From NCBI GenBank assembly GCA_027068915.1, contig JAMOLT010000010.1, positions 62,001-126,000 of the forward strand: a stretch of 64,000 nucleotides of DNA, read 5' to 3'. Source of the stretch: Sedimenticola sp. Lineage in GTDB: Bacteria > Pseudomonadota > Gammaproteobacteria > Chromatiales > Chromatiaceae. The notes beneath the pieces are model-generated. The model ran no database searches and was not told the DNA's origin. It was given only the letters and a program-made list of their open reading frames with translations. Positions 1 through 64,000 of the stretch are shown piece by piece. The position numbers and the translations under genes were made by a program. Position 1 is the stretch's first letter. Each line of letters starts with the position of its first letter.

Positions 1-2395
1 CCTTTTTCACCTGTTCCCAGGCGTCGCTCCAGAAAGCCGCCAGATCCGTGGTGACCTGGAGGGGCCTGCCGGCGGGGGACAGCAGATGCAGCACCAGGGG
101 CTGTCTGCCATGAAACACGGCGGGCGTCTGCGCCATACCAAACATGAGCTGCAAGGGCACGGCCAGCACCGGGGGCGAAACCCGGTAGTCGATGGCGGCG
201 CTGCCGCCGTCACCCAGCTTCCAGCGTTTGGGCAATAGCGCGTCCAGATGCTGGCTTTGCTCCCAGCTCAGCAGCCCCTGCAACACCGATTGCAGGTCGA
301 TCCGCCGCAGTTCCTTCAGGGAGCGCATGCCTCCGGCCCAGGGCAGCAACCAGCTATCCAGATGCTCCCTCAGCCAGGCTTCTCCCACATCCGGCCAGCC
401 GCCCTGGGCATCGAGCTGGCGGGCAAGGCGTAAGCGCGCCTGGAGCTGACGGGCCTCTTCAGACCAGTTCAGGCAATCCAGGCCCAGTTCCGACACCGCC
501 TGCAGCAGCCGCGCAGTTACGGCCTGATCATCACCAGGGGGAACTTCCTGTGCAGACAATACCATGGCGCCCAGGGCGGTAACTGCCCGCACACGCACCC
601 GCGCTGCTTCCTCATCCCAGGCCAGCTCCACCCTCTCCTGCACATGGGCATGGTGCGCCGCCATCAGCACCTGTTCATCCAGGGACAAGGCCAGCCAGAT
701 GCGCCCTTCCCGGCTGCCGGCGTCCATCTGGGCAATGGCCAGATACTCCGCCACAGCCAGCCCGTCATCCCTGGGCAGCACGGCGCCCTTGCCCGATGCC
801 ATCAGATAGCGGCCATCCGCGCCCGGCCGCTTTTTGCCTATACGCTCGGGATAGGCCAGGGACAACAGCGCGGCAGGCGACAACTTGTCTTTTACTTCCG
901 GCAGCTCTTTGCATTGACGCTGCAGCCGCTCGCTCAGGCGCAGAATCTGCCGGCAGGCGCGGGGGTCAACCCCGGCCCTGAGCTTCCCGCCCCGCCGCAG
1001 GGTCTCTAGCGCCTGCAGACGCAGATCCAGATCCGCAGGCCGCGGCCCTCCCTCCTGGTAGCGCCAGGGGTCGCGCTCGGAAAGAAGGGCAGCCAAATCC
1101 GCCGCCCGCACACTGCCACCGCCACGCACCAGCAAATGCGCCAACCGGGGGTGCAACCCCAAATGCGCCAGCCACCGCCCGTGGGCGGTTATGCCACCGC
1201 TGGCATCCAGAGCATCCAGTTGCCGCAACAGAGACACTGCCTGATTCCAGGCCGCAGCCGGAGGCATGTCCAGCCAGGCCAGACCGGCAGAATCGCTCAC
1301 CCCCCACAGCGCCAGCTCCAGCACCAGGGGTGCAAGATCGAGCTGCAGTATCTCCGCTGGCCGCTGGGCGGGCCGACCGAGAAATTCCTGTTCGGTAAAG
1401 GCCCGGTAGCAAACACCCGGCCCAAGACGGCCGGCACGACCGGTGCGCTGGGTGGCGGACGCCTGGGCGATGGGCAGCAGCTTCAGGCGGCTCAGGCCAC
1501 TATCGGGGTCGAATACGGGCTTGCGGCTCAGGCCGCTGTCCACCACTGTGGTGATCCCCTCGATAGTCAGACTGGTTTCCGCCACATCCGTAGCCAGCAC
1601 CACCCGGCGGGGATGATCAGGTTCGGGGCGCAGCGTCCGGCTCTGGGCCGCTGCATCCATCTCGCCATGGAGTTGCAGTATCTCCATTTCCGATCCGGAT
1701 CCCGACAGGCTCTCCTGCAGCCTGGCCATTTCCCCCTTGCCCGGCAGAAACACCAGCACATCGCCCGGCTGCTCTTTGATGGCGCGATGAACCAACCGTG
1801 CGGTGGCAGGCAGAATATCCTGGCCGGCGGAACGGGGCAGGTGTTCAACCGTCACCGGATGCAGGCCGCCGTGGGAAACGACGCTTTCCCCGCCAATGAG
1901 ATCGGCAACCGTCTGTTCGTCCAGGGTGGCGGACATCACCAGCAGGCGCAGATCCTCGCGCAAGGAAGCACAGACATCCAGACACAGCGCCAGGCCCAGA
2001 TCCGCCTGTAAGGAGCGTTCATGAAACTCGTCGAAAATCACCAGCCCGACGCCGGGCAGTTCGGGATCCTGCTGCAAACGCCGCACCAGCAGACCTTCCG
2101 TCAGCACTTCGATGCGGGTATTCGAACCAATACGCCTTTCCATGCGCACCTGGTAGCCCACGGTCTGCCCCACTTCTTCCTGCAACAGATCCGACATGAA
2201 AGCCGCTGCCATGCGCGCCGCCGGGCGGCGGGGTTCGAGCATGATAATTTTCTTTCCGGCCAGCCAGGGCTCTTCCAGCAAGGTGAGAGGCACCCTGGTG
2301 GTCTTGCCCGAACCCGGCGGGGAAGACAGCACCACATGCCCCCGGGACAAGGCGTTACGCAGCTGCGGCAGGACTTCTTCTACAGGCAGGGACAT
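1..2395 (-). CDS. hrpB: ATP-dependent RNA helicase HrpB (3' end cut by window)
   Basis: The reverse strand is open from the ATG at 2395-2393 to the window edge, about 798 codons without a stop. The usual HrpB length is near 820-840, so only a short C-terminal piece is missing. The N-terminus has a Walker A motif (PPGSGKTT, about residue 30), the helicase motif II DEFHER and the SAT-like motif MSATL. Next come the second RecA-like domain with the QRTGRAGR motif VI, a helicase-associated domain, and the HrpB-type C-terminus (YRVSPPVLAVPLQLMFG). HrpB is a DEAH-box ATPase, cytoplasmic, of poorly defined role in RNA metabolism. It is divergent from mltF with 65 bp between them. Recognition is firm. 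The cellular target is unknown. Confidence 0.93.
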   Translation of the reverse strand, partial: MSLPVEEVLPQLRNALSRGHVVLSSPPGSGKTTRVPLTLLEEPWLAGKKIIMLEPRRPAARMAAAFMSDLLQEEVGQTVGYQVRMERRIGSNTRIEVLTEGLLVRRLQQDPELPGVGLVIFDEFHERSLQADLGLALCLDVCASLREDLRLLVMSATLDEQTVADLIGGESVVSHGGLHPVTVEHLPRSAGQDILPATARLVHRAIKEQPGDVLVFLPGKGEMARLQESLSGSGSEMEILQLHGEMDAAAQSRTLRPEPDHPRRVVLATDVAETSLTIEGITTVVDSGLSRKPVFDPDSGLSRLKLLPIAQASATQRTGRAGRLGPGVCYRAFTEQEFLGRPAQRPAEILQLDLAPLVLELALWGVSDSAGLAWLDMPPAAAWNQAVSLLRQLDALDASGGITAHGRWLAHLGLHPRLAHLLVRGGGSVRAADLAALLSERDPWRYQEGGPRPADLDLRLQALETLRRGGKLRAGVDPRACRQILRLSERLQRQCKELPEVKDKLSPAALLSLAYPERIGKKRPGADGRYLMASGKGAVLPRDDGLAVAEYLAIAQMDAGSREGRIWLALSLDEQVLMAAHHAHVQERVELAWDEEAARVRVRAVTALGAMVLSAQEVPPGDDQAVTARLLQAVSELGLDCLNWSEEARQLQARLRLARQLDAQGGWPDVGEAWLREHLDSWLLPWAGGMRSLKELRRIDLQSVLQGLLSWEQSQHLDALLPKRWKLGDGGSAAIDYRVSPPVLAVPLQLMFGMAQTPAVFHGRQPLVLHLLSPAGRPLQVTTDLAAFWSDAWEQVKK

Positions 2396-2460
2396 GGAAG
2401 CGCATCATAACATTGCAGCCTTGATCTGAGTCTATAGACGCCGGTCATGGAGTTGATAGA

Positions 2461-3918
2461 ATGTATTATTTTCCGCGATCCGTCAGCCACAAGCTATTGC
2501 GCAACCGTACCTACAGTCAGGCTGTACCCATGCCCGGAAAACCTCTCCTGGCGGTTGTTTTTCTCACCCTGCTGCTGATCCAGGGTTGCGAACAAACGCC
2601 GATGGTGGAAAGGCTGCAGGAGAAAGGCGTACTGCGCGTTGCAACCGTTACCGGCCCCCTGACTTGCCATCTCGGAGAAAAAGGACCCGCGGGACTGGAA
2701 TACGAACTGATCCGCGATTTCGCCCGGGCGCTGGAACTCACGCCCAGATTCAGTATCTATCCCACCCGCCAGGCGGCCATCGAAGCCCTGAAAACAGGCA
2801 GGGAGGACATGGCTGCAGGCTTCATCATCCCCTTCTCCGATGAAGAAACAGGGCATTATGTTTCCACGGGAATCATACAAACCTCTCCCGCCTTTGCGCA
2901 TTTCATGGGCAACAAGAGTTTCGACCCGGAAAGCATGCCGCAAACCCCCATCACCATTCCTGCAGGCGGTTACGCGGAAAAACTGCTGGAAAAACGGCCT
3001 GTTTCCCTGCAACCGCTGGGCGGCACTTCAGAAGAAGCCGTGCTGTCCCTGGTCGATCAGGGACGGCATCACTATACCCTGACCAGCACGGCGCAGCTCA
3101 ACGCCCATGCCAACCTGCTGCCCCGGCTCGTCCCGGGCAGCACCCTGGAACAGCCTCTGCATGTCCGCTGGCTTTTCCCCCGCTTCTATGACAGCAGCTT
3201 ACGGGATCGGGCAGATGCATTTCTTCGGCAACAAAAGGAAAGCGGCCATCTGGCGCAGCTTCGCAACAAATACATCGACAAGCTGCCAAAACGGGATTTC
3301 GTGACCCGCCGGGATTTTTGGAAACATGTACAGGACCGCCTGCCAAAATATCTGGAGTTATTCAAACAGGCGGGAGACGAAACCGGCATAGACTGGCGCC
3401 TGCTGGCGGCCATCGGCTATCAGGAATCCCACTGGAACGCCAAGGCCGTCTCTCCCACGGGCGTACGCGGCATCATGATGCTGACCCAGGCCACGGCAAA
3501 ACAGCAGAAAATCACCAATCGCCTGGATCCGGCGCAAAGCATCATTGGCGGAGCCCGTCACTTGCTGTGGATGGAGCAACGCATTCCATCCCGTATCCAG
3601 GGAAATGAATTGCTGTGGTTCACCCTGGCGAGCTACAACATCGGTTACGGCCATCTGGAGGATGCACGCATACTCACCCAGCGCCAGAAAGGCAATCCGG
3701 ACAAGTGGGAAGATGTAAAACAACGCCTGCCACTGCTTGCCAAAAAGGAATACTACAAAACCCTCAAGCATGGCCGCGCCCGCGGCAACGAACCAGTGGC
3801 CTATGTGGAAAACATTCGCTACTTCTACAGCCTGCTGGTGTACTGGGACAATCAGACCAATGGCAGGGACTGCACCACACCCAGGAACGACTACTTGCGC
3901 CTGGCTCTGAAAAACTGA
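2461..3918 (+). CDS. mltF: Membrane-bound lytic transglycosylase MltF
   Basis: A lipoprotein that cleaves peptidoglycan glycan strands to 1,6-anhydromuropeptides. The lipobox LIQGC follows a hydrophobic signal segment. A periplasmic solute-binding-like domain (roughly residues 55-280) precedes a C-terminal Slt domain, whose catalytic Glu lies in YQESHW (Glu322 in this numbering), followed by PTGVRG and the ASYNIGYGH motif. The ATG at 2461 has GGAG eight bases upstream. The in-frame ATG at 2530 would give a more typical short signal peptide, so the start is not settled. The 3' end overlaps the end of the convergent tadA by 28 bp. Length matches the family. Confidence 0.93.
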   Translation: MYYFPRSVSHKLLRNRTYSQAVPMPGKPLLAVVFLTLLLIQGCEQTPMVERLQEKGVLRVATVTGPLTCHLGEKGPAGLEYELIRDFARALELTPRFSIYPTRQAAIEALKTGREDMAAGFIIPFSDEETGHYVSTGIIQTSPAFAHFMGNKSFDPESMPQTPITIPAGGYAEKLLEKRPVSLQPLGGTSEEAVLSLVDQGRHHYTLTSTAQLNAHANLLPRLVPGSTLEQPLHVRWLFPRFYDSSLRDRADAFLRQQKESGHLAQLRNKYIDKLPKRDFVTRRDFWKHVQDRLPKYLELFKQAGDETGIDWRLLAAIGYQESHWNAKAVSPTGVRGIMMLTQATAKQQKITNRLDPAQSIIGGARHLLWMEQRIPSRIQGNELLWFTLASYNIGYGHLEDARILTQRQKGNPDKWEDVKQRLPLLAKKEYYKTLKHGRARGNEPVAYVENIRYFYSLLVYWDNQTNGRDCTTPRNDYLRLALKN

Positions 3919-4346
3919 CGCAACATATCCGCGCTTTGCTCCGCCATCAATCCGCCTGCCGCATCGGTACAATGGTTGAAGCGACTGTCCGAGGGCAGCA
4001 AATCGAACACACTGCCGGCCGCCCCCGTGCGTGGATCAGCGGCGGCGTACACCACCTTGCCCACCCGGGCATGCACGATGGCTCCGGCGCACATGGGGCA
4101 GGGTTCGAGCGTCACATACAGGGTGGAACCGGGAAGGCGATAGTTCTGCTGGCGCCGGCCCGCATCGCGCAGCGCCATGATTTCCGCATGGGCGCTGGGA
4201 TCGTGTCGGCCTATGGGTTGATTCCAGCCTTCCCCGATAACTTCACCATCGAGCACCAGCACCGCACCGACAGGCACTTCCCCCTGGGCTTGCGCATGCC
4301 TGGCCAGCTCCAGGGCATGGCGCATAAAATGCTCATCAGAAGGCAT
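3891..4346 (-). CDS. tadA: tRNA-specific adenosine deaminase TadA
   Basis: Deaminates A34 to inosine in the anticodon of tRNA-Arg(ACG). The zinc-binding signature is complete: HAE (His53, catalytic Glu55) and PCPMC (Cys83, Cys86). I chose the ATG at 4346 (MPSDEHFM), which gives 151 residues, the family's usual size. A longer frame to 4412 would overlap guaA and adds no conserved sequence. It lies 22 bp downstream of guaA on the same strand and may be co-transcribed with it. Its last 28 bp overlap the end of mltF in convergent orientation. Confidence 0.93.
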   Translation of the reverse strand: MPSDEHFMRHALELARHAQAQGEVPVGAVLVLDGEVIGEGWNQPIGRHDPSAHAEIMALRDAGRRQQNYRLPGSTLYVTLEPCPMCAGAIVHARVGKVVYAAADPRTGAAGSVFDLLPSDSRFNHCTDAAGGLMAEQSADMLRQFFRARRK

Positions 4347-4368
4347 AACAGAATTTACCGCGGCTCTT

Positions 4369-5946
4369 TCATTCCCACTCAATAGTGGCAGGCGGCTTGC
4401 TGGAGATATCATAGGCTACCCGGGAAATGCCGCTGACTTCGTTGATGATGCGGCTGGAAACTTTTTCCAGAAATTCCCAGGGCAGGTGGCCGATATGAGC
4501 CGTCATGAAATCCACGGTTTTCACCGCCCGCAGGGTAATCACATATTCATAGCGGCGGGCATCACCCACCACACCGACAGATTTTACCGGCAGGAATACC
4601 GCAAAGGCCTGGCTGACTTCGTCATAGAGTTTGAAGTTATATAGCTCTTCAATATAGATATGGTCTGCCTGGCGCAGAATATCCGCATATTCCTTTTTCA
4701 CCTCACCGAGAATGCGCACACCCAGGCCGGGGCCGGGAAAGGGGTGGCGGTATACCATTTCTGCGGGCAGGCCCAGCTTGACGCCGACTTCGCGCACTTC
4801 ATCTTTGAATAGCTCGCGCAGGGGCTCGACCAGCTTGAGCTTCATGTAATCCGGCAGTCCGCCCACATTGTGATGAGACTTGATGACATGGGCCTTGCCT
4901 GATTTGGCACCGGCAGATTCGATCACATCGGGATAGATGGTGCCCTGGGCGAGGAAATTCACGTCGGTGATCCTGGCGGCTTCCTCCTCGAAGATGTCGA
5001 TAAACATGTTACCGATAATCTTGCGTTTCTTTTCGGGATCGGTTTCGCCCTTGAGGGCATCCAGGAAACGTCGCTCCGCATCCACACGAATGACCTTCAC
5101 TCCCATGTGCCTGGCGAAGGTCGCCATGACCTGATCGCCTTCATGCAGGCGCAGCAGCCCATTGTCCACGAAGATGCAGGTCAGCCTGTCACCGATGGCC
5201 TTGTGCAACAGGGCTGCAACCACCGAGGAATCCACACCGCCGGACAGGCCCAGCAACACCTTGCCATCACCCACTTGCTCCTGAACAGCCTGGATGCTGT
5301 CGTCGATAATATTATCTGGTGTCCACAACGATTCACAGCCGCAGATTTCATGAAGAAAACGGCTCAGGATGCGTTTTCCCTGGGCGGTATGGGTAACCTC
5401 GGGATGAAACTGCACACCGTAGAAGCGACGCTTCTCGTCGGCAATACCCGCCAGGGGCGCGTTGTCGGTTTCTGCAATGACGCTGAAGCCAGGTGGCAGG
5501 GTTTCCAGCCGATCCCCGTGGCTCATCCATACGTCCAGCAGGCCATAGCCCTCTTCCGTAACGTGATCCTCTATGTCCCGCAGCAGGCGGGAATGCCCCC
5601 GCGCCCGCACTTGGGCATAACCATATTCGTGCTTGGCAGAGCCGGCCACTTCACCACCCAGCTGGGCGGCCATGGTCTGCATGCCATAACAGATACCCAG
5701 CACGGGTACGCCCATCTCAAACACCAGCTGCGGGGCGCGGGGAGGATCGTCTGCTGTAACTGTCTCGGGGCTGCCGGAAAGAATGATACCCTTGGGCTGC
5801 TGTTCCCGCAGGGCTTCCTCGCAATTGTCCCAAGGCCAGATTTCACAGTACACGCCGACTTCGCGTACCCGGCGAGCAATGAGCTGGGTATACTGGGAGC
5901 CGAAATCGACAATGATGATGCGATGGTCATGGATATTGGTGGTCAT
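4369..5946 (-). CDS. guaA: GMP synthase (glutamine-hydrolysing)
   Basis: Converts XMP to GMP using glutamine and ATP, the last step of guanylate synthesis. The 525 residues match the usual bacterial two-domain enzyme. The class I glutamine amidotransferase domain has nucleophile Cys86 in GICYGMQ and the His-Glu pair in QFHPEV. The ATP pyrophosphatase domain has the P-loop SGGVDSS, and the dimerisation domain ends in TIEWE. It is downstream of guaB on the same strand, but about 250 bp of hairpin-rich DNA separates them. tadA follows. Confidence 0.97.
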
Positions 5947-6008
5947 GTTTTATTCAGTGCTCTGGAGTAAAAGGAATCGGAGCTGAGGACGCATACAGGA
6001 CGCCTCTA

Positions 6009-6193
6009 ACAGGATGTTGAAAAAATTCTTCCCTGATTTTTGCAACCCGGAAAGACAAAAATATGACTTTGTCTTTCCGCCATTTTCAATGACTTATGGC
6101 CATTGAAAATGGCCGCATGTCCTTGTGCGGCGTGCAGGCTCTGAGTAAGCCGCGACTGACACCCTGCCTCCATCATTCCGGCAAAGACAGGAT
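6009..6193. repeat. Hairpin-rich intergenic block between guaB and guaA
   Basis: Consecutive inverted repeats of similar geometry lie here. Stem 1 is 6016-6026 with 6036-6046 (11 bp, one mismatch, loop 9). Stem 2 is 6049-6059 with 6068-6078 (11 bp perfect, loop 8). Stem 3 is 6080-6091 with 6101-6112 (12 bp perfect, loop 9). Stem 4 is 6113-6117 with 6126-6130 (5 bp, loop 8). A weaker stem is 6134-6138 with 6163-6167. The block is bounded by the direct repeat ACAGGAT at 6009-6015 and 6187-6193, which ends one base before the guaB stop codon at 6195-6197. It looks like a small REP- or MITE-like element, but that identity is inferred. No T-tract follows the stems, so it is not a standard terminator. 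Confidence 0.6.
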
Positions 6194-6194
6194 A

Positions 6195-7799
<1,605 letters not shown>

Positions 7800-7832
7800 T
7801 CAGCACATCATTCAAGAAACAAATATTTTTCT

Positions 7833-7846
7833 TAATTGATCAATTA
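7833..7846. promoter_or_regulatory. 14-bp palindrome in the guaB/xseA divergent promoter region
   Basis: TAATTGATCAATTA is a perfect palindrome in an AT-rich stretch (7822-7860) that also contains TATATAAAAT. It lies about 65 bp upstream of the xseA start and 165 bp upstream of guaB. The position suits an operator or a promoter core. No known regulator was recognised. Confidence 0.35.
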
Positions 7847-7909
7847 TATAAAATTTCACGGATGCGCGCTAAACTGAACGACCGATATTTGCAAGAACCG
7901 CCTGCACTG

Positions 7910-9268
7910 ATGTCCAAGTCCGCCACACCATCAAGAGATATCTGGTCTGTTTCCCGCCTCAACGGCGAAATACGCGCCGTGCTGGAGAGCAGTTTTCCCC
8001 TGCTGTGGGTGGAAGGCGAGATTTCCAATCTGGCAACACCCAGATCCGGACACAGTTATTTCTCCCTCAAGGATGCCCATGCCCAGGTACGTTGCGCACT
8101 ATTCCGCAACAAGCGCCAGCTATTGCGTTTTCAACCTGAGAACGGTGATAAAGTACTGATCCGCGCCCGCATCAGCCTGTACGAAGCCCGCGGTGACTTC
8201 CAGCTCATCATCGAGCACATGGAACCCGCCGGAGAAGGCGCCCTGCAGCGAGCCTTTGCCGAACTCAAGGACAGGCTGGAGCAGGAAGGGCTATTCGATG
8301 CCCGGCGCAAAAAAGAACTGCCGGCCTTTCCCCGCTGCATTGGAATAGTAACCTCACCCACAGGCGCGGCACTGCGGGATATTCTGCAGATTCTGAAACG
8401 ACGTTATCCCGCCTTGCCGGTGATCATCTACCCCACCCTGGTTCAGGGCGGGAACGCCGCAGAAGAAATCACCCACACCCTCAAACTAGCGAACCAGCGG
8501 GGGGATTGCGATCTGCTGATCCTGGCCCGCGGCGGCGGCTCGCTGGAAGACCTGTGGGCATTCAACGACGAAACCCTGGCGCGCACCATTGCCAGCCTGG
8601 ACACCCCCATTATTTCCGCCGTAGGCCATGAGATAGATTTCACCATCGCCGATTTCGTCGCAGACCGCCGCGCTCCCACACCATCGGCAGCAGCAGAACT
8701 CGCCACACAAAGCCAGGAACAATTACTGGCACGACTGCAAGAATTGCAGCAACGCCTGGGCAAAGCCATCGGGCGCCAGTTGAAACTGCGCCAGCAGCAT
8801 CTGACCCACATCCGCCACAAGCTGCAAATCCTGCATCCACAGCGCCAGCTACAGCAGGATCAACAATTGCTGGATGAACTTGGCCTGCGGCTGGAACGGA
8901 GTATGCAGCGGCAACTGATACAAAAAAAACAACAATGCGATCAACTAGCAGCACGACTGCAGTTGCTTGCCCCGGCCCGCCAGCTGGTGATACTCAAAGA
9001 AAGACTGGCTCACTACCAGCAGAAACTGCTGCACACCATGCAAAACATCCTGCTGCACAAGAGGCTGCAATTCTCCGGGATTTCCCGCAGCCTGCAGGCC
9101 GTCAGCCCCCTGCAGACCCTGGCCAGAGGCTATTCCATCGCCACGGACGCAGATACCGGAAAAATCATCACCCGCCACACCGATACAGCCCCTGGTAGCC
9201 GTATTCACACCCGCCTGGCGGAAGGCAGCCTGGTTTCCGTGGTGGAAAAATGCTCCCGGCGGGATTGA
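7910..9268 (+). CDS. xseA: Exodeoxyribonuclease VII large subunit
   Basis: The large subunit of ExoVII, which degrades single-stranded DNA to oligonucleotides together with XseB (not in this window). An N-terminal OB fold (WVEGEISNLATPRSGHSYFSL) is followed by the catalytic domain with VTSPTGAALRDI, ILARGGGSLEDLWAFNDE and SAVGHEIDFTI. A long Gln-rich coiled coil and a C-terminal segment (LARGYSI) complete it. I chose the ATG at 7910 (452 residues), which matches family length. The frame is open upstream to 7778, but that part is not conserved and covers the AT-rich promoter region. Confidence 0.95.
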   Translation: MSKSATPSRDIWSVSRLNGEIRAVLESSFPLLWVEGEISNLATPRSGHSYFSLKDAHAQVRCALFRNKRQLLRFQPENGDKVLIRARISLYEARGDFQLIIEHMEPAGEGALQRAFAELKDRLEQEGLFDARRKKELPAFPRCIGIVTSPTGAALRDILQILKRRYPALPVIIYPTLVQGGNAAEEITHTLKLANQRGDCDLLILARGGGSLEDLWAFNDETLARTIASLDTPIISAVGHEIDFTIADFVADRRAPTPSAAAELATQSQEQLLARLQELQQRLGKAIGRQLKLRQQHLTHIRHKLQILHPQRQLQQDQQLLDELGLRLERSMQRQLIQKKQQCDQLAARLQLLAPARQLVILKERLAHYQQKLLHTMQNILLHKRLQFSGISRSLQAVSPLQTLARGYSIATDADTGKIITRHTDTAPGSRIHTRLAEGSLVSVVEKCSRRD

Positions 9269-9291
9269 CAGGCAGTTTGTAACCCCTCCGG

Positions 9292-9729
9292 TCAGAGAAA
9301 ATCGGGAAGCTTATTGCGGATATCCTCCGGCGTATGCTTGGCCACATCTTTGGGAATTTCACCGGCAATCCGGGATTTGACGCTTTCATCCAGGCATTCG
9401 CGCAGGAAGCCCAGAAAGGCGGGGGCAGCTATGATGTAAAGCTTTTCGAATGCGTTCTGCAGGGCTGCGGAACGCAGCTTTTCACATAATACCCGAGCAA
9501 AACGCTGTGCTTCCGTAGTTTTTGCATCGGTTCCAGGCTCCATGGCATGACGGCCCTGACCCCCACTATCGAAGCTACGGCCGGCTTCATCACTATAGAG
9601 ATCACCATTCTTCATGCGGGCTTCAGGATGTTCCAGTTCTTCGAGCAGGTTCAATGGCGCCGTGCGGCTGTCGGACTGGAGGATTTTTGCATAGCTGCTG
9701 TCAGCAGCCAATACCCATGAGATTGCCAT
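9292..9729 (-). CDS. Host-attachment family protein (eRF1-like fold)
   Basis: A 145-residue protein resembling the family annotated as required for attachment to host cells. Seen here: the N-terminal strand WVLAADSSYAKIL, the segment FARVLCEKL, the strand KLYIIAAPAFLGFLRECL and the ending KHTPEDIRNKLP. The fold is related to the archaeal/eukaryotic release factor domain. There is no signal peptide, so it is probably cytoplasmic despite the name. It converges on xseA with 23 bp between the stops. The biochemical role is unknown. Confidence 0.8.
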   Translation of the reverse strand: MAISWVLAADSSYAKILQSDSRTAPLNLLEELEHPEARMKNGDLYSDEAGRSFDSGGQGRHAMEPGTDAKTTEAQRFARVLCEKLRSAALQNAFEKLYIIAAPAFLGFLRECLDESVKSRIAGEIPKDVAKHTPEDIRNKLPDFL

Positions 9730-10196
9730 ATCTTCGATCCTCTTGGTTATTGAATATTGCCCCTATAACATGGCATCTTCAGGCTCGATGTCAATAGAAA
9801 CCTCTATTTGAAAGACACACCCATGGCCGGACAACCCCGTGTCAGCAATCCCATCTCCAGGCCCGGCACTGCTTTTTGAGGCTGCCGGTCACAGAACCCA
9901 TACCCTGGCGCAAAAAGCAACGGGAGACGGCGCAATGGCCTGACCGAGATGGTCCGGCAAAACAGACTGGAGAACACCCTGCTCGAGAACCGGGAACGGC
10001 TTGAGGATACCCTGTAAAAACACTTCCGGGCGCTTTCACGGCCCCCTCAAAGCGGCACCAAAACATTCCCTTATTCACACAGACACCGGGCAAAAACAGG
10101 GTAAAATGATTTTTCTGCATCCTGCCGGGCAGCAAAACAAATTGTTATTGGAGATTCTCCCGATCTGAAAAGCACCCCGAGTTCCAGGAACGTACT
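9730..10196. other. Intergenic stretch with no supported gene
   Basis: This stretch of 467 bases lies between a divergent pair. All frames are short. One 22-codon frame at about 9945-10017 reads as a charged heptad-like peptide but has no visible ribosome site. The last bases contain AGGAA ahead of the kinase GTG start. Promoters for both flanking genes must lie here, but none is clear enough to place. Confidence 0.5.
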
Positions 10197-13100
10197 GTGC
10201 CCAAGAAAAAAATCAAACCAAAAGACCTGCTGAGCGCCTGGATGGAAATCGATTCGGCGTTCGAAAACGGCGCAGCGCAAGAAGCAGGACAAATATTCGA
10301 GCAGGGTATTTCCGGCTTGGCCCCCGATCTGTTGCAAGCCACCGCATCACCAGGCATGGACCTGTTGCCTGGTGATCTGATGTCCAGGTACCGTATCATT
10401 CGCCCGCTGGGTAGCGGTGGAATGGGTGACGTCTATCTGGCGGAACGTGCCGATGGCCAATACGAAAAGCGGGTTGCGCTGAAAATCATGTCCCTGGGAC
10501 TCACCAGCCCCACCCTGCTTACCCGCTTTTCCCGAGAACGGCAAATCCAGGCCGAGCTGAACCACCCGGGCATTGCAAAATTGCTGGATGCCGGGATTGC
10601 GGAAGACGGCAGGCCCTGGTTTGTACTGGACTACATCCAGGGCATCCCATTGATCGAGTTCTGTAAAACACGGGATCTCGATCAGAAAAAGGTTATCCCT
10701 CTGTTTCTCCAGATATGCCGTGCCATCGCCTATGCGCATGACCACGGCATAGTGCACCGGGATCTCAAACCCGAGAACATTCTGGTGCAGGGCGGCGCGG
10801 ACAAGCCTCAACCTGTTATCGTGGATTTCGGCATCGCCTCCCGCAAACAGGATGAAGAACTCACCCAAATGGGCAACCTTCCGGGCACCCCGGCGTATTC
10901 CTCTCCGGAACAAATCAAGGGCAACTACGCCGCGCTCGATCACCACAGCGACATCTTTTCCCTGGGCATTCTGCTGTACGAGCTGATCGACAACAGACGC
11001 CCTTTCGACGGAAACAGCAGCGCCGAAATCGGGTATCACATCATTGATCAGGATACGCCACCCCTGATCCACGAAGGTATTTCACCTGACCTTACTGCCA
11101 TCATATTCAAGTGTCTGGAGAAATCACCCCGGGACAGATATTCATCGGTGCACAAGCTGATCGAGGATCTGCAGAACTACCAGCAGGGAAAGCCCGTTGC
11201 GGCAAATCCCGTAGGATTCTGGTTCAGGGCTCGCCGCAAGGTTCGCAGATACCCGCTGCTCAGCGCATTGGCACTGTTCACGACGGCGGTGATGTTGACC
11301 CTGGCCGGCATCTCTATCTTACAATATCTGGACAAGCACAGATTTGCCGCGGCGCAGGCGCAACTGGCGCAACGCTATGGCCAGGTGGCACAGCAGATCG
11401 AAAGCAATGCACGCCTGATCTACAGCAGACCCTTGCACAATATCGAAAAGGAACTGGCAGAACTCAAGCGCCGCTATCTGGCCTTGAACAAGAACCTGGG
11501 GCGCCTGAACAAATCCAGCCAATACGTTGCCCAGTATGCCCTGGGGCGCGCAGCATTGAGCCTGGGAAACATCGATGCTGCGAGGCAGCACCTGGAACAG
11601 GCCTGGAAAGCCGGCCTGAAAGAACCGCTGTTGGCCTTGCGACTGGGGCAGACCCATGTGAAGCAATATGGCAAGGTAACCCGGGAGATGCGTCTTCTCA
11701 TGCTGTCCAGCGTTCAAACGCGAAAAGAAGCCTTCGACCGTGCAAGAAAAAACCACCTGCAACCCGCATTGAAATTCCTTGCATTGGGAGCGGCCGCAGA
11801 TCATGAAGAAGCAGGTATTGCCAAAGCCATCCTGCTTTACGCTACGGGCGACACCGAAGGTGCCCTGCAAACCCTGCAACAAACGACCGACACGGCGGCC
11901 TGGCCGGTCACCGCCATGATAGCCAATGGCAATTTCCACCTCGAGCTGGCGGAAAACAGCCAGTTCGAAGGCAACAACCGGCAGGCCTACCAGTATCTGC
12001 TCGAGTCAGAAAACCTGTTCCACAAAGCCGGGCAGATCGCCAGGAGCCACCCTGACGCCATTACCGGCAATTGTATTGCCCGCACGAAACTCATACAGGC
12101 CGGGGAATACCAAAAATACCGGGAGAAATACGGCAATCCTGCGCTCATCGCACCCTGCGATGCCTTGATGACCGTGCTGCCAAATGACCCTGATTCCAGG
12201 ATCCAGGCCGCCCGTGCATATGTCAACGCAGCCCGGCAGATACGGCGCCATGGCGACAATCCCTCCCAGGCTCTGCGCAAGGCCGAAACCCATGTGACCA
12301 GGATCCTGAAACAGACACCAGAGAATCCCCAGGCATTGCGGCTCATGGGTTCTCTGAGAATGACGCAATCCCGATGGCGCTATGAAAGCGGCGGAGACGG
12401 CAATGGCCTGCTGATCGATGCCATAGAGGCCTTTGAAAAAGCAGCGCAATACACCCCCGGCGACATTGCACTACTGGAAGAACTGGCGCTTGCCTTGCAA
12501 GACGCAGGAGAAACCGAATATAACAACGGCGGAGACGGCAATCCCGCCTACATTTCGAGCAACCAGCTCTACGCACAACTCATAGCCCAGCCTCAAATCG
12601 CGCTGAACACACGTTTGGGATATGCCCGAGGCTTATCCTGGCAGGCCTATTATCTGTACAGCAGTGGCCGCAAGGCCGAGTTCCCCCTGCGAGAGGCCAT
12701 TCGCAACGCCCGCATGGCGGTGGAAAAATCCCCGGGAAACCCGTATGCCATGCGAATACTGGCCATGGCCGAATATACCCGGGCAGAATATTTGCACATG
12801 CAAATGAAAGACCCGTCAGAAGCATCGGCCACCGCATTTGATCACTACCAGGCAATCATCTCCTCGGATCCGAGCAACCTTATTGCCCGAATCAATCAAC
12901 TGGGCCCCCTGTCCCTGACTATCGACTTTTCACTGGATCAAGGCATATCCCAGAAGAAACAACTGGCGTTGATGCACCAGTTATTACTGGATTTCGAAGG
13001 TTACAAGAACAAGGCATTTCATGCACAACTGATCTGGGCGGATTACTGGCGCTACAAGGCAAAGCAGGCGCTACTGGAAAACAGAACCCCGGAAGAAGCG

Positions 13101-13460
13101 CTCACAAAAGCACACACATTCATGAAGTTGGCGCTCGAGGGGAAAGTGGATCGTTATCAAGCCATCCAGAGTTCCGGCCACCTGGCGGTTTTCGAGCATA
13201 CCTGGCGCCAAAACTCGGGAAACTGGGATCAACAGGCATACAACGACGACTTGCTCGCATTGTCGAGATCCATCGACGAATATCCCGATTTACCCATACT
13301 TCGGGCGCTCAGAGGGAAACTCAAGGGAATCACCTCGAAACAGGCTTCTGACTGGTCGCAAGTGATCGCAGATTTTCAGTCGACAATCGCCATGAATCCC
13401 CTGCTGGAAAACCGCTATGGGCCTGAGCTGAGACAGGCCATCCTGATGTCGGGACGCTGA
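10197..13460 (+). CDS. Transmembrane Ser/Thr protein kinase with long repeat-rich C-terminal region
   Basis: A 1087-residue Hanks-type kinase. The GTG start is preceded by AGGAA. The kinase domain (about residues 65-335) is intact: glycine loop LGSGGMGDV (71-79), Lys96 in VALK, HRDLKPEN (catalytic Asp189), DFG (210-212) and GTPAYSSPEQ. A single membrane helix (about 353-377) places the remaining 700 residues outside the cytoplasm. That part is helical and TPR-like, rich in paired helices such as LGRAALSLGNIDAARQHLEQA. The next gene, 66 bp downstream on the same strand, is a sigma factor of the type often encoded beside such kinases, so the sigma factor is a likely substrate (inferred). All catalytic residues are present, so I expect an active enzyme. 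Confidence 0.9.
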   Translation: MPKKKIKPKDLLSAWMEIDSAFENGAAQEAGQIFEQGISGLAPDLLQATASPGMDLLPGDLMSRYRIIRPLGSGGMGDVYLAERADGQYEKRVALKIMSLGLTSPTLLTRFSRERQIQAELNHPGIAKLLDAGIAEDGRPWFVLDYIQGIPLIEFCKTRDLDQKKVIPLFLQICRAIAYAHDHGIVHRDLKPENILVQGGADKPQPVIVDFGIASRKQDEELTQMGNLPGTPAYSSPEQIKGNYAALDHHSDIFSLGILLYELIDNRRPFDGNSSAEIGYHIIDQDTPPLIHEGISPDLTAIIFKCLEKSPRDRYSSVHKLIEDLQNYQQGKPVAANPVGFWFRARRKVRRYPLLSALALFTTAVMLTLAGISILQYLDKHRFAAAQAQLAQRYGQVAQQIESNARLIYSRPLHNIEKELAELKRRYLALNKNLGRLNKSSQYVAQYALGRAALSLGNIDAARQHLEQAWKAGLKEPLLALRLGQTHVKQYGKVTREMRLLMLSSVQTRKEAFDRARKNHLQPALKFLALGAAADHEEAGIAKAILLYATGDTEGALQTLQQTTDTAAWPVTAMIANGNFHLELAENSQFEGNNRQAYQYLLESENLFHKAGQIARSHPDAITGNCIARTKLIQAGEYQKYREKYGNPALIAPCDALMTVLPNDPDSRIQAARAYVNAARQIRRHGDNPSQALRKAETHVTRILKQTPENPQALRLMGSLRMTQSRWRYESGGDGNGLLIDAIEAFEKAAQYTPGDIALLEELALALQDAGETEYNNGGDGNPAYISSNQLYAQLIAQPQIALNTRLGYARGLSWQAYYLYSSGRKAEFPLREAIRNARMAVEKSPGNPYAMRILAMAEYTRAEYLHMQMKDPSEASATAFDHYQAIISSDPSNLIARINQLGPLSLTIDFSLDQGISQKKQLALMHQLLLDFEGYKNKAFHAQLIWADYWRYKAKQALLENRTPEEALTKAHTFMKLALEGKVDRYQAIQSSGHLAVFEHTWRQNSGNWDQQAYNDDLLALSRSIDEYPDLPILRALRGKLKGITSKQASDWSQVIADFQSTIAMNPLLENRYGPELRQAILMSGR

Positions 13461-13526
13461 TTTGCCCCTTCCCCTGGAACTGGGTATGCTCGAATCATCA
13501 CAACCGTTGCTGTTCATCCAAAACAC

Positions 13527-14102
13527 ATGCTGCAAACCGTCTGGGAAGGAAAGGAAGCCGGTCACATCACAAGAATGATCAATCGGGCATACGCGGGCGA
13601 TACCCATGCCAGGGAAGAACTGCTGCCCCTGATCTATCAGGAATTGAAGACCATTGCCGCACAGCAACGCAGACGCCAGGGCAAGCCTTCCGACATGCTC
13701 AATACCACCGCCGTGGTCAATGAAGCCTGGCTGCGATTGCAGCAGCATGATCAGGACTACAAAAACCGCTACCACTTCCTCGCCGTAGCAGCCACGGCAA
13801 TGCGCCAACTGCTCATCGATGAAGCCCGCAGGCAACTGCGCAACAAGCGGGGAGGCGGCGTAGCCATCCAGGTAACCCTGGGCGACCAGCTCGGCAGGGA
13901 AGACCAGGCCGAATGGCTGGTGGCGCTGGACCAGGCACTGACCCAGCTGGGAGAATACAAACCCCGCCTGCAGGAAGTATTTCAATTGCGCTTTTTCGTT
14001 GGCCTGACAGAAAATGAAACGGCAAAAGCATTGAATATCAGTGAAAGCACCGTCCGCCGGGACTGGGCCAAGGCGAAAACCATGCTCTCGGTTGCACTCT
14101 GA
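13527..14102 (+). CDS. ECF-like RNA polymerase sigma factor (kinase-associated type)
   Basis: A 191-residue sigma-70 family protein with sigma2 (about 25-110) and sigma4 (about 125-187) and no sigma3. The sigma4 helix-turn-helix is LTENETAKALNISESTV. Ordinary ECF factors carry an acidic DAED-like motif in region 2.2. Here that place reads LNTTAVVNEAWLRL, with Thr60 and Thr61 and no acidic run. This matches the TIGR02999-like group, some of which (EcfP of Vibrio) are activated by threonine phosphorylation in this region by a partner kinase. No anti-sigma gene is adjacent, and the kinase precedes it. The start at 13527 has a weak ribosome site. An in-frame ATG at 13575 is possible. Confidence 0.85.
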   Translation: MLQTVWEGKEAGHITRMINRAYAGDTHAREELLPLIYQELKTIAAQQRRRQGKPSDMLNTTAVVNEAWLRLQQHDQDYKNRYHFLAVAATAMRQLLIDEARRQLRNKRGGGVAIQVTLGDQLGREDQAEWLVALDQALTQLGEYKPRLQEVFQLRFFVGLTENETAKALNISESTVRRDWAKAKTMLSVAL

Positions 14103-14168
14103 CGCCTCATATCGTCGCTCAATCCGCAACCACCATCTATCTCGCAAATACTTCCATAAAAAACAAAT

Positions 14169-14239
14169 CCGGTCCAACTTGACCGGTTGCAGGCGTTTTT
14201 GGCGTATTCAGTAAGTAGAAGCGGAAATGATTATTCCGC
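14169..14239 (+). promoter_or_regulatory. Candidate control region of the DUF1566 genes
   Basis: Between the sigma factor and the first secreted gene there is an inverted repeat CCGGT/ACCGG (14169-14173, 14182-14186) around TCCAACTTG, which resembles an ECF -35 element. A hairpin GCGGAA/TTCCGC (14221-14226, 14234-14239) lies 32 bases before the start codon. Assignment as a target of the neighbouring sigma factor is inference. Confidence 0.3.
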
Positions 14240-14271
14240 ATCGACAGGCTGAATATTCCGGAGAAAAGACC

Positions 14272-15093
14272 ATGCCTAACAACACCCATTTTTCCGTCCG
14301 GACAAGCATCACACCTGCGCTGACCCTCCTGGCAGGCGTTTTGAACCCGGGTTCACTATGTGCAACCAACCTCACCGATACCGGCCAGGATCTCTGTTAC
14401 AACGGCAGCGGCATGGTCGCCTGCGATGCCAGTACGACGGGAGACAGCGCAGCCTACCCCGGCCAGGATGGACGATTTGGACGCGACGCTGCCGCCGCCG
14501 CAGGACAACTCAGCAAGATTGGCGCGGGAGAAGCCGGATTCGACTACACAAAAATATGCAACAGTGGAGAACCGGCTGGAAATGGCGATTGCCCGGCAAA
14601 CCCGGTTCCTGGCAACGGCACCAATGACTGGGGATGCACAAGGGACAACGTCACCAACCTGATATGGGAAGTAAAAATCAATGATGTGGCGCACTTGAGA
14701 CACCACGCCTGGACATACAGCTGGTACAGCACCGATGGCACGACAAACGGGGGAAACGCCGGCACGCCGGACGGCGGCGACAATTGTCTGGACACCACAC
14801 GCTGTGACACCGAAAAATTCCTGGCTGATGTAAATGCCGCGGGTCTTTGTGGCCAGTCTGACTGGCGGGTGCCCAACCCAGGCGAACTGCAAACCCTGGC
14901 CAACTACAGCAAAGCCTCAGGACCCCCCATCGATAACGGCTATTTCCCCAACGCCGTCAATGCCTTCCACTGGTCAGCATCTTCCACCGCAATCGCAGGC
15001 GCAACCTACGCATGGGCGGGCAATGGCCGTTCTGGCGGGTTTCCCAAATCAAATCAGTATGCCGTACGCCTGGTGCGTGGCGGGCAACCCTAG
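14272..15093 (+). CDS. Secreted DUF1566 (Lcl C-terminal) domain protein
   Basis: A protein of 273 residues from the ATG at 14272, which has GGAG eight bases upstream. A longer frame begins at 14227. The signal peptide (about 1-32) ends near GSLCATN. The C-terminal half is a DUF1566 domain: TNLIWEVK, the DWRVPNPGELQTL signature, HWSASS and the terminal YAVRLVRGGQ. The middle carries several Cys (CTRDN, NCLDTTRCDT) probably disulfide-bonded in the periplasm or outside. DUF1566 resembles sulfatase-modifying and lectin-like folds and is common in surface proteins of aquatic bacteria. Function is unknown. It follows the kinase and sigma genes and precedes a second DUF1566 protein. Confidence 0.78.
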   Translation: MPNNTHFSVRTSITPALTLLAGVLNPGSLCATNLTDTGQDLCYNGSGMVACDASTTGDSAAYPGQDGRFGRDAAAAAGQLSKIGAGEAGFDYTKICNSGEPAGNGDCPANPVPGNGTNDWGCTRDNVTNLIWEVKINDVAHLRHHAWTYSWYSTDGTTNGGNAGTPDGGDNCLDTTRCDTEKFLADVNAAGLCGQSDWRVPNPGELQTLANYSKASGPPIDNGYFPNAVNAFHWSASSTAIAGATYAWAGNGRSGGFPKSNQYAVRLVRGGQP

Positions 15094-15150
15094 CCTGTTT
15101 TCCTGACCTGAAAGCCACGATTACCAAATCACAGACCCAAGGAAGCAGCC

Positions 15151-17034
15151 ATGACTCGCAGCAAGCACACTTTCGACATCGAGTTTCTCCCAACAGCCAA
15201 CAACCGGCACTGGAAACTTCTTGCCCTGGCGCTCTTCATCATCAATCCGCTTTCTTCAGATGTCGAAGCGGCCTGTAGCGCAGGCAACCCCAATGCCAAT
15301 CTCCTCGAAACCACCCCTGACAGTGATTTTTCATTCAATACCGATGGCACGGTAACCCACAGCAGCACCCGGCTGGTCTGGGATCGTTGCGCCCTGGGAA
15401 TGACCCTGGACGACAAGGGTACCCCGGATGATTTCAGCGATGATGCCTGCATCGGCACGGCAACCGCCGATACCTGGCAAAACATGCTCAAGGAAGTCGT
15501 CAACAGGAACAACGTCAGCTACCTTGGACATGATGACTGGCGTCCACCCAACATCAAGGAACTGCTTTCCATTGTCGAAAGCTGTGGCGGCAATCCAGGC
15601 ATCAATCAAACGGTTTTTCCCGATACCCCTACGGCCTCCACATCACGCTTCTGGTCAGCCACCTCCTATGCCACGAACTCCAACTATGGCTGGCAGGTCA
15701 GTCATTTTGTCGGGAACAGCGGCATCATGAGCAAAACGCTCAACAACCACCTGCGCCTGGTGAGGGGAGGACAAGCTGCAGACGCCTTTGACCGCCTGAC
15801 CATCACCACCAGCATGTCGCTGACAAGTCGTCCCGCCAGCCCCTCCACCTACGGGGAAGCCTTGACCCTGACGGCTACTGTTAGCGGAAGCGCTCCCAGC
15901 GGTGCTGTTGTATTCGGCGAAAACGGGACAACGCTGACCTGTGATGGTGGAAACCAGATCCTGGTTGCAGGACAGGCCACCTGTATTCTCGACAACCCTG
16001 CTGCCAACAGTTACAGCTTCTCCGCTGACTATGCGGGCGACGCCGGCAACAGCGCCGCCAGTGCTTCACTTGGCCATCGGGTCAGACGCAAAATACTGAC
16101 CCTATCCGGTCTTGGCGCAGACAAGGTCTATGACGGTTCCACCGATGCCCCACTTACCGGCAACGCAAGCCTCGACGGCGTCATCAACAACGACGATGTG
16201 GCCCTCAGTGGCACCGGAGCAGGCACCTTCAGCGACGCCAACGCAGGCACAGACAAAACGGTGACGCTCACCGGATTTTCCCTGACGGGCAGTAGCGCCG
16301 GCAACTACGATTTGGCATCACCCCTCACCCTTACCGCCACCATCAGCAAGGCGCCCCAGCGCATCGAAGGTCTGGCTGCCGCAGCCCATGGCGGCAGCGC
16401 CACATTGAGCGTCACCAGCAGTGGCGTAACGGGCAATCCCGTGATGTATGCCAGCAACACCTCACAAAACTGCACCGTCGACGGCAACACCATGACCCTG
16501 CTGCGAAACGGCACCTGCACGGTGACCGCCAATCAGGAGGGGAATGCCAATTACCTGCCCGCAGGCGAAAGAACCCTGAACATCATCGGCCTGGCGCTGC
16601 AGGTCAACCGCTTGGGCAGCGGCACCGTCTCCAGCGACTTCCGCGGCATAGACTGCGGTTCGCTCTGCAGAGGCTATTTCATCCAGGGCGAAACCATCAC
16701 CCTTGCGGCAACCCTGGATCCGTCATGGGAAACCGGCAGCCTTGTGTGGGGAAATGCCTGCGCATCCAGCACCGGGAATTCCTGCTCATTGCGCATGGAT
16801 GCTGATCAAACCGCAGCCATCGAATTCCTGTGCCATTTCGACAGCATTCCGGAACCTGCGGCGCCCATCAACAGCCCGGACACATGGAAGTGCGACGCCC
16901 TGCAAGCCACCGAGGGATTCCGGATCATTGGTCCCAATGGCGACGTGCTGTTCGAGGCCAGAACCGGCATCGAACTGGGCCCCGGGTTCGAGGTTGGCGC
17001 CGGCGGCATCTTCCGCGCCCTCGTTCTCCCTTGA
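15151..17034 (+). CDS. Secreted multidomain DUF1566 / Ig-like / YDG repeat protein
   Basis: A 627-residue protein with AAGGA before its ATG and a signal segment at about residues 20-41 (LLALALFIINPLSSDVEA). Domains in order: DUF1566 (about 45-210, with HDDWRPPNIKELLSI, RFWSATSYA and LRLVRGGQ), a bacterial Ig-like domain (about 215-310), a YDG-type domain (KVYDGSTDAPLTGNA, about 315-395), another beta domain ending CTVTANQEGNANYLP, and a domain like the divergent InlB repeat (LGSGTVSSDFRGIDCG). It ends with a short segment FRIIGPNGDVLFEA. The build is that of an extracellular adhesin-like stalk. No sortase, autotransporter or type 1 signal is visible. Confidence 0.8.
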   Translation: MTRSKHTFDIEFLPTANNRHWKLLALALFIINPLSSDVEAACSAGNPNANLLETTPDSDFSFNTDGTVTHSSTRLVWDRCALGMTLDDKGTPDDFSDDACIGTATADTWQNMLKEVVNRNNVSYLGHDDWRPPNIKELLSIVESCGGNPGINQTVFPDTPTASTSRFWSATSYATNSNYGWQVSHFVGNSGIMSKTLNNHLRLVRGGQAADAFDRLTITTSMSLTSRPASPSTYGEALTLTATVSGSAPSGAVVFGENGTTLTCDGGNQILVAGQATCILDNPAANSYSFSADYAGDAGNSAASASLGHRVRRKILTLSGLGADKVYDGSTDAPLTGNASLDGVINNDDVALSGTGAGTFSDANAGTDKTVTLTGFSLTGSSAGNYDLASPLTLTATISKAPQRIEGLAAAAHGGSATLSVTSSGVTGNPVMYASNTSQNCTVDGNTMTLLRNGTCTVTANQEGNANYLPAGERTLNIIGLALQVNRLGSGTVSSDFRGIDCGSLCRGYFIQGETITLAATLDPSWETGSLVWGNACASSTGNSCSLRMDADQTAAIEFLCHFDSIPEPAAPINSPDTWKCDALQATEGFRIIGPNGDVLFEARTGIELGPGFEVGAGGIFRALVLP

Positions 17035-17096
17035 TGGAGAACCCGCGCCCACCGCCAAATTGAAACGAGTAACACAAACGACACCGGAGATTAAAC

Positions 17097-19370
17097 ATGA
17101 GCACTTTCAACATTTCGGGCACACCACCCTGGCTGACGGTCTTTCTGCTCCTACTGTGCAGCGCCATACCGGTGCAGGCCCGGGATGCCAGCCTGCCCAT
17201 AACCCAAGGCATCAGCAGCGCACGCCTGGCCGAAGCACCCTGGACCGTCACTGTTGCGCTGTTCGAGAACCGGGAAGCCATCGAACCGATACAGGTGCAA
17301 AGCTTCGAACGCGGGCAGTGGCGGGCGGATATCGACCTGAACGACTGGCCACCGGCCAGGGAGCAAACCATTCGCTTCCAGACGCAATTGACGGGTATCG
17401 AACCGGCACGGGCCAAAACCCTATGGGCGGAAATGAGCATCGACGGTGTCCCTGCAGGCACGCGTTTTCCACTGGCGGCGGGCGCCAATGGCATCAGTAC
17501 CGAAGGCTTGATCGAGTCCCGTTCACTTACGGATGGCGGTTTCAAATTTCCCGACGGCAGCATACAGACCACCGCAGTGGACGCCAATTGTCCCGCGGGC
17601 AGCAGCATCCGCAGCATCAGCCCGGATGGCGCGGTGGCCTGCGAAACCATCAGCGATTCAGGCGGCGATATTACCGCCGTGGTTGCCGGCGCCGGACTTG
17701 GCGGCGGTGCTACCAGCGGCGATGCGACACTGACCGTCGACACCACCGCGATTCAGAAAAGAGTCACCGGCGCCTGCCCCGGCGGATCATCCATCCGCAG
17801 CATAGACGAGTCGGGTAACGTTACCTGCGAAGCCGATGACAATGCCGGCGGCGATATTACTTCGGTAACGGCCGGCACCGGTCTCGTGGGTAGCGGCGCG
17901 TCTGGAGACGTGACTCTCGGCGTGAACATCCCGTTACATCTTATTGGCTCCGCAGACCTGAACAAGGGCATCATTCAAGGAACCAACACATCATCAAGCG
18001 GCTACGGCGTGAAAGGAAGCGGCGGTCTTGCCGGGGGCTATTTCCAGAATTCGAACAGCAGCGGCCGGGCAAGAGTGGGGGGTGTTGATACCGGCATCGA
18101 GGCCTACGGCAATACCTCGGGCGGCTATTTCAAGGATTTGGACGACAGCGGCTTTGCCAATGTAGGCGTTGAGGATACCGGCATCAAGGCCTACGGCAAT
18201 ACTTCAGGCGGCTATTTCGAGGATTTGGACGGCAGCGACTACGCCTGGGTAGCCTATGGCGGTCACGGCATCAAAGCCTACGGCAGTACCTCAGGCGGCT
18301 ATTTCAAGGATGTGGACGGCAGCGGCTTTGCACATGTGGGGGTTGGGGATACCGGCATCAGGGCCTTCGGCAATGACTTGGGCGGTCTTTTCAGGGATTG
18401 GGACGGCAGCGGCCTTGCGAATGTGGCCATCGGGGATGCCGGCATCAGGGCCTTCGGCAATGACTTAGGCGGTCATTTCGAGGATTCGGACAGCAGCGGC
18501 TTTGCAGATGTGGGCATTGGCGATACCGGCATCAGGGCCTTCGGCAATGACTTAGGCGGTCATTTCGAGGATTCGGACAGCAGCGGCTTTGCAGATGTGG
18601 GCATTGGCGATACCGGCATCAGGGCCTTCGGCAATGACTTGGGCGGTCATTTCGGGGATTCAAACAGCAGCGGCTATGCCAATGTAGGGGTTGGTGATAC
18701 CGGCATCAGGGCCTTCGGCAATACCTCAGGCGGCTATTTCGAGGACAGAACCAGCGGTAGCTACGCAAGAGTGGGCTATTCCTCCGCCAAGATCTTCGGC
18801 ACAGGCACCGTCAATTTCGTGCAGAACCACCCAAAAAACAGCGATGAAGTCATCGTCTACACCGCCCCGGAAGGCGATGAGGTGGCCACCTATACCCGCG
18901 GCTCCGCCAAACTGGTCAACGGCGAGGCTCGTATTCCCCTGGGCGAAACCTTTCAGTGGGTCACCAACCCGGACATCGGCCTGACCGCGCATTTGACCCC
19001 CAAAGGCGGCTGGGCGGCGCTCTATGTGGCGTCACTGAGCACCCGCGAAATGGTGGTGAAGGCCGCAGCGGGCAGCGATGGGAATGCGGCGTTCGATTAC
19101 CTGGTCTACGGTCTGCGCATCGGCTTCGAGGATGCGCTGGTGGTGCAGAAGAAAACCCGGGAGGCGCGGATTCCATCCATGGCGGATCATCGCCGCCAAT
19201 TCGACGAACATCCGGAAATGCGCCAGTACACGGCCCTGAGTCGTTATGCCCGCATGCAGGACAAAGACCGGGAGTCCGTTCTGCAGAATATGGCCGCAGC
19301 AACGGCTTTGCTGCAAGCGGTGGAGGAATACGACCCCCGGATTCACAAGCGCCCCGCAGCCGATCATTGA
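17097..19370 (+). CDS. Secreted fibre-like protein with nine 29-residue repeats
   Basis: A 757-residue protein with CGGAG before its ATG and a signal peptide (about 1-28, ending VQARD). After an N-terminal beta domain come two phage-fibre-like segments (GGDITAVVAGAGLGGGATSG and GGDITSVTAGTGLVGSGASG). Then there are nine tandem repeats (nucleotides about 18009-18791) with consensus IRAFGNDLGGHFEDSDSSGF plus ADVGIGDTG. The C-terminal 190 residues (VNFVQNHPKNSDEVIVYTAP onward) look like a fibre-tip or chaperone-like domain, ending in a helical segment. Repeated short strands with conserved Gly suggest a beta-helical or trimeric stalk. It sits last in the kinase-sigma-DUF1566 run. Function is inferred as a cell-surface fibre or adhesin. 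Confidence 0.72.
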   Translation: MSTFNISGTPPWLTVFLLLLCSAIPVQARDASLPITQGISSARLAEAPWTVTVALFENREAIEPIQVQSFERGQWRADIDLNDWPPAREQTIRFQTQLTGIEPARAKTLWAEMSIDGVPAGTRFPLAAGANGISTEGLIESRSLTDGGFKFPDGSIQTTAVDANCPAGSSIRSISPDGAVACETISDSGGDITAVVAGAGLGGGATSGDATLTVDTTAIQKRVTGACPGGSSIRSIDESGNVTCEADDNAGGDITSVTAGTGLVGSGASGDVTLGVNIPLHLIGSADLNKGIIQGTNTSSSGYGVKGSGGLAGGYFQNSNSSGRARVGGVDTGIEAYGNTSGGYFKDLDDSGFANVGVEDTGIKAYGNTSGGYFEDLDGSDYAWVAYGGHGIKAYGSTSGGYFKDVDGSGFAHVGVGDTGIRAFGNDLGGLFRDWDGSGLANVAIGDAGIRAFGNDLGGHFEDSDSSGFADVGIGDTGIRAFGNDLGGHFEDSDSSGFADVGIGDTGIRAFGNDLGGHFGDSNSSGYANVGVGDTGIRAFGNTSGGYFEDRTSGSYARVGYSSAKIFGTGTVNFVQNHPKNSDEVIVYTAPEGDEVATYTRGSAKLVNGEARIPLGETFQWVTNPDIGLTAHLTPKGGWAALYVASLSTREMVVKAAAGSDGNAAFDYLVYGLRIGFEDALVVQKKTREARIPSMADHRRQFDEHPEMRQYTALSRYARMQDKDRESVLQNMAAATALLQAVEEYDPRIHKRPAADH
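18009..18791 (+). repeat. Tandem 87-bp repeat array inside the fibre gene
   Basis: Nine in-frame units of 87 bp (29 codons), the first slightly longer. Unit boundaries fall at 18096, 18183, 18270, 18357, 18444, 18531, 18618 and 18705. The units at 18444-18530 and 18531-18617 are identical in DNA, which points to a recent duplication. Outer units are diverged (AYGNTSGGYF type), inner ones more alike (AFGNDLGGHF type). Confidence 0.93.
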
Positions 19371-19380
19371 AGCCTGGGGT

Positions 19381-19411
19381 TGCAGGGCAATAGCCATTAC
19401 TTTGCCCTGCA
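19381..19411. terminator. Hairpin between the convergent fibre gene and polX
   Basis: A perfect 10-bp stem TGCAGGGCAA (19381-19390) with TTGCCCTGCA (19402-19411) and an 11-base loop. It stands between two convergent stops, so it may end transcription from either side. Neither strand has a clear T-tract next to it. Confidence 0.45.
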
Positions 19412-19439
19412 CGCACCAGGAAGAAAAAGGATCAGAGTA

Positions 19440-21164
19440 TCAAGTACGCCGTAACAACTTGAGCAGGGATGCCAACTTTTTGGTGTTGAGCACATCCCCT
19501 TTTTCCAGCCAGCCCCGCCGCGCCTGGGCGACACCATAGCGCAGGGAATGCAACTGGCCGATGCTGTGGGCATCGGTGGAAATCACCACTTTGAGCCCGC
19601 GCTCTTTCGCCATGCGGCAGTGCACGTCGTTGAGGTCCAGCCGCTGGGGCTGCGCATTCAGTTCCAGGTAGCAGCCCCGCTCCAGCGCCGCATCCATGAC
19701 CTGCTCCATGTCCAGACGGCAGGCGGTACGCTTGCCGATGAGGCGCGCCGTGGGATGCGCCAGGATATTGAGATTCGGATTGTCCATGGCGCGAATGACC
19801 CGTTCGGTCTGCTTCTGCTCGGACAGCCCGAAGGCAGAATGTATGGCCCCCAGGCAGATGTCCAGCCGCTGCAACACCCGATCAGGCATATCCAGGGAAC
19901 CGTCTTCGAGGATATCCACTTCCAGCCCTTTCAGCAGGCGGATGCCCTTGAGTTTCTCATTGAGGCTGTCGATGGCATCGCAATGCGCCAGCAGTTCATC
20001 GGGAGAGAGCCCCCGCGCCACCCGCAGGTGGTGGCTGTGCTCGGTGATGGCCAGGTAGTCATGACCCAGCGCCCAGGCCGCTTTCACCATGGCTTCCAGG
20101 GAAGCTTGGCCATCACTGCGCGTGGTGTGGCAATGCAGATCGCCCCGCAAGTCGTTTTCGACGATCAGCTTGGGGAGGCGGCCTTCGGCGGCGGCTTCCA
20201 GTTCCCCCCGCTTCTCGCGCAGCTCGGGCTCCATCCACTGCAATCCCATCTGATCATAGATTTCCTTTTCTGTGCGCCCCGCGATGCGCTTGCCCTGCTT
20301 GTCGAAGATGCCGTATTCATTGACTTTCAGCCCCCGCTGCACGCCCATCACCCGCACGGCGATATTGTGCGCCTTGCTGCCGGTGAAATAATGCCAGGCG
20401 GCGCCAAAGCTGACTTGCGGCACGACGCGCAAATCCACCTGCAGTCCCGTGCGCAACACCACGGTCGAACGGGTATGGCCCTTGGAAATCACCCGTTCAA
20501 CCGCTTCGAACGCAGCAAAGGCATCCATCACTTTCGAATCTTTCGCAGCGCTGACCAGGATATCCAGGTCGCCCACGGTTTCCCGGCGGCGGCGGTAACT
20601 GCCAGCCATCTCCACCTGCTTCACGCCAGGCTGTTTCCGCAGATAAGCCACCAGCTGCTCGGCAACATCCTCCACTTCAGCCCACAGAAAACGCCGGATA
20701 CGTTGCTGCAGATCATGCAGCTCGCGCAGGATATTCTGTTCTGTCTTTTGCCCAAAACCGGGCAGTTGCCGCACCAGCCCCTGGCGCGCCGCCTTTTCCA
20801 GCTCGTTCACGTCATGGATATGCAGATAGTCACGCAGCAGTTTCAGGCGTTTTGGCCCCAACCCCGGCACCTGAAGCAAGTCGACTACGCCCGGTGAAAC
20901 CGATGCCTCCAGTTGACGGAGCTTGTGCAGGGATCCCGTGGTGACGATCTCACGGATCTTGGCGGCCAGATCCTTGCCGATGGTGGGCAAGGCTTCGAGA
21001 GGTTCACCCTGCTCCACCATCTCCGCCAGGCTGCGCGAAAGTCCCTGCACCATGCGCGCCGCATTGCGATAGGCGCGTACGCGAAAGGGGTTTTCATCCT
21101 GGATCTCGAGAAGATCGGCAATGCGATTGAAGATGGCCGCAATTTCCGCATTGGTGGCGGCCAT
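19440..21164 (-). CDS. polX: DNA polymerase/3'-5' exonuclease PolX
   Basis: A family X DNA polymerase of 574 residues, acting in base-excision gap filling. N-terminal helix-hairpin-helix segments (LPTIGKDLAAKI; LLQVPGLGPKRLKLL; QLPGFGQKTEQN) are followed by the polymerase palm with GSYRRRRETVGDLDILV, whose two Asp bind metal. The C-terminal PHP phosphoesterase domain contains DLHCHTTRSDGQ, ITEHSHH and the late STDAHS, giving the exonuclease activity. Length is typical of bacterial PolX. It ends the leftward run queA-tgt-small membrane protein-polX. Confidence 0.95.
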   Translation of the reverse strand: MAATNAEIAAIFNRIADLLEIQDENPFRVRAYRNAARMVQGLSRSLAEMVEQGEPLEALPTIGKDLAAKIREIVTTGSLHKLRQLEASVSPGVVDLLQVPGLGPKRLKLLRDYLHIHDVNELEKAARQGLVRQLPGFGQKTEQNILRELHDLQQRIRRFLWAEVEDVAEQLVAYLRKQPGVKQVEMAGSYRRRRETVGDLDILVSAAKDSKVMDAFAAFEAVERVISKGHTRSTVVLRTGLQVDLRVVPQVSFGAAWHYFTGSKAHNIAVRVMGVQRGLKVNEYGIFDKQGKRIAGRTEKEIYDQMGLQWMEPELREKRGELEAAAEGRLPKLIVENDLRGDLHCHTTRSDGQASLEAMVKAAWALGHDYLAITEHSHHLRVARGLSPDELLAHCDAIDSLNEKLKGIRLLKGLEVDILEDGSLDMPDRVLQRLDICLGAIHSAFGLSEQKQTERVIRAMDNPNLNILAHPTARLIGKRTACRLDMEQVMDAALERGCYLELNAQPQRLDLNDVHCRMAKERGLKVVISTDAHSIGQLHSLRYGVAQARRGWLEKGDVLNTKKLASLLKLLRRT

Positions 21165-21205
21165 GGGATCAGCTCATCCTGTCAACGAGAATGATCACCG
21201 GAAAC

Positions 21206-21436
21206 TCAATTCTTGCTTCGCGACAGCAAACCAAGCGCCAGTCCCGCCAGTATCAATACCCCGCCGACCAGCGCCGTCTTGATCGATATGCTCTTGAGGG
21301 TTTGCAGAGAAAGCATCTCCAGCACATACAGAATCGCCCCTCCCGCGATGACCACCACGACGATGGCGATAATGATCTTGAGGGTGGCGGCCATCCCCCA
21401 GCCGGGAGCGGGTGAATCATTGAAATCCTGTGCCAC
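21206..21436 (-). CDS. Small two-helix membrane protein of unknown function
   Basis: A 76-residue protein starting at GTG (21436-21434), with a strong AAGGAG eight bases upstream. Two hydrophobic segments are visible: about residues 17-42 (LKIIIAIVVVVIAGGAILYV) and 54-70 (TALVGGVLILAGLALGL). It ends with a basic tail RSKN. It lies 12 bp after tgt and 41 bp before polX on the same strand. Many relatives have yajC at this spot after tgt, but this protein lacks the YajC pattern. I do not recognise the family. Confidence 0.75.
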   Translation of the reverse strand: MAQDFNDSPAPGWGMAATLKIIIAIVVVVIAGGAILYVLEMLSLQTLKSISIKTALVGGVLILAGLALGLLSRSKN

Positions 21437-21448
21437 GATAGTTTCTCC

Positions 21449-22561
<1,113 letters not shown>

Positions 22562-22614
22562 TTACCCCAATGACGTGAAATCAATCGGCAATACCATGAT
22601 TTATAAGATATATT

Positions 22615-22782
22615 CATCGGTTCTCCGGTTGAATAATGCCAGCGACGTGCCTGGCATTGAGGAGTATCAATGCGTCCCCATATGAACTATTGGAGAATGA
22701 TGACGTACTGAAGCATTCAGTATACTCCTCCATCCTCCTTTGGTGGAATTTTGGGCGCGGCATCCCCTGCCGCGCCTTTTTT
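22615..22782 (+). ncRNA. Candidate small RNA with intrinsic terminator (tgt-queA gap)
   Basis: This strand carries no credible gene yet ends in a strong rightward intrinsic terminator: GGCGCGGCA (22754-22762) with TGCCGCGCC (22768-22776), loop of 5, then six T. Upstream are two perfect hairpins, AATGCCAG/CTGGCATT (22635-22642, 22651-22658) and TACTGAA/TTCAGTA (22706-22712, 22716-22722). A single-stranded C/T-rich stretch at 22725-22741 (CTCCTCCATCCTCCTTT) is complementary to Shine-Dalgarno sequences. AT-rich DNA at 22600-22614 could be its -10 region. The 5' end is a guess. Confidence 0.42.
22754..22782 (+). terminator. Intrinsic terminator of rightward transcription
   Basis: A nine-pair G+C stem, a five-base loop and TTTTTT (22777-22782). 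It points away from tgt and against queA, so neither neighbouring gene explains it. Confidence 0.75.
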
Positions 22783-23803
22783 ATGTCCGCGATCTTCCCG
22801 CGAGAAACATGGCATCCCCGTAGCTGAAGAAGCGGTATTGCTGCGCTACCGCATGACGGTAGGCCGCCATTACCCTGTCATAACCGGCGAAAGCGCACAC
22901 CAGCATCAACAACGTGGACTCCGGCAGGTGAAAATTGGTCAACAGCGCGTCCACCACCTTGAACTGGTAGCCGGGGGTAATAAACAGCCGCGTATCTCCT
23001 TCATACGGTGCGAGACTGCCACCAGCCGCTGCTGTTTCCAGGCTGCGCACACTGGTGGTTCCCACGGCAACTACTCGCCCGCCATGGCGCCGGGCGCGGG
23101 CTATCTTGTCGCACACCTCTTCAGAGACCTGCAGCCATTCTGCATGCATGACATGATCGGAAAGGCTTTCCACGCGAACCGGCTGAAAGGTTCCGGCGCC
23201 CACATGCAGGGTGACCCTGGCGGTGTCGATACCAAGCTCCTGGAGCCGTGACAACAGCGCTTCATCAAAATGCAGGCCAGCCGTGGGCGCGGCTACAGAT
23301 CCCTCCCGGGCCGCATACACGGTTTGATAACGGGATTCATCGAACGACTCATCATCCCGGCGGATGTAGGGTGGCAATGGCATATGCCCATGCGCCGCCA
23401 TCAGCGCGGTGAATTCCATGCCCTGAATGGACAAGATGAACATGTCTCCCTGCCGGCCTTCCACGGTAAGCCATGTTTCTGCCACGGCGATCCGGCTGCC
23501 AGGCCTGGGGGATTTGCTGGCGCGGATCTGCGCCAGCGCCCTGTCTTCGGGCAGCAGCCGCTCCAGCAGAATTTCCACCTTCCCTCCTGATTCCTTGCGC
23601 CCGAATAGGCGCGCGGCCATGACCCTGGTGTCGTTGAACACCAGCAGGTCATTCTTTTGCAAAAACCGGGGGAAATCGGAAAATCGCCGATCGAGCAACC
23701 CCGTCTGATCCAGCACCAGCAAGCGGCTGTCGGTACGGTGTGCCGCCGGATACTGGGCGATCAGCGCTTCGGGTAGTGTGTAGGAAAAATCCGAGGTTTG
23801 CAT
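22781..23803 (-). CDS. queA: S-adenosylmethionine:tRNA ribosyltransferase-isomerase
   Basis: Transfers and isomerises the ribose of SAM onto 7-aminomethyl-7-deazaguanine in tRNA, giving epoxyqueuosine. The 340 residues cover the family: N-terminal FSYTLPEALIAQYP, NDTRVMAARLFGRK, the SVAAPTAGLHF motif, TLHVGAGTFQPVR and VGTTSVRSLE. The ATG at 23803 fits family starts. It is followed by tgt, the preceding step of the same pathway. The 3' end lies within two bases of the T-tract of the opposite-strand terminator. Confidence 0.96.
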   Translation of the reverse strand: MQTSDFSYTLPEALIAQYPAAHRTDSRLLVLDQTGLLDRRFSDFPRFLQKNDLLVFNDTRVMAARLFGRKESGGKVEILLERLLPEDRALAQIRASKSPRPGSRIAVAETWLTVEGRQGDMFILSIQGMEFTALMAAHGHMPLPPYIRRDDESFDESRYQTVYAAREGSVAAPTAGLHFDEALLSRLQELGIDTARVTLHVGAGTFQPVRVESLSDHVMHAEWLQVSEEVCDKIARARRHGGRVVAVGTTSVRSLETAAAGGSLAPYEGDTRLFITPGYQFKVVDALLTNFHLPESTLLMLVCAFAGYDRVMAAYRHAVAQQYRFFSYGDAMFLAGRSRT

Positions 23804-23837
23804 AGGGGCGGGATTTTAACAGGAATCAAACCAACAC

Positions 23838-23865
23838 TTGCCACAAATCATTTTGCGGTTATACT
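23838..23865 (+). promoter_or_regulatory. Promoter of tRNA-Leu
   Basis: TTGCCA (23838-23843), a 16-bp spacer and TATACT (23860-23865) resemble a sigma-70 promoter. The expected start near 23872 lies just upstream of the mature tRNA 5' end at 23878. Confidence 0.7.
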
Positions 23866-23877
23866 TCTGTGCCTACT

Positions 23878-23964
23878 GCCGGGGTGGTGAAATTGGTAGA
23901 CACGATGGATTCAAAATCCATTGGCCGCAAGGCCGTGCCGGTTCAAGTCCGGCCCTCGGTACCA
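23878..23964 (+). tRNA. tRNA-Leu (CAA)
   Basis: An 87-nt class II tRNA with encoded CCA. The acceptor stem pairs GCCGGGG with CCTCGGT. The anticodon arm is ATGGA-TTCAAAA-TCCAT, giving anticodon CAA (reads UUG). A long variable arm (GGCCGCAAGGCC) and the T arm GCCGG-TTCAAGT-CCGGC follow. It has its own promoter and a terminator six bases after CCA. Confidence 0.97.
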
Positions 23965-23969
23965 TATTG

Positions 23970-24004
23970 AAAAAGCGATTCAGCAACACTGGATCGCTTT
24001 TTTT
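23970..24004 (+). terminator. Intrinsic terminator of tRNA-Leu
   Basis: A perfect 10-bp stem AAAAAGCGAT (23970-23979) with ATCGCTTTTT (23993-24002), then more T to 24004. It argues that the next gene starts downstream of it. Confidence 0.88.
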
Positions 24005-24097
24005 CTCGGGAAGCAGCTACAGAAAATCGATTGCTGTACAACTGATCATTATCCTCCTGCTACAATTGTCATCCACCACCAATTCCTTTTCCACAAA

Positions 24098-24706
24098 GTG
24101 CTGAGACTCCGTCAGAAAAAGCTTCTTCCCAAACTGATTTTTGCAGTATTTGCAGTGGCTGTTTTTATTGCCAGCTATTACCTGGGAAACCAGTACGCCC
24201 GCCCACTGGCCACAGATACAAACGCCGCCGTTCTGCCCGAGCCGGTAATGATCCGGTCATTCCATCTCACAGACAAGAACGGCCGGCCCTTTACACAGCA
24301 ATCTTTAGAAAATTTCTGGAATTTCCTGATCATCGGTAACTTGCAGGATGCAGGTTGTGATAGTCTGCTGCGGACATATGTAATGGCATGGAACAACCTT
24401 GCACACAAACCGGAACTACAGAAAAAAACCCGGGTGGTGTTCATCCATACAGGCCCTCCTGTAAAAAAGCCGGAGCAATTGAAACAGGCCATAGAATTCT
24501 ATAACCCGGCATTTACCGCCACCTTTGGTGCAGAGAAAGAAATATACGCCCTTGGCCAGCAGATTGGCCTGTACCATGAAGCCACATCCTGCAACCTGGA
24601 CAGCAGCGTGGTCGCACTAATCAGCCCAGACAGGTATTTGCTGGCTTTGTTTACCGGTATGACGAATCCCGCTGACATCGCCGGGGATCTGCAATATTTT
24701 AATTGA
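24098..24706 (+). CDS. SCO1/SenC-like membrane-anchored protein lacking metal ligands
   Basis: From the GTG at 24098 the product is 202 residues: a membrane anchor (about 11-30, LPKLIFAVFAVAVFIASYYL) and an outward thioredoxin-like domain. It follows the SCO pattern (HLTDKNGRPFTQQSLENFW, then a strand FLIIGNLQDAGCDSLL, and near the end LFTGMTNPADIAGDL). SCO proteins bind copper with CxxxC plus a late His. Here only one Cys of the first motif remains, and the late His position reads NLDSS. It is therefore a degenerate relative, perhaps structural or redox-inactive. The frame is open upstream through the tRNA terminator, so the longer start is unlikely. The chosen start has no clear ribosome site. 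psd begins 7 bp after the stop. Confidence 0.6.
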   Translation: MLRLRQKKLLPKLIFAVFAVAVFIASYYLGNQYARPLATDTNAAVLPEPVMIRSFHLTDKNGRPFTQQSLENFWNFLIIGNLQDAGCDSLLRTYVMAWNNLAHKPELQKKTRVVFIHTGPPVKKPEQLKQAIEFYNPAFTATFGAEKEIYALGQQIGLYHEATSCNLDSSVVALISPDRYLLALFTGMTNPADIAGDLQYFN

Positions 24707-24713
24707 GAATTTC

Positions 24714-25634
24714 ATGCAACCAGGATTGAAAGACAAATTCCTCACCACCGCATTGAAGATACTGCCTCAGCACCTGTTGGCGGCGGGCATGTACCGGATT
24801 ACCCGCAGCACCTGGAGACCATTCAAAAACATGCTCATCCGGGAGGCGGTTTCCCGCTATGCGGTAGACATGTTTGAAGCTGAAAATCCCAGCCCCTCGA
24901 GCTACCCTTCTTTCAACGCTTTTTTTACCCGGGCACTGAAAGCCGATGCGCGCCCCATTGCCCACCAGCCAGATGCCATTGCCTGCCCCTGCGACGGCAA
25001 GGTCAGCCAGGTTGGGCACATCAAGCAAGGAAAACTGATCCAGGCCAAGGGACACGACTTCGGACTGCTGGAGCTGCTTGGCGGCGATGAGGAGTTAAGT
25101 GATACCTTTGCCGGCGGGGCCTATTCCACCATTTATCTGTCTCCCCGGGACTATCACCGGGTACACATGCCCTTGAGTGGCCGGCTGCGGGGCATGATAT
25201 TTGTTCCCGGCGACCTGTTCAGCGTTAGTGAGGCAACTGCACAGCTGGTGCCGAATCTGTTTGCCCGCAATGAGCGATTGATCTGTGGATTTGATACAGC
25301 GGCCGGCCCCATGCTGGTCATTCTGGTCGGAGCCATTTTTGTTGGCAGCATGGAAACAGTGTGGGCTGGCGAGGTAACCGGCCCAAAGAACAGCCCTTCA
25401 ACCTGGCTGTACGAAAAAGATCATAATATATTCCTGAAGAAAGGCGAGGAAATGGGGCGCTTCAACATGGGTTCCACCGTCATTACCTTGTTCCCCAGAA
25501 ATCGCATCAACTGGGACAAGGCATTCACGCCTGGCGTCAAGGTACGCATGGGGCAACGCATCGGAAGCATCAGGCGTTCTTCAAGGAAAAGGTCAGCACA
25601 TCATCCAGAGCCACCTCACCCTGCTGCAACATAA
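24714..25634 (+). CDS. psd: Phosphatidylserine decarboxylase proenzyme
   Basis: Makes phosphatidylethanolamine from phosphatidylserine at the inner membrane. The protein self-cleaves to a pyruvoyl enzyme. Seen: N-terminal FNAFFTRALK, CPCDGKVSQ, YHRVHMPLSG, VGAIFVGSMETVW and the cleavage motif GST in FNMGSTVITLF, where the family usually has LGST. The 306 residues are slightly long because the last 20 run as a basic, His/Pro-rich tail over the end of the convergent epmA (65 bp overlap). It follows the SCO-like gene by 7 bp, so the two are probably co-transcribed. Confidence 0.94.
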   Translation: MQPGLKDKFLTTALKILPQHLLAAGMYRITRSTWRPFKNMLIREAVSRYAVDMFEAENPSPSSYPSFNAFFTRALKADARPIAHQPDAIACPCDGKVSQVGHIKQGKLIQAKGHDFGLLELLGGDEELSDTFAGGAYSTIYLSPRDYHRVHMPLSGRLRGMIFVPGDLFSVSEATAQLVPNLFARNERLICGFDTAAGPMLVILVGAIFVGSMETVWAGEVTGPKNSPSTWLYEKDHNIFLKKGEEMGRFNMGSTVITLFPRNRINWDKAFTPGVKVRMGQRIGSIRRSSRKRSAHHPEPPHPAAT

Positions 25635-26520
25635 GCAGACGATCCAGCCCCAGCGCCACGCCAGCGCAGTCCGGCAAACCCGACTCAAGGGCTTCCAGCA
25701 GATTCTCGTCTACAGGCAGTTGCGCCAGACCATGCTGTTGGCGCTGGCGATTCTCGATCTCAAACCGCTTCCGCTGCTCAGCAGCATCGGTCAGTTCGTG
25801 AAAACCGTTTGCCAGCTCCACCCCTCGATAGTACAGCTCGAAGCGGCTGGCAACACGCTCGTCTTCGGAGCTCAGGCGCGCCAGCGATGCCTGGCTGGCT
25901 GGATAATCGTAGACGAAAGTCAGCCCCTGTGCGCCCAATGTCGGCTCAATCACCAGGCTCATAAGCAAATCCAGCCATTGATCCCGGTACTCAAGATTGC
26001 AGGTTTCGATTCCATGCATCTTTGCTGCATCTTCCAGCTGCGGGATTTGGGCCTGCAGGGGATTCCAGCCGAATGTCCGTTCGAACAGCGCAACATAGCT
26101 GATCTTTTCCACCCCTGGCTCTTCTCCCAGGCAGGCATATACCAGGTCAGCCACTTCCTTCATGAGACCATGGTGGCCCAGGCCCGGCCGATACCATTCC
26201 AGCAAGGTAAACTCGGGGTTGTGCCTGGAACCATATTCCCCGTCCCGAAACACCTGGGCTATCTGGTAGATGGGGCCGCTACCGGCCGCCAGCAGCCGCT
26301 TCATGGCAAACTCCGGCGAAGTTTGCAGAAACAGATCCAGCCCTTGCGGATACCCGGGGCCGGTATAGCGCGTATGCAAGGGCTCGATAGAAGGATCTGT
26401 ACCGGCCGCCTGGCTAAGTATCGGCGTACAGACCTCCATAACTCCTCTATGGTGAAAAAACTGCCTGACAGCAGCCAGCAGCTGCGCCCTGGCCAGCAGC
26501 TTTTCTTTCGTTGGTTTCAA
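25570..26520 (-). CDS. epmA: Elongation factor P--(R)-beta-lysine ligase EpmA
   Basis: Attaches (R)-beta-lysine to the conserved Lys of EF-P. It is a truncated class II lysyl-tRNA synthetase lacking the anticodon domain. The 316 residues contain motif 2-like [20 protein letters not shown] and the motif 3-like [12 protein letters not shown]. The ATG overlaps the efp stop by 4 bp (ATGA), so efp and epmA form one operon. The modification partner epmB is transcribed divergently from the other side of efp. Confidence 0.95.
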
Positions 26521-27086
26521 TCCTTTACACGATTGATGTACTCGCCTTTGCGGGTATCCACCTTGACCTTTTCACCAATCTGCACAAACAGGGGCACCCG
26601 CACCACTGCACCTGTTTCCAGAGTGGCGGGCTTGCCGCCACCACCGGAGGTATCACCCTTGAGACCCGGGTCTGTATCTGTTATTTCCAGCACCACAAAA
26701 TTTGGCGCTTCGACCAGGATGGGAGCATCATTCCACAGGGTTACGTTGCAAATATCCTGATCCTTGATCCATTTGACCGACTCCCCCATGGCACTGGCAT
26801 CCACCTGGTACTGTTCAAAGCTGTCATTGTCCATGAAATACCAGTATTCGCCATCATTGTAGAGATACTGCAAATCCCGGTCCATTACATCAGCAGCCTC
26901 TACCGACTCACCGGACTTGAATGTTTTTTCCAGTACCCGCCCGGTTTTCAGGTTGCGCAGCTTGACACGATTGAACGCCTGCCCTTTACCGGGTTTGACG
27001 AATTCATTTTCAATGATCACACAGGGGTCGCCATCCAGAAGCAGCTTGAGTCCGCCACGAAATTCGTTTGTACTATAGGTTGCCAT
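26517..27086 (-). CDS. efp: Translation elongation factor P
   Basis: Rescues ribosomes stalled at polyproline stretches. The 189 residues from the ATG at 27086 ([16 protein letters not shown]) match the three-barrel family. The modified Lys lies in [11 protein letters not shown], and the C-terminus has [16 protein letters not shown] longer frame to 27134 reaches into the promoter gap and is not conserved. It is translationally coupled to epmA and divergent from epmB with 68 bp between. Confidence 0.97.
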
Positions 27087-27154
27087 GTTGCCCTCGTATT
27101 GCGCCGCAGGAACCCGGTAACAGTTTTCCCACAAGCTTTCTGAAAAAAACGCCT

Positions 27155-28177
27155 ATGATACCTCTTTCCTCCATTCCCTTGAAAACTGAAAGCTGGCAAC
27201 AGCAGCTGGGCAATGCCTATTGCCACATCAGGGAGCTTCTTGCCGATCTTGCGCTGTCCGAGCATTATAGCCCGGAGATGGAGTTGGCCGCAGAAGCATT
27301 CCACTTTCAGGTTCCCCGCTATTTTGCGGCATTGATGAAGAAGGGTGACATTCACGACCCCCTGCTGCTGCAGGTGCTGCCGAGGGCAGCCGAGCTGCAG
27401 CATAGAGCCGGCTTCACGCCGGATCCCCTGGGCGACCAGGATGCCCACGAGGGCAACGGCATTCTGCACAAATACCATGGCCGCGTGCTGCTCATCACAA
27501 CGGGAGCCTGCGCCATCAACTGCCGTTACTGTTTTCGCCGCCATTTCCCCTATGCCAGCCACCAAGCACGGAAAAGCCAGTGGCAGCCAGCACTACAACA
27601 CCTGCAACAGGATTCTGCTATCCACGAGGTCATTCTGAGCGGTGGCGACCCCCTGAGTCTCGGCAATACCCGGCTGCAGTTTCTCATGGAAGCACTGGAA
27701 AAAATTCCACATATTCAGCGCCTGCGCATACACACCCGCTTGCCTGTGGTGCTTCCCTCGCGGATAGACCAGCCACTCGTAGAGATTCTCGGTAATACCA
27801 CCCTGGCCACCAGTATGGTCATTCATGCCAACCACCCACGGGAACTGACGGCAAAAATGGAGCAGGCGCTCTACCCTCTGCGCCGGGCCGGCATCACCCT
27901 GCTCAATCAGTCTGTACTACTGAAGGGCGTCAACAACAGCGCACCCACCCAGGTTCGATTGTGCGAATCCCTGTATTCCATGGGAATCCTGCCATATTAC
28001 CTGCACCAGCTCGACCAGGTACAGGGAGCAGCGCACTTTGCCGTGGATGACCAGACCGCTCTGGACTTGCACAAAAGCATGGAGCAACAGCTACCTGGGT
28101 ATCTGCTGCCCCGGCTGGTGCGCGAGATACCAGGCGCCAGGAGCAAGCAGACGTTGCTCCGATCACAAAACCAATAA
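27155..28177 (+). CDS. epmB: EF-P beta-lysylation protein EpmB (lysine 2,3-aminomutase)
   Basis: A radical SAM, PLP-dependent enzyme converting L-lysine to (R)-beta-lysine for EF-P modification. The 340 residues start MIPLSSIPLKTESWQ. The radical SAM cluster motif is CAINCRYCFRRHFPY, followed by EVILSGGDPL and the late LHQLDQVQGAAHF. It lacks the long extra domains of clostridial lysine 2,3-aminomutase. With efp and epmA it makes a complete modification set, apart from the hydroxylase EpmC, which is not here. Confidence 0.95.
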   Translation: MIPLSSIPLKTESWQQQLGNAYCHIRELLADLALSEHYSPEMELAAEAFHFQVPRYFAALMKKGDIHDPLLLQVLPRAAELQHRAGFTPDPLGDQDAHEGNGILHKYHGRVLLITTGACAINCRYCFRRHFPYASHQARKSQWQPALQHLQQDSAIHEVILSGGDPLSLGNTRLQFLMEALEKIPHIQRLRIHTRLPVVLPSRIDQPLVEILGNTTLATSMVIHANHPRELTAKMEQALYPLRRAGITLLNQSVLLKGVNNSAPTQVRLCESLYSMGILPYYLHQLDQVQGAAHFAVDDQTALDLHKSMEQQLPGYLLPRLVREIPGARSKQTLLRSQNQ

Positions 28178-28547
28178 AAATGATTACTCCATGAACATAC
28201 CGAGTTTCCCCATGAATTGCACCTGAGCCACAAAGCGCCCTTGCGGAAAAATATCGGACATTTAATGGTTAATCAGCAACTTACAGAAACATCATGCTTT
28301 TTCTGGCACCATCATTGCATGAAGACTGGTTGAAGGCAGAGCCGTCGGGGTACGCCATGGAACTTGATTTCATATATAATAAATATTCTTTAGTGCTTGG
28401 AATAAAAGCATTTTTAGGCGATATTTACTCTTCTGGCAATCAATATTATTGTTCAGAGCAAAAACTGCTTAAGAACGTCTCTGCTTTGCCCATAGGGGAA
28501 ATAGGCAGAGCATCGAATGCGCCAAGGGACAGTGACACCGGAATAAC
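28178..28547 (+). promoter_or_regulatory. Leader and promoter region of the FimX operon
   Basis: These 370 bases have no supported gene. They are clearly more AT-rich than the neighbours and contain a sigma-54 promoter at 28304-28319. A 98-codon frame (28294-28590) overlaps both the promoter and the next gene and looks spurious. The untranslated leader would be about 220 nt. Confidence 0.6.
28304..28319 (+). promoter_or_regulatory. Sigma-54 (RpoN) promoter
   Basis: TGGCAC (28304-28309), five bases, TTGCA (28315-28319). The invariant GG and GC are exactly ten bases apart, as the -24/-12 consensus requires. It points to the operon at 28548-32543. Pilus and motility genes are commonly RpoN-dependent. 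Confidence 0.75.
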
Positions 28548-30410
28548 ATGGCCGATACAAATGACAACAAAAGTACGCAACCACGGGTAGAACTTTCTAT
28601 TCCGAAGCAAACAGCTGCGCCTGAAGATTCCTTTCTGCTCAGTTCCCGCGAGGTAAAGCACTGGGCGGAACAGCTGCCGGTCGCCAATGTCGGGGAAACC
28701 GCCCGCCAGGTATACAAAACACTGGCCAGCTTCAACCGCATGCAGATCCCTACCCTGGTGCGGGCAGAAGTCATTGAGCTGTTCCGCGAGCCAGTGCGTT
28801 ATATCAACACCAACATCACCAAGCATTACCTTAACGTAGGCTTCCCCCTCTCACCCAAAGCACAAAAAGCGGCGCTTCTGGCAACAGAACTGTGTAATGA
28901 AATCGCCATTTCATACAAAATTCTGTTTCTGGAACAGGTATTGGGAAATGAGCACAACTTCAATCAGAAACTGGTGATCGTGGCCGCCCAGCGCGCACTC
29001 CAGTACATCAAGCAACGCATGTTCCACAACCTGCTGACCTACCGCGATTATCAAAAGGGCCTGTGGCGCGAGGCGCATTACCTGTACGCGTGGGCGTCGC
29101 AGAACCATGTTCACCAGATAGGAGTAAAGGACAACAGCAAATTCCCCTGGAAAAGGAATTCCGTGCAAAGCATCGAAGAAGTTTACAAAGGCATGTTGCT
29201 GATCGCCACCACCAGTCCCTATCGACTGACACAGTCCCATTTACGCCGCGTTCATGACAAGCTTCCGGAATGGGACAAGCTCACGGAAATCGGCTCCATC
29301 AGCGACCTGGACAATCACAGCGCAGGAATTTTCTACCTGAACCTGTGGTCGGATGATCCCCCACAAAAATCCATCAGCCCGGCGCAAAGAAATGACAGCC
29401 GTTTCAGGGCATTTGACCTCAATGGCATTCTGTCAGAGGCCCGGCGCGAGTATGAAGAATCGGAATGGGAATCACCTGCTCATCTGGATCATGACCACCA
29501 GCACCTATCCCGCTCACTGCTCAAATCATTGATCCGGGGATGGAACAAATCTCTGGAGCGCAAGTTCGCAAGAAATGCACTGCAGCATGAGTTATTTGCT
29601 ATTGTGGGCTTGAGCAACCTGTTGCGGCTGCTGGAAAAAAATGTTGAAGAAGCAGCTGAAGAGCAGGCTGGGAAAAAACAGGAAGCCCAGGGCACGGACA
29701 ACACGTCCAGCCACCTGACCTGGAATGACAGCGTTTTCAGCACCCTGGCCATTGCCTCACCAGTCAATGCCCAGGGAGGCGACTCCATTTTTTCAGACAG
29801 CAGCAATCTGGCCAGCACCCTGCTGGGGACGGCTGTCGATGCAGATCCGCAGAACATGTTCGACAAGCTGGCACGTGATCCAAATGCCGCATTTTCCGTG
29901 CTGACCTACAATGAGAGCGTGGAAGGATATTGTCTGGGCTGGAAAGAATCCTACCCGATGAAAGTCAGGGTTGGCGACATTCTCGGCATACGCTCACCCA
30001 ATAACCCGGACGAATACAGCGTGGCAGTTGCACGCTGGCTCAAGGATGCAGATGAAAAGCAGTTTTACATTGGCATCCAGGTGCTCGCTTCAAGCTGCTC
30101 TCCGGTAACCATCACTCCAGGAACCAAGGCATCTTCCAACCGGCAGAACCAATATCGCTGCCTGCTCATGTCCGGGGGGGGAATAGAAAACGAACGGCGC
30201 GGCATTCTTACCAATACTCGCGCTTTCGAACTGAACACCACCATGACCATGGTCACAGAATTTGGTGAGCATCAGATCAAACTGACCAAATGGGTGGAAT
30301 CAAACAACAACTTCATTCACTATTATTTTTCTTATGTGGAAGAACAGCAGCCAAATGAAGCCGATGCCAAACCAGAAGAAAATTTTCAGGACCTATGGCA
30401 TGACCTCTGA
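28548..30410 (+). CDS. Conserved cytoplasmic protein encoded with FimX, PilZ-like C-terminus
   Basis: A 620-residue soluble protein without signal or membrane segments. Residues 60-370 are helical. Residues about 440-600 form a beta-rich region (VRVGDILGIR, VAVARWLKDADEKQFYIGIQ) that resembles a PilZ-like barrel but lacks the RxxxR and D/NxSxxG c-di-GMP ligands. It is 30 bp upstream of the FimX homologue and shares its sigma-54 promoter, so it is a likely partner in c-di-GMP control of pili. The PilZ resemblance is by eye and weak. I do not know an experimental function. Confidence 0.6.
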   Translation: MADTNDNKSTQPRVELSIPKQTAAPEDSFLLSSREVKHWAEQLPVANVGETARQVYKTLASFNRMQIPTLVRAEVIELFREPVRYINTNITKHYLNVGFPLSPKAQKAALLATELCNEIAISYKILFLEQVLGNEHNFNQKLVIVAAQRALQYIKQRMFHNLLTYRDYQKGLWREAHYLYAWASQNHVHQIGVKDNSKFPWKRNSVQSIEEVYKGMLLIATTSPYRLTQSHLRRVHDKLPEWDKLTEIGSISDLDNHSAGIFYLNLWSDDPPQKSISPAQRNDSRFRAFDLNGILSEARREYEESEWESPAHLDHDHQHLSRSLLKSLIRGWNKSLERKFARNALQHELFAIVGLSNLLRLLEKNVEEAAEEQAGKKQEAQGTDNTSSHLTWNDSVFSTLAIASPVNAQGGDSIFSDSSNLASTLLGTAVDADPQNMFDKLARDPNAAFSVLTYNESVEGYCLGWKESYPMKVRVGDILGIRSPNNPDEYSVAVARWLKDADEKQFYIGIQVLASSCSPVTITPGTKASSNRQNQYRCLLMSGGGIENERRGILTNTRAFELNTTMTMVTEFGEHQIKLTKWVESNNNFIHYYFSYVEEQQPNEADAKPEENFQDLWHDL

Positions 30411-30440
30411 AGACCGGCAACAAACCTCAGGATTACCACG

Positions 30441-32543
30441 ATGAGTACCAATGCAGAAAGAATCATTCAGATCGTAACGCCACTAAGTGGCGTGGTAGAG
30501 CTATTGGTGCTGGGCTGTTCCATTGATGATGCAAACACCTATTCCCAGACTCTGCGCAATTCCGGAATGGCGGTTCATCTCAACACCGCCAATACACCGG
30601 ACGAGCTGGATGTGCTGATGCAGTCCCTGAATGCTGACGTAGTGCTGGTCAACTGTGATGCAGAGGAAATCGACTTTACAACAGCCATCCGCCAGATTCG
30701 GGAAATATCACCCCTGGCTGCATTTATCCTTCTCTCGGACAACCCGTCAGAGGAACTGTTTTTTGCCGCTGAAACCAGCGCCCAGGACATCATCGAACGC
30801 CATGACTATGCTCACCTGATCTATGTGGTCAACCGTGAGCAGCAAAACATGGTTACCAAAAAGAAACTGCTGGCCGTCAGCCAGGAACTGGAGGAAACCA
30901 GCCAACGCTATGAAACCCTGACCGAAACCGCTGGCGAAGCCATCGCCTATATTCATCAGGGCATGCATGTCTATGCCAATCCCGCCTATGTTTCCCTGTT
31001 CGGCTTTAAAACTGCGGATGAGCTGGAGGGCTTGCCTTTCATGGACTTGATCACCAGCGATGATCGTCTGAAATTCAAGCCCGTATTGCACAAACTTGAT
31101 GAACAACACACGGCTGATCAGCTTACCATCAACTGCGTCACCAACGACGGGCACGACCTGCCTGTTACCATGGATTTTACCCCCTCCACCATAGACGGGG
31201 AAGACTGTACCCAGGTCATCATTCGCGACCAGTCACCAGAGCTGGATATCGAGCAACGCCTGGCAGAACTGGCGAACTATGATACCGATACCGGCCTGTA
31301 TAATCGCAAGTACTTCACAGAACAACTGGAAGATCGGCTGGGGGAGGCATTATCTGGAGAACAACGCTTGAGCATGATTTTGCTCAGTATCGGTAATTTT
31401 CAGAACATCAAAACAGATTACAACCCGGATGGCGCCGAGATGGTGCTCAAGGAAGCTACCCGCATATTGAATGAAACAACATACGATACTGATCTGGTCG
31501 CACGCTTTGGCGAGCATCAGTTCGCTATTCTCTGCACACCAGGTACCAGCGCAGAAGCATTGGCAAAACGCTTGCACAGCGCTTTGGGTGAGCATCAGTT
31601 TACGCATGGAGAGCAAACCATCCAGCCACAAATAGCCATAGGAATCACGCATTCCGATACCCCACCGGCTCAAAGCTCGACGGATTTCATTTCTCATGCC
31701 TCCCGTGCCTGCAAAACCGCTCTTGCGGAGGGTACAGCTACAAACCTGTTTGATGCAGAACATTCCGGAAGCAACAAACAGAACAAGGAAGACGAATCTG
31801 TTATCCAGCTTATTGACCAGGCACTGGCCAACGACCGCTTTCACCTCATTTATCAACCAGTGGTCAGTTTGCATGGCAACAGCCGCGAGGATTATGCTGT
31901 CTATGTGCGTATGCTGGATGACAATGACCAGCAAATTTCGCCGAAAGAGTTTATCGACGAAGCTGTACGCTCGGAAAGAATGGCGGAAATTGACCGCTGG
32001 ATCATCCGCAACGCCATTCGTGAAGTGGCTCGCCATCGCAGCGACGGCCACAAACTGAACTTCATGATCACCCTGTCTGCCCCTGCAATCGAAGATGACT
32101 CTCTGCTGCTGTGGATCTGTGACTGCCTGCGGGAATTCAAGGCCAAAGGCGCCTGGCTGACCTTTGCTGTATCACACAGCGATGTTATCGGACATCTTGA
32201 AAAGATGGAGCAACTGGCAGAAGGGTTACACAAGATCAATTGTCGAATCTCTCTTACGCACTTCCCTTTCGAGCAGGAAGCGGTAAATGTAGTGCGTCAT
32301 CTGCAATGCGATATGGTGTGTTTTTCTCCAGACATTTCTGCAAAGCTGTCCCAGGACAAGGATCAGCAGGAGCTACTCAAGGACTACAACCAGCAGCTGC
32401 ATCAGGAAAAAGTAAAGACTATCGTGATTTATATAGAAGAAGCAGCGCAGCTGACCATACTCTGGAATGTAGGCGTCGATTTTATTCAGGGCAACTTTAT
32501 CCAGAAGCCGGTAGACACCATTATCTACGACGCCGAGCTGTAA
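30441..32543 (+). CDS. fimX: FimX-like c-di-GMP receptor (REC-PAS-GGDEF-EAL, both catalytic motifs degenerate)
   Basis: A 700-residue cytoplasmic protein. Domains: a receiver-like region (about 1-130) without a clear phospho-acceptor context, PAS (about 155-265), GGDEF (about 270-425) and EAL (about 450-700). The GGDEF motif reads FGEHQF and the EAL motif reads AVYVR in place of EALLR, so neither cyclase nor phosphodiesterase activity is expected. The same order and the same double degeneration occur in Pseudomonas FimX, which binds c-di-GMP through EAL and controls type IV pilus assembly. The sigma-54 promoter and upstream partner support this. The name rests on architecture. Confidence 0.75.
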   Translation: MSTNAERIIQIVTPLSGVVELLVLGCSIDDANTYSQTLRNSGMAVHLNTANTPDELDVLMQSLNADVVLVNCDAEEIDFTTAIRQIREISPLAAFILLSDNPSEELFFAAETSAQDIIERHDYAHLIYVVNREQQNMVTKKKLLAVSQELEETSQRYETLTETAGEAIAYIHQGMHVYANPAYVSLFGFKTADELEGLPFMDLITSDDRLKFKPVLHKLDEQHTADQLTINCVTNDGHDLPVTMDFTPSTIDGEDCTQVIIRDQSPELDIEQRLAELANYDTDTGLYNRKYFTEQLEDRLGEALSGEQRLSMILLSIGNFQNIKTDYNPDGAEMVLKEATRILNETTYDTDLVARFGEHQFAILCTPGTSAEALAKRLHSALGEHQFTHGEQTIQPQIAIGITHSDTPPAQSSTDFISHASRACKTALAEGTATNLFDAEHSGSNKQNKEDESVIQLIDQALANDRFHLIYQPVVSLHGNSREDYAVYVRMLDDNDQQISPKEFIDEAVRSERMAEIDRWIIRNAIREVARHRSDGHKLNFMITLSAPAIEDDSLLLWICDCLREFKAKGAWLTFAVSHSDVIGHLEKMEQLAEGLHKINCRISLTHFPFEQEAVNVVRHLQCDMVCFSPDISAKLSQDKDQQELLKDYNQQLHQEKVKTIVIYIEEAAQLTILWNVGVDFIQGNFIQKPVDTIIYDAEL

Positions 32544-32544
32544 C

Positions 32545-32567
32545 CCAGGATCCGCGATTGATTGCAG
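32545..32567. repeat. Dispersed REP-like repeat, copy A
   Basis: The 20-base core CCAGGATCCGCGATTGATTG (32545-32564) recurs on the opposite strand at 45000-45019 with two differences. It lies just after the fimX stop in the convergent gap. Confidence 0.5.
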
Positions 32568-32582
32568 ATCTTCGGTGTAACC

Positions 32583-33515
32583 TCAGCTCTTGTTCGCCAC
32601 TCCATGGGGCACATGTCCTGCGGGCACAAATTGTGCGGCAGATTCCACATGATGCGTCTGGTCGTCAAAGAAGATATCTGCCTGGAAAGCCTTGAGAAAG
32701 GCGCTTTTATCCATCCCGCCGAGAAACAGCGCTTCATCAATACGAATCCCCCAGGTGCGCAAGGTGCGAATAACCCTCTCATGCGCTGGCGCACCACGAG
32801 CCGTAACCAGGGCTGTGCGTATGGGGGAAGTGCCTTCCGGCATCAAAGACTGCATCTGATGCAGCACTTCAAGAAAACGCCGGAAGGGGCCAGCTTCCAA
32901 TGGCCTTCTGGCGGCAGCTTTTTCGCTGGCCTCAAATGCCTCCAGCCCTTGTTTACGATAGACCCGCTCGGCTTCATCGGAAAACAGCACCGCATCCCCA
33001 TCGAAGGCAATGCGCAACTGATCCATGGATTCGCTTTTTGCTTCGGCCGAATGACCGTGCCCTCTGGCTGAGGCAATCGTGGCGGCGGCAACGCCGGCAT
33101 TCAGTGCACGGGAAACATCTTCAGAATCTGCAGACAAGAAAAGGTGTGCATCCAGTACCGAAGCGTATTCAAACGGGCTGCGCCCGCTGGTAAACGCTGC
33201 CCGGGTAATTTCCAGGCCATGATGTCCGATAGAGTTGAACACACGCAGTCCGGTATCCGCACTGTTGCGGGACAACAACACCACTTCAACTTTCACCCGG
33301 GATTCGAACAGGGCATTGAGGTTCAGCAGCTTTCTGACCAAGGTAAAGGCAACCCCGGGCTGCAGGACATCATCTTCGTGCTCTATTTGATAACGATGAT
33401 AGGCGGTAACGCCCTGCTCCTTGAAAACCTGATGGGATTCATCCAGATCAAACAGCGCCCGGGAGGAAATGGCGACAACAAGGCTGGGGCGTTCTTGTTC
33501 TTCTTTGGTATCCAC
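32583..33515 (-). CDS. Cytosolic 5'-nucleotidase (NT5C1-like family)
   Basis: A 310-residue protein resembling the 5'-nucleotidase family that includes eukaryotic cN-I, which dephosphorylates nucleoside monophosphates. Seen: an early VVAISSRALFDLDESH (HAD-like DxD-type site), the middle VVLLSRNSADTGLRVFNSI, RIAFDGDAVLFSDEAE and the late MDKSAFLKAFQADIFFDDQ. There is no signal peptide. It is the last gene of the leftward RND-ParA run, one base after the preceding stop. Why a nucleotidase sits there is unclear. Confidence 0.82.
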   Translation of the reverse strand: MDTKEEQERPSLVVAISSRALFDLDESHQVFKEQGVTAYHRYQIEHEDDVLQPGVAFTLVRKLLNLNALFESRVKVEVVLLSRNSADTGLRVFNSIGHHGLEITRAAFTSGRSPFEYASVLDAHLFLSADSEDVSRALNAGVAAATIASARGHGHSAEAKSESMDQLRIAFDGDAVLFSDEAERVYRKQGLEAFEASEKAAARRPLEAGPFRRFLEVLHQMQSLMPEGTSPIRTALVTARGAPAHERVIRTLRTWGIRIDEALFLGGMDKSAFLKAFQADIFFDDQTHHVESAAQFVPAGHVPHGVANKS

Positions 33516-33516
33516 G

Positions 33517-34020
33517 TTACCAGGGCATGAATGCGTTCATGAAAGACATGGGGCGGCCAACATTATTGTTCAAACGAGACATATCAACCTGCATGTTCCG
33601 CGTTGCCACGGTCATTGTCTGAGTGGAATTGCTCATGGCCTTCATGGATTTTTCCATTGATTCCATGCTGGCGAGAATCGGTTGTAACGCACCGACCTTA
33701 TGCTCCATGGAATCCATGCTCACCGTCATAGCACGGATATTGGTGGTCATATTCCCCATATCTCTGGAGATACTCTGAATATTGCTGGACATTGCGGACA
33801 TATGGATGTCGACACTGTTCACCATGTGGTGCATATCCCCGGCAAGGCGATAGACAAGGAAAAACCCGTATGCGGCCAATACCACGAAGGCAAACAGGGA
33901 AGGGTAGATGATCAGTTCCCATCGCCTGGCGCTGGTCTCCACCACCTCCGACAGGCGCGTTATATCCTCACGGTTGGATGCCGATTCCAGCACTTCGTCC
34001 TGGGGTTGTATATCGCTCAT
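33517..34020 (-). CDS. Met-rich coiled-coil protein with one membrane anchor
   Basis: A 167-residue protein. A cytoplasmic N-terminus of about 35 residues is followed by one membrane helix (about 37-60, IIYPSLFAFVVLAAYGFFLVY). The rest is a periplasmic coiled coil of about 100 residues with Met every three to four positions (for example DSMEHKVGALQPILASMESM). Twenty of 167 residues are Met. It ends SFMNAFMPW. I recognise no named family. It follows the ParA-like gene by 79 bp and precedes the nucleotidase by one base. A Met-rich face could bind copper(I) or be a packing surface. Confidence 0.7.
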   Translation of the reverse strand: MSDIQPQDEVLESASNREDITRLSEVVETSARRWELIIYPSLFAFVVLAAYGFFLVYRLAGDMHHMVNSVDIHMSAMSSNIQSISRDMGNMTTNIRAMTVSMDSMEHKVGALQPILASMESMEKSMKAMSNSTQTMTVATRNMQVDMSRLNNNVGRPMSFMNAFMPW

Positions 34021-34099
34021 TGTTCCGGCCTGCCCTGGGGCATCTGCAATCTGTCAATCATCATATCCACCTATTATCTCTGCAATTACAACAAGGCAG

Positions 34100-34738
34100 C
34101 TAACCGGCAACATGCGCATAAAGCACTGCTGCCAACGCATTCCATTCATTCGCCCCCTTGCTGCGGGGATCCATTTCGAAGACACCCAGGCCTTCGCTGA
34201 ACGAGCGCCGGAAAGCGGTACGTTGCGCCAGGCGCGACTTGATAAACTTGATGCCGGGAAGCGCCATCAATGCCGCCGCCGCTTCGTCACTCTCCCGAAC
34301 CGCACGGTGTGTATCGCCCCGATTGATAAACCCCATGACTTCCGGGCGCCGATCATCGCCGACCACAGAATCGATCAAACGCAAAAAACGCTGGGTGGAC
34401 CAGATATCCGCCTGACTGGGCGGGACGGGGACAACAATGCGATCGGCAACCTTGATCGCCTGTTTCAGGCTGGCCAGATCCGCAGTTCCCACATCGATGA
34501 GCACTTCCTCGTACCGATCCAGCTCTTTGCGGTTTTCCAGCAGCTTCTTGCTGCCAAGCTGTACGGGTGGTTCGAACCCCTCTTCCGCCCGCACATCCAC
34601 GACATCGGAAAGAGTCGCCTGGGGGTCTGCATCGATTGCAAGAACATTCTGCTCCCCAAGCGCCAGCCACACCGCCAGATTGAAGGTAATGGTGCTTTTC
34701 CCCGACCCTCCCTTGAGGCTACCAATAACTGTGATCAT
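34100..34738 (-). CDS. ParA/MinD-like ATPase (orphan, no ParB)
   Basis: A 212-residue P-loop ATPase with the deviant Walker A motif LKGGSGKST (signature Lys before the GG), DADPQATLSD (switch I) and a Walker B strand VLIDVGTAD. The size matches small ParA types such as ParF and McdA, which lack an N-terminal DNA-binding domain. No parB, parS-like repeats or plasmid genes are nearby, so chromosome partitioning is unlikely. It begins 30 bp after the RND pump stop and precedes a membrane coiled-coil protein. ParA-type proteins without ParB often position protein complexes. Confidence 0.85.
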   Translation of the reverse strand: MITVIGSLKGGSGKSTITFNLAVWLALGEQNVLAIDADPQATLSDVVDVRAEEGFEPPVQLGSKKLLENRKELDRYEEVLIDVGTADLASLKQAIKVADRIVVPVPPSQADIWSTQRFLRLIDSVVGDDRRPEVMGFINRGDTHRAVRESDEAAAALMALPGIKFIKSRLAQRTAFRRSFSEGLGVFEMDPRSKGANEWNALAAVLYAHVAG

Positions 34739-34768
34739 TGCCGGAATCTCCTTCGATAGTTGACTGTC

Positions 34769-37700
34769 TCAGGATGACAAGCCGTCATCTGTGGAATCCA
34801 GACTCTTCAGCCTGATGCCTCGCCGTCCGCCTTTTTTCCCCGCCGAAGATGAGATGGCAGTTTTTTTCATGACCTTTTTAGGTTTTTTTACCGATGTGGT
34901 CGGTGCTGCTTTTTTTGCTGCCGACGATTTTTCATCTGTAGAGGTTTCCTTCACCGTTGGCGTCTTCTGCGCCACAGTCTTTTTCCGTACCGGCTTCTTT
35001 CTTGGCGCCTTGTCCATGACTGCTTTCTTTCGCGCAACAGAGGCTTTCTTCACCTGGCCTCGGGTACTGTTTTGTTCCGACGCCGGCTTTTCAATGGGCT
35101 TTGCAATAATTTCGATATCCGCCGCAACAGAGGGATCCACCACCAAATCCGCAGGAGCTGTCTCCCCTCCGGTAGCACCAGCGGGAGCGGATACAGGGTT
35201 GGAGTCCATGGTTTTCCCACTGCTTTTCCTACCCAGATACAAACCGGCCACAGCAGAAACGAAGCCGGTGACGGCAGCTACGAAGCCCTTGGTCTCCCGC
35301 CAACCATGCTTCAGCAGGCTGCTTCCACCTCCGCCGGACGAGCCACCGCCCCGGGATGTTTTCTTCTCCTTTGGACACTGGCGCCCCGCTGCTTCACACA
35401 GGGACTCCGACGCAGCCACCATTCCCAGGGGGATGACCACCAGAGTCAGGATCGTGGAGACCAGCACTCCGGATGCCAGGGAAATTGCCATACCCTGAAA
35501 AATAGGGTCGAAGAAAATCACGGACGACGCAAAAACCAGCGCAAAAGCCGTAATCAGAATCGGCCGGGTGCGGGTTTTACATGCATTGATCACAGCCTCC
35601 GGAACAGGGATTCCCTTCCGCACTTCGTGGATGGAGAAGTCCACCAGCAATATGGAGTTGCGCACGATAATGCCTGCCAGGGCGATCCAGCCGATCATGG
35701 AGGTTGCCGTAAACTCTCCCCCCAGTCCCAAAGCAAAGAACAGCGCATGCATGGGAATGATGCCCATCAACGTCAAGGGAATAGGCGACATAATCAGTGC
35801 TGGAATGCGGAAATTGCCGAATTCCCACACCACCAGAATATAAATCAGAACCAGCGCTGCACCGAAGGCAAGCCCCATGTCACGGAAGGTTTCATAGGTA
35901 ACAGTCCATTCCCCGGTCCATTCAAAACCGGAATGGCTGTCCGTGGGCGGCGGCCCGGTCCAGTAGGTATGCTCCGTCAGCTTCACATTGTCGGGCGCAA
36001 CATAGGGCTTTCCATCATTGGCGGTTTTCAACAGGTCTTCAACCTGCATCATGCCGTACACCGGGGCAGCCAAACGCCCTCCAACATCCGCTACCACATA
36101 TTCAACTGCCCGCAGATCCTTGTTGAAAACTGCCGGCTCCACGGGCACCCGCTGGAACCGGCCAAGCTCCCGCAATGGCACGCCTACGCCATCTCTGGAT
36201 TGAATCAGCAGATCACCCAGGCGCGTAATCTGGGAGCGCTCAGCCAAAGGCACCTGAATCACGATATTTACCGGCTCATGTCCGGCTCGCTGCTTGACAT
36301 CACCCAGCACCATTCCGCCCAGCGCCATGGCAAGATCCTTGTTGATACTGTCTACAGAAATGCCGCGCATATCCGCCTTGTCTCTATCTACATTGAAACG
36401 CCAGTAGTCATGAGGCGTTACCATGTAGTTATCTACATCGACAAGATTCGGCGCCTGCTGAAAGATCTCTGTCAGCTCGGCAGCCACCTTACGTCTGGTA
36501 GGTGCATCCGGGCCATGCACTTCTGCAACCACGGACTGCAGCACCGGTGGCCCCGGCGGCATTTCCACCACCGCAAATTCCAGATTAACGCCTTTGAACA
36601 TCTCCGTTACCCGGGCACGAGTATCCACGGCAATTTCATGGCTGCTGCGTTTGCGCTCATGTTTGCCTACCAGCTGCACCTGTATCTCTGCCTGCCAGGG
36701 TTGCTTGCGCAAATAGTAGTGGCGAACCATGCCATTGAAATCAAATGGCTTGGCCGTCCCTACATACACCTGGACAGCAGTAACTTCCGAAAACTTCCGC
36801 ACCAGGTTGGCCACCTGGTTGGCCCGGTTCGCGGTTTCGGCCAATGCCGTCCCTTCCGGCATGTCCAGAACCACCGCGTATTCCGGCTTGTTGTCCAGGG
36901 GCAGCATCTTGACCACCACCAGCTTGAAATAGAACAGCGAACACATGAGCAGAAACACGACCCACATGGAGATGCGGAACATGCGCGCCTTGCGGGGATC
37001 CTCGATCATGGGCATCAAAACGCGGCGATACAGCTTCTCCAGCTTTTCTGCCTCCTTGTGCTCCCGCTTCTCCGCAACCACCAGGTATTCCATGGAAGGG
37101 CGGAACACGGGGTGGATGGCCAGCCAGGGAGCAAACACGAAAGCGGCAAACAGGGAGATCATCATGGCTACAGAACCCAGCGCGGGGATGGGCATCATAT
37201 AGGGCCCCATCATGCCGGAGACAAAGCCCATGGGCAGCAGCGCACCGATAACCGTCAGGGTGGCAAGAATCGTGGGATTGCCCACTTCCCGCACCGCATC
37301 CACTGCGGTTGCTGCATCCGTTTTTCCTTCTTCCAGCCAGCGGCGATAGATATTTTCCACCACCACAATGGCATCATCCACCAGGATTCCAATGGAGAAA
37401 ATCAGCGCAAACAGGGAAACCCGGTCAATGGTAAAACCCAGCATCCAGGCGCAAAAAATCGTGAACAACAACACCACGGGAATAACCAGCAACACCACGA
37501 GGGCGGGCTTCAGCGCCCGAAATGCCCACCATACCAGGGCAAAAACAAAGAAGGTTGCCACGAACAGTTTGAAAATCAGGGAACTGACCTTGTCGTTGGC
37601 AGTCTTGCCATAGTTGCGCGTTACGCTGACTTCAACATTGCTCGGGATCAAGCGACCCTTGAGCTCTTCAACCCGCTCCAGCACCTTGTTGGCAACAGAA

Positions 37701-38713
37701 ACACCATTGGTTCCCTTTTTCTTGGCAATGGCGACAGTAACTGCCGGCACGCTGACGGCAAGATCAGGATTGTCCGCAGCCGCCCCGGTAGAATAGGAAA
37801 CCATGCGCTTGGCATCTTCCGGCCCCTGGCGAACCGTGGCCACATCACGCACATATACCGGTGCACCATTGTGGCTGCCCACTCTGAGCTGATTGATATC
37901 GTCTGCGGTCTGCAGGAACTTGCCTGTCACTACGGTAAAATGGGTACCACCGGACTCGACGCTTCCGGCCTGCTGCTCGGCATTCGCCTGTCGGACGGCC
38001 TGCGCCACCTGCCCCAGGCTGATGCCAAAGCCTGCCAACCGTTCCGGCAATACTTCGATAGTAACCTGCTCGGCACGACCACCAACGACAAAGCCTTCGC
38101 CGGTGTCCGGAATCTCCTTGATGGATTGCAACACCGAAAGCGCCAGACGGCGCAACTGGCTGTCATCCACATCCGGAATACCATCACCGTTGTAGTCCTT
38201 GTCCGACCACAGGGTCAAGGTAATCACGGGCACGTCATCTATGCCTTTGGCCTGCACCAGCGGCGGTGATACCCCGTTGGGTATCTTGTCCATATTGGAA
38301 GCCAGTTGCTCATTCACCTTGACCAGGGAAGGCCCCATTTCCTCCCCGACATCAAACTGAACGGTCACCATGCCCCCGCCACGCTGGGACATGGAATACA
38401 CATGCTTTACGCCCTGGATTTCCCACATCATGCGCTCCAGGGGTTGAATAGCCAAGGACGCCACCTCTTCCACTGGCGCCCCCGGGTACTGTATAAACAA
38501 GTCAATAAGAGGAACAGATATCTGCGGGTCTTCCTGCCTTGGCGTCATCATCAATCCCGCCGCACCAAGGAGGAACATGGTGATATACAGCAGCGGGGAC
38601 AAGGGAGAGTTGATAAAAAATCGTGCGGTGCGCCCCGCTATGCCCAGGTTTTCCGACTCCTCAACCATACCGGACAGGGGGGAATTATGGCGCTTGGTAT
38701 CGAGATCACTCAT
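34769..38713 (-). CDS. RND efflux permease with Lys/Arg-rich C-terminal extension
   Basis: A 1314-residue inner-membrane RND transporter of the AcrB/HAE type. Residues 1-1104 are the usual core: twelve membrane helices, two periplasmic porter domains and the proton-relay acidic pair in TM4 (SIGILVDDAIVVVENIYRRW). Residues 1105-1314 are unusual. A Gly/Ser linker (GGGSSGGGGSS) is followed by a hydrophobic segment at 1143-1161 (GFVAAVTGFVSAVAGLYLG). A histone H1-like tail follows, in which 30 of the 90 residues at 1215-1304 are Lys or Arg. The adaptor gene is 52 bp upstream and the ParA-like gene 30 bp downstream. No outer-membrane channel gene is adjacent. Substrate cannot be inferred. Confidence 0.9.
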   Translation of the reverse strand: MSDLDTKRHNSPLSGMVEESENLGIAGRTARFFINSPLSPLLYITMFLLGAAGLMMTPRQEDPQISVPLIDLFIQYPGAPVEEVASLAIQPLERMMWEIQGVKHVYSMSQRGGGMVTVQFDVGEEMGPSLVKVNEQLASNMDKIPNGVSPPLVQAKGIDDVPVITLTLWSDKDYNGDGIPDVDDSQLRRLALSVLQSIKEIPDTGEGFVVGGRAEQVTIEVLPERLAGFGISLGQVAQAVRQANAEQQAGSVESGGTHFTVVTGKFLQTADDINQLRVGSHNGAPVYVRDVATVRQGPEDAKRMVSYSTGAAADNPDLAVSVPAVTVAIAKKKGTNGVSVANKVLERVEELKGRLIPSNVEVSVTRNYGKTANDKVSSLIFKLFVATFFVFALVWWAFRALKPALVVLLVIPVVLLFTIFCAWMLGFTIDRVSLFALIFSIGILVDDAIVVVENIYRRWLEEGKTDAATAVDAVREVGNPTILATLTVIGALLPMGFVSGMMGPYMMPIPALGSVAMMISLFAAFVFAPWLAIHPVFRPSMEYLVVAEKREHKEAEKLEKLYRRVLMPMIEDPRKARMFRISMWVVFLLMCSLFYFKLVVVKMLPLDNKPEYAVVLDMPEGTALAETANRANQVANLVRKFSEVTAVQVYVGTAKPFDFNGMVRHYYLRKQPWQAEIQVQLVGKHERKRSSHEIAVDTRARVTEMFKGVNLEFAVVEMPPGPPVLQSVVAEVHGPDAPTRRKVAAELTEIFQQAPNLVDVDNYMVTPHDYWRFNVDRDKADMRGISVDSINKDLAMALGGMVLGDVKQRAGHEPVNIVIQVPLAERSQITRLGDLLIQSRDGVGVPLRELGRFQRVPVEPAVFNKDLRAVEYVVADVGGRLAAPVYGMMQVEDLLKTANDGKPYVAPDNVKLTEHTYWTGPPPTDSHSGFEWTGEWTVTYETFRDMGLAFGAALVLIYILVVWEFGNFRIPALIMSPIPLTLMGIIPMHALFFALGLGGEFTATSMIGWIALAGIIVRNSILLVDFSIHEVRKGIPVPEAVINACKTRTRPILITAFALVFASSVIFFDPIFQGMAISLASGVLVSTILTLVVIPLGMVAASESLCEAAGRQCPKEKKTSRGGGSSGGGGSSLLKHGWRETKGFVAAVTGFVSAVAGLYLGRKSSGKTMDSNPVSAPAGATGGETAPADLVVDPSVAADIEIIAKPIEKPASEQNSTRGQVKKASVARKKAVMDKAPRKKPVRKKTVAQKTPTVKETSTDEKSSAAKKAAPTTSVKKPKKVMKKTAISSSAGKKGGRRGIRLKSLDSTDDGLSS

Positions 38714-38765
38714 ACCGCCTGTGACCTGCCATGAGTGTAGTGTGTGTTTTCAGGTACAGGAGCAC

Positions 38766-39911
38766 TCATGATCCTGTAATCATGCTGGGCTGAGGATTGA
38801 CGTAAACCTTGTCTCCGGGAGCCAGTCCCGATAGCACCGTCACCATGCCATCATCCAGGCGCCTTCCTTCACGGATCAGGCGCAATTCTGCCTTCCCATC
38901 CTGATTCTGCACATATACCACAGGCAAGCTGCCACGATAACGGATTGCTGACGCAGGAACGACCGGCAGGCTGTCGGCATCTGCTGACTGGCTGGTGTCA
39001 GGTATCATGATCCTGGCATACATACCCGGTTGGGATATCCCTTGGGGAATATCGAGCTTGACCTTGATGGTATGGCGCCGGGCATCCGCCATCGGGTAGA
39101 TCTGGGCAACCCGCACATCTACCGGCTCTGCATAGTCATCAAACACCGCGGCCTTTTTCAGCACCATCATTTCCTGCAGCCCGGTGATCAGACGCGCCGG
39201 GATATCCAGCTCGACCTGCAACCAGGTGATGTCGGCAAACCGGAGCATGGGTACTCCGGGTTGCACCGTATCACCCACTTCCACCGTCTTCGCCATGATC
39301 ATCCCGTCAAAAGGAGCCAGGCTCTTGGCATCACGTAATTTGGCTTCAATCGCCTGAATCTCTGAACGCGTACGCATGATGGCAGAACGGGCCTGCTCGA
39401 TACGGGTCGTAGAAGCATACAGATCAGCACTGCGCTCCGCTCCCCGGTCGCGTTCCCCCATGAAATCTTCCGCCGGACGGGTAAACATCTGGTCAAACAG
39501 GTTGGGGATCCCCATACCACCAGGGGCAGATCTGGATTTCGGCGACCAGAGTTCCCGGGAATACTGTACTCCGGCATTGCGCAATTCCGCCTCTGCAGAC
39601 GACAGCTGCGCATAGGCAGCCGCTCGCCTGGCCAGCAATTCGGAGTCATCAATCGCAACCAGTAGCGTGCCTTCCTTGAAGGCATCACCCTCGATACCGG
39701 CGATGTACTTGACCCGCCCCGGTATCTGCGCCGCCAGAGTGACCTGTTTGTATGGCACAACCGTGCCGCCGATAGCTATAGTAGGCTGGCGGCCCGAGGT
39801 TTGCACCACGAACACATCACCAAAACCGTTTTGCTCCTGCGCTTGAGCCGCGCCAATACCAAGCACAATGAGCACTGCCAGTAATGTCTGCAATATCCTG
39901 AGATTGATCAT
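38766..39911 (-). CDS. RND periplasmic adaptor (membrane fusion protein)
   Basis: A protein of 381 residues from the ATG at 39911. A signal segment (LRILQTLLAVLIVLGIGAA) ends in AQAQ. A lipoyl/barrel-sandwich half (GGTVVPYKQVTLAAQIPGRV; DAFKEGTLLVAIDDSEL) follows, then an alpha-hairpin, the second lipoyl half (LAPFDGMIMAKTVEVGDTV), a beta-barrel and a membrane-proximal domain ending LAPGDKVYVNP. A longer frame to 40004 adds nothing recognisable. It links the RND pump to an outer-membrane channel encoded elsewhere. The pump follows 52 bp downstream. Confidence 0.9.
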   Translation of the reverse strand: MINLRILQTLLAVLIVLGIGAAQAQEQNGFGDVFVVQTSGRQPTIAIGGTVVPYKQVTLAAQIPGRVKYIAGIEGDAFKEGTLLVAIDDSELLARRAAAYAQLSSAEAELRNAGVQYSRELWSPKSRSAPGGMGIPNLFDQMFTRPAEDFMGERDRGAERSADLYASTTRIEQARSAIMRTRSEIQAIEAKLRDAKSLAPFDGMIMAKTVEVGDTVQPGVPMLRFADITWLQVELDIPARLITGLQEMMVLKKAAVFDDYAEPVDVRVAQIYPMADARRHTIKVKLDIPQGISQPGMYARIMIPDTSQSADADSLPVVPASAIRYRGSLPVVYVQNQDGKAELRLIREGRRLDDGMVTVLSGLAPGDKVYVNPQPSMITGS

Positions 39912-40510
39912 AAGTACGTTGATTTCCAAATCACAGCAGGCCCGCCGGCCCGCAAACATTTTCAGCCTATCCCCGGAAACCCCGAACAATATGCCGCCAG
40001 ACAATTCATATAATGCCTTGCTTCAGACCTTCCCTGGCTGATCGCACAAACCAACAGTTCTCTCCAAGAGATTACCGGGATGTAGCCGCTTATTATCCAA
40101 TATTCCAGCTATTTTTTCCATCATGCAAATACCGATACCTGCCACAAGCGCCTGTTAATCAGGAACAAAAACCTAACCACTATATTCGCGCACCCATTGC
40201 AAATCATAATAATTGTTTGGAATGGGCCAATCAAAAAAAAGCTATGGGCGCAGTAAGGCAAGGCGGGATAGTGGAGGGCACCCCTAGTCAGGGTTCAAGA
40301 TCAGCCATACACTTGCGGCTCTGGCCTTGATTTACGAAAGACAGTACCATACCCGGTAAAATCGGGGTGTTATATTGACAAAGCTGTGATCAAATTATAA
40401 ATACGCGATTTTTCGTCAATGCTGACATGATTGATAGAACCAACTTGACCAGAGATTCCTTAACGGGTCAACAATAGAGCACCCACGCAACGCTTCCTGT
40501 AGAGACGCAA
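39912..40510. other. Divergent intergenic region without a supported gene
   Basis: About 600 bases separate the leftward RND operon from the rightward GTPase gene. Frames of up to 105 codons exist (40013-40330) but look random, with mixed codon use and no ribosome site. A sigma-70-like promoter is seen at 40375-40403. Confidence 0.5.
40375..40403 (+). promoter_or_regulatory. Sigma-70-like promoter of the dynamin-like gene
   Basis: Consensus TTGACA at 40375-40380 is followed by TATAAATA (40396-40403), giving a spacer of 15-17 bp depending on the -10 chosen. The leader would be about 100 nt. Confidence 0.5.
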
Positions 40511-42043
40511 ATGACCGACCAGAATATTATCAACAACCGACTCAAGCACCTGGAAACCCACCTGGAACAAGAGAACCCGGTATTGCTGAGCGCGGTACGA
40601 AGCTTCCGTGACCTGGATCGCGTTGCTTACCGCATGGGTTTGCTCGATCAGACAGAATCCTTTGCTACCCAGATTCCCTGGTGGCCGCTGATTTCCATTC
40701 TCGGCACCTTTTCTGCCGGAAAATCGACATTTATCAACAACTATCTGGATACAAAACTGCAACGTAGCGGCAACCAGGCGGTAGACGACCGTTTTACGGT
40801 AATTTGTTACAGTGAAGATCCAACACCCCACACGCTCCCCGGCGTCGCACTGGACTCTGATCCCCGCTTCCCGTTCTACAAGATAAGCCGGGAAATCGAG
40901 CTGGTTGCCGAAGGGGAAGGAAACCGCATCGATGCCTATTTGCAGCTGAAAAGCTGCAACAGCAAACGCCTCAAGGGGAAAATTCTTATCGACTCCCCGG
41001 GATTCGATGCCGATGCGCAACGCACATCCACCCTGCGCATCACAGACCACATGGTGGATTTGTCCGACCTGGTGCTGGTGTTCTTCGATGCCCGCCATCC
41101 AGAACCCGGCGCCATGCGTGACACGCTGGAGCATCTGGTTTCCAAAACCATCCACCGCAATGATTCCGGAAAATTCCTGTACATCCTCAATCAGATTGAC
41201 ACCACCGCCAATGAAGACAATCCCGAGGACGTTATCGCCGCCTGGCAGCGGGCACTGGGAGAACACGGGCTGACCGCAGGCCGTTTCTATACCATCTACA
41301 GCCCCACGGCCTCCATTCAGATCGAAGATGCCACCTTGCGCCAGCGCTATGAAAACAAGCGGGACGAGGATCTGGCGGAAATTCATGACCGCATGGAGCA
41401 GGTAGAGGTGGAACGCGCCTACCGCATCATAGGGTCACTGGAAAAAACCGCCAGGGAAATTGAAGAGATTGTCATTCCCTCACTCCACAATGCCATTTCC
41501 CGATGGAAAAAACGCACACTTTGGCTGGATGGCCTGGTTTTCGGCCTGATTGCTGTTTTATTCCTTGGTTTCAGCATCAGTAATGGCCAATGGCAGGGGC
41601 TGCATTACACCGCCGGCTGGTGGCAATGGGTACGCGAAACCACGACCCACAGCGCCATCTTTTTATTCGCCATTGTCGGCGCAGGAGTTGTGCTCCATCT
41701 TGGCTTGCGCGAACTTGCAGCCCGCAGCCTTTCCGGCTGGCTGAAAAAGGAGCAGGATTCTCTGCCCGTAAGAATCAATCTTCTACAGGCTTTCAGGAAA
41801 AACATCCGCCCATGGCGCTCCCTGCTCCACAAGAAACATGCAGGCTGGAACCGCAGGACCCGCCGCATGTTGACCGCAATCATCAACCAGGCAGATGATT
41901 ATGTACAGCAATTGAACGACCGATTCACCAACCCGTCAGGTGATAATGCAGTAGCTGAAGCGGACTCTCTCCTGGCGACAACTACCGAAGAACTCCTGAA
42001 AACAAGTAAAAATACGGCGGAAAATGAGGGAAAAACCAGCTAG
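40511..42043 (+). CDS. Dynamin-like membrane GTPase
   Basis: A 510-residue dynamin-family protein with P-loop GTFSAGKS (65-72), DSPGFD as G3 and NQID as a variant G4. Helical regions flank two membrane helices (about residues 337-356 and 376-395), and the C-terminus is charged. The G1 form and helix arrangement resemble bacterial dynamins and EHD proteins that remodel membranes. The target membrane and partner are unknown. The next gene, a ROK kinase, overlaps its end by 20 bp, so they are probably co-transcribed from the promoter at 40375. Confidence 0.82.
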   Translation: MTDQNIINNRLKHLETHLEQENPVLLSAVRSFRDLDRVAYRMGLLDQTESFATQIPWWPLISILGTFSAGKSTFINNYLDTKLQRSGNQAVDDRFTVICYSEDPTPHTLPGVALDSDPRFPFYKISREIELVAEGEGNRIDAYLQLKSCNSKRLKGKILIDSPGFDADAQRTSTLRITDHMVDLSDLVLVFFDARHPEPGAMRDTLEHLVSKTIHRNDSGKFLYILNQIDTTANEDNPEDVIAAWQRALGEHGLTAGRFYTIYSPTASIQIEDATLRQRYENKRDEDLAEIHDRMEQVEVERAYRIIGSLEKTAREIEEIVIPSLHNAISRWKKRTLWLDGLVFGLIAVLFLGFSISNGQWQGLHYTAGWWQWVRETTTHSAIFLFAIVGAGVVLHLGLRELAARSLSGWLKKEQDSLPVRINLLQAFRKNIRPWRSLLHKKHAGWNRRTRRMLTAIINQADDYVQQLNDRFTNPSGDNAVAEADSLLATTTEELLKTSKNTAENEGKTS

Positions 42044-42953
42044 AAAAAACGCTGCTGTATTGGCCGGCATGGATCTGGGTGGCAGCAAGATCGAAGCCAT
42101 TCTTCTCGACAGTGAGGGGCGGGAACTGTTTTGTAAGCGCAAACCCACACCCAAAGATGATTATGACGCCACCCTGCGGGTTATCCAGGAGTTACACCGG
42201 GAACTTGAGTCCCACACCGGTCATCCCCTCAAGCTTGGCATTGGCACCCCCGGATCACTGTCGCCGGAAACCGGGCTGATGCGCAATGCAAACTCTACCT
42301 GCCTGAATGGCCAGAGCCTGCATCAGGATCTGCAGCAAGTGCTGGATCGCCCGGTGCGCATAGCCAATGACGCCGATTGCTTCACCCTTTCCGAAGCCGT
42401 GGACGGGGCTGCAAAAGATGCCAGCGTGGTATTTGGCGTTATTCTCGGCACCGGCACCGGTGGTGGTATCACGGTAAACCGCGAACTGCTGCAGGGTGCG
42501 AATGCAATCACCGGCGAATGGGGCCACAACCCTTTGCCCTGGCCCAAGCTGGAAGAACTGCCCGGTCCGGCATGTTATTGCGGCAAGTATGGCTGCATCG
42601 AAACCTTCCTCTCAGGCCCGGGACTGGCCGCGGATCATCTGCGCCGTACAGGAAAAAAACTGACCGCCCGGGAAATCGCCCGTCTAGCAGAACAAGAAGA
42701 TGCAGAAGCGGAAACCACCCTGCAAGCCTATGAAGACCGTCTGGCACGGGGGCTGGCCAGCGTTATCAACATCCTCGATCCCCATGCCATCGTTTTGGGT
42801 GGAGGATTGTCCCAAATGCGGCGCCTGTACGAAAATGTCCACAGCCGCTGGCGGCAATACATTTTTTCCGATGTTTTTCACACCCGCCTGCTGCCACCAC
42901 GCTATGGCGACAGCAGCGGTGCGCGTGGCGCTGCCTGGTTGTGGCGGGACTAG
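42024..42953 (+). CDS. ROK-family sugar kinase
   Basis: A 309-residue kinase of the ROK family, which phosphorylates hexoses such as fructose, glucose or N-acetylglucosamine. ATP-binding GMDLGGSKIEA, catalytic Asp in ANDADCFTLSEA, GTGTGGGI and EWGHNPLP are seen. The zinc motif CYCGKYGCIETFLSGPG and the late LDPHAIVLGGGLS follow. There is no N-terminal HTH, so it is an enzyme rather than a repressor. It overlaps the upstream GTPase gene by 20 bp. Substrate is not predictable from the sequence, though a fructokinase or NagK-like role is the common choice. Confidence 0.88.
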   Translation: MREKPARKNAAVLAGMDLGGSKIEAILLDSEGRELFCKRKPTPKDDYDATLRVIQELHRELESHTGHPLKLGIGTPGSLSPETGLMRNANSTCLNGQSLHQDLQQVLDRPVRIANDADCFTLSEAVDGAAKDASVVFGVILGTGTGGGITVNRELLQGANAITGEWGHNPLPWPKLEELPGPACYCGKYGCIETFLSGPGLAADHLRRTGKKLTAREIARLAEQEDAEAETTLQAYEDRLARGLASVINILDPHAIVLGGGLSQMRRLYENVHSRWRQYIFSDVFHTRLLPPRYGDSSGARGAAWLWRD

Positions 42954-43006
42954 CTTTCCTCAGTCATAATATGCAGACGGCTCTCTGAACAGATTACCCC
43001 TAACTC

Positions 43007-44065
43007 ATGGTTACAGCTCCACAATCTATCCCGGACATCCACGTTCCCAAACATCCGCTGTGGCCGATACTTTCTGCGCAGGAGAAGGATGCGCTCAAGC
43101 AACGCATCAAAGCCCTGCTCGAGGAAAACAATGCCGTACTGGTGGCACACTATTATGTAGATGCTGACCTGCAGGAACTGGCGGAAGAAACCGGCGGCTG
43201 TGTGGCCGACTCCCTGGAAATGGCGCGCTATGGCACTACCGCCAATGCCGATACACTGATTGTCTGCGGAGTGCGCTTTATGGGTGAAACCGCCAAGATC
43301 CTGAATCCGGAAAAGCGGGTATTGATGCCGGATCTTGGCGCCACCTGCTCCCTGGACGAAGGATGCCCGGCCAAAGAGTTTTCCGCGTTCTGCGATGCCC
43401 ATCCCGACCACACCGTCGTGGTCTATGCGAATACCAGCGCCGAAGTCAAGGCCCGCAGCGACTGGACAGTAACCTCCGGCATTGCCCTGCCCATTGTCAG
43501 GTATCTGTCAGAAAAGGGGGAGAAAGTATTATGGGCGCCGGACAAGCACCTTGGCGCATACATCCAGAAACAGGTCGGTGTGGATATGCTCATGTGGCCC
43601 GGCTCCTGTGTGGTACATGAAGAGTTCAAGGCGTTTGCCCTGGAGCGTCTGCACAAGCTACACCCGGATGCTGCCGTATTGGTGCACCCGGAATCTCCGG
43701 AAAGCGTTATCGAACAGGCCGACGTAGTCGGCTCTACCACCGCTTTGATCAAGGCAGTCCAGGAACTGCCGAACGAGACCTTCATCATCGCCACAGATGA
43801 CGGTATTTTCTGGAAGATGCAGCAACTGGCGCCGGATAAAAAGCTGTTGTCCGCCCCCACTGCCGGTGAGGGGGCAACCTGCGTATCCTGCGCCCATTGC
43901 CCATGGATGGCCATGAATGCCCTGCAGAACCTGGAACAACTACTGCACAAGGGCAACAACGAAATCCATATCGACGAACAAATCCGGCAAAAGGCAGTCG
44001 TACCGATTCAACGCATGCTGGATTTTGCAGCTACCCACGGGATTGGCGGCACCGCCCCCAAATGA
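43007..44065 (+). CDS. nadA: Quinolinate synthase
   Basis: Condenses iminoaspartate with dihydroxyacetone phosphate to quinolinate in NAD synthesis, using a [4Fe-4S] cluster. The 352 residues include [54 protein letters not shown] and the late [13 protein letters not shown]. The cluster Cys residues are present. The stop overlaps the next start (ATGA). nadB and nadC are not in this window. Confidence 0.96.
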
Positions 44066-44439
44066 TCGATCACAGCCTGATCAAACTGGTGCACGTCAGT
44101 TGTGCAGGGCTGTCACTGCTGGGATTTACCCTGCGCGCCATTCTCATGCTCAAACACTCTCCGCTATTGAAGCAGCAATGGGTGCGAACGGTTCCACACC
44201 TGGTTGACAGCACCCTGTTCTTCAGCGGCCTGTGGCTGGCCTACAACCTGCATCAGTATCCCGGCACCAGCCCCTGGCTCACGGCAAAACTTCTGGCGCT
44301 GCTGGCCTACATTGTTTTTGGCGCAATGGCATTACGCGGCACAACCGCTACCCTGCGTCATCTGTCTCTGCTGCTTGCCTATCTGTGCTTTGCCTATATC
44401 GTCAGTGTAGCCTTGAGCAAAACGCCTGTGCCCTGGTAG
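44062..44439 (+). CDS. SirB2 family membrane protein
   Basis: A 125-residue protein with four hydrophobic segments. It begins [16 protein letters not shown], as SirB2 proteins do, and has [17 protein letters not shown]. It was first noted as a regulator-linked protein in Shigella, but its function is unknown. The ATG overlaps the nadA stop by 4 bp, which fixes this start over a longer frame to 43897 that lies inside nadA. Confidence 0.85.
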
Positions 44440-44519
44440 CAATCCTCCCCGCCATATTGGAAAAAAAGCCCCAGTTCTCCTATACTCTCTGTCAGTAGAA
44501 ATTCAAGGAGTTGTATTTC

Positions 44520-44945
44520 ATGGCCGTTACAGCTTTTCGCTGGACAAATTTTCTTGTTCGCGTAGTCGTGGCTTTTGCTCTGGTATTCGCCACCTACAAT
44601 CCTTCCGGCCACTCCTGGGTTCACTGGTTTATTGAAAGCACCAACAAGCTTGACCCCATAATCATACTCACGGCGATTATCCTCATTATCGGCTGGGCTG
44701 TATATCTGCGTGCAACAGCGCGCTCACTGGGCTTTTTCGGCTCATTGCTGGTGGTTGCACTGTTTGGCAGCATGATCTGGGCAATGATCTTTTATGGCTG
44801 GCTGTCACTGGACAACCCCTCCGTGCTGGGTTATGTGGCCCTGGTGCTGTTATCGGTTCTGCTCGCCGTAGGCATTTCCTGGTCACATATTCGGCGGCGC
44901 ATCACCGGCCAGATCGATGTCGATGATGTTGAGACAAATATTTGA
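44520..44945 (+). CDS. DUF6524-like four-helix membrane protein
   Basis: A 141-residue inner-membrane protein. The ATG at 44520 has AAGGAG nine bases upstream. Four helices are visible, including FLVRVVVAFALVFATYNPSG, LTAIILIIGWAVYL, FGSLLVVALFGSMIWAMIF and YVALVLLSVLLAVGIS. A cytoplasmic tail RRRITGQIDVDDVETN follows. The pattern fits a conserved proteobacterial family of unknown function. Confidence 0.75.
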   Translation: MAVTAFRWTNFLVRVVVAFALVFATYNPSGHSWVHWFIESTNKLDPIIILTAIILIIGWAVYLRATARSLGFFGSLLVVALFGSMIWAMIFYGWLSLDNPSVLGYVALVLLSVLLAVGISWSHIRRRITGQIDVDDVETNI

Positions 44946-44953
44946 TCCGAGAC

Positions 44954-45019
44954 CCGCGATTGATGGCAGCGCATAGCGCAAGTTCTCACCCTGCACCCAC
45001 CATCAATCACGGATCCTGG
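44954..45019. repeat. Dispersed REP-like palindrome, copy B
   Basis: CCGCGATTGATGG (44954-44966) pairs with CCATCAATCACGG (45000-45012), 13 bp with one mismatch and a 33-base loop. The right arm extended to 45019 is the reverse complement of the core at 32545-32564 with two differences. Confidence 0.55.
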
Positions 45020-45099
45020 CTTTAATCGAGGTTTTTCATTGTCCCGGTAACGATATACCGTTGTCGGGGCAGAATATGACCACCAGAAAGGAGAGCACT

Positions 45100-45435
45100 A
45101 TGGCAGGCAAGTTCGTAAGCTCCGTCGGCAAGGACGGAAAACACTATTTTGTACTCAAGGCAGGCAATGGCGAGACCATTCTGCAAAGCCAGGGATATGC
45201 TTCGGAAAAAAGCCGTGACAATGGCATTGAATCGGTACGCAAAAACAGCCAGGAACCCAAGCGGTTCGAGAAAAAGGTTGCCGCCAATGGCAAGTTTTTC
45301 TTTACCCTGAACGCCACCAACGGGCAAATCATCGGCAAGAGCCAGATGTACAAAACCGAAAGCGGACGCAACAACGGCATCGACTCCGTGGGAAGGAATG
45401 CCGCGGATGCCAAAGTAGTCGCAGCAACAGACTGA
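45100..45435 (+). CDS. YegP-family protein (two DUF1508 repeats)
   Basis: A protein of 111 residues from the ATG at 45100, preceded by AAGGAGAG. Two copies of the DUF1508 motif lie head to tail: FVLKAGNGETILQSQGY with SRDNGIESVRKN, and FTLNATNGQIIGKSQMY with GRNNGIDSVGRN. The family is small, basic and cytoplasmic, and its role is unclear. An intrinsic hairpin follows. Confidence 0.9.
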   Translation: MAGKFVSSVGKDGKHYFVLKAGNGETILQSQGYASEKSRDNGIESVRKNSQEPKRFEKKVAANGKFFFTLNATNGQIIGKSQMYKTESGRNNGIDSVGRNAADAKVVAATD

Positions 45436-45451
45436 TTTTTGTCTCCTGCAT

Positions 45452-45472
45452 ACCCCCTCCTGCCGAGGGGGT
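45452..45472. terminator. Hairpin between convergent genes
   Basis: A perfect 8-bp stem ACCCCCTC (45452-45459) with GAGGGGGT (45465-45472), loop of 5, followed on the + strand by the T-rich CATTCTTTC. It touches the stop codon of the leftward gene at 45472 and could serve both directions. Confidence 0.6.
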
Positions 45473-46170
45473 CATTCTTTCAGAGAGATCTTCAGGCGTC
45501 CATCTTCGACCTGAATATTTTCCACGCCCTGGGCGAAAGAATGCCAGAAGCCACCGGCATCGCCAAACTCGCCGATCAGATCCACATTTTTCAGCCCGCC
45601 CAGCCAGGCATTGGGAATGGGAATACCCATCACGCTCACGCCCCGCAGCTTGATCACCGGGCGGTCGTCACGAAACGCAGCCTCCACACCAGCGGACACC
45701 CGCAGAGTCTTGCCGCCAAGAAAAGGAAAGTCCGGGTCCACATGCACCAGTAGACGTGCGCTGACCATATCATTCGACAGATCCACCGCCAGTTTTTTCG
45801 CCAGATCCTTGTTGTTGGCCAGCAAGCCATTGAGTTCCCGCTCCGTGAAAAACAGTTCGCGCTTGCCCTGGCTTTCATCATAGCGTTCCGGGCGTAGCCA
45901 CTGATCGTTGGTTTCGTCCTTGTCTGCCGCTGGCGCTGCAGGCGCTGGCTCATAGCCCAGCAGCCGCAGCTTGCCGTTCAATTGTTGCTGTTCCTTGCTG
46001 CTCAGCTCCACTGGCTTGAAGTCATGGGCATAAATATAGGTTCTCACTGCCCAGAAAGTCACTGCGGCGGTAAGCAGAACCGTACCCAGGACAATCCACA
46101 ATACATGCATGCCCCGAAAACCCCGGGACTTCTTTTCTTCCTTTTCTGGAGAAGTATTTTCCATTTCCAT
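45472..46170 (-). CDS. Single-span membrane protein coupled to sppA
   Basis: A protein of 232 residues from the ATG at 46170, which has AGAGG seven bases upstream. A TTG at 46188 would overlap the sppA stop. A charged N-terminus is followed by one membrane helix (about 22-45, LWIVLGTVLLTAAVTFWAV). The periplasmic region contains ELFFTERELNGLLANNKDLA and a beta-rich end (RPVIKLRGVSVMGIPIPNAW). I know this as a conserved but unnamed type found beside sppA. No enzyme motif is visible. Confidence 0.7.
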   Translation of the reverse strand: MEMENTSPEKEEKKSRGFRGMHVLWIVLGTVLLTAAVTFWAVRTYIYAHDFKPVELSSKEQQQLNGKLRLLGYEPAPAAPAADKDETNDQWLRPERYDESQGKRELFFTERELNGLLANNKDLAKKLAVDLSNDMVSARLLVHVDPDFPFLGGKTLRVSAGVEAAFRDDRPVIKLRGVSVMGIPIPNAWLGGLKNVDLIGEFGDAGGFWHSFAQGVENIQVEDGRLKISLKE

Positions 46171-46184
46171 ATCTGCGCCTCTGT

Positions 46185-47945
46185 TCAATATATGCTCAGA
46201 TCATAAGGCATGCGTGCATAAAAGCCCTTTGCATCTGTGAGCGACAGCAAAAGCTGCACCTGCTTCCATGCCGACTGGGTCAGCGGGCCGCTCTCAAGCC
46301 GGGTTTCCATGCCCATGCCTTTCAGTATTTCTTCCATCAAACTTTCTTCTTGCTGATATTCCTCAACTGCATAATCCTCCAGCTTCGCCCTTTCCGCCGC
46401 TGCTGCAATCGCATCCCCCAGACCACCCAGCTTGTCCACCAGGCCCAGCTTCAGCGCCTGTTTTCCTGACCATACGCGTCCCTGGGCAATTTTATGTACT
46501 TCCGCCTTGTCCAGCTTTCTGCCCTCGGCCACCTTTTCCAGGAATCGGGAATAAATATTGTCGATAAATTTCTGGATCACCGCCATTTCCTGTTCGGTTT
46601 TGGGGCGGTACAGGCTGAATACGTCTGCGGCCGGCGCAGTGCGCGCCACCTCCACGTTCAGGCCGATTTCATTGATGAGTTTCTGGATATTCAGAAACAG
46701 GCCAAATACACCGATAGAACCGGTGATGGTGTTTGGCTCGGCATAGATTTCGTCGCCATAGGCGGAAATCCAGTAGCCACCGGAAGCCGCCACCGTACCC
46801 ATGGAAACAACCAATGGCTTCTGTTCCGCCAGCAATATTGTTTCCCTCTGGATGATGTCGGAAGCGCTGGCGCTGCCTCCAGGACTGTTGACGCGCAGCA
46901 CTACAGCCTTGACCTCATCATCATTTCTGGCCTTGCGCAGCAGGGAAGCGATGTAGTCGCCGCCCACCTGATCCTTGTCATTTCCCGAAATAATCTCTCC
47001 TTCCGCATAGATCACAACCAGCTTGTCGCCGGATCCTTCATCCTGCGGCAAGGTGGCGAAATACTGGGATACGGTTTTCTGCCTTTCAATATCTTTACCA
47101 GCCTCGCTTCCTGTCAGTTCGCTGAGTTTGTCACGCACTTCATCGTAGTAAGCCACGGCGGTAACAACGCCTTTTTCCAGCGCCTGCTCAGCTTCAATTA
47201 TGGCATTCTGTTCTGCAAGATTACGCAACACCGATGGGGGTATATTGCGACTGCCGGCGACACTGGCGACCACCTCTGCGAACAGATCATTCAGCAGGAT
47301 ATTGAGCTGCTCACGATTTTCATCGCTCATGTGATCCTGCAGAAACGGTTCTACCGCGGATTTGTACTTCCCCACCCGGGAAACCTGAACATCAATGCCA
47401 TACTTATCAAAAGCATTGCGAAAATACATGATTTCACTGGCAAAGCCATTGAATTCCAGCAGCCCCAGCGGATTCAGTACCAGGTGGCTCGCCGGGGAAA
47501 CAACATACAGGGTTGCCTCATCCAGATTTTCCTGCCAGGTAATGACCGGCTTTCCCGAGGACTTGAACTCCACAATCGCCTCACGAACCTCCTTGAGCGT
47601 AGCCCAACCGGAGGCATAACCGTCACGCACCACATTCCCTTTGATGTACAGCCCGCTGATCCTGTCATCCTTCGCTGCTTCTTGAATTGCACTCACCACT
47701 GTACGCAGGGACTGTTTGCCACTTTCCTGATCCAGCAACGCCTCATTCAACACCGACGCAAAACGCTGCTGTGGCTGCCGATCCACAATCGGCACTCCCA
47801 GGTTAAGGGTCAAAAGTGTCTTGTCCTCTACGGGTTGGGGAATATCCTGCGCAGTCAACGCCAGGCCGATCAGCACCCCGAGTACCACCAGAACCAGAAG
47901 CACCCCGGTAAAGGACGCAAATACAGTTTTCAGAAAATTTTTCAT
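46185..47945 (-). CDS. sppA: Signal peptide peptidase SppA, 67-kDa type
   Basis: A membrane-bound serine protease that degrades cleaved signal peptides. At 586 residues it is the long tandem-domain form. An N-terminal membrane helix precedes two ClpP-like domains. The catalytic Lys lies in RVGKYKSAVEPF and the Ser in AASGGYWIS, with the conserved VNSPGGSASASD between them. It lies 70 bp after menA on the same strand. Confidence 0.95.
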   Translation of the reverse strand: MKNFLKTVFASFTGVLLVLVVLGVLIGLALTAQDIPQPVEDKTLLTLNLGVPIVDRQPQQRFASVLNEALLDQESGKQSLRTVVSAIQEAAKDDRISGLYIKGNVVRDGYASGWATLKEVREAIVEFKSSGKPVITWQENLDEATLYVVSPASHLVLNPLGLLEFNGFASEIMYFRNAFDKYGIDVQVSRVGKYKSAVEPFLQDHMSDENREQLNILLNDLFAEVVASVAGSRNIPPSVLRNLAEQNAIIEAEQALEKGVVTAVAYYDEVRDKLSELTGSEAGKDIERQKTVSQYFATLPQDEGSGDKLVVIYAEGEIISGNDKDQVGGDYIASLLRKARNDDEVKAVVLRVNSPGGSASASDIIQRETILLAEQKPLVVSMGTVAASGGYWISAYGDEIYAEPNTITGSIGVFGLFLNIQKLINEIGLNVEVARTAPAADVFSLYRPKTEQEMAVIQKFIDNIYSRFLEKVAEGRKLDKAEVHKIAQGRVWSGKQALKLGLVDKLGGLGDAIAAAAERAKLEDYAVEEYQQEESLMEEILKGMGMETRLESGPLTQSAWKQVQLLLSLTDAKGFYARMPYDLSIY

Positions 47946-47986
47946 ATCACAGATGACCTGTTTCAGGCAGCAAGACAGGCATTTGA

Positions 47987-48007
47987 GCGCGAATCGGTAT
48001 TTCGCGC
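47987..48007. terminator. Hairpin after menA
   Basis: GCGCGAA (47987-47993) pairs with TTCGCGC (48001-48007), 7 bp with a 7-base loop, starting nine bases past the menA stop. There is no T-tract, so it may be a processing or Rho-linked site rather than a true terminator. Confidence 0.35.
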
Positions 48008-48015
48008 AAGTCCAT

Positions 48016-48888
48016 TCAAAAAATCAGTGCTGCGCAAAAAACCGCGGAAAAGACCAGCTGGAAGCGTGCTGTGTCCGCCAGCAGACGATTGAGCTCTTTC
48101 CCGGCGGGCAAGGTAAAGGCCTGGAGGATCAAGTACAGAGCCACGGGAAGCAACAGCCCCGGCAGCCAGGAAATCAAATCCGTCACATACAGGCATAGCA
48201 GCAACAGGAAAGGTGACAATACCAGCAAGGCATACTCCACCTGGCTGGCCTTGGGCGGCAGCAACACCGCCAGGGTCTTGCGCCCGCTCCTGGCATCGGT
48301 TTGGCGATCCCGATAATTGTTCACCACCAGCACGGCGGCGGCAAACGACCCCAGCATGCTGCCGGCCAGCAGCGCCGCCGGACTGATCTGTCCAGTTTGC
48401 AGGTAGTAGCTGCCCAGGGTGGCGCCCAGGCCAAAAAACAGGAACACAAACAGCTCTCCAAGGGGCGTTGCCGAGATGGGCCATGGCCCACCGGAATAGG
48501 CCGCTCCTGCAGCCAGGGAGACCAGGCCCAGCAGCAGGATGGGCCACCCACCCACTGCCACCAGGTAGATTCCCAGAACAAAGGCGCAGGCAAACGCAAG
48601 CAATGCACCCCGCTGTACCATTGTTGCAGTAAGCCAGCCCTGGGCCGTTGCCCGTGGGGGTCCCAACCGGTCGGGACCATCTGTACCCTTGCGCGCATCG
48701 GCGGCATCATTGTGCAGATTGGTGCCAATCTGTATGCATACGGCCGCCAGCAGCGCAGCCAGGGCGGGCAGCAGCTGCAAGCCGCCCTTTTCCGCCCAGG
48801 CCAGGCAGGTGCCGGTCAGCACCGGGCTGACGGACAAACCCAGGGTTTTGGGGCGAATCGCTGACAGCCAAACGGTCAGGGGGCTCAT
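48016..48888 (-). CDS. menA: 1,4-dihydroxy-2-naphthoate polyprenyltransferase
   Basis: Prenylates DHNA to demethylmenaquinone at the inner membrane. A 290-residue UbiA-type enzyme with eight or nine helices. The first Asp-rich motif is NLHNDAADARKGTD and the second is NNYRDRQTDARSG. The N-terminus WLSAIRPKTLGLSVSPVLTG is typical of MenA. It is the last gene of the nos-men run, three bases after menB. Confidence 0.95.
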   Translation of the reverse strand: MSPLTVWLSAIRPKTLGLSVSPVLTGTCLAWAEKGGLQLLPALAALLAAVCIQIGTNLHNDAADARKGTDGPDRLGPPRATAQGWLTATMVQRGALLAFACAFVLGIYLVAVGGWPILLLGLVSLAAGAAYSGGPWPISATPLGELFVFLFFGLGATLGSYYLQTGQISPAALLAGSMLGSFAAAVLVVNNYRDRQTDARSGRKTLAVLLPPKASQVEYALLVLSPFLLLLCLYVTDLISWLPGLLLPVALYLILQAFTLPAGKELNRLLADTARFQLVFSAVFCAALIF

Positions 48889-48891
48889 CGC

Positions 48892-49713
48892 TCAGGGGCG
48901 GCGGGGGAACTTGCTGAAATCCGGCTCCCGTTTTTCCAGAAAGGCATCCCGGCCTTCCTGCGCTTCCACAGACATGTAAAACAGTGCCGTGGCGTTACCC
49001 GCCAGCTCCTGAATACCCGCCAAGCCGTCGGTATCGGCGTTGAAACCCGCCTTGAGCACACGCAGGGCAGTAGGTGAGTGCTTGAGCATCTGCCTGCACC
49101 AGCGCAGGGTTTCTTCCTCCAGTTCCGCCAGGGGCACCACGGCATTCACCAAGCCCATTTCCAGGGCTTCCCCGGCATCGTACTGACGGCACAGAAACCA
49201 GATTTCCTTGGCTTTTTTCAGCCCCACTGTGCGCGCCATCAGGCCCGCCCCCAGGCCCGCATCAAAAGAGCCGACTCTGGGGCCGGTCTGACCGAAGCGG
49301 GCATTGTCCGCGGCTATAGTCAGGTCGCAAACCAGGTGCAGCACATGACCACCGCCGATGGCGTATCCTGCCACCATGGCGATGACCGGTTTGGGCAGGC
49401 GCCGGATCTGCATCTGCAGGTCCAGTACATTCAAATGCTGTACGCCCTGTTCGTCCTTGTATCCACCCTCTGTACCACGCACTTTTTGATCCCCGCCGGA
49501 ACAAAAAGCCTTGTCCCCTTCGCCGGTAAGGATGATAACGCCGACATCCACATCATGATGCGCATGATGAAAGGCGTCGATAAGTTCCTTGACGGTCTGG
49601 GGGCGAAATGCATTTCGCACCTGGGGACGATTGATGGTGATTTTCGCCACCCCATCGAGATGTTCATAGCGTATGTCTTCAAACTGCTCTTCCAGCAGGC
49701 GATTCCAGTTCAT
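48892..49713 (-). CDS. menB: 1,4-dihydroxy-2-naphthoyl-CoA synthase
   Basis: Closes o-succinylbenzoyl-CoA to DHNA-CoA. A crotonase-fold protein of 273 residues from the ATG at 49713 ([18 protein letters not shown]). MenB marks: [49 protein letters not shown] and [11 protein letters not shown] longer frame to 49740 overlaps menD and is not needed. It lies 14 bp after menD. Confidence 0.95.
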
Positions 49714-49727
49714 AGGAGAAAACCCCG

Positions 49728-51404
49728 TCAATCCGCCCATTGCGCAGCAACGTTCTGGTGCAGCGCATTGCTGTGGGCACTATCGATAACAATTTCAATC
49801 AGCTGCATTCCTTTCCCCCGTATTGCCCGGGAAAAAGCCTGCGCAAAAGCATTCATATCCCGCACCTGCACGGAGGTCACGCCGAATGCAGCGCTTGCCT
49901 GTCCGTAGTCCAACGCTACCGGGGTGCGCCAGCAGGCGTCATATTCGGGAAGCGCCCGCTGGGGCAGGAAATCAAAGATACCGCCTCCCTGGTTGTTCAG
50001 CAGCAACAATATCATATCCTGATGCCGCGCAAGCGCCAGGGCATTGAGATCATGAAAGAACGCCAGATCACCAACGATTCCCAGTACCTTTCCCTCTCCC
50101 CGCCACATGCTGGCGATCCCCGCCAGGGTGGACAGGTTTCCATCGATGCCGCTGGCGCCACGGTTGCCATGAACAGCAATATCCTTGTTGCCCGTGGAAT
50201 ACGCATCCAGGAAGCGCACCGACATGGAATTCCCGCTGAACAACAGGCTTTGCTCCGGCAATTCCTCCAACGCATGACGAACGACCAGCGCTTCCAGGGG
50301 TAAATCCAGCTGCTGTAACCGGGTTTCCGCCTGCTGGTTCAGCGCTCGCCAGGCTTTCAACCAATCCGGCGCGGGCGGCGGTAATTTCCGGGAAAGCAGC
50401 TGTCGGCAAAGATGTTGGGCGGATACTGGCAGCGTTTCTATGACCATTCCAGGTCTGTCCATGGAGCGCCCGGAGGCATCCACCCACCAGTAGGGCGCAT
50501 GACCCTGTTCATCCAGATACTGTTGCAAGGTTTTGGATACGGGAGTACCACCAAAGTGCAGTACCCACTCTGCCCGCAATTGCACGGCATTCGTCTTGCT
50601 GCGCAGGAACAGATCATAGCGACTGATCGCACCTCCCGAAGAGACAAAGCGCAAACCGGAAAGAGGATCTGCAAGCACCGGACAACCCAAAACCTCACCC
50701 AGGTGCAGCGCATCGGCGCAGGCGGCTCCCGGCCCGCAGATGATGACGCCTTTTGATCCGGCCAGGGTTGCCGCAAGGCCTTGCAGCTCATCCTGGGACA
50801 ATGCCGGTTGCGCCTTGGTCAGGGTCTTCACTTCCACAGCAGATAAGGATTGAGGCAGGAATTTTGGCGTCAGAGGTTCCCGCAGGGAAATATTGGCATG
50901 CACCGGCCCGGCGGCTACTCCGGCAGACTCCCTGACCAGCTGCCTTCCCAGCATCCGCAGGCGATGCAATGCGGCCGGGGAAAACCCGGCAGCAGGCAGC
51001 TGGTGAAACGCCCGCACATGGGAGCCAAACAGCTTGATCTGATCAATGGTCTGATTGGCCATGCACTGCTGCAGCTCCCAGGGACGGTCGGCGCTGAGCA
51101 GAATCAATGGAATTTGTTGCTGCTTGGCCTCCACCACAGCCGGAAACCAGTTGGCGACGGCAGTGCCGGAAGTGCAGATCAGTGCCACCGGCTTCCCGCT
51201 CGCCATGGCCATACCCAGGGCGAAATAACCGCCCCCTCGCTCGTCCACCGCCACATGATACTGCAACTGGGGATGTAGCACGGCGGCCAGGGTCAGGGGA
51301 GTATTGCGCGATCCGGGAGAAAGCACCACCTGCTCCACCCCGGCGCCAACCAGTCCATCCAACAACGCCAGGCACCAGTCCAGATTGCATCTGCCCTGAT
51401 CCAT
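49728..51404 (-). CDS. menD: 2-succinyl-5-enolpyruvyl-6-hydroxy-3-cyclohexene-1-carboxylate synthase
   Basis: A thiamine diphosphate enzyme joining isochorismate and 2-oxoglutarate (SEPHCHC synthase). A protein of 558 residues from the ATG at 51404, which overlaps the menF stop by one base (TAATG). Pyr domain: [15 protein letters not shown] and the cofactor-activating Glu region [16 protein letters not shown] domain: [28 protein letters not shown] and [18 protein letters not shown] longer frame to 51536 lies inside menF. Confidence 0.95.
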
Positions 51405-52780
51405 TAGCGGGTCATTGCGTTCAACATGGGCGCGAACTTGAGCAGAGTCTCCTGCAGCTCCTGTTCCGGGTTCGACACCGGAGTAATGCCGGCCCCGGCA
51501 TAAAGCCGGGCGGTTTTGCCCTGTATCAGGGCGCAACGCAGTATTACCGACATCTGTGCCTCGAAATTGTCACCCAGCCAGCCGAAAGCACCGGTATACC
51601 ATCCACGCGAAAGCCGCTCATGCCGTCGAATCCACGCCAATGCAGCGCTCCGGGGCATACCACCCACGGCGGGAGTAGGATGCAAGGCTTCGAGAATCTG
51701 CAGGGGACGCACGGCAGGCCTTGGCCTGGCGACGACCGATGTGTACAGGTGGGAAAGGGAGCGAAAGGAAAGAGGCCGAGCGGCCTTGTCTGTCTTCAGG
51801 TCGGTGCAAAACGGCTCCAGGGCTTTCTCGATGGCCCGCACCACCGGGGCATGTTCATAGGCTTCCATTTCCGCATTCGGCTGGCATATATGGGCGGGAA
51901 AAGTGCCCGCCAGGGCGTCACAATGAATGCGCTCTGCATTCATGTCGAAAAGCTTCTCCGGCGTTGCGGCAAGCAACACCTCCCGCCCGAAACTTACCGA
52001 AAGCATGGTGCAGCCGGGGTATTGTCTGGCCAGGGACGGAAGCAGCTGACGGTGAGGAACCAGCGTCGGAAACCGCAGCTTCAGCTGGCGCGTCAGTACT
52101 ACTTTTTCCAGCTCGCCTTCGCGCATGGCGTCTATCGCCTCCGCAACACCGCTCTTCCAGGTGGACGCTTCGGGCGACTCGGTCTGCAGAAACGCCGCTG
52201 GCGCTGCCGGTGCCATGGCACCATCGCCCCGCAATGCGGATCGCAGTTGTTTGATCCAGCCGCTGATCACGTTCTCGGGCTGGGTATCCTCGTCACGAAA
52301 ATAGTTGAACGTCAGGACACAGCGTCCATTCTTCCATTCAAACAACAGTTGCGGGATATACAGGCCGGCACTGTCGAATCCCTGCCAGCATTCTTGCGCC
52401 TCGAATGCCGGGTCGAAAGCATGCCCGAGAAAGGCTCGCGCTTTGGCGCGCCCGCTCCCCTGGGTGATTCTCGTCCAGCGGGCCTGGAGCTTTTGGTAGG
52501 CTGCATCCAGTTCCTGAAAGCGCCCCGCGCCCTGTGCGGCCTGGGAAAACGCCATACCCAGCCCCAGCAGACGGTGGCTTCTGGCGGGTTGGTGCCAGTA
52601 CAGCCAGATCCGTGCTTGGGCGGGCGGCGCTGCCAGCTCCCTCACGGGCACCTCGAAGGCAATGGACAGCAAGCCCCGCTGCGCGCCGGACAGGAGGGGC
52701 AAGGCCAGCTGGCGAAGCTCCAGACGCAAGCGCCCCAGCCACACAGGTATGGGTTGCAGCTTGTCTGCGCCTTGCACCAC
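51404..52780 (-). CDS. menF: Isochorismate synthase
   Basis: Converts chorismate to isochorismate, opening the menaquinone branch. 458 residues, with a chorismate-binding C-terminal domain: EKVVLTRQLKLRF, DALAGTFPA, FRSLSHLYTSVVARPRP, LHPTPAVGG and GAFGWLGD. The C-terminus YAGAGITPVSNPEQELQET is canonical. It begins the menF-D-B-A set, four bases after a small nos-linked gene. menH, menC and menE are not present here. Confidence 0.93.
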   Translation of the reverse strand: MVQGADKLQPIPVWLGRLRLELRQLALPLLSGAQRGLLSIAFEVPVRELAAPPAQARIWLYWHQPARSHRLLGLGMAFSQAAQGAGRFQELDAAYQKLQARWTRITQGSGRAKARAFLGHAFDPAFEAQECWQGFDSAGLYIPQLLFEWKNGRCVLTFNYFRDEDTQPENVISGWIKQLRSALRGDGAMAPAAPAAFLQTESPEASTWKSGVAEAIDAMREGELEKVVLTRQLKLRFPTLVPHRQLLPSLARQYPGCTMLSVSFGREVLLAATPEKLFDMNAERIHCDALAGTFPAHICQPNAEMEAYEHAPVVRAIEKALEPFCTDLKTDKAARPLSFRSLSHLYTSVVARPRPAVRPLQILEALHPTPAVGGMPRSAALAWIRRHERLSRGWYTGAFGWLGDNFEAQMSVILRCALIQGKTARLYAGAGITPVSNPEQELQETLLKFAPMLNAMTR

Positions 52781-52784
52781 GGGA

Positions 52785-53252
52785 CTATTTTATGGTTTCG
52801 AAGCGGTAGGGAATGATGATCAGGCCTTCCGGCGTATCCAACATGACCCTGGCTTCCCAGTCCATGCGCTGGCGGATGCAGACCGGCAACAACCCTTCTC
52901 CTTCAAACCGGCCCTCTTCCACAGACTGCAAACGCGGGCGGTTATAGCCCATGTTCATGGTTACTCCGGAAAAATCCACTTCCACTTTCCTCGCCTTTCT
53001 GCCCTGCACCCGCACCTGAAGCTGCAGGGGCTTGGTCAGGGGAATCGTCCGGGGAAGGATGCTGAATTCCACTTTGCCGCCACCGGGCAGCTCCGCCGCG
53101 CACGGGCCTTGGCGCAAATCGCAATCGGACAGGGGCAGCACCTGGGCGGGGCCAGGCTCGAAATAATCACGGAAATAGTAGGCTACTCCACCCAAAATGG
53201 CAGCGGCCAGAAAAATAATACCGGGAACCAGCCAGTTTTTCTTTTCTGCCAC
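52785..53252 (-). CDS. Small anchored periplasmic protein between nosY and menF
   Basis: A 155-residue protein with one N-terminal membrane helix (about 7-26, LVPGIIFLAAAILGGVAYYF). The outward beta-rich domain contains CDLRQGPCAAELPGGG, VTMNMGYNRPRL and GEGLLPVCIRQRMDWEARV. The Met-x-Met pair, the late C-x-x-x-x-M and the general strand pattern recall YtkA/FixH-like copper-linked domains, but I cannot assign a family. It sits 11 bp after nosY and 4 bp before menF, so it links the two halves of the operon. A role in copper delivery to NosZ is possible. Confidence 0.65.
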   Translation of the reverse strand: MAEKKNWLVPGIIFLAAAILGGVAYYFRDYFEPGPAQVLPLSDCDLRQGPCAAELPGGGKVEFSILPRTIPLTKPLQLQVRVQGRKARKVEVDFSGVTMNMGYNRPRLQSVEEGRFEGEGLLPVCIRQRMDWEARVMLDTPEGLIIIPYRFETIK

Positions 53253-53263
53253 GAGCAGCCCTC

Positions 53264-54091
53264 CTAAGGCAGATCGCCTTTACGGAACAGGCGGTACCCC
53301 AGCCATGCACACAGAGAGCCCACCAACAGCGGATACACCAGTGCCCACAGCAGATAGCCGGTTTCGCCAAAGTTGTCCAGAATCACATAGGCAGAAGGCC
53401 CCAGCAGCACCAGTTGGGGATCGAACAGCAACATGGCGCCGGTACGGAATACCTGCAATGGATTGGCCAGGGCAATGGCGATGATGGTTTCCGGGGGCAG
53501 CCCCTGCTTGATCAGGGATCCCAGCAGAATCAGATCCAGGAATAGCAGCAAAAACAACCAGATGAGAAATGCCGCACCGGTAGCCACATCAGAGGAACGC
53601 GCCAGAGTGGAAACCAGCATACCGATACCAAGAAAGCACCAGGCCAGAGAAATCAGAAAACCGGTATAGAACAGCACCTGGATCCAGGGGATTTCCACAC
53701 CCTTGAAAATACCCCAGGCGACAGCACCGAACATGGCCAGCACCACCGGTAGAAAAACCACAAAAAACCGCCCCAGCAGCTTGCCCCAGAACCAGCTCGC
53801 CAGGCTCACGGGAAGAGACAGCATGTATTCGAAGATGCCCGCCTCCCTGTCACCGGCGACGGAGCGAACCGTGGTAATCAGCACGAACAAGGGCAACACC
53901 GCCATGGTGATTTGCAGATAGGTCACCAACATCCGCGACAGGCCGGTAAAACCCATGATGCGCGATTCGGTCAGGCCGGAGACAAACAGCGCCACCACCA
54001 CGCCACCGAAAACCAGGGTGTAGACCATGAACCAGCGCGAGCGAAGGGATTCACTGATATCTGCTATCGCAGTCAGCATCAAGTGTTTCAT
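53264..54091 (-). CDS. nosY: NosY, ABC permease for N2O reductase maturation
   Basis: A 275-residue ABC-2 type permease with six or so membrane helices, beginning MKHLMLTAIADISESLRSRW. Characteristic: SVAGDREAGIFEYMLSLPV and LVSTLARSSDVATGAAF. With NosF and NosD it supports assembly of the copper-sulfide CuZ site. It lies six bases after nosL. Confidence 0.92.
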   Translation of the reverse strand: MKHLMLTAIADISESLRSRWFMVYTLVFGGVVVALFVSGLTESRIMGFTGLSRMLVTYLQITMAVLPLFVLITTVRSVAGDREAGIFEYMLSLPVSLASWFWGKLLGRFFVVFLPVVLAMFGAVAWGIFKGVEIPWIQVLFYTGFLISLAWCFLGIGMLVSTLARSSDVATGAAFLIWLFLLLFLDLILLGSLIKQGLPPETIIAIALANPLQVFRTGAMLLFDPQLVLLGPSAYVILDNFGETGYLLWALVYPLLVGSLCAWLGYRLFRKGDLP

Positions 54092-54097
54092 GAAAGG

Positions 54098-54580
54098 CTA
54101 TTCTCCTGGTTCGCCATGGCCGTGGCTGTCGCCACGATGGCTATGGGTTTGTTCTTCTATAGTATAGACATGCTTCTTCGCTGCTTCAAAATCCAGCGCG
54201 GCTTCTTCTTTCTCAGGAGTGGCACCCAGTCCATAGCCCATGGGCGTGACTTTTCCCGTGACATACCAGGCCTTGCGGGCATCGATCCAGTTGCCATTGC
54301 GGTAATCCGTCACCCACACTTCTGTGGAAGGATTGTCTTTCCAGGGCTGCTGATCCAGCCAGATCACCGCGCAGCCGATATCATCAAATTTGTACAGCTT
54401 GCCTTTCTCTCCGGCGGGGCCGCCACGCACCTGGGCGGAATAGTTGTGATCACTCACCGTCATGGCGCAACGCGCACAGACCTCCCTGTCCCAGCGCACC
54501 TTGCCCGGCCCCGTGTCCGGCTCGCCGGAACAACCGGCAAGCGCCAGCAACAAGCCGAGGGCGCCAATGACACTACGCAT
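54098..54580 (-). CDS. nosL: NosL, copper-chaperone lipoprotein
   Basis: A 160-residue lipoprotein with lipobox LALAGC and the NosL copper(I) motif CARCAMTVSDHNYSAQ. Next come the fragments KFDDIGCAVIWLDQQ and VTDYRNGNWIDARKAWYV. It delivers copper to the CuZ site in complex with NosDFY. Its start overlaps the end of nosF by 8 bp. A His/Glu-rich tail (HSHRGDSHGHGEP) could also bind metal. Confidence 0.93.
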   Translation of the reverse strand: MRSVIGALGLLLALAGCSGEPDTGPGKVRWDREVCARCAMTVSDHNYSAQVRGGPAGEKGKLYKFDDIGCAVIWLDQQPWKDNPSTEVWVTDYRNGNWIDARKAWYVTGKVTPMGYGLGATPEKEEAALDFEAAKKHVYTIEEQTHSHRGDSHGHGEPGE

Positions 54581-55439
54581 CCTGCGCTTCGTCCAGATGG
54601 ATGCCTTTCAGGATGGCGGCATAACGGGAGAGCATCCCGAGAAAACGCAGGCGGTCGGGCCCGGCTACCCGTCCCTCCCAGATCGTTTCATCCCGCACGT
54701 CACGGAAACCCCATTCGGATACGGTCTGGGCGAACGCCTTGCTGGGGCGCACCAGGGTCAGGCGACAGCGGAGCATGCTGGTCATATCCACATCATCCGC
54801 CACATGGTCATTGAGTACGATCTCTCCCTGATCCATTTCCACCACGCGGTTCACCAGAGAGGCAACTTCATCCAGGCGGTGACTGGAAATAACCATCGCC
54901 GCCTTGTCGCGCCTTGCCTCGAGCAGCTGGAAAAAGATATGGCGGGCTTCGGGATCGAGATTGGCGGCGGGTTCATCCAGCACTAGCAGCGTACATTCCC
55001 GCCCCAAGGCGATGCTGATGAGCATTTTCTGCTTCTGCCCGCCGGACAGCTTGTTGAAGGGCTGGCGGCGGATCTTGCGAATATCCAGACCCAGCTCCTG
55101 CGCCACAGCAATCATATTGTCCGGGTTGCTGTCGCATACTCCGGCGGCGAAGCGTATCAGCTGTCCCACCGGCATTTTCAGGGGCGGGGAGATCTGCGGT
55201 ACGAAACCTACCTGTTTGAGGACATCGGTACGATGCTGGCGCGGCTCCAGCCCATTTACAGTTACTTTCCCGCCACACTGATATTCCCCTAGCAGGCAGC
55301 GGATCATGGTGGTTTTTCCAGCACCGTTGGAGCCAACCAGGGCAACACGGTCGCCCCGGTCAATTTGCAGGTCAATGCCCTTGAGCACTTCTACCCGGCG
55401 AAAGCGCTTGGTGACGCCATGAAATTCAATCATTGCCAT
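54573..55439 (-). CDS. nosF: NosF, ABC ATPase for N2O reductase maturation
   Basis: A 288-residue ABC ATPase: Walker A GSNGAGKTT, Q-loop VPQISPP, signature KLSGGQKQK, Walker B LLVLDEPAANLD and the switch His in SSHRLDE. It powers NosY/NosD in CuZ maturation. It overlaps nosL by 8 bp and lies 35 bp after nosH, the largest gap in this operon. Confidence 0.93.
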   Translation of the reverse strand: MAMIEFHGVTKRFRRVEVLKGIDLQIDRGDRVALVGSNGAGKTTMIRCLLGEYQCGGKVTVNGLEPRQHRTDVLKQVGFVPQISPPLKMPVGQLIRFAAGVCDSNPDNMIAVAQELGLDIRKIRRQPFNKLSGGQKQKMLISIALGRECTLLVLDEPAANLDPEARHIFFQLLEARRDKAAMVISSHRLDEVASLVNRVVEMDQGEIVLNDHVADDVDMTSMLRCRLTLVRPSKAFAQTVSEWGFRDVRDETIWEGRVAGPDRLRFLGMLSRYAAILKGIHLDEAQDA

Positions 55440-55474
55440 TATTTGTCACTTAAAACTGCGGGGCCACAAGAATA

Positions 55475-56452
55475 TCACAGCAAATCCCCCGGCCCCTTAT
55501 ATTTGATTGTCAGGGCGCCGGTGGGGCAGGCATCCACACAGCGCAGGCAGCGGGTACAGTCAGCACCGATATCAACCTCCATTTCCGCGGCCCGCCCCTT
55601 CAGCACTGTGTCCAGCACATGAGGCACCAGGCAGACCTTCCGGCATTCCCCTTCATGGTAGCAATTGGGCAACTTATAATGCACGGTAAAAGGCGAAGTC
55701 GCGCCAACAAAGCCATATGTAAGCCCGATAGGACAAGCATAGCGGCACCAGGCGCGGCGGGAGAAGAAAATCTCGAACAGCAACAGCAATGCCACCCAGA
55801 TCAGCGCCACACCCGGCCCATAGATCAGCGCACGACTGAGGATGCCTGTAGGCGACATGGTTTCATACACGGTGTAACCGGTAACAATAGCCAGAATCAC
55901 GAATACCAGCCACAGCCAGGTACGGGAACGCCGGTCAAACTGATAGTCTTTGGCCCAGCCTTTTTCCACCAGCTTCAGGTGTAGCATCTCTGCCCATTCC
56001 GCCACCAGATGATAGGGACAGACCCAGGAGCAAAAGGTGCGACCGCCCAGCAGCCACCACAAAATAAATATCGTAACCGTGCCGATAATCAGGTTGATTA
56101 CCACATGCTTGAAAGCCAGCATCACCTGCAGGGCGGAGTTCAGATCCGCCATGTGGAAACCCGCAAAACGCGAAGCGGTCAGGGCGCCTTCCAGCAGCTG
56201 AATATCCAGATAGTAGGAAACCAGGAACAGTAGATTGACTGCCGCCAGTACTGCCCAGCGCTTACGCCGCCATTTCTCTGGCTGCTTGTTCGCTGCTTTC
56301 TCCCTGAGTTCGATATGAATGGCCTCAATACGCTCCTTGTCCGCAAACTTGTGTTTGTGCATTTCCTGCACTTCTTCCGGAAAATCCTTCTTGGATACGC
56401 GCCTGGGCGCACCCCCGAGGAGTACCCGTAGTGATTCGGCAATACCGCTCAT
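55475..56452 (-). CDS. nosH: NosH, NapH-like membrane iron-sulfur protein
   Basis: A protein of 325 residues from the ATG at 56452, which overlaps the nosG stop by 4 bp (ATGA). The start at 56524 would lie within nosG. A charged N-terminal region of about 80 residues is followed by four membrane helices. Cytoplasmic CSWVCPYH and CRYACPIG motifs follow, then a C-terminal ferredoxin motif CTRCLRCVDACP plus CYHEGECRKVC. NapH/NosH proteins with NosG form a menaquinol dehydrogenase. The adjacent men genes fit that. Confidence 0.9.
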   Translation of the reverse strand: MSGIAESLRVLLGGAPRRVSKKDFPEEVQEMHKHKFADKERIEAIHIELREKAANKQPEKWRRKRWAVLAAVNLLFLVSYYLDIQLLEGALTASRFAGFHMADLNSALQVMLAFKHVVINLIIGTVTIFILWWLLGGRTFCSWVCPYHLVAEWAEMLHLKLVEKGWAKDYQFDRRSRTWLWLVFVILAIVTGYTVYETMSPTGILSRALIYGPGVALIWVALLLLFEIFFSRRAWCRYACPIGLTYGFVGATSPFTVHYKLPNCYHEGECRKVCLVPHVLDTVLKGRAAEMEVDIGADCTRCLRCVDACPTGALTIKYKGPGDLL

Positions 56453-57291
56453 GTCCTCATCCCACGGCTGTTGGCGCGGCTGTCGCTGCTGTCCATAACG
56501 ATTACGGCTGGTTCTATCGGGCAAATCATCTCACACACACCACAGCCCACACAGCCCTCTAAAATCACCGGCGTCATAGCGCCGTTGATATCCCGCAGCT
56601 CGATAGCATGTTTCGGCGGGCACTCATTCTCCTGGCGCTGCGCCACCCGCGCTATCTTGGCTGTTGATTTGCGCTGGTCTTCCAAAGCGCATTCGACAAT
56701 ACTGATCTCGATGGGGCACTGGCGCACACAAAGATCGCAAAGTTCCAGATCATACGGGTGGTCGGCAACCTTGATCGGATTCCAGCGGTCAATATCGGCG
56801 TAACGCAGTTTGCCCGGAAAATCAGCGCCTCGCGCCTGCCCCTTGAACCCCTGCCCCAGCACCGCCAGGCATTGCGCTGGCTGCACCACCTTGGCAATGC
56901 CCATATCCACTTGCGAGGGGAACGAGATTTCGTGAATCAATGCCCCTGTAGGGCAGGCCAGCACACATTGCAGGCCGTCACAGGAAAAATCGCAGGCTTG
57001 CGCCCGCGAGTCGATATACGGCACACCAATGCCCAGACCATCTGTCAGATCAGCCAGCTTGATGGCTTCTACCGGGCAAACCTGTACGCATTGCCCGCAC
57101 TTGATGCAGGCAGCGAGAAATTCTTCCTCCAGCAAAGCGCCGGGAGGGCGCAATCGCTCCACCCATTTTCCGATTACCGGCACCATGCCCAGCAGGGAAA
57201 TGCCCGTCACACCCACCGTCAGGGCGATGGAGCGCAGAAACTTGCGGCGTTCCTTTTGCTTGGCCGTCAAGCGCTTTGCTTTCTTGCTCAT
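56449..57291 (-). CDS. nosG: NosG, periplasmic NapG-like ferredoxin
   Basis: A 280-residue protein with a twin-arginine signal (RRKFLRSIALTVGVTG). Four [4Fe-4S] sites are visible: CIKCGQCVQVCP, CDFSCDGLQCVLACP, CDLCVRQCP and CVGCGVCEMICP. With NosH it passes electrons from menaquinol to cytochrome c in epsilonproteobacterial-type nos systems. It starts one base after nosD and overlaps nosH by 4 bp. Confidence 0.92.
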   Translation of the reverse strand: MSKKAKRLTAKQKERRKFLRSIALTVGVTGISLLGMVPVIGKWVERLRPPGALLEEEFLAACIKCGQCVQVCPVEAIKLADLTDGLGIGVPYIDSRAQACDFSCDGLQCVLACPTGALIHEISFPSQVDMGIAKVVQPAQCLAVLGQGFKGQARGADFPGKLRYADIDRWNPIKVADHPYDLELCDLCVRQCPIEISIVECALEDQRKSTAKIARVAQRQENECPPKHAIELRDINGAMTPVILEGCVGCGVCEMICPIEPAVIVMDSSDSRANSRGMRT

Positions 57292-57292
57292 A

Positions 57293-58639
57293 TCAATTCT
57301 CCAGGCTGCTCTTCAGCTGCTCCAGGGCATTGGACACATCTGCCGGATCATCTTCAGCAGCATCAGGCTGCTGCTCGGGCCGCTGGGACTGAACGACGAC
57401 GGCTTTATTTTCCGCCAGTAACTTCAGATAAGGCGTTTTGTCCCGCACCAGCAGACGCGGTTCAGAAAACGGCGCCAGCCGCTCCAGAAAATCCAACACT
57501 TCCAGCAAGGGTGAGCCTTTGAAAAACTGTGCATAAGGCACATCCTGCCACAAGCGATCAGCATAGGTATACAGCTCATAAGGGCTGTCACCAACGCCAT
57601 CGACATCCTGGTCGAAACCTTCGTAGTCACTCCAGTAGTTCCCTTCCCAGTCGTTGCGGTTGGCCGTTTCTCCGCTGGACACAACGATTTGGGTCAAATT
57701 GTCAACGAAGCGGTTGGCCTTGAAAATATTGCTGTGCCAATCATTGAGAAAGCGAATCCCGATACCATTGTAGGCAATCAGGTTATCGGTAAAGCGATTG
57801 GTAGTATCAGGCTGATAGGGGGAGACATCGATATACAGCCCGCTGGCGCAATAAAGTATTTCATTGCCTTCGATTATCAGATCTGAAGTTTCCTTGAAGC
57901 CGATGCCAACACCCGTAGGGCCGGCGGCGTGGGCAATATGATTGTTCCTTACCACCACGCCGTCACTGTACATAAGAAAAATGCCAACGGAATTGTTTAC
58001 ATAGTGGTTGTTCTCGACCAGATTGTAACGGGAATACATAAAGTGCAGGGAATAGCGGGCATTGCTGGTGCGATTGCCCGAGATGGTGTTATTGGCGGAA
58101 TACCAAACCACCATGTCCCGCACCTGATCAGATACGTTATCCAGGATCTTGTTGTCGAAGCTGTACCACAGGCGCACGGAATCGCCTTTCTGCCCCAAGG
58201 GGAAGTCCGGCTTGGAGCTGATGCGATTGCGTTTTACGATATTGTTGCTGGACTGCTGCAAATCGACACCGAACAGCACATTGTCCATGACATTGTCTTT
58301 GATGACATTGAAGTTACCGCGCACCTGCACACCGGAATCAATATCATTGGCAGACTCGCCGGAATTGGTCAAATGCAGGTTTTTCAGGGTGGCCCCATCG
58401 GTTTTCAAAACCACCACGGAGCCTTTTCCACCTGCATCAATGGTTGCCTTGCTCTGCCCGTCGATGGTAATGGGGCGTGTCACCACTACCGGCCCGGCAT
58501 AGGTGCCGGGCGACAACGCCAGGGTTTCCCCGTCCGGTGTCTGGTCAATCAGCTCCTGCAGGGTCGGTTGGCCGCCGGCAGCACAAAGCCCCGGCACCAG
58601 CAGCAACAGCAGCAAACCCCATAGGCGCATGGCCATCAC
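57293..58639 (-). CDS. nosD: NosD, periplasmic copper-site maturation protein
   Basis: A 448-residue secreted protein with a signal peptide (about 1-21, LWGLLLLLLVPGLCAAG) and a right-handed parallel beta-helix of CASH type. Asn-rich rungs recur (NVIKDNVMDN, NNIVKRNRIS, NLVENNHYVNN). The C-terminal NosD part includes NYWSDYEGFDQDVDGVGDSPY. The last 40 residues are an acidic/Gln-rich tail. It accepts copper and sulfur through NosFY/NosL. Its start overlaps the nosB stop by 4 bp, although in-frame ATGs at 58636 and 58630 are alternatives. Confidence 0.94.
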   Translation of the reverse strand: MMAMRLWGLLLLLLVPGLCAAGGQPTLQELIDQTPDGETLALSPGTYAGPVVVTRPITIDGQSKATIDAGGKGSVVVLKTDGATLKNLHLTNSGESANDIDSGVQVRGNFNVIKDNVMDNVLFGVDLQQSSNNIVKRNRISSKPDFPLGQKGDSVRLWYSFDNKILDNVSDQVRDMVVWYSANNTISGNRTSNARYSLHFMYSRYNLVENNHYVNNSVGIFLMYSDGVVVRNNHIAHAAGPTGVGIGFKETSDLIIEGNEILYCASGLYIDVSPYQPDTTNRFTDNLIAYNGIGIRFLNDWHSNIFKANRFVDNLTQIVVSSGETANRNDWEGNYWSDYEGFDQDVDGVGDSPYELYTYADRLWQDVPYAQFFKGSPLLEVLDFLERLAPFSEPRLLVRDKTPYLKLLAENKAVVVQSQRPEQQPDAAEDDPADVSNALEQLKSSLEN

Positions 58640-59883
58640 TTATCGCGGGCATCTTTGTGCCGCATCAACGCGGCCACCGCCAGCAATGCCGACATCAACA
58701 GCATCAGGCCAAAACCAATGCTGGGATAGGAGTGGGTGGTAAACTGCGCCACCTTGCCCTGACCAAATACCGTTGGCATGAAGGGCTTGACGGTAAATGC
58801 ACCCATGGCATTCAGGTTATGGCCATACCACCACAGCCAGGCGGAATACTCGATGAGGAAAAACACCGGCAGAGCCATGGGCACCAGGATCAGCAGCCAG
58901 TACAGGGGGCCGCTGCTTTTGCGCGCCCCCCAGACCATTATTATCATGGCGGCAATGATGCCCCAAAACACCACATGGGATGCTGTGGTCATGGTCTTGA
59001 CCAGCGGCTCGATCTCTTCCGGAACATTGAAATAACGGCCCAGGCTTTGTTCATAATGCCAGCGCATGACTTGCAGATTACTGCCCGTCCATTCCTCACG
59101 CTCATTGGCGGGTTTCTTATTCTGATCGATCAGGAACAGGATTTTGAGCATTTCAATATTGGCTTCCTTGTCACCGATATCTGCTACTTTACCGGCACCC
59201 TCGCCCAGCTGCACCTGCATACCTTCAGCACTGACCAATTCGCTACCCAGGCCAGCCAGTTTGCGGGTAATCTCATCTTCACTGGCCTGCTGTTCCACGA
59301 TGGACACATTGTCTTCAGGAAGAGCTTCCTGCATGCGCTTGATGACGGACTTACCCGCATCGGTTTCGCCACCCCGTTCGGCATCCTGATCCATGGCGCT
59401 CACCAGGGCGCGTACATAGCCGGCGCTTTGGTATTTCAATCCGTCAGCCCCATACCAGGTCATGTACATCCAGATGGCAATGACGGCAAAACCCATCGAC
59501 ATCAGCGGCACGCGGATCTTCGGCTTGGTGCAGGCAAAGCCCAGCAGCATCACACCCAGAAATGACATCAGGAAAAGGGAGAATGGGCGTTCGACCACGC
59601 CACCCGCAGCAATGGGGTACATGCCCACATAGTGGTTGATGGTATCCATCTCATGCACACAGTCCAGTGCTTCTTCTTCTGTAACTTCTTCCTTTTCAAT
59701 TTTCTTGCAGCCATTGAACACGCCGTTCATATGAAAGTGAATTCTCACCCCATCCGGAAAGGCATCCTCCGGATAGTTTGGAGCGGTAAGAGAGACCCAC
59801 CATGCTGGCGCGAAATAGATGATTACCAGCAGTACAAGACTGGCCAGAATCAGCAGGTTGGAGATGATTACACGCTTGGACAT
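58636..59883 (-). CDS. nosB: NosB-like polytopic membrane protein of clade II nos clusters
   Basis: A 415-residue protein with an N-terminal helix (about 8-29). A soluble part contains a two-Cys motif (FNGCKKIEKEEVTEEEALDC). Two more helices follow, then a periplasmic segment of about 130 residues and a C-terminal group of three or four helices with WLWWYGHNLNAMGAF. The place between the cytochromes/nosZ and nosD is that of nosB in Wolinella-like clusters, whose function is unknown. The name rests on position and general build. Confidence 0.75.
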   Translation of the reverse strand: MSKRVIISNLLILASLVLLVIIYFAPAWWVSLTAPNYPEDAFPDGVRIHFHMNGVFNGCKKIEKEEVTEEEALDCVHEMDTINHYVGMYPIAAGGVVERPFSLFLMSFLGVMLLGFACTKPKIRVPLMSMGFAVIAIWMYMTWYGADGLKYQSAGYVRALVSAMDQDAERGGETDAGKSVIKRMQEALPEDNVSIVEQQASEDEITRKLAGLGSELVSAEGMQVQLGEGAGKVADIGDKEANIEMLKILFLIDQNKKPANEREEWTGSNLQVMRWHYEQSLGRYFNVPEEIEPLVKTMTTASHVVFWGIIAAMIIMVWGARKSSGPLYWLLILVPMALPVFFLIEYSAWLWWYGHNLNAMGAFTVKPFMPTVFGQGKVAQFTTHSYPSIGFGLMLLMSALLAVAALMRHKDARDK

Positions 59884-59999
59884 GACAATACCTGTTGGAT
59901 CGAAAAAACTGAAGGATAAAGCTATGTGTTTTTACCATGGAAGGCTATGACGATTCGCAATCAAGCACCCAGGAAAAATCACCACCTGCCGTCAAAGTG

Positions 60000-60035
60000 A
60001 AAAACTCCCTGCCGAGACATCATCCCGGCAGGGAG
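60000..60035 (-). terminator. Intrinsic terminator after the diheme cytochrome gene
   Basis: A perfect 10-bp stem (60005-60014 with 60026-60035) and an 11-base loop. Five A at 60000-60004 read as U5 on the leftward transcript. It lies about 50 bases past the cytochrome stop and ahead of nosB, so nosB probably has its own promoter or depends on read-through. Confidence 0.8.
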
Positions 60036-60084
60036 AAACACCTGATTGTCTACGTCTATTCAGGCCAAAGCCTGATTCGACGAA

Positions 60085-60804
60085 TCAATCGTAATCAGGA
60101 TTCAGCCATTCCTTGGAAGGCGCCAGATCCTCCTTGGGCACGGGAATCCGGGAAACATAGTTGATTACATGCAGTGCATCGTCATGGGAGAAGCGCTTGA
60201 TCTGCTCGACCATTTCCGGATTGGCGTTGCGACGCTTGCCATCACGAATCCATTCGAATTGGCGCACCATGTATTTGTAGTGCTGACCCTGAATTTTCGG
60301 GTAGTACTTGTCCGCCATACCTTCACCATGATCACCATGACATTTGACGCAGTTGTCTTCGTACAACTTTTTACCCTTTTCAAAGTCGGGGGTACCTTCT
60401 TCCCACTCGCCCTTACCGTTATCCGGGTTCATGGGCAGCTTGGCGATGTAATGCGTTACATCTGCCATAGCCTGAGAGCCGCCGATGGATTCCGGCTTGG
60501 CGAAGGGATACATGGTCGGATTGTCCCGGTTACCTTCGCGGATATCCGCCAGCTGCTTGACCAGTACGCTCTGATGTTGCCCGGAAATCTGGGGGAAAGT
60601 ACCGTCTTTGGAACCCCAGCCTTCTGTGAGATGGCAGGCAGCGCAAACTTCGTACACCTCAATACCGTTTTCATGATCCGGTTTCAGATGCAAGGCTTCA
60701 TCTCTCTCTCCCCCCTCGGTCATCCACACCGCAAAAGCGGTGCCACTGACCAGCATGGTAGTAGCGGCCAAGCCAAGCATGGATACCATCAAACGTTTAT
60801 TCAT
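60085..60804 (-). CDS. Periplasmic diheme cytochrome c (c4-like)
   Basis: A 239-residue protein with a signal peptide (about 1-26) and GGAGA before the ATG. Two haem sites: CAACH (54-58) and CVKCH (152-156). Each haem domain is followed by a c4-type GQHQSVLVKQL or GQHYKYMVRQFEW segment and a Met-containing loop. It resembles the last two domains of the neighbouring hexaheme protein and is a likely shuttle from quinol dehydrogenases to NosZ. It has its own terminator. Confidence 0.9.
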   Translation of the reverse strand: MNKRLMVSMLGLAATTMLVSGTAFAVWMTEGGERDEALHLKPDHENGIEVYEVCAACHLTEGWGSKDGTFPQISGQHQSVLVKQLADIREGNRDNPTMYPFAKPESIGGSQAMADVTHYIAKLPMNPDNGKGEWEEGTPDFEKGKKLYEDNCVKCHGDHGEGMADKYYPKIQGQHYKYMVRQFEWIRDGKRRNANPEMVEQIKRFSHDDALHVINYVSRIPVPKEDLAPSKEWLNPDYD

Positions 60805-60911
60805 AATTTGTTCTCCAAAAAAGTAAAGCCACGGTCAGGCAGCAACTTTTGGCCACCCATAATCCGTGTTAAAAAACCATGAAATGATAACATTCCAACC
60901 ATAGCCTGCAC

Positions 60912-60925
60912 TTGAGCGACATCAA
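60912..60925. promoter_or_regulatory. FNR/DNR-like operator
   Basis: TTGAG-CGAC-ATCAA differs from the TTGAT-N4-ATCAA consensus at one base. It is about 108 bp upstream of the diheme cytochrome start, which fits an activator site at an oxygen- or NO-controlled promoter. Confidence 0.55.
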
Positions 60926-61078
60926 ATGCAAAGCCATAAGCCCTTGAAAGTAAAACAAACACTTTCTGCAGGGTTTCTCTCTCTATCCGCAGGTTGCTAA
61001 AAATTGGTGCCTCTCGACAACCTGCGCACAAGCCAGCAAGCCTTTCCGTTTTTCATTAAGTGTAGCTCATTAAAAGTA

Positions 61079-61111
61079 CCGGGAACAGGGAGTTGCGCAC
61101 CCTGCTCCCGG
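61079..61111 (-). terminator. Hairpin after the hexaheme cytochrome gene
   Basis: CCGGGAACAGGG (61079-61090) pairs with CCCTGCTCCCGG (61100-61111), 12 bp with one mismatch. The leftward transcript then reads TACTTTTAATG. It lies 38 bases past the stop. Confidence 0.55.
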
Positions 61112-61148
61112 GCTGAAAAGCCCTTCTACGGCCTTTCTCAGTATTCTG

Positions 61149-62342
61149 CTAGTCATCCTGATAGGACAACCATGCCAGAATATCCGCAATCTCTGAATCA
61201 CTAAACTGCTGAAATATCTGTTGATCCCTGGGGTCATCATGGATGCGCTCACCCTTGCGGAACCTTCCCACCTGGCGCAACAGATATTTACTGTGCTGTC
61301 CGGTGAGCATGGGAATGGTCAGCAGGCGGTTTCCCTCCCCTTTCTCCCCATGACAGGTAGCACATTCCTTGCGGTACAAGCGACCTCCGGCATCCGCATT
61401 TCCCGGATAATGAGGAATATTCAGGGATCTCTTGCTCTCTTCCAGGCGCGCCAGGGCATCAAAGCCTTTTTCCTCTACCACATCCTCTTCATCGATAACC
61501 GCAATATGGGTTGGCAAATCAATGCTGGCCAGATAGGAGGTGATGGTATGCAAATCCGTGCCAGGCAACTCCCGGTCATTGGAAAAGGGAATCATGGGAA
61601 TATTGATGCGCTTGCGGTTCTTGAAATACTCCAGCTGCCGGGCCAGGTATTCGGGATTCATGCCCGCCAACCGGGGATATTCACCATCCGGCGTTCCCTG
61701 GGCGTAGATTCCGTGACAGGAGGCACAGGTTTGCATGATATCTTCGGCATCTTCCGGGTCAAATTCCGCTATATCGGCCTTTGCCGTATGGGAGCGCGGC
61801 AGGCGATGGGCAATCCCCTTATGGCAGTCGATGCAGGTTTTACCCTCATCCACTGCATCCTTGTGGGCACGGGCAGGGAAGCGTGCCTGTCCCGCCAAAT
61901 CCATGACTGAAAAATCGTGGCAATTACGGCATTCTCTGGAATCCGTCTCTTCCATGACCTTCCATACCCGCTCCGCCAGTGCCGGGCGCCGCGCTTCAAA
62001 TTTTTCTTTGGTATTGATGCTCCCCATAAGCCAGTGATAAACCTCGCCGGAGGCCTGTACCTTGCGCAGCAATTTGGGGATCCATTCTTTGGGCACATGG
62101 CAATCCGGACAGCCAGCCTGCACGCCCGACGGATTGGAAAAATGTACAGATGTCTTGTATTCCTGGTATACATTGTCGTGCATTTCGTGGCAGGAAATGC
62201 AAAAAGACATGCTGTTGGTTGCCTCCATGGCGGTATTGAAGCCACCCCAAAGCATCATGCCCAATACAACCAGGACAATGCCACTCCAGAGCGAACGACG
62301 CTTATACACGGGCTTTGCAGAAGGACTTTTCGTTTTCATCAT
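61149..62342 (-). CDS. Hexaheme NapC/NirT-type quinol dehydrogenase fused to a diheme c4-like module
   Basis: A 397-residue protein with one N-terminal membrane helix (about 18-36). The NapC/NirT-like part carries four haem sites: CISCH (48-52), CPDCH (78-82), CRNCH (138-142) and CIDCH (170-174). The c4-like part carries two more, CASCH (206-210) and CATCH (327-331), with GQHSKYLLRQVGRFRKGER at the end. NapC proteins oxidise menaquinol at the membrane. The fused c4-like module would pass electrons on towards NosZ. It follows the monoheme cytochrome by 61 bp and ends at a hairpin. Confidence 0.9.
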   Translation of the reverse strand: MMKTKSPSAKPVYKRRSLWSGIVLVVLGMMLWGGFNTAMEATNSMSFCISCHEMHDNVYQEYKTSVHFSNPSGVQAGCPDCHVPKEWIPKLLRKVQASGEVYHWLMGSINTKEKFEARRPALAERVWKVMEETDSRECRNCHDFSVMDLAGQARFPARAHKDAVDEGKTCIDCHKGIAHRLPRSHTAKADIAEFDPEDAEDIMQTCASCHGIYAQGTPDGEYPRLAGMNPEYLARQLEYFKNRKRINIPMIPFSNDRELPGTDLHTITSYLASIDLPTHIAVIDEEDVVEEKGFDALARLEESKRSLNIPHYPGNADAGGRLYRKECATCHGEKGEGNRLLTIPMLTGQHSKYLLRQVGRFRKGERIHDDPRDQQIFQQFSDSEIADILAWLSYQDD

Positions 62343-62403
62343 CTACTCAATAAAGAGAACGGCCTGGCATTGCCAGGCCGTTCAATTGGTACATGCTGCC
62401 TAA

Positions 62404-62745
62404 TCAGGGAGCGAGCTTGGACACATAATCCGCCAGTTTTTCCAGGTCTTCATCACTGAAGCGCGGCTCGCCTTCCGGCGTCACCATTACGCCTTTCATG
62501 GCGATAGACTGTCCGTTTGCGCGGGCGCCACTCATGATGTCCTTGATCTGTTGCAGTACATAGGCCTTGTTCTGGCCGGCAATCTTGGGATAGGCGGGCA
62601 TCAGCGGCGTTTTTCCATCCTTTCCATGACAGGCGGCGCATGTCATATACAGCCTTTTGCCGGAAGCTGCGGACGCAACGCTGCCAAAAGCAAAAGCGGC
62701 AAGAACCGCGGACAGAACAATTGTTCTACTGGATAACCTAATCAT
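62404..62745 (-). CDS. Periplasmic monoheme cytochrome c
   Basis: A 113-residue protein with a signal peptide (about 1-26, ending ASAAS) and one haem site CAACH (36-40). Class I type features follow: YPKIAGQNKAYVLQQIKDI, a Met-containing loop and a terminal helix DLEKLADYVSKL. An AGGAG lies upstream of the ATG. It is the first gene after nosZ, beyond an intrinsic terminator, and is a likely electron donor to NosZ. Confidence 0.9.
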   Translation of the reverse strand: MIRLSSRTIVLSAVLAAFAFGSVASAASGKRLYMTCAACHGKDGKTPLMPAYPKIAGQNKAYVLQQIKDIMSGARANGQSIAMKGVMVTPEGEPRFSDEDLEKLADYVSKLAP

Positions 62746-62761
62746 TGCTTCACATTCTCCT

Positions 62762-62790
62762 AAAAAAAGGGGGGTGAGTAATCACCCCCC
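62762..62790 (-). terminator. Intrinsic terminator between nosZ and the cytochrome genes
   Basis: On the leftward strand a 9-bp stem (62782-62790 with 62769-62777, loop of four) is followed by seven T (complement of A at 62762-62768). It would end most nosZ transcripts 70-100 bases past the stop and make cytochrome expression depend on read-through. Confidence 0.88.
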
Positions 62791-62816
62791 AATAAATATT
62801 ACATCTTGAATGAGGC

Positions 62817-62854
62817 TCCCGACACCTTGCCTTAAATCAAGGCAGGCATCGGGA
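62817..62854 (-). other. Second hairpin just after nosZ
   Basis: An inner stem TGCCTT/AAGGCA (62828-62833, 62839-62844) is nested within TCCCGA/TCGGGA (62817-62822, 62849-62854). It begins nine bases past the nosZ stop, ahead of the terminator, and could protect the nosZ mRNA 3' end. Confidence 0.5.
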
Positions 62855-62862
62855 ACAGACGC

Positions 62863-64000
62863 TTATTTGACTTTCTTGGCGCCGTTCTCTATCAGATGGG
62901 TCTTGGCACGCAGACCCATGTCTGCGGTCTTGACCTGATACTGCCACCACTGGTTGGCCCACAACATGGCGTTGTTCCAGTCTTTCTTGGCCGCAGCCGC
63001 CTCAGACTTGGCTTTGGCTTCCTTGGCGAAACCGAGCTGGTCGGTAGCATCCTCCACCAGAGCAACTACAACCGGGAAATCCTTGTAGTTGTGGCTGGTG
63101 ATGAAGCCTACCACCTCGTTGATTACAGCCTGGGTATCGATGTTGGTCTGAACCTGCTTCTTGTAATCAGCCTCGGTGTAGTTGGTGCCTGCAACCAGAC
63201 CACCAGTTTCCGCCTTATAGCCTTTGGGCTGCACCAGCAGATAACCTTGCATTTCCAGGTGAAGTGCGGAGCAGAACTCGGTGCAGTAGTAAGGGAAGAC
63301 ACCAGCTTTTTCCGCTACGAAGGTAGCCGAAGCCGTCTTGCCCGGCTCAATGGAGAGCTGGATATTCTGACCATACATGGCGAAACCGTGGGTTTCGTCC
63401 TGGGCACGCTCAAGGTTGGTGATATGGATGGATACGGTATCACCTTCAGTAACCTCAATAATCTCCGGTGTCAGGTGAGAACGAATCGCCGTGCCATAGA
63501 CATGAACGGTACACTTGCCACTGGCGTCGCAGGTGCGCTCAACCTTTTCGCGACCAGCACGGGTTTTCCACTGGGAACGCTTGTCGAGACGACTGTTCCA
63601 GCCAGACTTGTAGCGGATACCAGGCTTCAGCTTGTCGGCCTTGATGGCAACTACATAATGCGGCTCTCCCAGAGGGAGGGGCATGTCGTACAACAGTTGC
63701 ATCTTGTCGCCACTGATATCAATGAGCTGATGGTTCTGCGGATGCAGCGGACCAACAGGATTGAAGCGGTCGATGGCCAGCTTGTTCAACGCCACCAGAT
63801 ATTTGCCATCCGGAGTAGCGGAGTCACCTTCCATCGCCATCAAATGACCGACGTTATAGTGAATCGGCAATTGATCCAGCACCTTACCTTCACAATAGTC
63901 CCACTTGGTAACCATGGAATCCACATAAATGGAGGTATAGACAATGCATTTTTTGGAATCATACTGCGTATGCAGCGGTCCCAGGCCAACGGCAACAGAT
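62863..64000 (-). CDS. nosZ: Nitrous-oxide reductase NosZ (5' end cut by window)
   Basis: The frame is open to the right edge (about 379 codons seen), so only the C-terminal part is present. Seen: the propeller end GLGPLHTQYD, HYNVGHLMAMEGDSATPDGK, HPQNHQLIDISGDK and the cupredoxin domain with the CuA site HGFAMYGQN and CTEFCSALHLEM (Cys2, His, Met). It ends AKKVK, without the C-terminal cytochrome c domain of Wolinella NosZ. An Ala/Lys-rich helical C-terminal extension (KEAKAKSEAAAAKKDWNNAM) follows the CuA domain. With nosB, nosG and nosH downstream and no nosR seen, the cluster is of clade II type. The N-terminal signal that would confirm this is outside the window. Confidence 0.95.
   Translation of the reverse strand, partial: SVAVGLGPLHTQYDSKKCIVYTSIYVDSMVTKWDYCEGKVLDQLPIHYNVGHLMAMEGDSATPDGKYLVALNKLAIDRFNPVGPLHPQNHQLIDISGDKMQLLYDMPLPLGEPHYVVAIKADKLKPGIRYKSGWNSRLDKRSQWKTRAGREKVERTCDASGKCTVHVYGTAIRSHLTPEIIEVTEGDTVSIHITNLERAQDETHGFAMYGQNIQLSIEPGKTASATFVAEKAGVFPYYCTEFCSALHLEMQGYLLVQPKGYKAETGGLVAGTNYTEADYKKQVQTNIDTQAVINEVVGFITSHNYKDFPVVVALVEDATDQLGFAKEAKAKSEAAAAKKDWNNAMLWANQWWQYQVKTADMGLRAKTHLIENGAKKVK

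Follow-up and report, generated by a model that had tools for sequence, protein, structure and literature searches.

Hein et al. reportedly described the nos cluster of Wolinella succinogenes, a clade II system, in 2017, and, to our knowledge, menaquinone is the only quinone of this bacterium, so that menaquinone synthesis need not be coupled to the nos genes there. In Gammaproteobacteria, e.g., E. coli, the menaquinone genes form classical clusters (MenFDHBCEA). One report describes an electron route via NosGH, NosBC2, and NosC1, and states that N2O addition left the menaquinone-synthesis genes of Nitrosophilus labii, which has a clade II system, without significant change (PMC11539149). Here we analyzed a 64,000-nucleotide stretch of a Sedimenticola genome (the window), assigned to this genus from its MenD match, in which nos and men genes stand in one gene string.

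The nosB-menA gene string

Twelve co-directional genes from nosB to menA had been proposed in the earlier note, and all of them are present on the minus strand, in the order nosB-D-G-H-F-L-Y, orf155, menF-D-B-A (59883→48016), neighboring genes being -13 to +35 bp apart. Together with the upstream part of the cluster, the features are as follows.

62863..64000, minus strand: nosZ, clade II (Sec-type) N2O reductase, 3' part (TIGR04246, 835.6 bits, cut-off 625)
62404..62745, minus strand: small cytochrome c, 113 aa with one CxxCH (from the translation; position kept in many relatives)
61149..62342, minus strand: NapC/NirT-type multihaem protein with cytochrome c domains as fusion partners (PF03264, 5.1e-71, and PF00034)
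60085..60804, minus strand: nos-cluster cytochrome c (PF00034, two stretches)
60005..60035, minus strand: terminator-like hairpin with 14 pairs and a T run, past the cytochrome gene and 120 bp before nosB
59884..60004, minus strand: likely promoter or regulatory stretch of the putative nosB-menA unit
58636..59883, minus strand: nosB, membrane protein of clade II nos clusters (named from position and conservation)
57293..58639, minus strand: nosD (TIGR04247, 403 bits, over cut-off)
56449..57291, minus strand: nosG, NapG-like ferredoxin (NapG model, 1.9e-34, under cut-off)
55475..56452, minus strand: nosH, NapH-like membrane ferredoxin (TIGR02163, NapH/MauN subfamily, over cut-off)
54573..55439, minus strand: nosF, ABC ATPase (PF00005)
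54098..54580, minus strand: nosL (PF05573)
53264..54091, minus strand: nosY, ABC permease (PF12679)
52785..53252, minus strand: orf155, membrane-anchored Ig-like domain protein (18-row alignment; AlphaFold model, mean pLDDT 88)
51404..52780, minus strand: menF, isochorismate synthase (TIGR00543, 258 bits, cut-off 224.75)
49728..51404, minus strand: menD, SEPHCHC synthase (TIGR00173, 425 bits, over cut-off)
48892..49740, minus strand: menB, DHNA-CoA synthase (TIGR01929, 440 bits, over cut-off)
48016..48888, minus strand: menA, DHNA polyprenyltransferase (TIGR00751, 166 bits, and NF004751, 265 bits, both over cut-off)
46185..47945, minus strand: sppA (TIGR00705, over cut-off), 70 bp past menA

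The spacings are given with our own start choices, the nosH start being placed at an internal ATG and the menD start at the ATG overlapping the menF stop. The overlaps previously claimed for nosB/nosD (-1 bp, or -4 if nosD starts at a GTG), nosG/nosH (-4), nosF/nosL (-8), and menF/menD (-1) were all recovered, and the other junctions are at +1 (nosD/nosG), +35 (nosH/nosF), +6 (nosL/nosY), +11 (nosY/orf155), +4 (orf155/menF), and +3 bp (menB/menA). The claimed range of -8 to +35 bp holds for the string, except possibly at menD/menB, where the spacing is -13 bp or, with an alternative ATG nine codons later, +14 bp. From nosB to menA, all genes thus share one strand at short spacings, as expected of an operon, and the men set is tied to the nos genes as had been stated, the string being tight and the orf155/menF junction leaving no space for a terminator. 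Past menA, sppA is the next gene in those g1 genomes with a stretch long enough to include it, lies 2.8 kb away in G094, and was not found after menA in G002 and G004; it may be reached by read-through from the menA unit.

NosD, MenF, MenD, MenB, and MenA all score over their NCBIfam cut-offs. For nosB, no Pfam or NCBIfam match was obtained up to E 0.001 and the sole DUF match was weak (E 0.1); the gene is conserved in the clade II clusters compared, and no match to it occurs in any of the 35 clade I-type nos stretches searched. NosH and NosG would together make up the quinol dehydrogenase. The twelfth gene of the string, orf155, which sits between nosY and menF, is a nos-cluster gene with zero Pfam matches even at E 10 and no NCBIfam family. 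Its AlphaFold model combines a membrane helix with an Ig-like sandwich, for which a PDB search returned unspecific matches only; a Cys and a Met are invariant in the alignment, from which a FixH-like or copper-chaperone-like role might be guessed.

The upstream part and the quinone pathways

The nosZ frame runs beyond the window edge (G000:C10:124863-127244). A Sec-type NosZ together with nosB, nosG, and nosH places the cluster in clade II, and a scan of the cluster proteins between 62863 and menA, the latter included, yielded no NosR-like family match. The place of the cytochrome c gene (60085..60804) before nosB is kept in most clade II clusters compared, and hairpins at the same place before nosB were recognized by eye in eight other operon-type genomes compared. 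We initially considered nosZ and nosB-menA as a single unit and dropped this idea because the terminator-like hairpin precedes nosB. The putative operon would thus comprise the nosB-menA string; the hairpin sets it apart from the upstream cytochrome/nosZ part, and menC and the putative menE lie outside it.

Within the putative regulatory stretch, a block resembling TGATTGCG..ATCATGGC is common to three close relatives and weaker in the window. A scan for FNR boxes (TTGATN4ATCAA, up to 2 mismatches) gave 38 sites vs. 26.2 by chance, a number reached by 2 of 100 shuffles; the best candidate near the cluster (60912-60925, 1 mismatch) lies upstream of the cytochrome gene at 60085-60804, not of nosB, and these matches were not counted as evidence. 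Rfam at gathering thresholds yielded nothing in the window except one tRNA. As a point against a single transcription unit, terminator-like sites are in excess in the region (23 vs. 13.7 in shuffles, sd 3.7). Weak hairpins occur inside coding genes; a stronger one, of 8 pairs and followed by a T run, lies in nosG (57009-56990), recurs in the near-identical G089, and is absent from the eight other relatives.

MenF, MenD, MenB, and MenA, all over curated cut-offs, point to the classical pathway. Its menC and a putative menE were located beyond nosZ, outside both the window and the nosB-menA string, and the nos cluster is therefore bracketed by men genes: menC adjoins nosZ (147 bits, cut-off 130.55), and the best MenE match, next to menC and nosZ, reaches 291.9 bits, below the cut-off of 330.15. 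No gap of menH size exists between menD and menB in eight g1 genomes. The window genome holds a single menD over cut-off, as well as the ubiquinone gene ubiA over cut-off, which agrees with the suggestion that the organism may otherwise use ubiquinone. The futalosine route was rejected as a hidden source of menaquinone: no mqnC match was found in the window genome, and none of 14 genomes passed the mqnC cut-off, with three weak matches at 18-20 bits.

Proposed menaquinol supply to NosG/NosH and its alternatives

We consider it fairly probable that nosB-menA is a single transcription unit in which NosG/NosH are fed by menaquinol and which the men genes joined for N2O respiration. The observed gene order would correspond to one clade II N2O-reductase transcript, and electrons would pass, following the Wolinella model, from menaquinol to NosG/NosH, then to NosB and the cluster cytochromes c, and finally to NosZ. 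With menF-D-B-A behind the maturation and electron-transfer genes, the low-potential quinone would be made once N2O respiration switches on; because the organism also has a ubiquinone gene, the joined menD/F/B/A would permit such a quinone on N2O.

A rather unlikely alternative is general anaerobic co-regulation, i.e., the men genes stand behind a nos promoter as both sets are needed anoxically, and menaquinone mainly serves other enzymes (anaerobic reductases, sulfur oxidation). In the order sample, where nosD over cut-off is a proxy for nos and second nosD copies not beside nosZ exist, menD and nosD are negatively associated (39 genomes with both, 53 with menD only, 39 with nosD only, and 16 with neither; OR 0.30), which speaks against a strict tie of menaquinone to N2O respiration. 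The 53 of 147 genomes with menD but without nosD over cut-off indicate that menaquinone has further uses in the family, consistent with this alternative, and the window genome's only menD would supply every menaquinone user. However, general co-regulation would not predict pairing with clade II but not clade I-type nos among the clusters compared. Men genes were found in the clade I-type nos stretches of none of 35 genomes, and menD is present in 3 of these 35 vs. 12/21 clade II genomes of the class sample (Fisher 1.6e-4 against the 34 clade I-type genomes of that sample, 1.1e-4 without G230, which has both NosZ types), neither group taking NosZ matches below 430 bits or the broken partial ones of G213 and G277. 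Judging from gene content, the coupling is not obligatory: nine of the 21 clade II genomes lack menD over cut-off, and since mqnC over cut-off is also missing from all nine, clade II nos can evidently work without menaquinone. The lack of a significant response of the menaquinone-synthesis genes to N2O in Nitrosophilus labii likewise counts against the proposed reading.

Close nos-men pairing also occurs outside Sedimenticola, in other layouts. Clade II NosZ and MenD lie within 21 kb of each other in 8 of 13 other-family genomes possessing both, from five families (f99, f103, f123, f196, and f206) and two classes; four show no close linkage, and one cannot be told. The five layouts are nosY followed by menC-D-B-F or by menA-B-C on one strand, nosZ divergent from menF-D-B-A-C or from menE-F-D-B-C, and a men cluster convergent with nos. 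In G074, G078, and G271, menD and nos genes are more than 1 Mb apart, and these and the unlinked genomes weigh against the proposed coupling. On the MenD tree, whose 54 rows are the MenD stretches at hand, not every menD-bearing genome, linkage changes six times over 32 rows (24 linked) with no-nos and undeterminable rows excluded; a first tally of nine changes, which had scored such genomes as unlinked, was discarded. The nos and MenD trees divide the ten operon-type genomes into identical halves, and in both the second genus (G002, G004) is nested with G093, G094, and G110, suggesting that in the two related genera the joined unit may have passed on as one block, by descent or by transfer. 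Such a transfer would also be compatible with neutral or hitch-hiking synteny, in which men and nos landed together by chance and were kept or moved jointly with no functional coupling, as would the unstable arrangements across the family. This explanation is nevertheless distinctly improbable given linkage in five other families with differing junctions, for which the chance (5/9 determinable families within 25 kb, treating families as independent) is roughly 3e-7.

The orf155 and menF genes meet at 1-6 bp in nine of ten operon-type genomes from two genera, the exception being G093, where 3.8 kb with opposite-strand genes is inserted; by this sequence measure, the nos-men junction is more than chance. 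That the string is not one operon and menFDBA is driven separately, from a promoter within nosL, nosY, or orf155, is very unlikely: the sigma-70 consensus scan gives a minus-strand match in nosL (54189-54161, 9/12), though with no regional excess (7 promoter-like matches vs. 6.1 in shuffles, sigma-70 consensus only), but none between the nosY start and menF, and the 1-6 bp orf155/menF junctions in nine of ten genomes also speak against it.

Comparison with known systems

In the reading that we favor, menaquinol supply would be co-expressed with the quinol-oxidizing NosG/NosH module, the bacterium having a ubiquinone gene as well, and menaquinone is probably the membrane carrier feeding N2O reductase here. 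The recurrent pairings in distant relatives suggest that some bacteria produce menaquinone for N2O respiration. As a tentative extension, menaquinone in ubiquinone-using nos-men lineages of Pseudomonadota might be chiefly dedicated to clade II N2O reduction, with nos and men as a portable module repeatedly assembled and moved as a block. A conserved gene string holding both the quinol-oxidizing module and quinone synthesis, with nos-men pairing recurring in other families and unseen beside clade I-type nos in the sample, offers a direct genetic handle on the quinone used by clade II NosZ in bacteria that do not depend on menaquinone alone. In genome data, it could also be used to mark N2O sinks with menaquinone-dependent capacity.

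The nos and men clusters are each known; in the open-access literature searched, at the level of listings, we found no report of nos-men linkage. The Wolinella succinogenes cluster shares with the present one the Sec-type NosZ, NosB, NosD, NosG/NosH, NosF/Y/L, and cytochromes c, and would share the route via NosGH, NosBC2, and NosC1 (PMC11539149), whereas the orf155 and menFDBA tail is extra in Sedimenticola; the searched literature, as far as its accessible text goes, makes no mention of men genes as part of the Wolinella nos cluster. With the classical MenFDHBCEA clusters, the locus has in common menF, menD, menB, menA, a nearby menC and putative menE, and the o-succinylbenzoate route. By contrast, its men genes are split around the nos cluster and joined behind nosY-orf155, with no menH space between menD and menB in the window genome. 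The layouts of the five other families share clade II nos near men but differ from Sedimenticola in junctions and gene orders, and the Sedimenticola arrangement is one among several physical couplings of men with clade II nos in Pseudomonadota.

Gene string and probable transcription unit of the window

In the Sedimenticola sp. genome under study (G000, 2.83 Mb), the window (G000:C10:62001-126000) carries on its minus strand, in reading order, nosZ (truncated where the window ends), genes for a small cytochrome c, a NapC-cytochrome c fusion and a further cytochrome c, and then nosB, nosD, nosG, nosH, nosF, nosL, nosY, orf155, menF, menD, menB, menA, and sppA. NosD, MenF, MenD, MenB, and MenA pass curated cut-offs, and NosB has no family model. 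The window's MenD matches two Sedimenticola records at 90% across the full query length and at 96% in its last third.

Features of the window, and of contig C10 beyond it
59883-48016, minus: nosB through menA
52785-53252, minus: orf155, a membrane-anchored protein between nosY and menF
60035-60005: 14-pair terminator-like hairpin between a cytochrome gene and nosB
61149-62342, minus: fusion of a NapC/NirT domain with cytochrome c domains, within the nos cluster
23878-23964, plus: tRNA-Leu (CAA)
10197-14102: protein of 1087 aa containing a protein kinase domain, adjoining an ECF sigma factor and followed by Lcl_C-domain proteins
C10:127354-128451, plus: menC, divergent from nosZ
C10:128806-130194, minus: menE, after menC (291.9 bits, below the model cut-off of 330.15)

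With menC and menE lying beyond nosZ, the nos cluster is bracketed by men genes in this genome. The close packing in one direction from nosB to menA claimed in the earlier note was borne out, with spacings of -13 to +35 bp; the range given there, -8 to +35, differs only at menD/menB, where an ATG nine codons further in would give +14 instead of -13. Between nosY and menF lie only 11 bp, orf155, and 4 bp; a scan of this region returned no minus-strand promoter-like matches, and the hairpins it gave, within nosY and orf155, are all weak. Hairpins were judged by eye to occur at the site equivalent to the one before nosB in the 8 further operon-type genomes included in the intergenic comparison, and the whole scan gave 23 terminator-like sites vs 13.7 in shuffles. 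Another such site, inside nosG (8 pairs and a T run), is common only to the near-identical G089 among nine relatives and was therefore taken to arise incidentally from the coding sequence. The putative transcription unit probably begins with nosB.

Conservation of the junction in the family

The nos genes are followed by orf155-menF-D-B-A in 8 genomes of genus g1, among them the window genome, and in two of genus g3 (G002, G004), the order in G089 and G094 resting on two contigs each because a contig ends in or near menF (the G089 piece starts within nosD). The orf155-menF gap is 1-6 bp in nine of these ten genomes; in G093, 3,777 bp with opposite-strand genes lie between the two. This insertion, a natural break of the junction, includes GGDEF/EAL-like and periplasmic-binding-like genes on the opposite strand (L044 9976-13267), named by eye or weak match. 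The MenF proteins of six among the seven remaining g1 genomes share 47-56% identity with that of the window, so the junction has persisted through considerable sequence divergence. In quick trees of MenD and of joined NosD-G-H-F-Y, the ten genomes divide into the same two halves, G002/G004 grouping with G093, G094, and G110 in both; order inside that half differs between the trees. This agreement fits inheritance or transfer of nos and men as a block.

The orf155 product is membrane-anchored, has an Ig-like domain and invariant Cys/Met residues, and matches no known family; as a conserved protein it follows nosY in the window's family and in members of some others (G160, G180, G271), and G035 carries a partial second copy several kb from the first (L090 13967-14200). 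Away from the single nosZ lies another NosD-like gene (G000:C55:98434-99741, L105), which scores above the family cut-off and adjoins, by eye, a superoxide dismutase-like gene; second nosD matches over cut-off also occur in all seven other g1 genomes.

In the sample of the window's order (147 genomes, all from one family), menD was over cut-off in 92 and nosD in 78: both in 39, menD only in 53, nosD only in 39, and neither in 16. The two genes are negatively associated (OR 0.30, p 0.001, uncorrected for relatedness). Both lie on one contig in 22 of the 39 (no more than 25 kb apart in 15, 54-83 kb in 5, and over 1 Mb in 2); G089 and G094 are joined across contig ends, and the other 15 are uninformative. 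In the g12 (G025, G035) and g48 (G142) stretches that were read, nos and the men cluster converge; in g13 (G076), menF-D is convergent and menB-A-C lies further out on the nos strand.

Linkage to clade II nos beyond the family

NosZ exceeded the clade II cut-off (Sec-type, TIGR04246, 625 bits) in 21 of 369 genomes sampled from the class, of which 12, including G000 and G002, have menD over cut-off (10/18 outside the family) and G003 and 8 others lack it. The phylum sample (398 genomes) added seven clade II genomes, three with menD. Among 13 other-family genomes with clade II NosZ and menD, 8 have both within 21 kb.

Arrangements in other-family genomes
G248, G364, G463: nosY, a cytochrome, and menC-D-B-F on one strand
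G363, G461: menF-D-B-A-C divergent from nosZ
G268: nosY followed by menE on one strand; menF-D-B-A-C convergent
G763: nosY followed by menA-B-C on one strand; menE-F-D further out
G685 (another class): menE-F-D-B-C divergent from nosZ

The genes are not closely linked in G591 (62 kb), G271 (2 Mb), or G230 and G243 (separate contigs), and linkage cannot be told in G443, whose nos contig is 7 kb. Families f99, f103, f123, f196, and f206 are linked and f85, f98, f126, and f228 are not, f58 being unassessable; the chance of 5/9 linked families is roughly 3e-7 if families are assumed to be independent. At least 6 changes in linkage are needed across 32 rows of the MenD tree. Adjoining its nos-men region, G763 has two nearby NosZ genes with equal scores (G763:C1:804307-810813, L091); duplicate, near-identical nosZ are described for two enriched organisms in PMC10390337.

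A possible alternative is a genuine coupling that serves anaerobic respiration at large. Against this stands the contrast with 35 clade I-type genomes (NosZ scores of 430-510 bits, short of the clade II cut-off; 34 from the class sample and G585 from the phylum sample), although the two groups of genomes are also of different ancestry. Their nos stretches, with NosZ 29-41% identical to the window's, contain no NosB or NosG matches, only weak, partial NosH-like ones, which we take to be NosR, and no men genes; the one MenB-like match, at 32% in L142, was read as a different enoyl-CoA hydratase. Three of the 35 have menD over cut-off, one being G230, which is also clade II. In stretches of up to 20 kb, men genes occur in 8/25 other-family clade II genomes vs 0/35 clade I-type genomes (Fisher 4e-4), minimum values because several stretches in both groups are short contigs (3.6-14 kb).

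Proposed function and known systems

In the Wolinella model the preferred quinol is menaquinol, and men genes coupled to nosB-Y would provide menaquinol upon induction of the pathway. The window genome has one copy of menD over cut-off, ubiA likewise over cut-off, and no mqnC match. Neither menD nor mqnC is over cut-off in 9/21 clade II genomes; in those, NosGH may use another quinone, or the bc1 route may suffice, and the claim is therefore limited to a coupling at the level of lineages, not a rule.

The NapC-cytochrome c fusion may act as an additional quinol dehydrogenase in N2O reduction. Among the nos loci compared, it has near full-length matches only in G077 and G268, and most others match its C-terminal cytochrome part alone.

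In searches of open-access full text, we found no report of the nos-men fusion or of its recurrence with clade II nos; nos and men are each already known. NosG and NosH are similar to the NapG/NapH quinol dehydrogenase, and the electron route proposed for clade II in PMC11539149 runs through NosGH, NosBC2, and NosC1, with a bc1 route besides.
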